A program made the translations under genes and the position numbers. A DNA stretch of 64,000 nt, taken from Bryoerythrophyllum caledonicum (lineage: Eukaryota > Streptophyta > Bryopsida > Pottiales > Pottiaceae). The notes under the pieces are model-generated. The model did no database searches. It was not told the origin of the DNA and was given only the letters and a program-made list of their open reading frames with translations. Within the stretch, counting starts at the first letter, position 1. Each line of letters opens with the position of its first letter. The stretch spans positions 16,922,867-16,986,866 of the forward strand of contig OZ020523.1 of assembly GCA_963971425.1 (NCBI GenBank), read 5' to 3'. Below, piece by piece: positions 1 to 64,000 of this stretch.

Positions 1-1
1 A

Positions 2-1015
2 GCCTTACAAGGGAGAGGAGAACTTGGTAAAAATGGAGCATGGCAAGTCAACGCTAGTGAAGGCCTTTACTCTATTGCTGAAAAGGCTAGTATCCTCCTG
101 AAGAGGCCCGCGGTTCTGGGCAACAATATTCTTACTACATGGGGGAAACTGGAAAGGGTGAGAGTGGTTAACTTCAAAAGGGAAAACAAGGAGAATGGGA
201 TTTTTCTTTACTATGGTAAAACCAGCTCTCTCGCGTGGGATCCAGGCCGCATTATTTGGCCTGACAAGAAGAAGTCCATTTCTTTCATGAACTATTCCAC
301 CAAACATGGAAGGATGATTCTTCAAGCTCGCCGTCCACCACCGAATGTGGTCCAGAAGAAATGGAGTCAAGTTCTCCCCAACAACTTCAAACTTAGGTGG
401 CGCAATGTTTGGGACAAAGAGCGAAGTGGGAAAGAAGCGGGACTGATCTGGCAATTGTGGCACAAAGCTATTGCTGTGAATAAATGGAGGAATCGGGCTT
501 CTCCTAACATTGATGATAGTTGCACCGTTTGTAGTCTGGGAGAACATGAGAGCATTTTGCATAGGTTCTGGAGCTGTAGTCAAGCTAGAGACGCGTGGGA
601 CTATGTTAACGAGATACTTCGCCGCCTCAGTAACTCCCCGCACTCCCAATGGGGTAGTGTTAATTTCAAACAGGCCCTTTTTGGAAGTACACCTCCCCGG
701 AGGCTTGCGAACCTCAGTAGAATCTGGCTCCTCTTAAGAGGGATTACTCTTCGGACTATCTGGCTTGCCAGGAACGATTGGGTGTTCAATCAGTTGAGGT
801 GGAATCAATATAAGGTTGAGAACGTCATTTGGCAGGGTCTCACTGATTATGGGAGGATTGTCTGGGGCAGAGTTCTCACTGCCAACACCGAGGCTAGCAG
901 AAACAAGGCGGCCAACCATTTCGACTCCACTTGGGGTTGCCATGAGTTGCTATGTAGCGTTCAAGGCGACCACATTGTCTGGGTCAAAGTTTTTCATGTT
1001 AGTTTGGAGTCGTGA
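2..1015 (+). pseudogene. LINE ORF2 C-terminal part with zf-RVT zinc finger, open at window edge
   Basis: The frame is open from base 2, so the start lies outside the window. It runs about 337 codons to the TGA at 1013-1015. Around 515-575 it holds a Cys-x2-Cys-x7-His-x4-Cys cluster (CTVCSLGEHESILHRFWSC), followed by tryptophan-rich text (ARDAW, IWLARNDWVF). This is the reverse-transcriptase zinc-binding domain found at the C-terminus of plant non-LTR retrotransposon ORF2. The reverse transcriptase itself would lie upstream, outside the window. No stop breaks this part, so the copy is younger than the LINE at 3.4-9.5 kb. It is called a pseudogene only because completeness cannot be judged. What is seen: open frame and zinc ligands. 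What is inferred: the LINE assignment. Confidence 0.75.
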
Positions 1016-1116
1016 GTCCTTTGGTGTTGCCGGAACTTGCACTCCGGTCTGTACTGGTGACTTTTTGCAATCAAACCTGGTTTTTGTTTTGCTTCAAAAA
1101 ATATATATATATATTT
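1016..1116 (+). mobile_element. Probable LINE 3' UTR and A/T tail
   Basis: After the stop, about 100 bases of G/T-rich text end in a run of A followed by an AT dinucleotide repeat (about 1098-1116). A short 3' UTR and a simple A/T tail are usual for plant LINEs. No target-site duplication can be checked because the 5' end lies outside the window. Confidence 0.5.
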
Positions 1117-1665
1117 TCAGATAACTTACATGGAAAAAACATGGGAAGGCATCGCCAATTTATGAGAAATGCATGAGAAAACCATGGTAGTGTCAGATTC
1201 AGTATGCAGCCAAAGTGGGTCACCCATTTCAGACCATCGTCCAATTGAGGACGATGCATTTTCCATGCATTGATCACAGTACAGTAGTGACACAATTAAA
1301 AAAATTCCAAGATGATCAGATCCACATTGAATTGTTCTTATCTATCCTCAGTATCCATGGATCAGTTGACAAATTACTGAATTTGACGACTGTGCTGTGT
1401 GTATATTCATATGTCCAGGAGTAGCCGAATAAAGTTATCAGACTCATGACACAACACTACAATAATTCATGGATTCCTTAATTTATCCCTGACAAAAAAG
1501 TGGAGGAAGATTTCCTTTTCTACCCGAGAATTGGATCTCAGATGCTTTGAACCTACTCCAGACTAGACACTCCCAACCCTCCCTATCACCCCTATCAACC
1601 AGAGAGCCAGAACACAAACAATAAATAACCAAAATGCCCACATAACAACTTGGAATGCGGCATTC
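1117..1665. other. Intergenic, nothing recognised
   Basis: This is AT-rich sequence without a credible open frame. The short frames at 1071-1424 show no family motifs and no codon bias. It ends at the left terminus of the nested TTAA elements. Confidence 0.5.
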
Positions 1666-3338
1666 TGAACCCTTAACCCTTTAGCGTCCAGGAAGCCTGA
1701 AATGGGACTCCGGAGGTGCTCAAACTCAATTTGCATGAAATCCATGAGGAACTAGGCTTCAAGATACAAGGTTCAGATTTGCGCACTCATTACACGAACA
1801 CTCTCCAACAATCAGATCATGATTTGGATTCATCGAACTCTTGGAAAAGCTAGGAATACAACATAAAATACACCAAATACACTAAGATACAGTGAATACA
1901 GTGAATACAGTGAATCCTATGTCACATACTATATTGTATTTCACACACATGCACATTGATTTTGGTCTTAAATTTTGATTGAACTTCGTCTTTAAAACAT
2001 TCTTCATTGTTTGGTATTGTTGATCTCTCTCCTCGCATACGAAACTTCCGTTTTGATTCGTATAAGGTTGGAACATTTTTGTATACAATCAAGTAGAAAA
2101 AAGCAAACAAATCACCAATAATTGTGTATTAAATATTTCCTTCACATATGGTATGTCAATGCAAAGCTATCAACCTAGTGCACATGTGAACCGCTCTAAT
2201 TCAAAGTAAAAAAATTCTTGCAAGAATCTATTGATGGTTAAAGTAGTACACCCTCCAAAATCTACTATTTTCACTACCAATATACGGTAACTTTAAACAC
2301 TATAATCTATTCCATCAACCATTGGATGTTGTGCAAAATTTCCCCAAAGTTTAGGTCATGGGTTAAGTTCAATTTTGTAAGGTTATATATTAATATTAGT
2401 CATTGTATTTCCATCAAATCCGGATCAAAAAAAACAATCAGTAGAAATCTTGGTTTTTCTAGAAGCATCCCTGGGCGCTAAAGGGTTAAAGGACCGTGCC
2501 TTATACTTCACCAAAACCACCCCAAAACTGCTACTTTGAGATGAGATATTATTAGACTTATGCAAACAACCTTTTACTATTTTCAACCATAGGATCTTCA
2601 ATCTAACTACTAAGAAAAGACACCCAAATTTTTTCATAAACTTTGACCATGCGGATGGTAAGATACATGCATTTTAAGAGTGAAAAATTGTTTTTTTTAC
2701 CCTATCTCGTCAAGGCCAATATACTTTGACTTAGGATAATGGCATATGTTTCTACTATACATTGCATAATCTCAATGGATCTATGTTCTACCTTGTGTTA
2801 GGTCATCGCAGGCAAAAAATCACAAGTAATGGAGGTGTTTACAATAAGAGAGATGGACTTGCAATGACTAGGGGTGTAGAAGTGGCCCATTGCTTAGGAA
2901 AGCAATTTTATTTTTCAAATAGAGAAATAATTGTTTGGATCTAAAATCTGAGTAGTGAATAGAAATATTATGACTTATTCTAACAATAGAAAACTATCTT
3001 TAAGAAAAATCCTTAATTTCTATGCGTTTTTAGTTGCAAAATTGAAGGTTGCCAAGAACTTTCCTTCACTACTACCCGCCTCAATAAAGTGCAATTGTCA
3101 ACTCTACAATAGCACTATTCATCTCTATAGTACCCTGCCCAAATGCAAAAATGAACATGCTTCAAATGTTTGAAGAACCATAACTTTTCCCTATAAATTC
3201 AAAAAAAATCCCCCCAAAGATAACCCATATTTCTATTCTCACAAAAAATTTCAAGAAGTTATCTTCAAAAATGGATTTTAGGAACCTGCCCAAAATCAAT
3301 TTGTACCCCGCAGGTACAGATGGTCCTTTAGGGGTTAA
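1666..3338. mobile_element. TTAA element b (piggyBac-like, non-autonomous), split by a nested element
   Basis: The left end reads TGAACCCTTAAAGGACC once the nested element is removed. The right end at 3322-3338 is the reverse complement of TTAACCCCTAAAGGACC. The two ends therefore match over 17 bases with two changes. Without the nested 813 bases the element is about 860 bp. Its body resembles the element at 17439-18368 and a truncated copy at 4832-5365. No transposase frame is present. TTAA target sites with ends starting CCC are the hallmark of the piggyBac superfamily. That assignment is inferred from the ends alone. Confidence 0.7.
1673..2489. mobile_element. TTAA element a (piggyBac-like MITE) nested inside element b
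   Basis: The element is 817 bp counted from TTAA to TTAA. The left end TTAACCCTTTAGCGTCCAGG and the reverse-complemented right end TTAACCCTTTAGCGCCCAGG match at 19 of 20 positions. It sits exactly in a TTAA that a C-to-T change created in the left terminus of element b. Short frames inside have no recognisable product. A triplicated AATACAGTG word lies near 1887-1915. Confidence 0.75.
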
Positions 3339-4831
3339 ACATCGCATTTTTAAGCATACAAAACCTCACCAATAATAGCTAAATACCACCAGCGATCATC
3401 ACTATTCAAGAAACAAAACTTATTGCCATTAAATCTAAGAAATACATCAAAAATCTTTTTCCAAATTACAAACCAATATTCAACAACACACATAGCCTCA
3501 CTAGATGCATCCAACAACAAATGAGGTACACACCGCCAAGGGGTGGACTACTCACACTCATACATAACTCATATGCATTCCCCGGAAACATCATTAAATC
3601 CCAACCCCCTCTAGAATATCACCATATCTGCAAATAATAAAAATTAACAACCAACCATTACAACTATGGATCCTATTATACATATATATGCCCTCTCATC
3701 AAGATGACACTAGGATTTTTAATAAAATACAAGATAACATCAAAAATAAAATTCATAATCACCCAAACCACACCTATATCTTATGTGGAGACTTTAATTG
3801 TGACATTGCCCTCATAGGCACACATAAAAAATATAGTATAATTGCATCCAAAGAAGAGGACATAGTATGCAGAACCTTTACAAATAGTCTACAACTAAAC
3901 TACATCCCCACCAATACATACCACTCTACGCAAGGTGGGATAAACTACACAGAAACGAGTCTGATTGACGAGCTTTACATGCACAAATCACAAGCCCAAC
4001 AATATAGGTCAACAATTGACACCACCAAAAATCTGAACTCCAATCACTTCTGCGTAACACTTCAAATTCCACAAAACACGCTACTAAATAGTCCACCTTC
4101 AACAAATGACAATACACTAACAACATTGGAACTCTAAATCCTATCCCCGAAGAAAACATGTAAAACTTCCACACTACATTCTAAAATGAAACTCACTACA
4201 CATAGATAATCTAATTACAAACTTAGATCTCAAGGAAAATCTAATACATATGCAATGGCTAGAAACATGCAACGCCCTAGGTGCCCTTAGTCAAGAAACT
4301 GCCAAAACTCTCAAATTAATGTGCAAAGCACAAAACTTGCCACAACTTACCACTTACTCAAGAGCAATACAACAAGGCAGATTTTTTATCAAGAAAACTA
4401 GCAAAGAAATGGAAACAACACCTAGCAACCTACCACCTCATCAAGAAAACCATTTGTATTACTAAACAAAACACAGACCGTTGTAATCACCCTATACTAA
4501 ATAGTATACAAAATCACCAATATACCTACATACGACAACTTTCTCCATAAGGCACCCATATCAAACCTTGGATTGACGAGATAGCTCAAATAGCATGCAC
4601 TCCCAATAAAATTGCCAACAAATTTACCACTGTGTACAATAGAGAATGCATTAAAAAAGCCGTATCAGAATACCAACAAATATATGGACATAATCCGAAG
4701 AAAATCAACTACAAAATCTTCAAAAATAATTTGGCAATACCACTAGGCTACATAGTAGACCAAAACGGTAACATTCTAACAAGCCCTGAAGACATTGCCA
4801 ATGAAATCTACATCCAACCATCTACTATTCA

Positions 4832-5365
4832 ACAACCTCTAAAGACCGGCCCTTGTGCTTCACCAAAACCACCCGAAAATTGCCACTTTGACATGAGATA
4901 TTATTGACTAATGAAAACATACGACCATGTGATCTTCAACCATAGGATCTTTAAGCTAACTACTACAAGAAGACACCCAATTTTTTTTGTAAAGTTGATT
5001 GTGTGGATTGTAAGATACATGCGTTTTAAGAGTGCAAAATTGTTTTTGTCCATTGTGCCCGGACAGGGCCATCGTAGTTTGACTCAAGATAATGGCATAT
5101 TCTCTACTACTCATTGCATAAGCTCAATGGATCTACGTTCTACCTTGTATTAGGTCATCGCACGAAAAAATCACAAGTAAAGGAGGTGTTTGCGATAAGA
5201 AAAATGGACTTGCAACAACTAGAGAAGAGAAAGTGGTCCTTTACTTAGGAAGCAATTTTATTTTTTAGTTAGAGAAATAATTGTTGTATCTAAAATCCAA
5301 ATGATGAATAGAATTATCATGACTTATTTTGATGAAATGATGTATAGAATTATCACGACATATGG
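4832..5365. mobile_element. Truncated TTAA element (copy of element b) inserted in the LINE
   Basis: From about 4832 the text matches element b at 2486-2970 almost continuously, including the words GATGAGATATTATT, CATTGCATAA and GGTCATCGCA. The left end ACAACCTCTAAAG is a worn form of TTAACCCCTAAAG. The match stops near 5365, where reverse-transcriptase coding text resumes, so the right third of the element is missing. It lies between the linker and the reverse-transcriptase domain of the LINE and so postdates the LINE. Confidence 0.65.
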
Positions 5366-6429
5366 TGAAATACACAAGATTCTACATGATAGCCAAGGAT
5401 GTTTTAGAGCAAAACGTAGCAATGCCAGACAACTACAAAATTTAATTGCAACATTAAGAGATGCTATATTCAATAATCAAGACATCTATATCCCATATAT
5501 AGAATTTAAAAGCCTTTGGATCAATAGACCATGCAAGACTACTCGCAATCATGAGCGACCTCGGTTATCCTACCCATGCTGTAATACTCATTGGCAACAT
5601 CTACTCACAATCAACAACTATCTATATATGAGAACAATTTGGAAAAACACACCAAATTCCTACTCAGAGAGACACTAAACAAGGTAACGTCCTTAGCCTG
5701 TATTTGTTCACCATATTCCTTGAACCATTACTTAGATGACTTAACGCAGAAACAATGGCTACACGTTTGGTACATCCAGAATCACGATTAACTTTGTTGC
5801 ATTTGCGGACGATTTGGCTGCAATATGTAACAGACCGAAAGCAATACAAATACAACTAAATAAAATTGACAAGTTTTGCAAGTGGGTTGGTATGGAACTT
5901 GGAGTCTCCAAATGCGTAGTTACTTGATGCGTTAAAATGACCAAAATGAGCCCAACCGCATTCAAAGCACTAATGCAAGCAACAAATATTAACTACAAAA
6001 GCAACCTCGCACTAGTACTCTATCAAAACGAACCATATGTATATCTCGGAACTCAACTATTTCCCTTACTAAAATGAGAAATCTAGACTTACATAACTAC
6101 CACTAAACTGAGCAAACAATGTAAAGAGCTTATAGATAGCATGCTCTGCTACAATGAAACAAAAAAGTAATATGATTGACTTAGTCCTTAGACCTAGAGT
6201 GTCATACAACTTCTATGGAGTACCAAATTCAATGCTTGCCATCAAAAAAGTAGAGAAAAAAATCATAGCAATACAAAAAACTATATGTAGCGTCTCCAAA
6301 TGCGTGCCAAATATCATAGCACAACTCTCACATAATCTTTTTGGACTACAAGCTTTTTCCTTAAAAAGTGATTACCTTGTTGTATCAGAGAACAAATACA
6401 AAATGCCTTCAATGATAAAGGATGATTAA

Positions 6430-8400
6430 GAAAAAATTACAAAGGCCTATTACACCTCATTCTAGTCAAATATAGATGAGCCAAAGAACTTCCAAGACTA
6501 AATAGCTAAGATTGTTATAGATCTTCCATAACCCGTACACTATACCTACTCAAAACCGTGGGGAAAGTTCATATAAGAAGCACAATATAGAATTTTTTAC
6601 TAGAATCAGCACCCCTCGAAAGTATTTGGCTACGAAAACACAAAAAAGGGCACAACTAAATGAACAATTATCTTTGAAAATGCTACAAAAAATATTTACC
6701 GTCAACATCATTACATTAAGCTAAATCACACTACCAAATGGTAATCAACTAATGGATGAGTCCGATTTAAACTACACCACTCTACACCTACAAAATTAAT
6801 AAAAAGTGCACAATACATTGCTAAACAACTATTATGTTGTTTGAAATGCTAAGATACATGCCTTCAACTCTACATAATACATCCAAGCCCAAAAATCCTA
6901 CAACAAGAACACATTTGTATAAATAACAATATGTATCCCAATATAATTACCGCATCCATCTACCCACCCAATTCCCCCATCCACATCATCTTCCACCACC
7001 ACCACATATTCTAAAAAATGTTGCACATACCAGATGAATACAATAATAGATCACAAACACAAAAGAGACAAAGATTTTGATAACATACAAAAATATGATA
7101 CTTCATATCTTTGTCAATGGACAATTCAAGACAACACCAAATAGCAACCACAACAAAACCTATTCCCATGGAACAATCCCAATACCTCACAACAAAGTAT
7201 TGAATGTATCAAACAATACTATTTAACACAACAAAATAAATACTACTTAATCATTATAAAAGCACATCTCATCCACAAGACCAACCTAGGGACACAAGAT
7301 TTGTTACTCCCCTCTAAGTCTCCCACTAATACATATCTTTACCACCAAAACCAATCCAAACAATGACATCATCACACAAAAAAATACCATCCAAATACAA
7401 CAAGATAAGGCACATATATACAACAACAACAAAAAATACTTAATAGGTATTTTTTAGTTTACTTGGAAAAACATTTGACTTTAAATGGGAAGGCGTTGGC
7501 TACGCCCATCTACATAACAGATAAGATGCACAACAAGCCATACACTGCGCAAGATTAGCAGCAAAAAGTAACCCAACCAACATCACATTCATGTCACTGA
7601 TACCCGATGACAACTCGTGCAAAGATATTAACCAAGACATGGGTCCCTTCTCCAACTCCTACATGATTGAATTATTTGAAGCAGATATAGTAACTTATAC
7701 ACATATACAGAACGTGTTTTACCAAAAGAACTTTGTAAACTGAGAAAAGAAACCTTGAAGCTCCAAATAATTTCCATACATCACGAAAGTAAAACTTTGG
7801 GTAACCAAAAACAACTAAACCACCTCACACAAATACTAAAAACCTAAATATACAACAACTATGTACAATAATTGCTCCATCCACTCCTACAACAATAATA
7901 GTAAATTGTAGTGAACACTAGACTAAACTATCATATCCAAATACAACCCAAAATCAAAGTACGAGCTGAATATCACTACTTGATTATGGCGCAATCTATC
8001 CCCTTATATTTAACCCAAAGTATTGTTGCTACACATATGGATCTTTCTAAGAACCAATAGAATTTAGTCCAGGAAACTAGCATAGGGAAAAACTAGATAT
8101 GGTATATATAATGCATCAAAAGACATCACAATTGCCTAATGACTACATGAGTTACAAAATATGAATAGAGCACAAATGATGGCCATCCACAAAACACTAC
8201 AAATTTTAAAAACTAAATATCCAAATGAACGGACACAATTTTCACAGATTGTGTAGATGTATTATATCTCCTAAACACACAAATACCACATCCTACCATT
8301 CATAATTATAGCCATTCATACCATTCATAATAGCCATCCAGATAAAGTCATCTTTACCTCAATGGTACAAATGTTACAAATACGTACACAATCCACAAAC
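6430..8400. other. AT-rich interior of the decayed LINE, little readable
   Basis: This lies between the reverse-transcriptase remnant and the readable C-terminal remnant. It has long A-rich and CA-rich text with frequent stops in all frames. It is probably the degraded connecting part of the LINE. No separate gene is supported. Confidence 0.45.
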
Positions 8401-9656
8401 TTATACAAAGTGAGGGCATATGTCAACATTGATGGGAATGAAGAAACGGACAACTAGCCAAAAGAGGAAGAGACAAAGAACATATGGAAGTCAAACACAC
8501 ATACAACATGCCCACACAACACCATACTGTTATCAAAGAGATGTATGGTCTTCCATGGGCAACACCCCAGACAAAGGCCCTATACGATTCCTAGACAATA
8601 CCTCAAAAGACACGATCTCTATAATAACCTAACGGGCTTAGCTAGAAATTTCCCAAACATAGAAAAATTGGCAGGTAATAAAGACATCAATACCAAACTC
8701 TCCAATGACTTTTGGAAAAATCCCCTTATCAGAGATTCACATAAAACTTGTATCATAAAATTTAGGACTGGCCAATGTATGGGAAATGCGAGAAAGCAAC
8801 TCTTCTTTGGATAAAAAAGATTCCCCTTTATCACATGCCCCGTCTCACACTCTACAAAACCAGACACCTAGTTATATATACTACTCAAGTGCCAACACCA
8901 CATACACTCATTAATAGTTAAAGACACAACAAATCAATATGAAAAATTAGAAAACTACTAACAACGCATAGCAAAACTCCATGCCTCATTTTTATGAATG
9001 TTGGTACCTTTACAATAACTGTATCTAAAAATATAGTCTCACCATGGCTACTTCCACGTACATGTGGGTTAAAATGATTTTACTATATTGCTAGGTTTAA
9101 ACCAGACATATTATGTGTTTGCAGCATACCATACAACCACCCTTCGCCAAAAACCTCCAACCCATACATCACTATATAATTCATCGAATTCACATATTGT
9201 AACAATAGATTCTTGCCAAGTACCATCCAACAAAATATAAAAAAATATCAACCGTTTCTAATAGAAATTAGTGCAATTGGCTGGAAAGTGAATCTTCTAA
9301 TAGTAATCATAGCTGGAGCTAGAGCTACTACATATATCTCCTCTATAAAATCAATTGAACACACATTTATAATCCCAATAGCCTCCATTTGAAGCACTTT
9401 CAAAAACCTTAACACCATTGCTATCCAATACGCCATGTCTATTCCCCAGCATAAAAAAAGACTATAAAATAACCAACCCTACATAAGAACTAAAACAACC
9501 CCCTCCCCCCCAGCTTGTTTGAGCTTCTTATTCTACAATGCCTACCCTCGAGAGGAAGAAGTAGTTCCAAACCACTAAACCTTTATCCAATGGGCATCGC
9601 TTTAGTGGTGGAACAAATAGACACTTTATTCACACCGATCTCCTCTAGAGAGCGGC

Positions 9657-10115
9657 CTTCTTCTTCTTCTTCTTCTTCTTCTTCTTCTTCTTCTTCTTCT
9701 TCTTCTTCTTCTTCTTCTTCTTCTTCTTCTTCTTCTTCTTCTTCTTCTTCTTCTTCTTCTTCTTCTTCTTCTTCTTCTTCTTCTTCTTCTTCTTCTTCTT
9801 CTTCTTCTTCTTCTTCTTCTTCTTCTTCTTCTTCTTCTTCTTCTTCTTCTTCTTCTTCTTCTTCTTCTTCTTCTTCTTCTTCTTCTTCTTCTTCTTCTTC
9901 TTCTTCTTCTTCTTCTTCTTCTTCTTCTTCTTCTTCTTCTTCTTCTTCTTCTTCTTCTTCTTCTTCTTCTTCTTCTTCTTCTTCTTCTTCTTCTTCTTCT
10001 TCTTCTTCTTCTTCTTCTTCTTCTTCTTCTTCTTCTTCTTCTTCTTCTTCTTCTTCTTCTTCTTCTTCTTCTTCTTCTTCTTCTTCTTCTTCTTCTTCTT
10101 CTTCTTCTTCTTCTT

Positions 10116-10145
<30 letters not shown>
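9657..10145. repeat. Perfect (TTC)n / (GAA)n microsatellite, about 163 units
   Basis: Uninterrupted TTC trinucleotides run from 9657 to 10145, about 489 bp, with no variant unit. The poly-Ser and poly-Lys frames across it are artefacts of the repeat. Pure GAA/TTC tracts of this size form triplexes and can silence nearby genes: the FXN intron repeat in humans and the IIL1 intron repeat in Arabidopsis Bur-0 are known cases. An assembly error in the length is possible. Confidence 0.97.
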
Positions 10146-10146
<1 letters not shown>

Positions 10147-11180
10147 AAATAAGCTACTTGCAAATGTTTGGGGTGCAAATCCAATCATTTGTTCGGGTGT
10201 ACACATCGGGCCTCATGTGCGTTAGCTTATTGGAGTTCAGTACATCGTTCCGTGAATATAGTGTAGACTAGACTATTTGAAATTTCCTACACTAATTGAA
10301 AATTTACATGCAATTGTTGACTGACACACACTTGCTTGAGAACAAATACCCAATCAGAACTTGGCATGTACATGCTTTGATGGAAATTAGTGTGAGTGAT
10401 CTACATCAATTATCCCTCTACACTATATTCAGTGTTTAGTGTAGTGCATTTGGAATGAAAATAAGTTCCCAACTTACGGTAATTCTAGTCCGAGTAAAAC
10501 TACGGCAGTTACTACCAGCAGGAAACTGGTGAAGGGGGGTACTTGTATCAAAGATACCGTAAGTACAGCTCGTCTTTTCTCACAAACAAGGTCCACTTGC
10601 AGTAGTTCTGTCTCAACCCAATGAGTACACACTACACTAAACATCGCATTAAGTGTAGTCATTCAAATAGTGTAATTACCCTACTACACTATTTGCGAAC
10701 TTGTTCATAATTAGTGTTAGCTGCGGCAAGCTTTTTCATACACTAATAGTGATTGTATTCATTGCGGCAAGCTTTTTCATACACTAATTGTGCACAAGTA
10801 AAATAAAAAAACACCCATTTTTGCTGCCATTCACATATAGTGTAATGTTTCACATTTAGTGTAATGTTGTGTTATTACACTAATTGTAATTCTTACATTT
10901 AGCGTAAGGGTTTGTATTTAGTGTAGACGACACTAAATGCGATGTTTAGTGTACTCGTTTTACATAATATGACAAAATCCTAGATACTAACCATATCCTC
11001 AAGATCATGATATTCAGTAAAGACTCAAACAGTTTGACTTGATTCCTCATTACAACATCTTCTCAGCAAGGAAAGGGAGTGGAGTCCTTGGAACACAAAT
11101 CAGTGATAATAAAAGCGTTTCAATTTGCTTATCTCTGAGAGACTGTATACCGTATGCATTAGTACACCAATTTTTTTTAA
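10146..11180. repeat. AT-rich stretch dense in TTAGTGTA / TACACTAA words
   Basis: Between about 10255 and 10960 the words TAGTGTA, ACACTAA and close variants occur more than fifteen times on both strands. A 24-base segment starting GCGGCAAGC also occurs twice, at about 10721 and 10763. Such short motifs in both orientations resemble the subterminal repeats of CACTA (En/Spm) elements. No clean CACTA ends or transposase were found, so this may be a decayed end of such an element. No gene is seen. Confidence 0.4.
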
Positions 11181-11187
11181 CATAGTG

Positions 11188-11275
11188 GGTATCACCTAGG
11201 TATTACATGAATATTGCTTAGATATTACAAGGGTACGACCTTGGCATTACATGGGTATCACCTTAGATAATATTT
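11188..11275. repeat. Degenerate 11-bp-period array (locus 1)
   Basis: About eight consecutive 11-base units of the type RGGTATYACNT, for example GGGTATCACCT then AGGTATTACAT. Related arrays occur at 30865-30955, 43885-43985, 44690-44790 and 60478-60545. Confidence 0.6.
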
Positions 11276-11926
11276 ATTATTTTCCAATTGTTTTGGACAC
11301 CCTCCATTTGAATTAATTATGTACAAACCCGACCAACGCGTAGGGTAGTACCACAATAGTTTCACAAAATTACAACGAATGGATACTACCAACCCATATT
11401 TTTTCGTTTTAATGGGATAGTCATAGTGGCTACAGAGGCCAAGGGAGCTATAGCACTTCTGGCCTTCTCTTGAAATCAAACAGAACCAAATTTTCTCCAT
11501 AAATATCCATTTTTGAGAATTCATCTCCATAAACATAGAATTGTACATCCTTTTTGGCGATAGGATGGAGTCCCGGTTGTTCATTAGTGGCAATATGACG
11601 ATATTGCAATGGCCATTTTGGCGACATGAAATCATAAATTTTTCCACTTTTTTTTGGGAATTTCCTTTTTTGGGAATTTCTTTTTCGCGACTTGGCTCCA
11701 GGTCGACAAAATAAAATAAAATAAGGGCTGATAACTACACTCAAATTCTTTCCTGACGCTAGGAAGATACTATTCCAATCGACGCTCTTTCAAGCCGGCT
11801 CGCGTGGAATGAGCCTGGAACATCGCTCATCTCACACGAGCTCCTCGCTTCGGACATGAAATATTAGGACTGGACCTGCAACGTACGTCCATATTTCAGC
11901 AGGCAGCAGTCGAGGGCAGGCATCGT
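11276..11926. other. Intergenic, nothing recognised
   Basis: The minus-strand frames at 11258-11744 overlap each other without family motifs. No gene is supported. The stretch ends at a TTAA element. Confidence 0.4.
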
Positions 11927-12875
11927 TTAACCCCTAAGGTACCAAGTGTCAAAAATGGGCTTTTTGAAAGTTCGGTCAGGTTCCTATGGTGTCAATTTCC
12001 AACATTCTTCTTTGATTTTTTTACTGTAGAAAGACATTACCAAGATCTTGGTGGGAAAACAATTTGTTCCTAAATTAGACATTTGATGAAAAAGTTACAG
12101 GGATCTGAATTTTATATGGGTAGGGCAGGCACCTCGAGCACCTCCAAAAACTTTTGATAGGACACTCTATTGAAAGTGAGATTGTCAGTACTCGCAAGTG
12201 ATATTATTTCCCTTCCTATTGTCAAAAAAAAGTTCTTGTCTTTAGTGAAAAATAGCATACCAACCCAAGTCAAACATTTTCACACATTGTCACTCATTGT
12301 CGGGCAAGGTACCAAAAAAACTTCTCTTTTCCACATAAAACCTAGGTATCTTTATATTTTCCACTTTTTATTTTTTCCACAACAACATGTAATGTAAACC
12401 TTCTTATTGACCATTTGGATTATCAATCGAAAACATATTAAGTTCAAAAAAAATTAAAGTGTGAATTAACAAATTTCGAGCCTCCACTCCTTGCACACTT
12501 GTTTTGAATATGCTACACCCCGTCTCTACCTTTAAAAATTGGTGTGTAAGGAGCTAACATCATGCTTAACAAGATGGTAATAGATTTAGACCTTGTGTAG
12601 TGAAATTTTTTGACACCAACTGAAGTCAAAGTCTGCTGATCCACTAAACGCAGGGAAGAAAATGAACCATTTGCTTGACTTCAAACACTATAATCTTTCA
12701 ATCCATGCGGTCAAAGTTTATGAAATTTTGTACATGTATTACTTAATAAGCCTTTATTGAGATCCTACGGTCAGAATAAAATCAAAGTTTTTGTTACCTT
12801 CTTTATTCATTGCACTAGAATACATTAATTTTGAAGTGTTTTTGGTGTAAACTATCACGGTACCTTAGGGGTTAA
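11927..12875. mobile_element. TTAA element c (piggyBac-like, non-autonomous), 949 bp
   Basis: Both ends are TTAACCCCTAAGGTACC in inverted orientation and match perfectly over 17 bases. The body is shared in the same orientation with the elements at 18567-19491 and 60611-61521, and in reverse with 17439-18368. Shared words include TGCTACACCCC and CAAACATTTTCACACATT. There is no coding frame of note. This is the cleanest member of the family here. Confidence 0.8.
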
Positions 12876-13565
12876 TTTGACTCATTCTCGAAACAGTATA
12901 CGTTACTTGGTCAAATAGTCGATCGATATTAGAGTTTTCCTGAAAGTCGCAATTTCCTAAGGTGGCTGCCCTGTGTCAGGCAAAAAGAGAGGGTGTAGTA
13001 CAATGTGCGGGCCTTGTGTCTTTTTCTAAACACAAACTCGGTATGCCATCTATAAGTGGAAATTTTTGCAAGGTGAAAATTCTCACCTTGCATATTTCCC
13101 GGACCATTGGCTGGCATTCTTTGAATAGTTCTACAGTCTCCTCAAGCTCCACCTTGCTCCTTCAATAGTACCACACCTATCCTCAAGCCTAGGCCCCACA
13201 TGCACATGTGTATGATTTGCTATTCACCATTCACTATTGCACTCTAAATTCAACCGGACATCCCCTGATCCACTCAATCTTTTTGGTTCCTCAATTCTGG
13301 CACTCCACATTCAGAACAACTTGTAAAATTCAGGATATAGGATCTAACTGTGGGTCTCCATGCCTAGTACTTTCAGGAAAAATCTATTAGCGCTCCTGGT
13401 TTGGGTAGCAAATCTGTCACGGCTTGTTACAATATTCAACATAGCCAACGTCTTGGGTTCAGGACACACGAATGCACAACACTCCATGTGATACTCCCAA
13501 TTCACTATATTGACCGTTTCTCCTATCTCGGGAGTTGATCGGGAAAGCCTCTCTTGACGTTAATA
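12876..13565. other. Intergenic with one stray MITE end
   Basis: At about 12932 there is an AGAGTTTTCCTGAAAG end like those of the MITE at 13565-13902, so a larger or nested copy may start here. The short frames at 12929-13390 carry no motif. Confidence 0.35.
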
Positions 13566-13902
13566 GAGTTTTCCTAAAAGAGCTTCCTGAATAGACAAGT
13601 GAAGAGGAATATGGTTCCAGAGAGTATGAGATGTATAAACGGAAAAAAAGAGAGCATGAGGAAATTTCATCTCACATGTCTCTACACCAATGAAATGCTT
13701 TGCAATCAATGTTCTTGGGCCTACCCCATGCAAGCTAAAGCTCCCCCATAATACCCTAAGTTTTCACAGGGTTGATCAATAGGTCCCCCCAAACCTTTCC
13801 CAAGGCAAGACATCATGTGCATGTGGTCCCGGTTACTAACATAAGACCTTAAGATTCGGGGTACCTATCCAGTGTATTTTGGTGACTTTCAGGAAAACTC
13901 GT
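13565..13902. mobile_element. MITE with AGAGTTTTCCT ends (copy 1)
   Basis: The left end AGAGTTTTCCTAAAAG and the reverse-complemented right end CGAGTTTTCCTGAAAG are alike. The interior contains words shared with 51493-51792 (reversed) and 52860-53235, such as CACCAATGAAATGC and GTTACTAACAT. No coding frame and no clear target duplication are seen. Confidence 0.55.
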
Positions 13903-14700
13903 ATATGTACTAATCATGTACTGTTCTGAACCCATTTTGGACCCCAAACTCTCAGTTTGACTGTAGGCATGTGAATACCTATGAAAGCGGGTTCATAGGA
14001 TTTTTATAACCCAAGAACCATGACACAAGGCATAGCTAAGGTTGGATGACCTATAACCACCAACTTAAGCTTGTTGACCTATTTATAGCGTTTGTATATG
14101 TGGTAAGACATTTTTTGGGAATTCAAAATAGGATTTCATGAATATTGCAATTGTCGTGACCATTTATTTCTTCATATTGAAATTGCTACAAATTTTCAAA
14201 GTGGATAGTAAGCCGTGACCCATTCCTCGACATACAAAACTCTCTATTTCCACACTAAGTTGTACTAATGACCACTTTGCAAGAGACTAAAAACCGAGAG
14301 CTTTGAACCAATCATAGACTGACACCCAATCATAACTGACTTCCTAAAGTTTTGGAAATGGGGTGGGTGGGTGGTGGTTTTGGTCCACATTAGATTGTTG
14401 GTTATGGGGTTCGTGGTGGTGATAGGTCATCCAACCTTGTATGTGTGCTGTTGAGCATCTTCCATAGAGCCTGAAACAAGGTTGAATTTTCACAAAGTCC
14501 GAACTTGTCTAGTCTACAAACCACACACGAGCAATTAAATACTTGCTCGTGTCGTTCTAACTGGTCGGTGACCGATGGATCGAGGATCCAGCATTCACTC
14601 TTAGAACAACGATGTAAGTAAAATTAGCAACACATGCGTGTCGCGTTTGAGTCTCTGGAATGGTACTCCTTTCTCGGGAAAGCCCCACGTCCGCATCAGG
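13903..14700. other. Upstream region of cytokinin dehydrogenase A
   Basis: AT-rich sequence with no credible frame until the GC rises at about 14630. It includes a G/T-rich run near 14358-14380. It probably holds distal promoter sequence, but no specific element can be supported. Confidence 0.4.
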
Positions 14701-14716
14701 ACGACCTGTGGGCAAG

Positions 14717-14723
14717 TATAAAT
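14717..14723 (+). promoter_or_regulatory. TATA box of cytokinin dehydrogenase A
   Basis: TATAAAT lies 110 bases upstream of the ATG at 14827, in GC-rich surroundings. The spacing suits a start site near 14745-14755 and a 5' UTR of about 75 bases. Confidence 0.5.
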
Positions 14724-14826
14724 GCCCCGACAGGTGATCGGTTCCTCACTCAGTCTGCATCTCGTAAGCTACTCGCCTTACAGCTTCTGACCAGGATCCA
14801 GCGTCCACCAGTTCCTTTCTTTCACG

Positions 14827-16696
14827 ATGGGGTCCGACCGAATGCTCATGGCGTTGGTCATGCTGGGATGCCTTTTCACTTCTGCAGCAGCGGCACCGAT
14901 TTCTGCTACCAGTCGCCACATCTTGGCGTCGCTCAAGCTGCAGGGCATGCTCGCTTTCGACGACACTACTGTCTACAGCGCCAACCCCGACATTGTCACG
15001 GCTGGGGTAGTGTACCCCTCTTCGGTGGAGGATATCGCGGCCGTTGTGCGAGCTGTTGCTAGCTCCGAGTCCGAGCTCACCGTGGCTGCGCGTGGGTTGG
15101 GTCTCAACATCCGCGGCCGGTCCCAGGTAGATACCTGCCTGTGCAACACCGTGTTATCGCCGCAGTGCTGCTTGGGTATGGTTGTGTCGGTGTTGAGACC
15201 GGTGTTTGTCGGATCGCTTAGCTGACTTGATGGTGTGTGGGCTCTTGTTGTGCATGATGGCAGGCACAGAATGGGATCGTGGTGGAGATGACGAGTTTGA
15301 AGGGGATCAAGGTGGCGCCGCGGGGCGACGCGGCGTCCGGCGGCGTGCCGTTCGTGGAGGCGATGGGTGGGGAGCTGTGGGTGGACGTGCTGAAGGCGTC
15401 GCTGGAGTACGGTCTTGCGCCGCGGTCGTGGACGGACTACCTGTATCTCACCGTGGGCGGCACCTTGTCTAACGCAGGTGTGAGCGGGCAGACGTTCCGT
15501 CATGGCGCGCAGGTCAGCAACGTCATGCAGCTCGAGGTGGTCACCGGCAAGGGCGAGGTCGTGGAATGCTCGGCGGACAAGAACTCCGAGCTGTTCTTCG
15601 CGGTGTTGGGAGGGCTCGGCCAGTTCGGCATCATCACCAAGGCGCGCATCGTGCTGGAGACTGCGCCCCAGCGAGTCCGTTGGATGCGCGCGCTGTACAC
15701 TGACTTCGCCACGTTCAAGGCTGACCAGGAGGCGCTCATCGGCGCGAGCCAGCCGTTCGACTTCGTGGAGGGCTTCCTGGTGATGAACAACGCGAACGCC
15801 GTCAACGGGTGGGGCTCGGTTCCGTTTGTCCACAGCGACATCTCGGAGGCCATGATCCCCGCTACCGCGGGCTCCGTCATGTACTGCCTGGAGGTGGCCA
15901 AAACATACTTCGTCGCGGACCTCGAGTCGGTCGACCTGGCCGTGGACGCCACGCTGGCACAGCTGAGCTTCCACCGCGAGCTGCTCTTCAAGACCGACGC
16001 CACCTACTTCAAGTTCCTGAACCGCGTGCACGAGACCAAGATGGCGCTGAAGGCGACCGCGTCGTGGAACAATGCCTGCGCTTGCCAGTGGACCATGCTT
16101 TGCCACTGGACGACGCACGGCCCGCTGCTCAGCCTCTTCGTCCCCGCCTCCGCCGTGGAGGAGTTCGTTAAGCTGGTGTTCAAGCGCATGGCGTCGCCTG
16201 AGTTTAATGGCCCCATCCTCGTCTACCCTATGAACAAGTCCAAGTAAGCTCCGAGTGGACTCATGAGTTCTCAATTGGTGTTGCGGAGAAATGAAGGAAC
16301 TTAAAGTTTGAGGGCGTGCACCCATCATGAGTCTGACTGTTTTTGTGTGGCTTCAGGTGGGACAGGAGGATGTCGGTGGCAATTCCCGAAGGCTCGGACG
16401 AGGTGTTCTACATGGTGTCGTTCCTGAACAACAAGCTGCCCGAGGGCGCGGCGCTGTCCAAGATGATGGCGGACAACGAGAGTGTTCTGCGCATGGCGGA
16501 GCCGATGGGATGCAAGCAGTACCTGCCTAAGCACGCGGACGTGACCCAGTGGCGCCGCCACTTCGGGTCTAAGTGGGAGAGCATCGTGCAGAGCAAGCAG
16601 ACGTTCGACCCGGAGGCCATCCTCGCACCTGGGCAGAACCTCTTCACATCCTCGTCCCACATCAACAAGTACACCCGCATGGTGAAGGACGTCTGA
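14827..16696 (+). CDS. CKX: Cytokinin dehydrogenase homologue, copy A (3 exons)
   Basis: Exons are 14827-15126, 15264-16243 and 16357-16696. All introns are GT-AG, and the CDS of 1620 nt encodes about 539 residues, close to the usual CKX length. A hydrophobic N-terminus (residues 6-23) suggests secretion. FAD-domain text follows (SESELTVAARG, VGGTLSNAGVSGQ, NKSKWDRRMS, FDPEAILAPGQN). The family oxidatively removes the side chain of isoprenoid cytokinins. The aspartate of WTDYLYLT, matching the catalytic Asp, is present. However, the FAD-linking Gly-His-Ser motif is replaced: GHGHS of typical members reads GLGLN here. The normally conserved WEVPHPWLN segment is also replaced, by cysteine-containing text (NNACACQWTMLCHW). 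It has one intron fewer than copy B. Expression and activity are uncertain, but the frame is intact. Confidence 0.85.
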
Positions 16697-17438
16697 GCTC
16701 AGGTCCTACCGAATCGCGCCACCCTCGGAGGCATCTGGAGTGGTGGGTCAGAATGTTGGGAATGCTACTCGGGAATGAAGGTGTGCATGAGTTTGCGACG
16801 CCTCATGTTCAGAAATGTATGTAAAGATCTGTGTTAGCCAGAAAGAAATGTGTCCGGTCGGTAACTCGGTAATACTGTTGCCGGCCTCAATTAATGGATG
16901 AATTCTTGTTTGTAAAACTGTCTCCTGGTTATTCTTACCGCATTTTTGTTCCTCCTGTTATTGATATATCTTCCTGTCGCTCTTGACAGCTCCATCGTAC
17001 ATGTAGTTTCCATATAACTGGTCCATGGTTGGGAAGCTGCGGTTTGCTCTTAGCTACTGGATAGTTCTAACTTTTACCGGAACAACCGTCTTGGGTTCTT
17101 AAATGGAGAGCATTTCATGCATGTAGAATTTCAGACTATCGAACCTCTACCGCAAGTTTGGGAGCCTCCACATCAGTAACTTTTTAGTTGGGCAGTTTTA
17201 GGAGGTTGTCGCTGAACAAAATTGATATGATGCAATGTGTATTGAACCCAATTTAAACTTAATCTCTTTGAACAGGTCTACTTCACCACCCCGTAACCTT
17301 GGAATCAGGGTTCGGGGATATTATAGGAGCCACCAGCCATGATCTGGTCTTTTGAAACTTGAACCGGTATTCTCATAGACTGGCCAGTTGCGAGCCTTCT
17401 GCTCAAATTTTTAACCGGTTTTAATCCTGCGGTTTCCA
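16697..17438. other. 3' flank of cytokinin dehydrogenase A
   Basis: This will include the 3' UTR. The GC-rich text fades by about 16870, and AT-rich words such as CAATTAATGG follow. No gene is seen. ACCGGTT words recur near 17370-17430 and 19590-19700, which suggests that the TTAA elements between them landed in an older repeat. Confidence 0.4.
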
Positions 17439-18368
17439 TTAACCCCTAAAGGACGACGACCTATTTCGCTCTAAAACCAGTCCAAAACTGCCATTGTCTA
17501 AAAGAGACATGAAAATCACATTTTAAAGTGAACTTTGGATTTTCAACCGTAAGATCTTAAAATAAACTTCCATATAAACATGCCATCAAATTGTGGTTGC
17601 AATTCACCGCACAGATTAATAGATTTTAGTGTTTAAAGTCAAAACAATGGTTCATTTTCATCCCTGTGTTGAGTAGATCAGCTGACTTTGACTTCATTTT
17701 GTATCAAATTTTTGCATTGTACAAGGTCTAAATCTTTTACCATTGTCTTAAGCATGATGTTATTTCCCAACACACCAATTTTTAGAGGTAAAAAAGGGGT
17801 GTAGCATATTCAAAACAAGTGTGCAAGGAGTGGAGGTTCAAAAATTGCCATTTCACGTTTTATTTTTTTGTGAACTACGTCTGTATTCAAATGATAATCC
17901 AAACAGTCAATAAGAGGGTTTTCACCATATATTGTTGTTGAAAAAAAAGAAAGTGAAAAATATGAAGATCTCTAGGTTTTATGTAGAAAAGATGAAGTTT
18001 TTTCCCCTGTTGCCCGACAATGTGAAAATGTTTGACTTGGAATTAAATGCCTTTTTACATTAAAGACAAGATTTTTTTTTGAAAATTTCTAAATAAGGAA
18101 ATGTTCTTTATATGTGTGAAAAATCTCAATGTCAATAGAAACTTTTGTCAAAATTTTTGGAGGTGCCCGAAGTCCCACTTTTGGCTTTAAGTGGTACTAA
18201 CTTTCAAACCACAAATCCAATTTTTTTTAAAAAAATATCTCCACGAAGCTCTTATCAGATCCTATCTTGAAAAAAGAATTCAATTAAAATGGATTTTTTT
18301 TCGAATTGTAGGTACATGCCCAAAATCCAAAATGACCCCGGGGAGACGTTTGGTCCTTTAGGGGTTAA
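17439..18368. mobile_element. TTAA element d (piggyBac-like, non-autonomous), 930 bp, reversed
   Basis: The ends TTAACCCCTAAAGGAC match over 16 bases in inverted orientation. The body is the reverse complement of elements c and e (shared words GGGGTGTAGCATATTC and GTGCAAGGAGTGGAGG). No coding frame is present. Confidence 0.8.
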
Positions 18369-18566
18369 GCGCCGGCCAAGGTCCTCTTTTTAGTAAATTG
18401 AATCTTGTAAATTCATATCTAAGCTAGTTTTTTCCAAATTTCCAATCTAATCAAGAAACAACATAATACAAACATACATTTTATCACATACAACATGTAA
18501 CAACAACAATCAACAAATTAAGACACACAACGAACAAAAACAATGATTAACTATTTACCACATACA

Positions 18567-19491
18567 TTAATCCCTAAAAGCCCAAGTATATGTACGGGGT
18601 ATATTTTGGATATCAGGCAAGTATCTAAAATTTGAAAAAAAAAATCATTTCCTTTTGAATCTTTCCGACTAAATTGGCCTTGGTAAGAGCTTTGTGGAAT
18701 TTATTTATTTATTTTTGGATTCACAATTCAAAATTTAGTACCATTCAAAGGAAAAATATACGGAGTTTGGGCAGTTCATGCACTTGCTAAAATATCTATT
18801 GACATTGAGATTTTTTGTACATATAAAGAATATTACTTTCTTTTAGACTCCAAAAAAATTCTTGTCTTTAGTGTAAAAAGGAAATTTTAACCCAAGTCAA
18901 ACATTTTCACACATTTTAGGCAAGTTGGGGAAACAATTTATTTTCTACATAAAATCTAGAGATCTTCAAAATTTTCACTTATATTTTTTTAAACACAATA
19001 TGTGTTGAAAATCTTTCCATCAACCATTTGGATTATCATTCTAAAACACATGGAGTTCACAAAAAAGTAAAATGTGAAATGGAAATTTTTCAACCTCCGG
19101 TTCTTGCACAATTGTTTTGAATATGCCACACTACTTCTTTATGCCTAAAAGTTGGTGTATAGGCAACCAACATCATGCTAAAACATAATTGTAAAAATTC
19201 AAACCTTGTATAGTGCAAAAATTTGATACCAAGAGAAGTCAAAGTTTGCTAATCCACTCAATGCAAGGAAGCAAATGAACCATCCTCTTGATTTCAAACA
19301 CTATAATCTTTTAACACGTGCACTGGACTGCAACCTAAAAAATACACTGACCTTAAATAGATAACAATTTTTAGATCTTATGGTTATATGTCCAACATTC
19401 CACTTCAAAATTAAATTCTCTCGCTACTTTTTAGTAGTGACAATTTTGGAGTGACTCTTGATAAAAATTGGCTTGGGCTTTTAGGGGTTCA
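18567..19491. mobile_element. TTAA element e (piggyBac-like, non-autonomous), 925 bp
   Basis: The left end TTAATCCCTAAAAGCCCAAG and the reverse-complemented right end TGAACCCCTAAAAGCCCAAG match at 18 of 20 bases. The body has the same orientation as element c and lies about 200 bp from element d. One TTAA has decayed to TTCA. Confidence 0.75.
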
Positions 19492-19997
19492 ACAAGTGTT
19501 CACCTAGTTTAGGGTACATCGCTTTGCTTATTAAGAAACAAAAATCCGGTGGACTCAAAATTCATCCAGTCAAGAATCCTCCAACTGAGAAAGCAAACCG
19601 GGCAATATCCACCATTCGTCCCAAACCACCGGTTTCACATGATTCCGGTATTTTTTAACTATGCCGGTTTTCCACAAAATGAACCGGCCGCCACAACAAA
19701 GAACCCCGGTTCTCCCCGATCATTGCTTGGAATTCTTCTAAATACTAGGCTTGACATGTTAAACACATCCAAATCCGCAACCAAATATGATTCCAACAAT
19801 CTGAAGAAGATTCTAAAGTTTGCATTTGTATGTAATTTATCTTCTCTGATAGTTGAATTACATTCATGTTTCATTTCATGAGTCAGTGCATACAAACGAC
19901 TCAACTAAACCGGAATCATAACCACTCTTCAAGGAAGCTGGGCGACGCCACTGGGTGCTAGGTCGGGTAACAAAAACCACCCTTGGTGAAGTCGTGT
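19492..19997. other. 3' flank of the ABCC gene
   Basis: The frames at 19549-19904 lack motifs. The ABCC stop codon lies at the right edge. Its polyadenylation site should fall here, but no unambiguous signal can be named. Confidence 0.35.
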
Positions 19998-27061
<7,064 letters not shown>

Positions 27062-29265
27062 ATTCGAACCACAAAACCAATGCTTGCAGCCTAGACTCTG
27101 GAGATCATTTGAAACTTCACGCCTTCATTCCAGAGGAGAATTGAAACCATTTCCAAAAAATCTCAACGATTTTGCCTAGTGCAAAGATTAATGTCCGGTG
27201 TAGCACAAACAGCTAGAGGATAGGCCAATTGCAAGGAGTTCCAAGGAATGTCAACAAATGATAAAGTTAAAGAACGAGGCGCCTCATCGATAGAGAGTTC
27301 CAGAGTATCGTACAACTGTACTTCCCACTGCGGATTGATTGTCCAACTTATTTACCGCTGATTTCACCAAGGGTCCTGAATTCCTGATATTCAGACATGA
27401 AAATTCCCCAGTCAAGGAATATTATGTGACCAAATCTGAAGGCTCGACCAGAGTCCAGCAACAGCATATTGACTGGATGCAGGGGACTAGTCATCTACAG
27501 TACCACACAATCTGCTGGCCTCTAGCTTCCTCCATCGGCAAGCAACGTCCATGTATTTAAGAATAATGTTGCGGAGAATCAGCAACTAGTTACGATGCAA
27601 GGAGATGGAGTGTTCCATATCCATGGCCGTCTACAGCACCTATCGCCAGTGACGGTGGTCAATTACCGTGACTCACACTACACTAGTCTTCAGACGACAA
27701 TTAAGTCCTCCTTCAGGGGATGTGTGAGGATTCCTCACCACTAATTGGCCAAGGGGGCCAACGGGGAAGCTTGCCCTTACTGTCTCTGCAAGCAACCTCC
27801 ATGGTGCCAGAGGCAACACCTGAGGAGATAGAGTGTTGCAACTTGACCATGCACCTGAGATGCATCCCAACGGTTGCAGGAATCTCCGAGTCCAAGGTGC
27901 TTTCACAAGGCTACAAGGTGTCTATGGCGATTTGCTCACGCTAACCCACCGCGTCACCTTTTAGAATATTGCAGTGGATTAGGTCCAAAATTGGCAAATT
28001 GGCAAATTTCGTAAAGCGGCATTTGATGAAACGTTTCCCAAGCATCAACCAGAATGCACTTTAGCCTGCTCTGTCCTTTCACGGAAGGGTCAGTCTTTTT
28101 GTGAAAGAAGTTGGACTTCTAATTCATCCGCTTTCACACTACTGTCGTTTTAACTTCCTCCATCAAGCTCTGTGACCCATTCTCCCGTCGTAAAACACTC
28201 CTCATACTAGAGGCTACGAAACATTGGGACTGCTATTGTGGTGCTCTACAAAAAAAATTAATTAAATTTTTTTAACTTGGATTTTGTAACCCAAATTTTC
28301 TAGCAGCCACCCCTCTAGCACGAATGTATGACATCCAGCAACTCAGGCATCAACCAAAATGGGTACTTTTTCCATCTACCAACTACAACCATATCTGAAT
28401 ATCTCTATTCATACACGAAACACTTTCAAATTGTGAAATTTCTGAAAGCCTTGGTCTGGCAATTTAGAAGGCCCACCCCATTCCAGTGATGAAAGTCTTC
28501 CCTTACTTACAGGAGAGCCAACGCTTTGTATGAGTACACGTGCAAAGCAACTCTACGCTCTAGAACATCCCCCCTACACCACTTCGAAACAACTCCATTG
28601 GCTGTGAACGGAGCCATGTGTGCATCGCTCACGAGTGGCAATGCGGCCACGCCACGAAGATCCTCGTGCTTGTCGTGTTTCTTCTGCCGAAAGGGTGATC
28701 ACACAGCTTGAATCTCCAGCTGTGGTACGTGATCATAATCGCTGTGCAGCATAGAGTCGCTACAGTTGTAGCATGTTCCGATTGGCACGTTAGAACTCAT
28801 GCTGCTCTTGAGCATGTCTCATCCTGGTATATTCCCTCACTACCTTAGCATCATCATCATCAGCTAGAGAGTCTTTAGTATCCTCCATGATCTCTTGTGA
28901 ATCTTTGGCAACCAGCTTCAATTTGGGGATGGGTTCCCAATGAAGTGAGTTCAAACGCAAGTGCGGGCAGGGAGATCGGGCAATGAAGAAGGCGTGGTAG
29001 AGGCCGGGCCGAGCTGAAACAAGATGTGATCTAGCTCGGGCCCTTTTGGTAATGCAAAATCAAGCAAGATCATGGGAAATGAGGTATATTAGCCAATTGC
29101 CACCCACTTTTACAATGGTGTTGAGAACCAAATATATAGGCATACTATATTCTTCCTAAACTTCTAGCAAGATTTTTAAGAAAGGTATGAAAGTGGATAG
29201 TATTGTAAAAGTGAGTGGTAATGGACTGACATACCTTAACTATAGGTTAGTAACTCCCTTAGCAC
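27062..29265. other. Upstream region of the ABCC gene and unassigned sequence
   Basis: The first few hundred bases should hold the ABCC 5' UTR and promoter; no clear TATA box was found. Mixed GC text at 27600-27950 and 28500-29040 gives short frames without motifs. The minus strand at about 28800-28990 reads as one open stretch rich in acidic residues (ADDDDAKVVREYTRMRHAQE). It may be a worn retroelement fragment, but this is not enough to call it. Confidence 0.35.
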
Positions 29266-29267
29266 TA

Positions 29268-29490
29268 CACTAATTTTGATGTTTAGGTGTCATGGGAAGT
29301 TAATGACTTGTAAATTCTATAAGTTTTCACTCTTGATGAATATTTTTACCGACCATGTCTACTATGATCCCTCTCTTTGAGTAGTATAGATTGTTGTGCT
29401 CTCAGTAAAAATTTATAACAAAAGTAAAAACTTACAGCATTTACAAGTCATTTACTACCCATGACACTAATTATCAAAATCAGTGTAGTA
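29268..29490. mobile_element. Fold-back MITE of about 220 bp with CACTACACTAA ends
   Basis: The left arm starting CACTACACTAATTTTGAT and the reverse-complemented right arm starting TACTACACTGATTTTGAT pair over roughly 90 bases with scattered mismatches. The RNA would fold into one long hairpin. There is no coding capacity. Confidence 0.6.
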
Positions 29491-29518
29491 TGGCTCTTGT
29501 AGCTTTATGTTTTAAGCC

Positions 29519-30191
29519 TCAATCCTTAAACACCAGTCTATAACCAAATATGTAGGCACACATTTTACTTTGTATAATACAATACATGTAGTATATTTTA
29601 ATAAGACTTATACCTTTGGGTTGAAGATTTTTAAACTAACATATTTCACTTGGTGGTCATTTCAATATCTCAACCTTATCATGTCCAAATAAGATGTTAT
29701 GCGTGTAGAATATTGTGGCCACCTGTGGCACCTTTTGAAATTTAAGAGTTAAACTTTATAATGACCCACTACACTGAATAGGTAGATTAGTGTTAGATAC
29801 ACTAATTTACATAAACACATTGCAAGCTTTTAGTGTTGTCCAATATTTTTACCCTCTATGTTGGTCAAGATGGGGATCTTTCATTAGTATTGGAATCAAT
29901 GCTCTTGGTAAATATTTTTGTCAAGAGTAAAAACTTATAGCATTTTCAAATCTTACTAAAATCTAACACTAATCTACCTTTTTAGTGTAGTGGTTACAAT
30001 ATTTTACATGCATAATGTCTTATTTGGACATGATAAGGTTTAGATATTGAATTGACCTTGCAACAAAATATGTTAGTTGAAGAATCTACAATTCAAAAGT
30101 GTAAGCCTTGCTAAACTCTAATAAATTTTATATTCTTTGGAGTAAAATGCATGCTTGTATATACGGATCCCAACTAACGTTTAGGGGATAA
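29519..30191. mobile_element. Long fold-back element of about 670 bp with a nested hairpin core
   Basis: The arms at 29519-29725 and 29985-30191 are inverted copies. They share the text of a ~180-bp repeat that also lies at 46490-46690 and 48990-49165. The extreme ends, TCAATCCTTAAAC and TTATCCCCTAAAC, are worn versions of the TTAACCCCTAAAC terminus. The core (about 29766-29983) is itself an inverted repeat with CACTACACT ends. The whole could fold into a hairpin with arms of about 200 bp. Confidence 0.55.
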
Positions 30192-30525
30192 TTAAAAACT
30201 TCAAGAAGGCGTCTGTAAACATTTTGCATATTTACAAGTTGCTTATAATTGGATGTGTAAAACTTGGTCATTTATACTCAATCATGTACTTATGCATATT
30301 TGGAATATGCTAGTCACTTGTATTTGTAAGCAAATAGTACATATATATATAATATATATTTGACAACTACGCATAGAGATAGGACCTCAAAATTTTGTGC
30401 TCCTCGAAACAAAGAGCGATACCAACTAAACTATTTATACCAAGCATACATTTAATACACTACATATTTAGGCTAAGAGAAAAGTTGGAAAAATTTACAT
30501 AAGGGTTGACCTTGCAAATCAGGAT
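30192..30525. other. AT-rich spacer
   Basis: Nothing is recognised except a short AT repeat near 30344-30360. It lies just outside the terminus-like sequence at 30526. Confidence 0.35.
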
Positions 30526-30864
30526 TGCTATCTTGCGAGTGGCGAGCGGTGAGCAAAGAACATTTCAGTTTTTTTCTTCTAAATTTTTTCTTAAAAATTA
30601 AAGCAATGCCAATGGTTGTGGATTATATCTAGATATGACTGGCATATGAAAAATAAATTGTAAGAACCTACCATGACAAGTTTCTTAAACACATTGTAGT
30701 TCAAATTTTTAAGGCTTTTATTGCTACAATTCTTCAAAAACTTGAAACAACATTTATGGCTGTAGAGTTTGGTTTAGGATATTTCGACATGTCGTAAATA
30801 ATTATTTGGCCATGGGAACATCAACTACTTTTTTTGAAATATTATAGAGATTTATTGAAGGAAA

Positions 30865-30955
30865 TACCTACGTGGTACCTAAGTCATACTCTAGCGATAT
30901 CTACATGATACCCGCGTAGTACCAGGATAATATCCATTTAATACCTAGATGATAC
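30865..30955. repeat. Degenerate 11-bp-period array (locus 2)
   Basis: About eight 11-base units, read best on the minus strand as RGGTATYANNT (for example GGTATCATCT, AGGTATTAAAT, GGATATTATCC). It is the same family as the arrays at 11188, 43885, 44690 and 60478. Confidence 0.55.
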
Positions 30956-31263
30956 CGTTTATGTTTGAACTACCATGACTAGAGAAGCAGTCATACCCTT
31001 GAGGAAGAGTATCCGAAACTGATTGATGGGAACAAGTGGAAACCATGTAAACATGATAGAGATGTTACAAGTTTGCAGAAAATATTTATAACCAAACGAA
31101 CAAAAAAGTACTATGAGAAGCAAATTTTCATCAATATTGGCATCCTTTTATTGGAGGAATTCTAAAACATTCAGAGACTACTTTCATGTGGTTTTGAAAT
31201 GAAGGTACAGTAGATTGTCTCCCATGCGGTTATGACCCCTTAACTCCCGTCCACTTGAAGGAT

Positions 31264-31960
31264 CTAACGAGGCTTGTTTGGATTTTGAGGCACAAATGTA
31301 ACCATTCTTGAATTCCTTGGCCCGCGGTAGCCCCAATCCCTCCTCGACTCAAATATGAGAGGTGCTTGATACCACAACGCTAAGTCATCAGAAGGCCATG
31401 GATTTGCAGCAATATTGCGCCGTCGGAGTGTTGTGAGATTATGGGACTTCTTAATGAGTCTATCGAAGGCGTCAAGCTCCTCGATTGTCAGAGTTTTTAG
31501 GCCACGGTCAAGGAGTGCAACATTGTCCGGTTCGCAATTGCGGATCCATTGACTCCTACTAAGCCGATGCCGACTTCGTAAACATGCGTGTAAGATTCGA
31601 TACTCCTTCAACCACCGTTGTGCCTAGGTAGTTCTTGCGACGTTTCCATCAGAGAACTCTGTCTCCACCCTCTGTATAGCTAATCGCAGGGATGCTTCCA
31701 CAGCAGTGCTATCAACAAGTCGCTAGATCTGAAGCTTAGATGTGACTCTGACGGGCATTACTTGGAAGATATGTGGCAGAAGGGCATCAAATCAAAGTGG
31801 ACTTACACAAGTCCCATCTAGTGGCAAAAAGTACGTCTTCCAGATTGCCGCCAAGAGAGTGCATTCGTTTGTAGACATGTTGAAGTCTCCAAGAAACAAA
31901 GGTGTCGGTGTAGTCGTCCATAGAGGGACATTCATATTGATACCTAGTATTGTAAATGGA
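31264..31960 (-). pseudogene. Decayed gene of unknown family, at least two exons
   Basis: On the minus strand, coding-like text runs from about 31960 (YECPSMDDYTDTFVSWRLQH) to a GTAAGT donor near 31800. It resumes at an AG acceptor near 31733 and continues to the stop at 31264. The second part is about 155 codons, ending RRDWGYRGPRNSRM then VTFVPQNPNKPR. It carries two in-frame TAG codons, near 31728-31730 and 31624-31626, where CAG would give glutamine. A short stretch, TLTIEELDAFDRLI, faintly recalls SdhE/SDHAF2 assembly factors, but the diagnostic RG motif is absent and I do not assign it. It lies downstream of and parallel to the ParB-methyltransferase-like gene. Confidence 0.35.
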
Positions 31961-32210
31961 TTGAAAACATAAGAACAACAATAAACAGAATACCATAAGC
32001 AATAGTTCCTTACCACAACCTCAAGGTACAATAATAAGCATAGAGCTTAACACTCTGCATCTCATCCCAAATAAAGTGCCAGAACAAGCTCAACGTCCTA
32101 GACAACAACTTACAACTCCAAATGTAGCTCGAACAAAACCTCTTTTGCTAATGAATCAGACTATGAATCCACCTTCTAGGATTCAACTTATATAGGTTTA
32201 GGGTTAGATA

Positions 32211-33240
32211 CACTATAAGAAACTCGTGTTTTTTGTGACAGGGCAACTAACGTGCAATTATGTTTTGTGCAGCATCTGGCACGTCAACGTTGATGTCCAA
32301 AAAAATCCGTTATAATTGACATGCGAAAAACATGCCAAAATCTCAAAAAACAGGCCCACGTTTTTTAAAACGTCACAAAAACTTGGGGGTTGAAGGTGTT
32401 AAAAATCTGCCATGTGGCTGCCACGTCGCGTCCACGTCATCGCCACATGGACGGGCAGTGCCACATCCCCAAATTTTTCATCCGGGCCCTTGGTAATGTG
32501 GCCCATGATGTGGCGCATGACGTGGCATTAGATTGTGACTAGGCTTGCATACGTGGACCCGCCATTTTATGACGTGGCACCTTTAAAATATGACGTGTCA
32601 CTTTTTAAAATATGACGTGGCATGTCCAATCAGCATAGTTTAATGCAATAATTAATTGTGGACAGTGTAAATTGGGACGTCATTTCTAACACGGTATGTT
32701 TTCTGTGACGTTCGTTATGACGTTTTCTGTGACGTTCGTTGAGATGGAGGTCACCAAAAGTAAGCACCAAGTCAGCAAAAGCAAGTGCCATGTCACCAAA
32801 AAGAAGCGCCATGTCATCAAAAAGTACCGTATCACTTTAAGTTTCAAGGGTAATTCAAATTCATCCAAATAGATGGATGAAAGTGAATCACTCTTGATTC
32901 AAGTGTGATGAGATAGGAGAGAAGGCCTTACATATATATACAATGGGATGCACAAGTGGTGACAATCCATATGGGATTATTGGATTTGTCATGGTATTAG
33001 CCTCGTGTTAGCATAAACATTAAAATGTCACAGTAGACGTCCATCCAGACGTCTGTTCCAACATCCTTTTTGCCTACGTGGCAGCTGATTTCAACCTTGC
33101 CTACGTGGCACAAACATTTTTAAAAGAATCCAATTTCTACCTTGCCTACGTGGCTCAAACATGTTTTTTGTGATGTCAGTAAGGACATCCACGTTTTTTG
33201 TGACGTCAGTAACGACATCCACATTTTTATTTTTGTAGTA
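32211..33240. mobile_element. CACTA-like non-autonomous element, about 1030 bp
   Basis: The left end is CACTATAAGAAAC and the reverse-complemented right end is TACTACAAAAAT, close to the CACTACAAGAAA ends of plant CACTA elements. Subterminal repeats are dense: TTTTTTGTGAC, TGACGTCAGTAA (right side) and many ACGTGGC words. There is no transposase frame. The flanking bases (ATA and ACA) do not form a perfect 3-bp duplication, and the last base of the right end has changed from the expected G. Confidence 0.55.
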
Positions 33241-36200
33241 ACAAATACAAAGGAATCAAGACTCCTCTGCGGATAACTAATCAAAGTTCACTTCTTCCAA
33301 AGAACAATCACCACTATCCAAACCACTAGCTTGAGCCTCAGTGTCTATGAACAGACATGTGACAGACCTTTGTTGGGCTACCTTTGAAAGACGTGGAGGG
33401 GATGCAAGTGCAGTCATTGCATCTGCAACACCCGCATCCCAAGGTGCCAAATGATACAATCGAGGCGGACTCTTCACCTCCTTCGACAAATGAGACAACA
33501 CCTCCACATGAGTCGAGAGCGATGAAGTCATCAACGACAAAGACGACTGCAAAAAGGTAAAGTCACAAGTATGTTTTAAATCATGAATCAATTAGAATTT
33601 TTACACCACAATGCAAAACTGCAATCTAAAAAGCAAAGAACTTACTTACAGCGTCTCTTGGGAGCGGTCTTCACTTCCGGATCGTCGTCATCAACCTCCA
33701 ATGGGCGCTTGCGAGAACCCACCTCCACCGCCGATGCCGGTGTCGACTCCACCTCCACAATATGAGGAATCAAAGGGCGAAGGATTTCCTCAACCAAATC
33801 TGTGTCCTCCTCCAATGCCAAGATGTGGCGCTTGAGGGCCTTGCAGGCCTTGATTGACGCCCCTTCAGAAAACAAGTATGTAAAATAAAATAAGCAACAC
33901 ACCTGAGAGATAAACAAAAATAATAGAAGTACAAAATATACTAACCAGTAGATGTTGTGATGTCTAGCACGATGTCGTCCTCCTAGGTACAAAGATCAAT
34001 AAGGGCCTCCATAAGGTTGCTAGACTTCTCTCGTGCACCACGCCATGGCTCGTTTCTCCCCGCCCTCATGGTCAGGCTGTCCTCTGTGATCAGATTGGTC
34101 AAGTGACCATCTGAGGACAACTGAATCCCCTCCAACTGCAGCTCCATTCTATCATGGAAAGAGAAAGGAATCGCCGGCTCCAACAACCTAACAAAGCACT
34201 TCACTAGGAAGCACTTGTGAGTGCATCCAAAGTTGCCATCGCGAGTGAGTAGCAGCCCGTTGATGGCAAACCACTTCGTCTCCTCTACGAATCCCGCCCA
34301 ATCTGCCCAAGCAAGAAGTTCATTGGAGATGAACTTCGAGTCCGGGTAGAACACAATAAGTGGCACGCCGTCACGAAGCAATACCCCAACCATCTCGAAA
34401 GCACGGAAAATCCAAGGAGATTCTTTCTTTCCCCCTCCCATAATTGGGTTGGAAGTTTATTCCAAACCGGCACGTCACATCCGTCATCTATGCCACGGAC
34501 ACGCAAATCCTCCGGGACGTTGAACAGTACCATGTCCGCCAAACCAAGTGGGCAATCCAATGACTCGTGGCGCCGGAGCTTCAATCCCGAGTGCTCCTTT
34601 AGAAACTCACACATCTCAATCCAAACTGGCGGATCGTCACCCTCCACAACGACACTATCGAACAAAGGCATAATGGAGAGTGCACTCTCACACATCACCT
34701 TCACTGCAACAGAAGGCTTTGCAAGGTCAATTACCGGGATGGAGTAGACCGTCTGTGAAGGCTTTGCGACAAAAGTAGAGGGGCGGCTGCTAGCGGAGGG
34801 TGATACACCCATGGTGAACGCCACTCGTTGAGGGACTGCAAATCCATCGCGCACTCCAAGCTGGAGCTCTCTAGTCTCCTTCTTCTCCTTCTTTGTCATT
34901 TCCTTCTCCAACCTGGCAGCCTCTCTCCTGCATCTTCATCGCCGCCTTCGCCGCCTTCTCAGTAGCCTTGGCCTTGGCAATCTCAGAAAGCTCCTCGGCC
35001 GCAGCCACGGGAGCCAGAGGCAAAGGAACCACACCTTCATCTATGGATGAGACATGGACAGATTCGCAGGCCACACGTAACTGAACCTCGTCTGCTGGGT
35101 GGGGTCGGCCTCCTTCATCTCCAAGTACCATGGACATTGGACGAGGTGGTGAACTGAGAACCGACGCCTCAGAGTATCTGTAAAGATGCAGTCCGGTGCA
35201 AAAGTGTCCGTCCACTTCGTGAAGCGGATGGGCAAATCTGCGGAGGTCATGACTCCACTCACTACCAGCACCCTCCAGAAGTATCGCATGACGGCCCGCT
35301 TCACAACCTTCTCGCAATCTTCCTACGCCATGAACTCCTCCCCCTTCGAGTAGGAGCCGCCCTTCCCGATGTGGCTAGAGAATACCTTCGTCCATAGCAT
35401 CATACTCTTCGCCTCCAACCACTTTCCATTGCTTGGAATGGGATTTAGAAGCCCTCCTGTCTCGAGGACAATGTTGTCCTCGAGGACAATCGAAGCAAAG
35501 AGCTTCTCGCACTCTTCCTCAAGCTACAATAACGTACACAAATACTTAGAGTTTTAGAGGAGACAAAATGGTTTTAAAAAATAAATAAAATTGAGTGGAT
35601 GATTGTACCCCAGCCCAGAATGCAACCTTGTCGATCCAGCCACGAAGAGCCTTGTTTGAGGCCGGCGACGCAGGAAAGTTATACTCGGATCTACTGCCTT
35701 TGCTCATGTTCCACCATCTACACCAACGTCCCTTAAACCTGGCAGCTACCTTCGCGGAGGCAATCAGCTGGAGCTTCTCTGCCGTCATCTCAGGCCGCAC
35801 TTGGTACACGTCGAAATGACGATTCATCTACAACATAATAACGTCAGTAAGAATTGAATGTCAACAATCACATTCCAAGAATTTAGTGGATACAAATCAA
35901 ACAATGGTGACTAGAACTCTACCTCCCTGAAGAAATCCTCCCCGTTAGTTAGGTTCGCAATTGCCAACATCCGGTTCAGCTGAGTCTGACATGAGGTCTT
36001 CTTCTTCTGCACGGCGTTCGCGCATCGACTCACCAACTCTGCAGCATTGCCAAGTCGATCTTCGCCAACACCCATGACCAAACTATCTTTAAACTTATGA
36101 ATTTGCTCCTCCTGGACCGCAATAAGATCACGCTGGAGAGAACAAGAATGTCATTAATCATTAGAGAACGTCAGACGAAGGTAAATTTTATATAGCAATT

Positions 36201-37629
36201 GATAACAAAAAATTTAGGGTGGTTAAATACATACCTCACTCATAAGCTTCACAAACGTCTCTAACGTCATATGATACCACTTCTTCACTCCCTTCTTCGA
36301 CCACTCGAGCACACTAGCCTCATAATCGTCTTCACTGATAAGTCCCTTTAGCTGCTCGAACTCCAAAAGCCCAAAGTGCTAGATTCGCTTCACTTCATGC
36401 GTGAGGTGCTGCGATACATGATCGAACTCCTTTTGTTTAAAAAATTAAACAATTGCAACAAATAAATATAATATACGTTCAACAATTGAATGAGCTGAAA
36501 TTAAATATACAAAGTGACAAACTTGGAACATACCTATTCCAATCTGTCATTGTGATGAGGAATATGTGTCGATTTTCCATGGATGGCTCGATTACCACAG
36601 CCCTCACGGGCTGATGGAAGGTGTAGTCATTGGGGTGCAATTGAGAAATCACCTCAGACCATGCGATGTGGCGGTGATTGCCATCCTACACAAAGAAGAA
36701 CTTATCGGAGAATGCGGCGTATTCTGGCCGATTCTTTAGTAAAGCTTCAAACTTTCGATCCTCTTCCTGCCAAAGTCGGGACCACGCTGCTCGGTCTGTA
36801 GGAATCACATGCTTCTCCATCAACGAGAAGTTCTTCAACGACACATAGAAGCACGGCGCATGCGGATCCCGGTCGGTAGCCCTTCACAAACTCTCCCTTC
36901 AGCTTCTCCACATCACTTCTTAGTGGAAGCCTGACCTCAGTCATGGAAACAATGCGGCACAAAGGAATGTGGAGGTCACCAATACAGGGGTTCGTGGAAC
37001 TCTACAAAACATCGTAAGACGTTCCACGAATAGACCTCCGCATTGCTTGCAATGTTGAGGTCAAGCCAAGCTCGTCCACAAGGATAGTGATGCTAGCCTC
37101 TGTGCCCTCATCCACCAGCCCCATGCCTACCTCCGTAGAAGGGGGTTTTGGCCCGGTAGCCTCCATCTATAACAACAAAAAATAGTCAGAATTGTGAAGG
37201 ACCTATATAACTATGCTACAAACAGATTATCTCTCATGACCCCGAGTATTGCCACATATTCCCTCCCATAGGCTATATGAAAGTTGATCCCCACCTAACA
37301 TGTCATTTCTCTCTTTCCCCTCTCCAGACTCCATCAACCCCGACCCTTAACCAACAACCAACATTAGATGACTAGAATACATTGCACCATTTCTAACATT
37401 GACACCTACCAAAACCAAAACTTTGAAGTTTAAGAACACACCGTGTTGAGGCTTGTTCCTGTTGTGCGCTCATCCCAATTGCTCCCTCCCTCACCAAGTC
37501 CACCAAAATGTACAATCTCCGTACCTCGTAACACCTGCACACACGATAGATAGACATTACATAACATTCATGACAGAACAACCAACCTTCAAATTTTCAG
37601 CTGCATAGGGTTGAGTAAATTTTTGAAAA

Positions 37630-38355
37630 TTAGTGACCTTTAAAACGAGTTTCGGATCCAAAACCCATTTCGAGGGTCAATTTTTTTTCAAAATTTGAGA
37701 CGCTCGAAACGAGTTTCGGATCCGAAACTCATTTCGAGGGTCAAGATTTTTTCAAAATCTGTGACGCTTGAAACGAGTTTCGGGTCCGAAACTCATTTCG
37801 AGGGTCAAAATTTTTTCAAAATCTGTGACGCTCGAAACGAGTTTCAGTCCGAAACTCATTTCAAGGGTCAAATTTTTTTCAAAATCTGTGACGCTTGAAA
37901 TGAGTTTCGGGTCCGAAACTCATTTCGAGGGTCAAAATTTTTTCCAAATCTATGACCTTCGAAACAAGTTTCAATCTGAAACTCATTTCGAGGGTCAAAT
38001 TTTTTTCAAAATCTGTGACGCTCGAAATGAGTTTCGGGTCCGAAACTCATTTCGAGGGTCAAATTTTTTTTCAAATCTGTGACCTTCGAAACAAGTTTCA
38101 GTCCGAAATTCATTTTGAGGGTCAAAATTTTTTCCAAATCTGTGACCTTCGAAACAAGTTTCAGTCCAAAACTCATTTCGAGGGTCAAAATTTTTTCAAA
38201 ACCTATGGCACTCGAAACGAGTTTCAGGTCCGAAAATCATTTCGAGAGTCAAATTTTTTTCCAAATCTGTGACCTTCAAAACGAGTTTCAGATCTGAAAC
38301 CCATTTTGAGGGTTAGAAAATTTTCAAAAAATTTGTGACCTTCGAAACAGTACAG
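37630..38355. repeat. Palindromic minisatellite, about 11 units of about 63 bp
   Basis: Each unit holds a near-perfect palindrome built on GAGTTTCGGATCCGAAACTC, flanked by CGAAAC and TTTCG, then an A/T spacer ending AAATCTGTGAC. The long frames across it on both strands are repeat artefacts, because 63 is a multiple of three. It lies in what I read as an intron of the ParB-methyltransferase-like gene, between the exons at 38525-38435 and 37513-37440. Confidence 0.9.
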
Positions 38356-38599
38356 CCCATATCTTCACTTTTATGAAAGAACAAGAATACGTTGACGCGT
38401 CCCACAAGACCCGAGTATGGAAGAAAAGAATACCTCTTTGGTTGTATTCTCCATCCTCTTTGCGCGAAGCTCCATCTCCCCCACAAACTGTATTGAATGC
38501 CTGCTACGCTTCACTTCAACCTAGAAAAATGAACTCTCTATTTCACTCGTATTTGTTCGTCACATTGCAATAACCCAATGAAAAATGTGTTCGGTCAAC

Positions 38600-38695
38600 G
38601 TTGAAGCGACGGGCGTAAATAGGCGATCGTGAAATTTCGGCCCGGCCAAGGCCCGGTCGGGCTTAAACTGAGCGATGGCCTATTTACCCCTGTCC
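38600..38695. repeat. Short inverted repeat, GC-rich hairpin
   Basis: GGGCGTAAATAGGC near 38609 pairs with GCCTATTTACCCC near 38680. The loop holds a second GC-rich inversion (GGCCCGG...CCCGGTCGGGC). It lies between two inferred exons of the minus-strand gene. Confidence 0.5.
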
Positions 38696-39593
38696 AAACT
38701 TCGTCCCATCCGGAGCCCTGGATTTGGGATTTAGGGTAAGTTCGTTGTTTCGGTTTAACACGGTGAAGAAGAAAAACACATATTGACAGAGTCACAAACG
38801 TACACAGGACGTGAAAGCGAGCACGATCATTGTCTACAAAGAGCGCTTGTCGTTATACACTTGCACATTATGGCATTTACTAAATTTTAATGAACGAGAG
38901 CTACTATGAAGCCATAATGTTGACAGGGACAAGGAAAATAGAAGCATTGACTGAACCTTACCTGTTTCAGTGGGCACCCCCCCATCTTGGCTTATACAAT
39001 TGAAAGGTCCTTTGCGCTTCCATGATGATTCTTTGCTTTTGTAGTGGGTCTCTTATAGAATTGATGTTTTTCTATCCTCGACGACTCTGATGGATTACCT
39101 AGTATTCCATGTGCCTCACTTCCATCGCTACTTACGCATTCAAACTCATCTACATTGTCTTCAGCACCCTCATTTCCATGCAATGAGCTCTCCGAGGAAC
39201 TGGACATAGCATACTCATTTGACATGTTGACTTGTATCCGCTCTTCTTCGTCTCTATTCTCACGAGAATGCACGCAACTAGGAATGATCTGAATAACAAA
39301 TAGAGAGACAGGAGTGAAAGTCCGAAATTGATATATGTGATTCAAACCTCAATAAATGGCCAAAACAAGTCATACAAAACAAAACGTACCTCAAACCGTG
39401 ATTGGACATGATGTGGTCCTCCGTGAATACTTGACAAATCTCTAAATCGCTCAATCCATTCTGGTGTCTCGACTTCTCTATTCTCGACAGCCAACAATGC
39501 CTCCTATTGTTGTCAATATTTTCGCGCCCGCGTCTGCTTCGGATTAGAGAAATTAGTTGTTCGTCTGTTACGTCCGCCTCTCTTAGTCATCAT

Positions 39594-40197
39594 CCGTAAA
39601 AATACCTATCTCCTCTCCACCTCTCTCACTCAACATCCCAGACTTACTTACTAACACGCTGAAAAACTATGGCCAGTGCTCCCTCCACTCAGTCCTTGTA
39701 TCATTAGTCTATTTCTGCCAGTTTCAATCCTCAACACAATAGTAAGTTCTATATCAATGATTGTTGTCAGACTTTATTTTGAATCTTGATTGTGGAGTCG
39801 TATAATGACATACTTCTTCTATTTATTGTTTGCGCCGATGCAAACTTTGGATTTTTGAACTTAAATATGGTACAACGTGAATAACGACGATAAACAAGGC
39901 TCACAAATAGAACATGATTTTAAACCTCCTAGGGAAATTCTATAAATATTTTCTACTATAATTTATGGCATTGCTATACAAAGTTTACTTTCTTTTTGAA
40001 TTTTTCATATTTGACTCTGACGAGGCCAAAAGGCTGCGGGATGATCATTTATTCTAAAAATGTATGATTTCTCTATATTCAAAATTATGACAACTACTTT
40101 ATTTCAATGGAGAATGCAAATCATTTATTCCTCTCTTTCACTGAACAATAGTTGTCACTTAGCAGTCGCTCTCGCATCTATTTTGGGGTCAAAATAC
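39594..40197. promoter_or_regulatory. Divergent spacer between methyltransferase-like and transposase genes
   Basis: About 600 AT-rich bases separate the inferred ATG at 39593 (minus) from the ATG at 40198 (plus). If both genes were live they would share this as a two-way promoter. No specific motif is distinct. Confidence 0.3.
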
Positions 40198-43100
40198 ATG
40201 GCGTCTCTAACTTCCTATCAAGGGGGCATCCTACTTGTCATGTCTGTAGGTGATGATGGCACTGTCGTTGTGCCCGAGTCCTTGCTTTCTATTCGTTTTA
40301 GTTATCGGAGTGGTACGGTTCATGTTGAGCAGGAGGTCTTTGATAGTGATGGTGTTCACCAACAGTCTATTTATCAAGTGAAAGATCGAGATGCAGACGG
40401 CTTTGTCTGGAATTTGGATCGCGATTCGTTCAAAGTGTACAGTGTCTCCGATGCTCAAATGTCCGGTCATGCGTCAACTGTCGTTATGTCTCCTCCGGAC
40501 AATTCTGGTGATACAGTGCTGGTACCTAGTTTAGGCACGAGCTCTATCCCAAGTGTCTATATTCTTAGCGACACAGAGGATGAGGACCTGTCCGATAAGA
40601 ACCTAAAAGAGTCAAGGAACCCCTTCAAGTCTCAAGAATCTGTTCATCCTGCTCTTTCTTCCCCACTTCCTTCAAGATCTCAAATGTCTCCAACATTTCC
40701 ACAAGAAAACCTCCAGTCCATCCCAATTCGAGAAACGTCCGTAGCATACTGATGCATGTCCGTCAAACATGTAATAGGAGAGGGTCCAGGTCCGAGTTGT
40801 CAAAAATTGATATTGATAGTCTGGATTTGAACCATGTGAAGTATCTGCCACCAAAATATGATGGAGACATGATATTTGAACTACCACCGCTCCCAGAGGG
40901 AATTCCTGTACAGTTTGGAGGCGGCCTCGACGGTATGAGTAAACAATTTGACGGTCACACGTGGTACAGAACAATGACTACAAATATCAAGAATGATTTA
41001 GGCCTCACGTACCGCAAATCAGTATGTACAGGGCATTTACAATGCGCAAACATCCTTTGTGACTATAAATGCATAAACGAAGGACGTACAAATCAAACCG
41101 AGTGGAGCGGATTCCCCTTCACCCCATTTCCACTCAACAGAGCACCATCCGACAAATCTACACTGGCATGTAAGCTGTGCCAAACCCCTCCAATTTGTCT
41201 TGCTCTTTCTGATGCACGAATTTATTATGTGACCTCTAGTGATCCTGAGCGCCCAGGTGCTGCTATCCATTTGGGACATCATCATCATCTAATCTCCAAA
41301 GGCGTCGATCAAATGGCAATGGACCTCATGCACGACTGCGTTGAGAAGGAAGTTCAGCGTACGCCCAAGGCTACTAACTCAGCGATTATCATGGCTACGA
41401 GCAAGAATTTCCTATCCGACTACTTGATCCACCCCAGTTCCGCATCGTCGAACCTCGAAGTAGCATCTATGGATGGTGTCCTGGATCAGTTCGAGACTCT
41501 CTCGTCTCCGAACATAAGGAATCTAGTATCAACGTGCAAGAGGTTCGATAGAAGAGGGAAAGGAGTAATAGACAACATCATGGAGTTGAAGGAGTCGTCC
41601 AAGTTTATATTCATCCATGAAAACAAGTTCCCGGGCCAATCCAAAGGTAAAATTTTTGTTTTTAAAATGTCCATGGATCATCCAGGTAGTGGTGTAGACC
41701 TTGTTAAGCGTATGCAACCTGGAAATGACCTTGAAGATTGCTAATCATGTCAAACGGGTAAAGGACTGGACTACTATGGCATGTCATGTGTATGACAGTA
41801 AGTATTGTAGAGTCATGACAATCGCCATGTGTGATATGCAATCCGAGGATGCTCAAGCGCAACAACTATTTTGGGAGAACTTAAATGATACAATGAAGAA
41901 CCATGGCCTTGCGGAGACAAACTTCAAAGGCTTCATGGTTGACAGCGCTGGAGCAAATTGGCATGCCGTACGTCGAGTTTATGGCAGCGGAGACATGGAC
42001 AAGCCCATGGATAATAGAGAACGAACATGTTTATTCCATTGGACTAAGTGTCTTCAACGAGCCACCACCAAAAACATTCTACATGGCTTTCAAGAGCAGT
42101 ACATTACTCTCTGCAAGACCTGGAAAAATGCGAAGACACAAGAGGAGGCTGAAGCTCAATACAACGTAATTCGAGCGTGGTAGGTATCATCTGGTGCCAC
42201 TACGGAAACCAGGCGTCATGCTCTAGAAGACTGGATGGCGTTTTGGCACTTTCGTTATCGAAAGTGGGGCGGCGCCATGCAACTTGTAAGTCCTCTCCCA
42301 ATCTTCTATTATTTACATTTCAATATATTCTAGTATACTCATTTGAAGTATGTGATGACAATTGGAGTGTCTTCATAGGATCTCACGCTTGACAAAAGAG
42401 CCGACATGCCTTCGTGCAACCTTGCCGAAATAGTCCACAACCGTTGACTCCAACAATCCGGGAACACAATGACATGTCTCTACGCTGCAACAGTAGACGA
42501 CCTCATCCGTGCCTTCATGCAAATCACGTCGTATCGGGCATGGTTGAAAGGAGGCATGTCAGGAAAAGGTCCGGACAAAGGGACACTTCGGTTGCGATCC
42601 GCACAACGTTCGGGTGATCCAAAACTCATAGTTGAGGCTGTAAGGAACTTCCCTGGGGCCGAGGATCTACAGACGAGGACGGGCGGCCTAGAAGGTGTCG
42701 AGATTTTTGGGTCTACCAAACGGAAGCTGACATGCTACCAAGGTCTAGCCACGATTCCCACCGATCGGATACGGTGAACTACTCTATCCCTCGCGATGGC
42801 AGAAGAGTCACTCAGGCGCGCATTGAGGAGGTCCTCAGTGGACATGACTCTGGAGTCCAGCACACAACATCCATTATGGAATCAAAGTGTGATCCATCCA
42901 AGTGGCACATTGACCACCTCCAGAAGAAGTCCGCTCGAAAATGCCAAGCATTGCAAGCTCACACTGCGCAGCCCTGCAACACAAAAATTGCGCGTGGGAA
43001 TCATGGAACTCCAGCCCCCACATATGCCGGTATGAAGAAGGATTACAGATCCCCACGGAATGTTGCTACTGAGTTCTGGTTTTGTCCCGATGATATTCGC

Positions 43101-43622
43101 CGGTGTGTTAAGGGATCGAAGAAACCGTTTGTAGTGGATTGGCCAACAGTTCCAATGACATGGCCTGTAAAGCGTGGCACTAATTTAACACTTAAGGGGG
43201 TACTAGCGTTGGAGGAAGCAGGTTTCCAATTGCAGCAACGTGGAGCTGTTTCTCCACGAAGACAATTTCAAGTGTCTATGGACGTGCCACTTCCGCGATC
43301 AGACTTCCCCACTCCACCGAATCCGAATTCTTACCACACCTTTCGTCACGGCTATGCAATTCATAGAACGACGGATGCTCTGCTAGGGTGTACGTGCCCT
43401 GATTTTTTGAAGATGCAATCGGAGGCGTTGGGGAAGAAGGGGAAATGGATGTATTGCAAGCATGTGTACTACGTCTTACGATACCTATGTAAGCTAGACT
43501 ACCATGAAGACTTATTCATGCATGCTCCAAGCTACAGCTTTAATGAAGTCATGCGCATTCTAGAGCTTGCCAACATCGCTGAAGAAGCGTTAGAAAAGCA
43601 AAGAAGTCATAGTTTTTTTTAA
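40198..43622 (+). pseudogene. Decayed Mutator-like transposase with SWIM zinc finger
   Basis: Pieces in order: 40198-40752 (N-terminal text MASLTSYQGGILLVMS), 40752-41741, 41720-42285, an intron 42286-42378 (GTAAG...CATAG), 42379-42730, and 42727-43622. A zinc-finger-like cluster (CANILCDYKC, CKLC, LGHHHH) recalls the WRKY/GCM/FLYWCH fold found in many MULE proteins. A catalytic core follows: WTTMACHVYDSKYCRVM with the first Asp, FMVDSAGANWHAVRRV with the second, then TCLFHWTKCLQR. The C-terminal SWIM finger is CTCPDF...YCKHVYYVL. Frameshifts near 40750, 41740 and 42728, plus stops at 42181-42183 (TAG) and 42445-42447 (TGA in place of Trp in VHNR-stop-LQQSGN), make it inactive. It is divergent from the ParB-methyltransferase-like gene. 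Confidence 0.8.
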
Positions 43623-43884
43623 TATCTACAATTTTTTATTGCTCATAGGTAGTGTCGCGGAGTACATGTTAAATTACCATTGGATTTCATGACTATAATT
43701 AATACTCATCGAAACTCAATTAATGTATCTATTGATATTGATATGAGCAGTAAATTGTCATACTCCACCTCCACTACCATTTGCAATGGTGAATTTTGGA
43801 CTCAATTTTTTCAAAATAGACGGTATTAATTTCTTTGGAAAATTTCTAGGGATTTGTCTACGTCATACTATGAATTGCCAATGT

Positions 43885-43985
43885 GATTCCCCGGTAATAC
43901 ATGGATGAGACCTATGTAATGTACTGGTGATACCCGTTTCATACCAATGAGATACCCATGTAATACCTATGCAATATTCGTCATG
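43885..43985. repeat. Degenerate 11-bp-period array (locus 3)
   Basis: About nine units, minus strand, for example AGGTATTACAT and GGGTATCTCAT. Confidence 0.55.
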
Positions 43986-44689
43986 TCTAAATCACTACGA
44001 TTTATAAAAAAAATCGTACATAGTGTACGAACTTGACTACTTTGTACAGTATCATAGTATGACGTTGTCATTTACTATGCAAAAAAACTCTTTTGAATCT
44101 TAATATGACTCCTTTCAAATGTAGAGGTTTCAAATTTTTTGAATAAAAAATAAATTAGAATTCAAGCACGGGAAGAAAAGAAGGCCTACTTATTAGAAAA
44201 AAAAGTATGGCAGACGTGACCACGGCTATAGGCTACTTTCTTAAATTAGTAAATTCTCCAAAATATGTCTCCAAAATATACAGTTTCACTAAAATTACCC
44301 AAATTTTCACATTTTTCCAGAAAGAATGACGTTTTTTTCTCCGATTTCGGAGATTTTTATGCTCACCGCTCACCGATCGTTGCTCACCGCTCACAAGATA
44401 GCGTCGCTAGTATTACATCTTACGTTACCTTAGTAAAATGAATTACAAGGAGGACTTATTCATGCATGCTCCGAGCTACAGCTTCAACATAGTCATGGAG
44501 ATCCTAGAGCTTGTCAATATTGCTACCAAAGAGTGAGAAAGGCAATGTTGTTGTACTTCTCCAAAAAATCTAAAATTTTAGATTGCTTCGACGTAGAGTT
44601 GCAAAGTCATAGATGTAGACATGAATACAATTCATGTATGTACTGAGTTTGTTATGAATAATTAAGTGGCATACTCAACATTGAATTTA

Positions 44690-44790
44690 GGTAATATCCA
44701 TGTAATGCCCATCTGATACCCATATAATTCTATGATGATATCCGTTTGATACCTCTACAATACCACCCTAATACCTTAGTTAAAACCGTT
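44690..44790. repeat. Degenerate 11-bp-period array (locus 4)
   Basis: About eight or nine units, minus strand, for example GGTATTAGGGT, GGTATTGTAGA and GGGCATTACAT. It lies in the tandem duplicate of locus 3. Confidence 0.55.
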
Positions 44791-45210
44791 AGTACCCATT
44801 TTGTCCAAATGACTACGATATCAATTAAGAATTAATTCAATCAATTCTAACCAATATAGTGAAATATATTAGCACGACACTCTCATTTGAAAATCAAGAA
44901 CTCTTCTTAGACTCCATATATGGCCCCATAAAAATGTAGATTATTCAAATTTTGAATATAAAAAAAGGGTTATAACCGAAGAACAAGAATAGAGGTAGGA
45001 GAATTTTTTTAAAAATTGACAACACAAATGTCCACCGCTATAAGACAACTTCTTAATTTAGTAATCTTTTCATAACTTGTCTTCAAAATTAGTAGTTGTT
45101 CCGAAATTTCACATTTGAAAAAAATTAACTGCCAATTTTTTTCAATTTTCTGAAAAAAATTATTCTCGTCGCTTGCCGCTCGCTGCTCTTTGCTCAGAAC
45201 ATAGCGTTGT

Positions 45211-47075
45211 TAACCGGAGATTTGGGTTTATTGTAGGGTCCCGGTAGTAATTTTTTGAAGTTACTGAAGTAGTTATGGGTAAAAAGTAGAACTATGGATG
45301 AATCTAGACAGTGGATGAAACTGTCCAGTCTGGACTTTAGATGAACTGACTGGACTTTGGATGAAACTGTCCGGATAGGGATGTCATCCATCCGGACATT
45401 TTCATCCATTGTGGAGGATTAGGGCTTGGAGGGGGTAGAGAGTCACCCCTTTGGACTTGGGGACTCTCTCTCTTTCTTTTGGGGGTTGGTCTCTCTTGGT
45501 ATGTTGCAACTAGAGTGTGTAGGTGTGATTAGAGAGCTAGGAAGTGGAGGTATCGTGTGAATCTGGAGTTGTAGTGAGTATGGAAGAGGTTTATGGAAGT
45601 TTGAGGAAGTAAAGCAAGACTTGGATACTATCTACTGTATGTTGGTCTTAGTATTGTGAATGTGTGAGTAGATCTGGTTGTTCAAAGAGCATTCGTGGTG
45701 AAACTTGGTTGTGGTTATTGTAGATCTGGCCTAAATACACTAGATCTGGTATGGATCTAGCTTGATTTGCTGAACCCTAATCGAATCTAGCGAGTTAGAG
45801 TTAGAAACAAGTCCGGATTGTTGTGGGTATAGTCTTAATTGTTGTAATCTAGTGTGAAAACTCCCGATCTGTGAGTTAAACCTAAGAAAAACAATAGAAA
45901 CAAAGTCCCAACTAACTTCGAATTCAGATCTAGATTCAGATCTAGGTTGAATTTGGAGTTATAGACCCAGTAAAAGTCATGTTCCGGACTTATATCTATT
46001 GTCCTAAAACATCAGTTTGATTGAGCACAGAGTAGATTGTCTTTCACTTGGACTTGAGGTGAAATCCCCCTTTAACAGTTGTTCTGTTGCAGATCATTCC
46101 AATGTTTTGTAATTGATAATTTGAGATCTTTAAAATAGTGAAACTCATTATACATAGCAACAAATGTTTTTCAATTTGAATAAATTAATAATTTATTCAT
46201 TATAAAGGTCATTCAAATAGTTGACAAAGAGAAAATATGTCATCAATGCCTGAAGGTTGAAAGCATTCTAAAAGTATCTCTACTTTGTTGATTAAAAATT
46301 GCGGAGATGAACTATTTGAGAATGTAACTGTAGGATCTTCTTTTAAACTTCTATGAGATGATGTGATAAAATTTGATGAATTTTTACCGTACGGATTGAA
46401 AGATGATTGTAGTCAAAGTGAAAAGATTTGTACTCCACGAGTACACTTGGTCCTTTAAGAGTTAAAATCCTTAAACGTCAGAAGGTATTAGTGGTGGCTA
46501 TAGTATTCTACATGTATGGTGTTGTATTTGGACATAATAAGGTTCATATTTTGAAATGACCTTCAATTGAAAATGCTAGTTGAAGAATATTCAATCCAAA
46601 GGTGTAAGTCTTGCTAAACTTTAATATAAAAAATTGTATTATATAGAGTAAAATATGTGCATGTATATACAGTTCGTAACTATCATTTACGAGTTGAGCA
46701 CATGTTATACATTGTAGAGATTCAAGTTGTTATGATTGGAGCCGTTGTTATGGAGAGTAATGATAGATTTGTATATGGTAGAGGCCACTTGAGATTTATG
46801 TCATCAGAGCATCCTCAATAGATGCCCTAAACCTGGGCGGTTGGGCCCTCAAGTGGTAATGAAGGGTTCTGTGGCAAGCCTAGAAAAATCATGAGTCACT
46901 TGAATGGAATCGCGCCTCAATCCCAACCTGTAATTGGGACTTATACAACTTACATTTTTGCAATTTTCATTAGAGAAGTTCCCCTTCCAGCCTTGTTTTT
47001 TGCAATAATCACTAAAGAAGTTGTCTTTGCAACGACGGTGAAGTTCTTGAACCACTATGTAGTCAACCGACGATT
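45211..47075. other. AT-rich region with repeat fragments
   Basis: At 45296-45412, the words GGATGAAACTGTCC and GGACATTTTCATCC repeat in direct and inverted form. At 46449-46465, GTCCTTTAAGAGTTAA looks like a right end of a TTAA element whose left end I could not find. At 46490-46690 lies a copy of the ~180-bp repeat that forms the arms of 29519-30191. No gene is seen. Confidence 0.4.
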
Positions 47076-47296
47076 GCTATCTTGTGAGCAGTACATGGTG
47101 AGCGGTGTGCATAAAACAATCAAATTTAGGGTTTAGGGTTAAGGGTTCAAGGTTTAGGATTTATATTTTAAGTTTTATGGTTTAGTAACACGTAAAACTT
47201 TCATTATTTTTTAAGAGAAGTAAAAAATAATTATTTTTCTCCTATTTTGTTTATACTCACCGCTCACCACTCATTGTTCACCGCTCACAAGATAGC
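47076..47296. mobile_element. MITE of 221 bp with GCTATCTTGTGAGC ends
   Basis: The 14-base ends GCTATCTTGTGAGC are perfect inverted copies, followed on both sides by GGTGAGCGGTG-type text. These are the same termini as those of the putative large element at 30526-44405, so this may be an internally deleted derivative of it. Confidence 0.65.
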
Positions 47297-49219
47297 ATGG
47301 CTCCCTTCAAAAGCGCTGGCCAAAAATAAGGGGTCCTCACTAATAGCAAACCTCCATTTGGAGTTGAATGGGTGGGTTGGATACACCCCAATTTTATAGC
47401 TATTGTTCACCAGATTTGGTTGGTTATGGAAGGGATTATTGTAGTACTCCATACCAACACCAGCTTGAAGTATTTCTTTCCCTGTGGAATCAGATTGTTG
47501 CCCTTTTTAATCATTACACTTTTTTTTAATTTTTTGATTATTAAAAATGGCTCTAAATATCTATAAGGAGCTCAAAGAAAAGAAAGGTAGCTACATTTTT
47601 GGTACAACATGCAAATTCTTTTTATTTTCTCAAAGGGTGCTAAAACGAGTTTCAACTCAATGAATTAAACCCTTTAATGCCTAAGTGGACCATGAGGTCT
47701 GAGAAAATCTACGAGCATAATAGATCATGCAAAACACCATCTACACAAAGGTACATTTCATCACAACCTTACTTGACATTGTAGTTTGCCAATGCCTACA
47801 TCATGGAGATGGTTATAAAGTTGTCGCCAAGACCGACGTGCAATTTGAAGACCGCAACAACAACGGCCAATTATGGGAAAAATTACGTCACCGAGAGCAC
47901 AAAATTGACCCTCTCAAGGCTTCATAGGCCTTAAAGACCACCAAACTCTTCTAGACTTGAGGAGTGACCACCAAGCTCCTTCATATCTAATAGACATCAA
48001 GAGTAAATAAATAGAAAATTGTCAAACCAAAGCTTTGTAACACCTCTTCTAGTAGACAATATTAGATAATAAATAGTGATAAACTTTCTTATTTTATGTG
48101 GAAAAGAAAAATTGTTTCTAATTCCCTACTCAACAAGGTGTGAAAACTAGATGGAGTGGACTAAAATTTCTAAGTAGGAAATGACCTTCAAATTGCAAAG
48201 TGGTTGGAAGTTTAGGTGTGAGTTTGATTATGCATTAAAATATAGTAATTGTTGGATCTCAAATGGTAAAATACACAATATTTAAGGCACTGTCAACATC
48301 TATAGTCGCGGATAAAATCTGTAGACTTTTATATGCAACTCACAACCATACTCCTGGCTCTTTTTATCAATTTCTCCACTATAAACAATATCTCTTAGGA
48401 GTTATTTGTGAGGTCGCGCAAAGATATCAAAAGTTTTAACATCTCTGCATAGTTTTAATCACTGATATTAGCTCTAAATTTTTACAACTATTCATACACT
48501 AAAAAAAAATGGTGTTAAAACATAGTATTTGTGAAAACGTTACATGATATATGAAAATTTCTTGAATTATGTTTCAAAATATTAACAATGTCAACTTGAA
48601 AATCACAACCAATGTGCATAATGGTGGTAAAAAAAGAAGCTCGTAATATTGTTCACATCTCCCACTTAGGATGGAGACATCTAAGGGCCAATGTATCAAT
48701 ACCATATTTCTAACCATATCACATCATACATGCAAATGTGACATTTCAAGAATATCGTATTCTAAAATTCATAGTATACCATGAAATCTCCTTGCTTGTC
48801 AAAGGCAACTAAAACTTCCTTCTAACTTGAATAAAAATGAGTAGTATTAAAACTCAAGAAGCAGTAGCTTCTTGAAACTTATGGTGCCTTCATAAATAAC
48901 TCTAGTGCCTCAAGAGAGTCTTTTTGGGAGCTCTAGACGAGTCTTGGAATGCAAATCAACCCAAAAAAAACGTCATAACCAGCCCTTGGTGGCCACAATA
49001 TTCTACATGTATAATGTTGTATCTATAAATGATAAGGTTCAAATACTAAAATGACCTCTAGTGAAAGATGTTAGTTGAGAATCTTCAATCCAAAGGTGTA
49101 AATCTTGCTAAACTTTAATACATCTTTTCGTATAATTCTACATAATAAAATACTTGCATGTACAGTGGGGTGACACCCAAATTGGCACCTTGTGCAATTC
49201 CAGGGATAGTGCCCACACT
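47297..49219. other. AT-rich region without gene
   Basis: At about 47665 a single TTAA-element-like end (TTAAACCCTTTAATGCC) has no visible partner. At 48990-49165 lies another copy of the ~180-bp dispersed repeat (shared words ATTCTACATGTAT, CTTGCTAAACTTTAATA). The short frames have no motifs. Confidence 0.4.
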
Positions 49220-49745
49220 GCTGCCAACTTTGACACCCTCCCGAGCGCTGTAAAATTGTTATTTATACATGAAATTTTAGACACAAAATCACTGTTATGT
49301 TGACAACATGTGTACCAAATTTCAAAGCTAGAAGATTGATACAAAAAAAGATATTCAAGATTTACTAACAAGGGGTAGCTGTAAGAAATGTTTCGCAGCT
49401 GCCAACTTTGACACCCTCCCAAGGATTGAAGAAAACTTTTTTTCACATGAAATTTTTGGAATAGAAACATCTTTATGTTGTTTACGCATGTGAAAAAATT
49501 CAAGTCCAAAAGACCCACAAAAAAAATGATATTCCAAATCTACCAACACGTGTAGTTGTGAGAAACAAAGGGGAGAATCGTTTCACAACTTCCAACTTTG
49601 ACAGCCTCCCTAGGGCTGAGAATCTGTTATTTCAATATGAAATTTTTGTCACATGATCTTTATGATGTTGATCACATTATGAAAATTTTCAAGGCCAAAA
49701 GATACACAAAAAAATAGTTATTATAAATCTATCAACGTGTGTAAT
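49220..49745. repeat. Array of about 3 direct units of about 180-190 bp (locus A)
   Basis: Units start near 49220, 49398 and 49588 with CTGCCAACTTTGACACCCTCCC or a variant. They go on through CATGAAATTTT, ATCTTTATGTTG and GATATTCAAGAT-type words. The same unit recurs at 58866-59500. It has no coding potential. Confidence 0.7.
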
Positions 49746-50283
49746 GACAATAACCAATTCAAGGACATGGTGAAAATATTGAAATATCTTTGACACCTCA
49801 TGCTTCCTCATTGAACTTATCCATTTGACACAATGCCTAATCATAAATGCATCTAAGAAAAATCAAAAACATCCAAATGTAGAAGTGTGGAGTTGTCACA
49901 TCAAGAAGAAACCACTTGCATCATACACACATGACGAAGTTTCCCCCTCTAAATATCAATTGAGCACTATTATGTAAACATAAGGGAATGTTGCATGTGA
50001 CTTGTGATCATTGGATGTTGGAGTAATGGTGAGAGCAGAGAGAAAGAATGTGTTATGTGTGAGACATGGAGTGATGTGTTGTATGAGTAATTTAGTTATG
50101 CTTGCTTATGCATGTTGAGTGATGTGTATGTGGTTTTTCTTACTAGGCTGAATGATGTGAATGTGGTTATGTCTAATGGACTAAATGTTGTGATTGAGTG
50201 GCTGATTCTGTATAAAATTATATGTTGTTAATGAGAGTTTAAGGTTCTGTTAGCCTAGTAAAAGAAAGTTCAACATATTTTAG
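49746..50283. other. Upstream of the Tc1 fragment, nothing recognised
   Basis: AT-rich text with loosely repeated GTGATGTG-type words around 50040-50170. No clear inverted terminus of the Tc1 element was found. Confidence 0.35.
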
Positions 50284-50760
50284 ATGGCAATTTCCGATGA
50301 AATTCGTGGACGTATTATAGGTATGAGTGAGGGAGGGAGTACTCAAGTTCAAATTGCAGCCACTATCAAAGTTTTCGTTAGAACAGTTAAGAGGTTGGTG
50401 AAAAAATTTAGAGAAAATGGAACTTACAAGCACGAACCTTGTGGTGGAAGTCACACTACAAAACTTAGTGATAGAGATGTGCGTAGTATTTTGCGTTCCT
50501 CAAAAAATAACCGTTGCGCGTCAGTATCAGAGATTGTTAGTGTATGCCCTACTCCAGTGTGTGGACGTACCATTCAAAGGCTCTTACATAGAAGTGACAT
50601 TTTCAGTCGAATTGCAGTCAAAAAACCTTTTTTGACACCTCGTTACATGTATCAAAGGCTGATTTCTGCTCAGAAGTACCGTGGATGGAGCGCAGAAGAT
50701 TGGGAGCGTATTATTTGGACAGATGAATCTACCTTTGAAATTGGGAAGAATTCGAAATGA
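50284..50760 (+). pseudogene. Truncated Tc1-type transposase
   Basis: The frame gives 158 residues, about half of a Tc1 transposase (usually about 340). Residues 1-110 form the paired-like helix-turn-helix DNA-binding part (MAISDEIRGRIIGMSEGGST, then TVKRLVKKFRENGTY, TTKLSDRDVRSILRS). Then comes the start of the DDE domain with its first Asp (RGWSAEDWERIIWTDESTFE). A TGA follows at GKNSK and no second or third catalytic residue can be read downstream. The text stays clean up to the break, so the truncation may be recent. Tc1 proper, as opposed to plant mariner-like elements, is unusual in plants. An origin outside plants, for example from a fungus, is an inference from memory of family style. 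Confidence 0.8.
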
Positions 50761-51492
50761 AACATATAACAAGCCATGAATACTTATACTGATTTAATGG
50801 AAGATCCTCAAGGCTTGCTCAAGACGCGATTCTTGAGAGATAAAATTACGGCGCTCATGCTCGAGCTCATAATCACAAGTAGCCATGCAGAAGTGCATTT
50901 CCAGAGAACATTCTCTCCAGCAAATTAATTGGCCAACATGGCGGTCGCTCAAGCGCCTCTGAACAAGGTGCTCAGATAGAATATCATTTTCATAGCTTCA
51001 TGCACACACATCCTGAGGCCGACTGGTAAATAGAAGTGTGGTAAGTACTAATTACTTGTCTTAATCACAGCCTGATTGAGCGTCGTATTTTGCATGGCAT
51101 CCTCCCTCCACGTCTAGGTTTGATGAGAGGCCGGCCAACGTCTTATTCAGATCTGCTCATGTGATACTTGGGCTACACACCGCATCATACTCGGGTGATA
51201 CTCAGGTCGGGTTGTGGGTTGAAGGTTTATATATGCGTAATGCTTTATCATATGCACCTGGGAATTAGCACTCATCAATCGTGCCCTCTGATTCATGATA
51301 CTTGGGAATAGGTTGGCGGTTTTTGTACATATTTTGTCCCCCAGAAGAACAGTACAACTGGTGAATACCACCAATTTTGAAGTAGTACAGGGGATTCTTT
51401 AGTGTATATAAGGTTGGCTGCTGTAAAACCACCATTGAACCATACTACCCTACACCAGGGTCACTTTTGTACATCACTGATTTATAGTGGAG
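50761..51492. other. Downstream of the Tc1 fragment, nothing recognised
   Basis: Mixed text with short frames (51147-51374 minus) lacking motifs. It could hold unreadable Tc1 remains. Confidence 0.35.
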
Positions 51493-51792
51493 AATAGAGT
51501 TTTCTTGGTTGCCCTATGTGTCACTTGGCGCTCTTATGTTAGTAACTAGGACCACATGGAAACAATGACTTGATTTGCGGAAGGTGCGGGGGGCTACTGG
51601 TCAACTCTTTGAGAACTTAGGGTACTATGGGGGAGCTTTAGTGTGCATTGGGTAGGGCCTAAGAGCATTGGTTGCCATGCATTTTCATTGGTGCAAAGAA
51701 AGGGAGCATGAAATTCCTCATTTTGTATTTAAATCTCACCCTGCCTTTTTCATTTTTTCCCTTTTTAGGAAGGGCTTTCAGGAAAACTCTAT
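51493..51792. mobile_element. MITE with AGAGTTTTCCT ends (copy 2, reversed)
   Basis: The left end AGAGTTTTCTTGG and the reverse-complemented right end AGAGTTTTCCTGAAAG match. The interior is the reverse of 13565-13902 (shared words GTTAGTAAC and CATTGGTGCAAAG). Confidence 0.55.
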
Positions 51793-52236
51793 TGTACAGT
51801 ACTGTACATACGGCTCCCGACTGACGTTGAAGGGAGATGAAATAGATTAGATGTTGTAGACAGAAGCCGAAAACGGAACCAAACAATGAAAACAAGAGAT
51901 TCCTGAACAAACGTTAATGTAAAATCTCAATCAGCAAACATAATTTCACCACCAGCAGTCTACACATATCACACACGTGACATGAAGAATGGCATCAGAG
52001 AAAATTGCCAATTACCAACTCGCTCAGGAAATAGTCCTGCCTCTTATAATGTCCTAGTTTCACCTGGAAACTTCAGTGGAATGTTAGTGATAATTACAAA
52101 TAACATTTCGTTATCGAGTCTTCAAATCTATCTCCAGGAACGCATTCCCATCATTCTCCGGCAAATTCCTCAGACTGGCCCAGGGATGGATCATTCACAG
52201 AAGCAACCTTCACATGAGTAAGCGAGTCTGATAACT
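51793..52236. other. 3' flank of cytokinin dehydrogenase B
   Basis: This includes the 3' UTR on the minus strand. No other feature is seen. Confidence 0.4.
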
Positions 52237-55200
52237 TTAAATTGGTGATCCACCACAGAAACTTCTCGTCGACTGTAAGAAGCTGGCGCTGTTGCGGCCG
52301 CGAGCGAAGATGTTGAGGCCCGGGGAGAGAATGGCGCACGGGTCGAACAGCTGCTTGTTGTGGACGAACCGGTCCCATTTGGATCCGAAGTGGGGCGTCC
52401 ACTTGCTGCGGTCTGCGTAGTGAGGCAAGTACTGCTTGCAGTGCAGAGACTCGCAAATGCGCAGCACGCTCTCGTTATACTCCAACATCTCCGTCAGCGT
52501 TGGGCCTCCCGCGGGTAACTTGTTCCGCAGAAACGCCACAATGTAGAAGATCTCCTCTTGGCCCTCGGGTACCGCCACTGAGAGCCGCTTGTCCCACCTG
52601 ATGTCAACCACAATCTCTCAATGTTCAGAATCCATTCTCAATCTGAACCACTGGCTATAGTCGTTGGAGTTATTTGTAAATTAAAATAGTTTGCATTTGA
52701 TTTACTAGACTTTAACAGCGGCAAATCATATTTATGGTACCTCATGTAAACTCTTTTTCCAGTCTCGAAGATAGTTAAACTAGTTCAGTTTATGTTTAGC
52801 GATCACCAAGTTCTTCTAATTGGAAGACCACGAAGCTCTTTTAATAATTTAAAAGAATTTTCTCGAAAGTCCTTTTCAGAGAGGATAGAGTGAGATTTGA
52901 ATGTGGATAGAAAGAAAGCATGAAGAATTCCATGCTTCCTTTCTTTGCACCAATGAAATGCTTGAGCAGTTATGGCAATCAATGCTCTTGGGCAAGCTAA
53001 TGCTCCTCAACACTTGCAAGTTCCTAGAGAGTTCCTAAAGAGTGGCTTGGCCAATCAATGCTCTTCATGCAAGAAAATGCTCCTCCATAGTACCCCAAGT
53101 TCCTAGAGAGTTCCAAAGAGTGGACCAGTGATTCCCCAACACCTTTCCCAACCCAAGTCACCTTGTCCATGTGGTCCTGGTTACTAACATGAGACCATAA
53201 AGTAGGGAGAGTAGTGAGAATGACAAATGAATAAAACGAGGGGTACCTTGTCGAAATTTTAGGTGTCTAAATTCTGTGTTGACCACAATTATGTGTGTAA
53301 AATTTAAGAAGAGTTGAGATTTTAGAGGTTATCCGAGGAGATGATCACAGAAGCTTGGACTTACTTTGATTTGTTCATAGGGTAGACAAGAATGGGGCCG
53401 CTGAACTCTTGAGTGGCAATGGGCTTGAACACAAGCGCGTCAAAACGCTCAATGGAAGACGCAGGCACGAAGATGTTGAGCCAGGGATGCGGAATCTCCC
53501 ACAATCCGTGCTCTCGCAGCTCCATCTCCACCTCATGCACTCTGTCCAGGAACTTGAAGTAAGTCGTGTCCTTCTCAAACAGCAACCCGCGGTGGAATCT
53601 CAATGGCGCCAACATGCCCTCCACCACCTGAATAACACTCAACAAAACAATAATCAACCAATCATGTCTGCAAGACTCAAACTCAGTAGGAGGCTACATT
53701 GGCGGTTCCCACATGAAATTTTTCTGTAGTCCACCTCCATCTACATAATACATAGAACGTACTTAATGTTATGAAAAATTTGCATACTTGAATTGCACTT
53801 AGAAGTTGCATCTTGAAATTTTCGGACGAAAGTCCGAAACGCACCGAGCTTTTCGCTTCCTTTTAAAGCTTTGGCAGTTTTGAAAGTCCTCTCTTAACGG
53901 AATGTACAATGCATTTCAAGACTCTAAAACTCATCTTCGCAAGCATGATGAACTTCCAACTTGAACATCTCCACACCGCCAATTAAAAACAAAGATAGGC
54001 AACCTTTAGACTAGATTTCTAGACCCACATTAGATGTGAGGATGCGAAACTGGAATCATGGCCTGTAAATCTAGACAGCAGCCACGTAAGTGAGATTTCA
54101 TCATATCCTCAACTGTGTGCACAGTCAGTTGATAGCCCTCAACCAACCAAATTGAATGAGATTATCCGCGAGATCAGTACTAATAGATACACCAACCGGG
54201 TGTACGGGACCCGGCGCAATGGCGAGAGAGGCGACGAAATCATTGGCATGCATGAGACAGTATGGCCGTCGCAATCACGGCGCAGGCAGAGCACAATGAT
54301 CATGGTCGCATGCAGTACTGCATTGAATGCGGGCCCGAGAGAACTGACCTGATCAAGTGTGGGAAGCGCCGCGGCGGAGTACGCCTTGGTAACCTCCAGG
54401 CAGTACATGACGGAGCTCGCGGTGGCGGGGATCATGGCCGCCGAGATGTCGCTGCGGGCGAACGGCACCGAGCCCCACCCGTTGATGGGGTTGGCGTCAT
54501 TCATCACCACGAAGCCCTCCACGAAGTCAAACGGCTGGCTCGCGCCGATGAGCGCCTCCTGGTCCGCCTTGAACGTGACGAAGTCGGTGTACAGCACGCG
54601 CATCCAGCGGACGCGCTGGGGCGCCGTCTCCAGCACGATGCGGGCCTTGGCGATGATGCCAAACTGGCCGAGCCCACCCAGCACCGCGAAGAAAAGCTCG
54701 GAGTTCTCGCCCTCCGAGCATTCCACGACCTCACCCTTTCCGGTGACCACCTCGAGGTGCATGACGTTGCTGACTTCGGGTCCATGGCGGAATGACTGCC
54801 CGCTCACACCGCCGTTTGACAAGGTGCCGCCTACGGTGAGGTAGAGGTAGTCCGTCCACGACCGCGGCGCCAGCCCGTATTCCAGCGACGCCTTCAGCAC
54901 GTCCACCCACATCTCCCCACCCATTGCCTCCACGAACGGCACGCCGCCGGAGGCCGCGTCGCCCAGCGGCGCCACCTTGATCCCCTTCAAACTCGTCATC
55001 TCGATCACAATCCCATTCCGCGCCTGCCATCACACAACATGTCCCAAACACCAACAATTCAGGTCGTTCCGCATAATTCTCAACATAAACCGATGTCCCA
55101 TCATGATATGCATCGTGATTCTACCTGTGACTGGCCCGAGATAGAGCTCCCGAGCCCGCGCGCAGCCACCGTGAGCTCGGACTCGGACCTGGCGACGGCC

Positions 55201-55463
55201 GCCACGACCGTCGCGATGTCGTCCACCGAGGTCGGGTGCACGACGCCCGACGGCGGAAGATGGCTTCGGAGCTGGCCCCAGTCGCTTGCGGCGGCGCTCG
55301 TGTTGTCGAACGTGAGCAAGCCCTGCAGCGAGAGCGACTCGAGGTACACACGATCCATCGCAGAGATCGCACAACTTCCATAACAATTCAGAAACAGCGC
55401 GTGGATGCACCCAATCAATACCACCACCATGAGTACGCCGTCGACTCTCGTTCGAAATTCCAT
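52237..55463 (-). CDS. CKX: Cytokinin dehydrogenase homologue, copy B (4 exons)
   Basis: Minus-strand exons 55463-55125, 55023-54349, 53627-53365 and 52597-52237 join in frame to 1638 nt, about 545 residues. All introns are GT-AG. A hydrophobic N-terminus (about residues 10-35) suggests secretion. Family text is well kept: WTDYLYLTVGGTLS, GLGQFGIIAKARIVLE, GLWEIPHPWLNIFVPAS, GPILVYPMNKSKWDKR, KQYLPHYAD and FDPCAILSPGLNIF. The substrate-site Asp (WTDYL) is present. As in copy A, the FAD-linking Gly-His-Ser is missing: the stretch reads GLGSS instead of GHGHS. Its C-terminal tail is longer than copy A's. It has an intron at 54348-53628 that copy A lacks. The two genes converge on the window centre from opposite strands, so they are inverted duplicates about 35 kb apart. 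Confidence 0.87.
52860..53235. mobile_element. MITE-like copy 3 of the AGAGTTTTCCT family, in intron 3 of copy B
   Basis: Shared words with 13565-13902 include CACCAATGAAATGCTT, CAATCAATGCTCTTGGG, CCTTTCCCAA and GTCCTGGTTACTAACAT. The left end AGAATTTTCTCGAAAG is worn. It lies wholly within the intron between exons 3 and 4 of cytokinin dehydrogenase B. An internal duplication of the CAATGCTCTT segment makes it longer than copy 1. Confidence 0.5.
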
Positions 55464-55533
55464 CCCTCTAGTTTAAATTGCGTGATGTCAAAGCTGGCTA
55501 AGTTGTCTTTAAATCGAGCCACAGAGCGCCCTC

Positions 55534-55540
55534 TTATAAC
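55534..55540 (-). promoter_or_regulatory. TATA-like box of cytokinin dehydrogenase B
   Basis: On the minus strand GTTATAAG lies about 72 bases upstream of the ATG at 55463. This is a plausible but tight spacing for a TATA box with a short 5' UTR. Confidence 0.35.
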
Positions 55541-57150
55541 CTCACTGATCTCCCAAACCAAATCTGGCAAATCCGGAATGTTCGAATGTTTCAGTCGCGG
55601 GCACCCATCGTGCATGGATTCGGATTCGTAGTGGTTCTGCATGTATAATTGAAAAGAAGAAGAGAGTGACCTCTTTCGGGCGGGACTTCACTGTCTAGGA
55701 GTTAGTCTGCCATCATGCATATAGGGGCTTTGAAGTGTGGGATGCTAGCTCAAGGTACTGGCTAATTACTTCTACAGAAGCGGAGGAGCTTGGAAGCTAA
55801 ATTAGTTGACATTGGACCATTATGCTGCCTGGAAAAGGTAGTATTTTCAGAAGAGTAGTCACGCCTTGTGAGCGTCGTACATGAGTGCCAATCATGGCGT
55901 CGATTTTTTTCTAAGTCAACCCGATCTCGAAGATCAAGTCAGCAGTCGTGATGCCGAATGATTTCTAGAATCCGACATCGTGCTCACGCAAAAGAAAAAA
56001 ATGGACCACAAAAACCAAATTGTACTAGAGGCTCTCTCGTGGCTCTGAACGTGTATGATCGTGAGCAGCAGCCCCCCAGCCTCGTCAAAACACAAATCTC
56101 AGCCATATCTCACTCTGGCGAACAATACAAATACGCCCTGCTAACATTCGTCACGTCAAGAGTGGATCTACTATACCAGATTCAGGTATCTTTGTAGTAT
56201 GCCACACGCTGCCTCAAGCTGTGATGATATGTCTGTATCTCAACCCAATCTCGCAGCGTTATGCCACACGTAACTGATATTGAGAGGATCCCCAGATTTG
56301 CGGTGAATTCCTGCAATCCTTGACACACTAAAGAGACGAAAACTGAAGACAAAAAAACTTTGTGCTCTCAACTAGTTCTCTCTGAAATCTCCTCCTCTCA
56401 CCAAACCAATCGATCCTCAAGTTCCAACTTGTGTCCCCATATCCGTGTCGCCATCACCGGCCCTACCCCTACGAAATCAAAATCAGGCGGTCCAGCAAAA
56501 CTTGTCCTAAAGCTAAACTAATTGCATTAAGGTGTGTGTGTGTGTGTTTGTGTGTGTATGTGTGCACACTGATCTTGTCTGTGAAGGGGAAGGTTTGGTG
56601 GAACTGTTATGCGAGGACTGATTTGAATCAATTAATCGGCTTCAACCACCGGTGAGAAAATTATAGATGGTTAACTGAGAGCTGATGGGGGCGGTGTCCT
56701 TCCCGAGGCGAGTGAGTAGCTTAATTTAATGCGAGCTAGCGTAGTTAGTGCAACCAACGTGCTCCAGAATGAGTTAACCATAACCATAACCTCCTCTTAC
56801 ACACTTTCTGACGCACACGGCGTCCCCAACAACAAACAGTTATTAATTACGTGATATTATCTGATCTTTTTCCTCCTTTTTCCTCCTTTAATAACAAAGC
56901 CTCTTTACTTCAGATTGGGACAACTGGACAGTGACCAGTGCAGCTCCTGAGCCCCACACCTGTCAAGGTTATTTTTTTCTCAAGTCCAGTTGGTATTGGA
57001 GCCCCACTAAATCTGATCGCTTGGAGAACTGTGAGCGATCTGATCTGTTTTCTTGTCTTGTCGGCCACTGATGAGAATTACTCTTCTCCGTCGTTGACCG
57101 GCCCGCTTTTTCCGGCCCTCGGGATTGCCGGAGAGGAGACAAGGCAAGAC
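55541..57150. other. Upstream region of cytokinin dehydrogenase B and spacer
   Basis: No credible gene. At 56531-56565 there is an impure TG dinucleotide repeat. GC is mixed, and the short frames at 55958-56655 and 56938-57387 have no motifs. Confidence 0.4.
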
Positions 57151-57152
57151 TC

Positions 57153-57510
57153 CCACATTCATGAACCGTACAACCCATTACGTTTGCGTGTAGCAAGTGT
57201 GGAAAGGGAGGACATTCAAAGTTCCCCAAATGGATGTCACATTAGCATGTACGTTGTGCTTGAGCGAACTTATGCCACATTCATCAACATACAACCCATT
57301 AAGTTGCGTGTTGGAAGTGTAGAAAGGGAGGACATTCAAAGTTTCCCAAAGGGGTGTCACACTAGCATGTACGTTGTGCTTGAGTGAACTCATGCCACAT
57401 TCATCAACATACAACCCCTTAAGTTGCGTGTTGGAAGTGTAGAAAGGGAGGACATTCAAAGTTCCCCAAATGGGTGTCACATTAGCATGTACATTTAGCT
57501 TGAGTGAACT
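57153..57510. repeat. Tandem array of about 3 units of 120 bp
   Basis: Units start near 57165, 57288 and 57408 with TACAACCC. The minus strand stays open across all three, because 120 is a multiple of three, with a 40-residue period (GLYVDECG, NVLPFYTSNTQL). In one plus frame each unit encodes a zinc-knuckle-like CxxC...H (such as CWKCRKGGHSKFP) followed by TAG. Neither reading is supported as a gene. Confidence 0.75.
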
Positions 57511-57946
57511 CATGACTTGGAAGACTCCATGGTATCATGATTTCCTTTAAGTATGCCATCATTTATGCACCGTGGTGGAAGTGGTTTTAAGGTTGTGGCA
57601 TAAGCACAAGGGATTGCGTGATCCGAATAACTTGCACTGAGTTATCATCCATGAGTGTGTCTTGACCAAAACATCCCAACTGCAATTGAGTATGATTACT
57701 TAGGTGCATGTTGGAGATCTAGCTGATCCGTGTCACATGCTTAATGAATTCTCAACATGGGCCATTGGAGTGTTAGGTGCCTTGAGCTAGCACTTAGTGC
57801 CATAATTGTAGGGGAAACTTCACTACTAGCTGACTCTTTTTCTAACACAGTGGTCATCCAATTGTGACAATATCTATGCAGAGGATGATTTCAAGGCCAA
57901 ATGGAAAATCCTTCTTCAAGGTTATTAACCCTTTATTTCAAGGATA
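57511..57946. other. Spacer, nothing recognised
   Basis: AT-rich. A lone TTAACCCTTTATTTC near 57925 may be a leftover TTAA-element end next to the MITE at 57947. Confidence 0.35.
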
Positions 57947-58226
57947 TTAACCTTTCAGTGCCGAGGAGGTCCAAACATGGTCTCAAGGCACTATTTTGGG
58001 AGAATACTTGTGAATCCACCCACTTGTAGGCTTTGCCTTTTTTCGGAACGGAGATGCGCCGAGAAATTTAAGACCACATGCAACTCTCAAATGCCAAATC
58101 TGACTGCCAGAGCCCCTACAAAAGTGATTTTCATGAAATAGTGTCGCGATGATATGTATCCAATGTGTACATGAGTTTTGTAAAATCTATCATAGTCCTA
58201 GAATCTCCTCGGCACTAAAGGGTTAA
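57947..58226. mobile_element. TTAA element i (piggyBac-like MITE), 280 bp
   Basis: The left end TTAACCTTTCAGTGCCGAGG and the reverse-complemented right end TTAACCCTTTAGTGCCGAGG match at 18 of 20 bases. The element is short and non-coding. Its ends resemble those of element a (TTAACCCTTTAG) more than those of the CCCCTAAAGG subfamily. Confidence 0.75.
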
Positions 58227-58524
58227 GCCAGTGTGTGATCTCATGAGAAGAGAATGTTTGTGCCTTCATGCCTAAGATAAGGAAAAAGGGCCAATTTCAT
58301 GCCCTGAGATATATCTTAGGCATGAAGGCACAAAGCTCAGGAAAAAGGGCAAATTTCATGCAGCTGTAGTTGGTGGCAGATGACAGAATGACATGATGCA
58401 TGGATAGATTTAATACATGAACCAGTTCACGGATTCAATCAGATGATTCAGATATACTTACTGCTGGTTATGGATTCAATCAGAACTACGTACCTGCTGT
58501 TTGATGAGTAACAATGACCACAAT

Positions 58525-58745
58525 TAACCCCCAAAGGACCAAAGTGCTGGGGAACAAGTTCTTTCACTTTTGCAGCAATTATCTTTCAATCAGTGGGGTC
58601 ATAATTCACAATTTTTACCACATCCCTCATATTAGTTTAGAAGAAGATCCTACGGATACATTCTCAAAGAACTCATCTTGTCAATTCTTGGTCAATAGAG
58701 TAGAAATTCCTCTTAAATGCCTTGGACCACTATAGTAGGGGTTAA
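58525..58745. mobile_element. TTAA element g (piggyBac-like MITE), 221 bp, internally deleted
   Basis: The ends are TTAACCCCCAAAGGACC and, reverse complemented, TTAACCCCTACTATAGTGG. The interior matches the right-hand part of the ~930-bp family (ATCTTTCAATC, GATCCTACGG words), so it looks like a deletion derivative. Confidence 0.6.
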
Positions 58746-58865
58746 ACATTTGGTGCACTTGGGCTATGAAGATGCTACACCCCACCTCCACCTTCAAAAA
58801 TTTGTGTAAAGTCAGGTACAACAATAATTCGAATTTTTTGCTTGTGTACGTTTCCACACTACACT

Positions 58866-59500
58866 GCTGCAAACTTTGGCGCCCTCCCGAGGGCTGAAAA
58901 ATTGTCAATTTACCATGAAACTTTTGGCACAAGATCATTTCTATGTTAACAAAATGTGTGCCAAATTTCAAGTTTAGAAGATGAATACAATAAAAGATAT
59001 TCAAAATCTACCAAGATGTGTAGTCGTGAGTCATTCACAGCTACCAACTTTGACATCCTCCATAAAGCTGATTATTATTTAATTTACTGTGAAATTTTTG
59101 GCACAAGATCATCTTTATGTTTATGATAAGTGTGCCAAAATTCCAAGGCCACATGAAGTATACAAAAAAGGATATTCAAAATTGTTTCACATAGCTACAT
59201 ATTTTGGTAGATTTTGAAGATGGTTTTTTGTATTCATCTTCTAGCCTTGAATATTTTGCAAACATGTTTTCAAAATGAAGATGGTCTTGTGCCAACAATT
59301 TCATGGTCAATTAACAATTTTTCCGACCTAAGGAGGGTGCCAAAGTTGGCAATAGTGAAATGATTTTACCGTTTCGCTAATTGTTTCTCACAACCACACA
59401 TGTTGGTAGATTTAGATTTGTTTCTTTTCTTTTGTGGATCTTTTGGACTTGAAATTAAATACACGTATAATCAACACAAAGATGGTATTATGTCCAAAAT
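58866..59500. repeat. ~190-bp units in inverted arrangement (locus B)
   Basis: Two direct units start near 58866 and 59039 (CTGCAAACTTTGGCGCCCTC and CTACCAACTTTGACATCC). From about 59190 two further units lie in reverse (GGAGGGTGCCAAAGTTGG near 59334). The arrangement is head to head, an imperfect palindrome of about 630 bp. The units are homologous to the array at 49220-49745. Confidence 0.65.
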
Positions 59501-60450
59501 ATCATGGGAACAAATTTGTAATCCACTTCAAATACAATTATCTTTAAAAATTGTAATATCAATGTCTATGAACTTTTGAGTATTTTTGGATAGCCCAAAC
59601 ACCCTATCTAATCTAATGAGACCCTTCATGGATTTTGTTTATTTTTATTATTATTATTGTTTTGAAATTCTTATACTTAAAATTATTTTAAATTTTAAAT
59701 TATTTTTAAAAATTGTGTCCTAGAACAACCAACTAACCAAATTCAAATAAATAAATTTGATACTACAGAGAGAAATTTAGCTCAAATAATAGTCTGAAAT
59801 GGTTGACCAACTCGAGCACCCCTCAGGCCTCCAATGTTCGCCCAACATGTTACGTCGCAATGGGGTGACTTGGATTTGCACATGGACAGGGCCATCAGCA
59901 GACCAAACCACCCATGAACTCTCGGGACTTGGGAGTCAGGAGTATCATAAGTTAGTAAGCGTTTTTTTATCACTGCTAGCTGCCCCAATTATCAACCATG
60001 ATTGTGGTGGTTGTCCGTGTGGTGTTACCATATTTTTATTGTGTATCTCATACCATATTTTGTAGCGTATCCCGGGTTTCCATGTTGGGAACATCCCCAC
60101 AAATGAGGTGGTCAGGCAAAGCCTTACGTCCATAGAGGCTGACAAATTCACATGCCTTGCTTTCTCATGCTGTGCAACCTCTGTAGACAATCGATACTTC
60201 AGAACCAGTGATCTAACATGTGTATTTCAGGCAATATGATCACCCTGCTTGGATTTTATTCAGTATCTCTGTGAAAATCACTTTTGTGATCAGGTATTTC
60301 AGTTTTGGTTGGTAAAATGTGGCCCCAAGAACCAGTACATTGATAGATGCACGATTTGGTTAGACTGTATATTTACCACATGTGTTACTACTGCTACACT
60401 AACTAACACATCTTCCGGTCAGTCCAGCACCTAGCTGTCAAAATAATTGA
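59501..60450. other. AT-rich spacer, nothing recognised
   Basis: The frames at 59799-60434 have no motifs. A worn TTAA-element end, TTTTACCCCTAAGGC, lies at about 60451. Confidence 0.35.
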
Positions 60451-60477
60451 TTTTACCCCTAAGGCATTTGAACACCT

Positions 60478-60545
60478 AGGCATTCCATGGGTATCACCTA
60501 GGCATTACACAACTATTACCTTGGTATTATAAGGTATCACCTCAA
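60478..60545. repeat. Degenerate 11-bp-period array (locus 5)
   Basis: About six units, plus strand: AGGCATTCCAT, GGGTATCACCT, AGGCATTACAC, AACTATTACCT, TGGTATTATAA, then GGTATCACCT. Confidence 0.55.
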
Positions 60546-60610
60546 TAAGTCTCTTGAATTCTCCAAAAAAATGGACAATTTCCATTGTGAATTATCCCCT
60601 GAATTTCCAA

Positions 60611-61521
60611 GACTCCCCTTAGGGGACTCTAGAAGGTTCGGGAAGGTTCCTCTGGTGTCAATTTATAACATTTTTCTTTGAAATTTTTATTGAAGATGGA
60701 CATTACCAAAAGCTTTGTGTGAGTCCAATTTTTTCCTCAATTTAACGTTTAATGAAAAAGTTATAGGGTTTTGAAGTTCAAATGAGGAGAGCAGGCATGT
60801 CGGGCAACTCCAAAAACTTTTGCTAGGACACTCTATTGAATGAGAGATTTTCAGTTCTAGCAAATAATGATATTTCCTTTCATATTTTCAAAAAAAAAAT
60901 CTTGTATTTAGTGAAAAAAAAAAGCATATAAATCCAAGTCAAACATTTTCACACATTGTCACACATTGTCGGGCAAGGTACCAAAGAACTTCTTATTTTC
61001 CACATTAAACTTAGAGATCTTCTTGTTTTTCACTTTTTATTTTTTCCATAGCATTATGTGGGGTGAACCGATTCTCATTTTAAAACATATTTAGTTCACA
61101 AAGAAATATAACTTGAATTGATATTATTTTGAACCTCCACTACTTGCACAATTTTTTTGAATATGCTACACCCCATCTCTACCTTTTAAAGTTGGTGAAC
61201 AAGAAACTAGTATCATCTTTAACATGATGGAAATGAATTTAGACCTTGTGTAGTGCAAATATTTGACACCAAGTGAAGTCAAAGTCTGCTGATCCACTAA
61301 ACCTAGGGAAGAAAATGAACCTTTTTTCTACTTCAAACACTATAATCTTTACAACCCGTGTGCTCAAAGTTTATGAAATTTTGTGAGTATGTTATTTAGT
61401 AAGTCTTTGTTGAGATCCTACAGTTAAAATTAGAAATAAAAGTTTTACGTTTCTTCCTTACTCATTGCACTAAAACTAGCAGTTTTGAAATGCAAAATTG
61501 TCAAAGAAATTTAGGGATTAA
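60611..61521. mobile_element. TTAA element f (piggyBac-like), about 911 bp, worn left end
   Basis: The body follows element c in the same orientation from GGTTCCTCTGGTGTCAAT to the right end, where the reverse complement reads TTAATCCCTAAATTTC. The left terminus has decayed to GACTCCCCTTAGGGG. Confidence 0.65.
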
Positions 61522-61982
61522 TTATGTACAAAACTAACCCACATATAAAATATGGTATTCAGTGTTGGCAACACAATTTGAGTATAAACACTAAATGTCA
61601 ACAATGACCTAAACGTGGCTAACACTAAATGTAAATTAACACTATTTATTGTTCTTAGTAAATATTTGGAGTAGGAAAAAATTACATGTATACATTTTAG
61701 TGTAAGGTTTCTCCACCCACCTAACTTAATTTGACGTTTACTACTATTTAGCTCATTGTATAGCACTCTAAATTTTAACTTGTTTACATTTAAAGTGAGC
61801 TACATAGTCAAGTAAGTAACAGTAAATGTTAAACCACACCTAATACCACACCTAATTCTATATTACCCCTAATATTACACCAAATACTACACCTATCACC
61901 ACACCTAGTACCATAGTCAGTGCAGTGTTTCATGAGAAGTAAGTACAGGAGTATTACACTCATGTACGTCTAGCAAACATAT
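61522..61982. other. AT-rich, with AACACTAAATG words
   Basis: ACACTAAATGT and TTTAGTGTAAGG recur near 61585-61715, like the region at 10255-10960. A run of ACACCTAATACC words lies at about 61835-61910. No gene is seen. Confidence 0.35.
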
Positions 61983-62797
61983 TGAACTACTAAAGGCTCG
62001 ATGTGCCCTTTGGGGACATTTTGAGTTTGGGTAGAGTACCACATTCTCAAATTTAGGCATGCTTTTTTGAGATTGTATACTGAATGGGTAACTTTTTATT
62101 AGCTTCTCATAGACATAAAATTTGTAGAAATCCGACTTACTATTTAAAGGTTACAATTTTTTTTCAAAATCATATACAAATAGTGCAGCAATTCAGTGTG
62201 ACATATAACAAATAGAGTAGCAATACTTTATTAACTCTAAATTGAATAGAAATTCAAGTTTTTGTCCATTTAAGAAAAATAAAAATCCTCTTGGATATAA
62301 AATAGAAATCTTTGCATTTGTCATATAAAATTTGTAATTTCAAAAATATGAAAGAAGGATATGATATATGCAAAACTTGAAGTGTATTGTTGATTCTTAG
62401 CACATAGTTGCATTGCAGAATTTTTAAGGACATCTTCTACCCCTCTTCTACTTCTAAAATTTGGTGCACATGTGCCTAACATGATCATTTTTTAGTTCAA
62501 ATTAGAAAACCATAGACGGTAGTGCAAAAAATGCCATAACGGGTGGTTGAAGTTTGTTGAAGGTGTTTAGTATGATTTCAAGAAGAGTTTATGTCTCACT
62601 TCAAATGTTGATATCTTTCAATCTGTGCTATCAAACTGAACAAAAAATTTACCACATACACTTGTACAATCCTAGTACAAGATCCTACCGTTAGATATGT
62701 AAAAATTGAGTTTGTTTGCACTTTGTGTTGAATGCATTGAATCTGGCAGTTTTTAGCGAGTTTGGGTGCTAAAATGCTTTGGGCCTGTAGGGGTTAA
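61983..62797. mobile_element. TTAA element h (piggyBac-like), about 815 bp
   Basis: The right end, reverse complemented, is TTAACCCCTACAGGCCC. The left end TGAACTACTAAAGGCTC matches at 12 of 17 bases. The interior near 62430-62740 shares the family's right-half words (ATCTTTCAATCTGTGC, GATCCTACCGTTAG). Confidence 0.55.
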
Positions 62798-64000
62798 TAC
62801 AGTCTTGTCACAGAGTACAGTAACTTATATTGTTCGTTGAGCCATATTTGGTACAAGCTACATTGTGAAAAGATGACATGAACAGATGACAGGAACAGCT
62901 GAATCCAATCAAATCTCATGCCGAAGGTCTCAAATAATTGGAGACTTGGAGTTTACATACGCGTAAACAAGTATAAATGTGAAATGGACAAGTTTTGGAT
63001 TCCATTCGCTGGAAATAGAATTGAGCCTTCAATAGCTTTGGGAATCAAGTTATGATCAAAAATACGGCTGGGAAATCAAATATTCATCTTGTGCTTATTG
63101 ATATCTTATTGTTCAAATTCTCTTACATCTCATCCACTCTTTCAAGCTCTATTAATTTTGATACCAACACATTCTTCTTGCATGTTAGAGGAAATCTAAA
63201 CATTAAATGAAAATGGAACCTAGATCTGTGTATTGTAATAGTTCCACAGTTTCTAGTGAGGGTGTACAAGATCTTCACATTAATTGTGCAAATCCACATC
63301 CACATCCAGCTTGTTTATCATACAAAATAGTATGAGGCTAAACTGGGTGTAAGAGCATGAGGCAAAAACATTTTTTTTCTTCTTCTTCACTCCCTGAAAA
63401 AAGAAAAGGGTAATTTTGGAGAGGTTTTGGTGGGATATTGTTGAGAACTTGTAGTGTCTCTAACATAGAGACCCAAAGACGGAATACCAAAGAAAAAAAC
63501 TCCAGCCCCTTTTCTGGGGCTGCTGTGAATTGAGTGGCTTTTGGCGATATGAGTTGTTGAAGTTGGAGCTCTCACCTTTTGGTAAGTTCTATCAACCTTT
63601 TAGGTAGACGAACCCAATTCTGATCGGCCACCCAATTCCCATTAGTAGAGTATGCATGGAATGGTGCATGAAGCAACCCAAAACCAATCATTTAAAATCT
63701 GAAAACCCTAGTCATTATTGGCATTGGGTCATGAAGTGTGCAATTTTGGGTTGCTCCACCTCAATTCAACTCTCATTGGTGGCCTTGCCTCAAAAGTGGA
63801 ACAAGGCCGATCGACATTGGGCACCTCCATGAGTTGGTTATCCATGGCATCTCTTCTCTCTTTTTACTCACTCTCACTTATTGGCATTGGGCAAAGGAGG
63901 GCACCAAATCTCACCTACTGTACAGTTTGATTATGGGCTCCGGTGGTTTTTGGGCTTCTAAATTCTACATCAAATGCAAATCTTTGAGATTGAATTTGAA
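62798..64000. other. AT-rich spacer to window end, nothing recognised
   Basis: The short frames at 63123-63930 show no motif or bias. ATTGGCATTGGG is repeated near 63717 and 63881. No feature can be supported. Confidence 0.4.

Follow-up and report, generated by a model that had tools for sequence, protein, structure and literature searches.

ParB-parS systems pair a protein of ParB/sulfiredoxin (Srx)-like fold with repeated palindromic sites located near its own gene. The VANDAL transposons of Arabidopsis counter silencing via their own sequence-specific VANC proteins (PMC10398659). In this study, we analysed a window of 64,000 nucleotides from Bryoerythrophyllum caledonicum (contig OZ020523.1, positions 16,922,867 to 16,986,866) and found that it contains one decayed copy of a multicopy DNA transposon, which carries a gene (ORF-P) for a protein with a predicted ParB-like and a methyltransferase-like module. 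No published description of such an element was found in the open-licence literature.

Ends, copy number and classification of the element

The element is approximately 13-13.9 kb in length and contains two genes, ORF-P and a transposase gene, in a head-to-head arrangement (Table 1). The two blocks shared by the window copy and the copy on contig C7 are 79% and 71% identical. The pattern of the terminal inverted repeats (TIRs) occurs 521 + 545 times genome-wide, compared with 0 occurrences for the control. Mutator-like elements are expected to have a target-site duplication of 9-11 bp in addition to TIRs; the C7 copy is flanked by a duplication of 10 bp, and nine matching bases are visible at the copy on contig C14, while a search at the window copy found none. 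Other repeats are seemingly nested inside the window copy at about 30.6-33.2 kb.

The C-terminal exon of ORF-P is present in at least 150 places in the host genome (437 Mb), some of them within intact genes. Searches with this exon and with the exon carrying the DGNHRHIAW box each yielded 150 scored matches (of 1,193 and 1,171 candidates, respectively).

The transposase gene is frameshifted in the window copy and complete in another copy, L036 (851-4423), where it contains one intron. No Pfam match above chance was obtained for the transposase. PF10551 did not match the two ORFs of L036, and its 138 matches in the genome all lie away from the transposases of the window, L035 and L036. The transposase is probably a divergent Mutator-like one with a SWIM-type end, but may instead be of KDZ/Zisupton type, and the element is classed no more narrowly than as Mutator-like.

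Table 1. Features of the transposon copy in the window
Feature	Position	Strand	Remarks
Whole transposon copy	30520..44408	.	TIRs at both ends; two blocks alike to the contig C7 copy
TIR, ORF-P side	30520..30554	+	CAGGATTGCTATCTTGCGAGTGGCGAGCGGTGAGC; same end in six further copies
ORF-P exon 7, fast-evolving C-terminus	33259..33501	-	Comparison with L030
ORF-P exon 6, last part of the methyltransferase-like domain (ASIKACKALKRHILALEED), plus a basic tail	33648..33860	-	75% identity to L030
ORF-P exon 5, with a helical region, a basic linker and the bulk of the methyltransferase-like domain	33946..35523	-	Comparison with L030; PF01555 (intact relative)
Altered catalytic motif NVPE in place of DPPY	34510..34521	-	DVPE in most relatives
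ORF-P exon 4	35609..35821	-	76% identity to L030
ORF-P exon 3	35923..36132	-	61% identity to L030
ORF-P exon 2	36235..36435	-	75% identity to L030
ORF-P ParB/sulfiredoxin-like exon	36536..37115	-	tblastn with L030 exon; predicted fold of relative P0011
DGNHRHIAW box, predicted nucleotide/phosphate-binding motif of ParB/Srx fold	36659..36685	-	20 relatives
Tandem array of 64-bp palindromic units	37643..38329	.	10.8 copies, 85% matches; candidate binding sites
Exact palindromic core TCGGATCCGA	37716..37725	.	Inside a 20-bp perfect palindrome; chance expectation in the window 0.02
Pair of conserved exons upstream (FSNPKQTRARK...; acidic and serine-rich stretch)	38953..39593	-	tblastx with L025, L027, L028 and L031
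Transposase gene	40198..43622	+	Frameshifted; by eye, a DDE-like motif and, C-terminally, a SWIM-like one (CxC...CxH)
TIR, transposase side	44360..44408	-	GCTATCTTGTGAGCGG exact at 44387-44402; shared with the C7 and C14 copies

Structure and conservation of ORF-P

ORF-P has seven exons, which together code for about 1,100 residues. It runs in the opposite direction to the transposase gene, and comparison between subfamilies shows it to be under purifying selection. The peptides quoted in an earlier sequence-only reading of this locus all lie on the minus strand in the order it gave, and their recurrence in the genome (150 scored matches per exon) is far beyond chance. The segment from IPLCRI to DVEKLKGEFVKGYRP is in the ORF at 36747-37001; KSSNLMEALIDLCT, in 33983-34456, is followed by a TAG codon and then by DIVLDITTST, and GASIKACKAL lies beyond a GT-AG intron, in 33642-33995. 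IPLCRI and DGNHRHIAW were assigned to a single exon, which holds for intact copies; in the window copy, however, they are in different frames with a frameshift and stops between them. The ParB-like exon of this copy contains one frameshift and two stops, with DGNHRHIAW directly after a TAG, and exon 5 is also frameshifted. The span proposed for the gene does cover ORF-P with its upstream exons, but the whole element is the larger interval given in Table 1. The upstream exons are perhaps the N-terminus of ORF-P or else a separate small gene; the acidic one had no tblastx match in L027.

The same reading proposed a single gene with introns, whose N-terminal part is ParB-like and whose C-terminal part resembles a beta-order methyltransferase; this agrees with the fold prediction and the PF01555 comparison described below. 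Both modules are found within one gene in many host copies and in L039, a contig of another organism that carries an intact and more distant gene (exon 5 of this gene shares no more than 69% identity with any of the 79 scored host-genome matches). In the protein collection, queries with exons of an intact copy detected relatives about one exon long (20 for the DGNHRHIAW exon and 10 for the C-terminal exon), whereas full-length ORF-P gave no match.

The ParB-like module

A ParB/Srx fold of the N-terminal exon is supported by prediction: the model of the relative P0011 backs a ParB/sulfiredoxin-like module. In the 20 relatives, the G, N, H and H of DGNHRH are almost invariant, and by eye this box may correspond to the conserved G..R nucleotide-pocket box of ParB/Srx proteins. 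PF02195 (ParB_N), one of two profiles put forward for checking in the sequence-only reading, matched none of the 20 family members, and hhalign profile-profile comparison with seven phage ParB domains, including two ParB-methylase fusions, gave no significant signal. Because of these two results, the module is assigned a predicted ParB-like fold outside ParB_N membership. PF02195 likewise had no match in a set of seven phage records. A PDB sequence search with the profiles of both modules detected no relative; a match to ribosomal eL24 (E 0.0018, 49 profile positions) was taken as chance.

The methyltransferase-like module

PF01555, the other proposed profile, scored 26.1 bits (E 9.8e-6) on an intact relative, against a cut-off of 26.7. 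Among the 10 A3 members, 3 gave a match at E<=1, the best of them at 0.01, and hhalign of the C-terminal part against it gave an E of 6e-6; the window's own pieces had no Pfam match above chance. The predicted model of this part has a pLDDT of 47. The beta-class motif order is retained overall, but D-[VIM]-[PH]-E replaces DPPY ([DNS]PP[YFW]) in all nine database relatives covering the site, and DPPY is absent from every genome copy inspected. By eye, RGAREK stands in place of HPTQKP, and in most relatives S or T occupies the position of the first glycine in the SAM-loop GxG. The catalytic motif had been described as worn; it is indeed altered, but as a family trait and not through wear of the window copy alone. 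By its sequence, the module is a relative of the beta-class N6/N4 amino-methyltransferases, and it is not classed as an active enzyme because the catalytic [DNS]PP[YFW] is missing.

In phage records, tblastn of the methyltransferase end yielded 151 records at E<=10, with a best E of 5e-3 among the matches listed; 16 of the 20 listed are named methylase or methyltransferase, three are without annotation and one is a tape-measure protein. The three records matched by the ParB-like exon were taken as chance. Pattern-limited scans of viral contigs detected no relative of the ParB-like exon or of the C-terminal part.

Palindromic tandem repeats upstream of the ParB-like exon

A new finding of this analysis is the presence of palindromic TCGGATCCGA repeats directly upstream of the ParB-like exon. 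In the window, the array has the upstream exons on one side and the ParB-like exon on the other, and it includes one exact core and four cores with one mismatch. In total, 70 exact sites were identified at this position in 12 of the 14 loci checked, including that of the other organism; genome-wide, there are 2,527 occurrences compared with 179 for the control. The array periods vary (64, 139-221, 243 and about 520 bp), and the 10-bp core, which contains GATC, stays constant while flanks and period change, in the other organism as well. These are noncoding tandem repeats with a family-specific motif, as in VANDAL elements, and they may be the docking sites of ORF-P.

Possible function of ORF-P

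In our judgement, there is an even chance that ORF-P is a self-recognition protein for its own transposon, acting at parS-like palindromes and similar to VANC in role but built from other parts. We infer binding, nucleotide use, spreading and anti-silencing: ORF-P would bind the tandem palindromes, load there via a nucleotide-dependent ParB fold and perhaps slide or spread onto the adjoining DNA, with the methyltransferase-like module binding DNA or a cofactor instead of acting as an enzyme. As a result, the control region of the element would be shielded from silencing, or transcription or transposition would be controlled, as by VANC for VANDAL. If so, this would be another solution to transposon anti-silencing, one that combines a ParB-type fold with a retired DNA methyltransferase, and a case of bacterial DNA-management parts turning up in eukaryotic mobile DNA. 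The palindromic core is an exact DNA target, and binding, nucleotide dependence, spreading and an effect on methylation are therefore directly testable.

More tentatively, the element might carry a eukaryotic counterpart of ParB-parS, in which a nucleotide-switched ParB-fold clamp, with the former methyltransferase as sequence reader, would load at TCGGATCCGA iterons, spread and keep the element transcribable. Such a clamp would represent a selfish self-marking system in plants that works on the bacterial partition principle.

It is rather unlikely that ORF-P is instead a transposition cofactor that helps the transposase to find, pair or nick the ends, with the ParB-like module as a nicking nuclease and the palindromes as transposase/cofactor sites. 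According to the accessible parts of the respective reports, integration apparently depends on mudrB, the second ORF of maize MuDR (PMC6446971), and non-specific DNA nicking is described for a ParB-methylase of Bacillus cereus (PMC5512222); the arrays, however, lie in the interior of the element, upstream of the ParB-like exon and away from the TIRs. We consider it improbable that the array is a mere expanding satellite or a promoter unrelated to ORF-P, whose role would then be elsewhere: its widely differing periods are typical of fast-changing satellites, but the same core persists in spite of them. An active methyltransferase of unusual chemistry that marks its own element, for example at the GATC in the centre of the palindrome, would accord with the retained beta-class order, but the three motif changes described above make it highly improbable. 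The earlier view, in which a phage-like ParB-methylase fusion gave rise to a host plant gene that has since decayed, retains almost no probability and is already contradicted for the window locus, because the gene is multicopy, bounded by TIRs and linked to a transposase, and intact copies exist; the module order does equal that of the Streptococcus phage Javan128/Javan486 proteins, but no close phage relative was found in viral contigs or phage records and the phage ParB domains gave no profile-profile signal.

Comparison with known systems

As far as the accessible text describes them, VANDAL elements resemble the present element in carrying an accessory gene and noncoding tandem repeats with a short family-specific motif, and in the fast divergence of these repeats between families (PMC10398659). 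The motif of the ORF-P element differs in being a palindrome with a shared core, and VANC, set beside ORF-P by description, is presented in that text with no mention of ParB- or methyltransferase-likeness (PMC10398659). The predicted ParB/Srx-like fold of ORF-P, with repeated palindromes near its own gene, parallels ParB-parS systems; sequence similarity is undetectable, and the sites are candidates.

Like ORF-P, the available descriptions of ParB-methylase fusions (Bce_0392 of Bacillus cereus, PMC5512222; Javan128/Javan486, L047/L048) place the ParB-like part first and the N6/N4 methyltransferase last. In the Javan128/Javan486 proteins, unlike in ORF-P, PF02195 detects the ParB domain and PF01555 matches over its full length. 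ORF-P differs from the bacterial and phage fusions in its helical insert of ~40 residues, long middle region, introns, altered catalytic motif and eukaryotic transposon home.

Mutator-like elements with extra ORFs, in the part of the account available, share the 10-bp target-site duplication, TIRs, SWIM-like motif and accessory ORF (PMC6446971), whereas the transposase described here is undetected by PF10551 and its accessory protein is of a type for which no description was found in the open-licence literature. Fungal DNA transposons with TET/JBP dioxygenases, as outlined in the accessible text, likewise carry a protein related to DNA-modifying enzymes, although of another enzyme family, and in ORF-P the catalytic motif is altered (PMC12730594).

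A repeat family carrying ORF-P and a transposase gene

The sequence-only reading had proposed a ParB-like and a methyltransferase-like domain in one gene, and the peptides it quoted are present on the minus strand in the order claimed. They belong to the gene that we call ORF-P, which is part of a repeat family. The host genome (437 Mb in 894 contigs, the window being C11:16922867-16986866) is that of a plant: rbcL was found in three places, with a translation that by eye resembles land-plant RbcL. In the host genome, the C-terminal exon and the exon with the DGNHRHIAW box (ParB-like exon) each have at least 150 scored matches (of 1,193 and 1,171 candidates, respectively), and the plus-strand transposase ORF has at least 122 (of 3,810). 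Among the matches listed, 81 of the 150 C-terminal matches have an opposite-strand transposase match within 16 kb upstream; conversely, 81 of the 122 transposase matches have an opposite-strand C-terminal partner, none has a same-strand partner, and for one the C-terminal match lies downstream, which is the wrong side. Random placement (200 rounds, with the sizes of some contigs being estimates) gave a mean of 0.4 pairings and a maximum of 3. A same-strand ParB-like exon lies upstream of 78 of the 150 C-terminal matches listed, at a median distance of 2,557 bp.

Transposon structure

The ORF-P-bearing repeat is a transposon. Homology between the copies on contigs C7 and C14 starts and ends sharply, and the C7 copy has inverted repeats at its ends (CAGCGACGCTATCTTGTGAGCGG and CAGGATTGCTATCTTGTGAGCGG) and the TSD TGATATATGT on either flank. 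Nine bases match between the flanks of the C14 copy, the tenth being visible on one side only. Both ends were found in these two copies and the ORF-P end in four further copies, and a genome-wide search for the TIR pattern (≤1 mismatch) gave 521 + 545 sites, against 0 for a reversed control. No TSD was found at the two ends of the window copy.

By eye, the transposase of locus L036 combines a DDE-like core with a SWIM-like end. A Pfam search of this protein gave nothing above chance, and none of the 138 genome matches to PF10551 lies at the transposases of the three copies examined (L036, L035 and the window). Judged by sequence features, the element may be called Mutator-like, because it has a 10-bp TSD, TIRs and the SWIM-like end.

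Judged by eye, the stretch immediately past the window copy encodes the C-terminal end of a further copy of the same transposase, which points to nested or rearranged elements. A 223-bp piece farther on is probably a non-autonomous relative (MITE).

Coordinates and properties of the features described (L, fetched loci; C, contigs)
Feature	Location	Coordinates	Remark
Transposon copy	window	30520 to 44408	TIRs at ends
Transposase gene	L036	851-2992 and 2993-4423	one intron
Two further conserved exons upstream of ParB-like exon	window	39593-38953	conserved with upstream parts of L025, L027, L028
Transposase C-terminus (gene 3' end), by eye	window	44409-44540	past element end
Probable MITE	window	47075-47297	TIR of the element on each side; arms of 36 nt with 78% complementarity
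Cytokinin-dehydrogenase-like frames	window	15258-16244 (+) and 54142-55029 (-)	~38 kb apart
158-aa ORF	window	50284-50757	by eye Tc1-type transposase-like (MAISDEIRGRIIGM...)
Trinucleotide tract	window	9586-10150	>500 bp, several open frames
Core cluster	C1	4101476-4102829	six palindromic cores in 1.4 kb
Array	window		period 64 bp; palindrome GAGTTTCGGATCCGAAACTC
Array	L025		period 139-221 bp; palindrome ACCCTCGGATCCGAGGGT
Array	L030		243 bp x 17.9; palindrome ACCCTCGGATCCGAGGGT
Array	C7 type		period about 520 bp, from site spacing (tandem-repeat finder, limit 500, reports none); palindrome TGGCTTTCGGATCCGAAAGCCA, perfect palindromes up to 104 bp
Palindrome around core	L039		GGGTCTCGGATCCGAGACCC
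Palindrome around core	L057		ACTTTCGGATCCGAAAGT

Gene structure, relatives and selection

Intact natural copies of ORF-P consist of seven exons with GT-AG introns, and the spliced L030 product has 1,117 residues, counted from an assumed start. Among the 12 loci examined, three (L025, L030 and L039) have no in-frame stop across the seven exons, six (L023, L024, L026, L027, L033 and L034) have a stop confined to the fast-evolving last exon, and L028, L031 and L032 have other in-frame stops. L039 is a 4,691-bp contig (CADCWO010000058.1) filed under a cyanobacterial MAG, with the same ORF-P exons in the same order. Its exon 5, which encodes most of the methyltransferase-like domain, shares no more than 69% identity with any of the 79 scored host-genome matches (3,438 candidates); therefore, L039 comes from another organism, and it is a probable eukaryotic contamination of the MAG. 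In L039, as in the host, a single gene contains the two modules. The 30 protein-database relatives (P0001-P0030) show 41-81% identity to the nearest fetched host locus.

Between subfamilies, six pairs gave a dN/dS of 0.12-0.19 for exon 5, at dS values of 0.9-1.9 that are partly saturated. For the ParB-like exon, dN/dS is 0.09-0.10 in the two pairs with estimable dS, the other four being saturated. Three young pairs gave 0.46-0.76 (exon 5) and 0.30-0.75 (ParB-like exon). ORF-P stayed functional for long periods and decays once its copies have inserted.

The two conserved exons farther upstream, a basic one (FSNPKQTRARK...) followed by an acidic/serine-rich one, may form a small third gene of the transposon. 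They may instead be joined to the ParB-like exon by splicing, but the ORF-P reading of L039 starts at its own ATG, directly downstream of the L039 palindromes.

Methyltransferase-like module

PF01555 matched an intact ORF-P relative with an E-value of 9.8e-6 (26.1 bits, slightly below the 26.7 cut-off), and 3 of 10 relatives matched at E ≤ 1 (best 0.01). In hhalign, the profile of the methyltransferase part matched six phage amino-methyltransferases (E 6e-6, probability 85), and that of the ParB exon gave no match to the same six. At the DPPY position of the phage alignment, the nine database relatives that cover it (all but P0010) have DVPE (6), DIPE (1), DMPE (1) or DVHE (1). Host copies mostly have DVPE, with DVLE in L025 and L032, DVPK in L029 and NVPE in the window; DPPY is found in none of those aligned at this position. 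Compared by eye with the phage alignment, HPTQKP is replaced by RGAREK and the SAM loop DFTMGSG by DLTASTG. Given these three altered motifs, we would not expect ordinary base methylation by ORF-P. The predicted structure of this part was too poor for use.

Palindromic arrays

Tandem arrays whose period differs by subfamily lie upstream of the ParB-like exon, and the subfamily palindromes share the core TCGGATCCGA. Cores were counted in the 14 loci that hold this region (L023-L034, L039 and L057; the shorter L001-L022 were left out). Twelve of the 14 contain exact cores, 70 in total, and all of these precede the ParB-like exon. No exact core was found in L031, which has four one-mismatch cores; in L029, which has no ParB-like exon, neither kind was found. 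L030 and L057 each have a single one-mismatch core within a coding exon. The window contains one exact core (0.02 expected) and four one-mismatch cores inside the element, and one one-mismatch core outside.

Genome-wide, there are 2,527 core sites versus 179 for a reversed control. Judged by the matches listed, 25 of the first 50 sites are no more than 10 kb away from a match to ORF-P or the transposase; counting TIRs as well raises this to 35 (random expectation 1.8, maximum 8). The listed matches and TIRs leave 15 unexplained, six of them in one cluster. The core cluster on C1, with no ORF-P, transposase or TIR nearby among the matches listed, is perhaps a further subfamily.

Other features of the window

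The two similar cytokinin-dehydrogenase-like frames look by eye like a duplicated host gene. There are also ABC-transporter-like frames (named by eye), a trinucleotide tract and a Tc1-type transposase-like ORF; Tc1-like elements in plants appear to be the topic of PMC4054914.

Possible role of ORF-P and comparison with known systems

ORF-P may recognise its own element at the candidate palindromic sites; co-evolution of a protein and its target would leave just such a pattern, in which the core stays constant and the flanks change. The main rival reading, in which ORF-P is a transposition cofactor, seems to us rather unlikely. In its favour, excerpts of the sources indicate that integration of MuDR apparently depends on mudrB (PMC6446971) and that nicking of DNA is an activity of a B. 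cereus ParB-methylase (PMC5512222).

Self-recognition by ORF-P, the reading that we prefer, joins two analogies. The predicted ParB fold beside iterated palindromes resembles ParB-parS, and the pairing of an accessory protein with motif-bearing noncoding tandem repeats in a Mutator-like element resembles VANDAL/VANC, in which, according to excerpts of PMC10398659, VANC binds the motif-bearing tandem repeats of VANDAL and removes silent marks. Among the open-licence papers searched, we found no eukaryotic transposon described as carrying a ParB-like/methyltransferase-like protein. DNA transposons with an accessory self-recognition gene are a known kind, of which the ORF-P element would be a variant.
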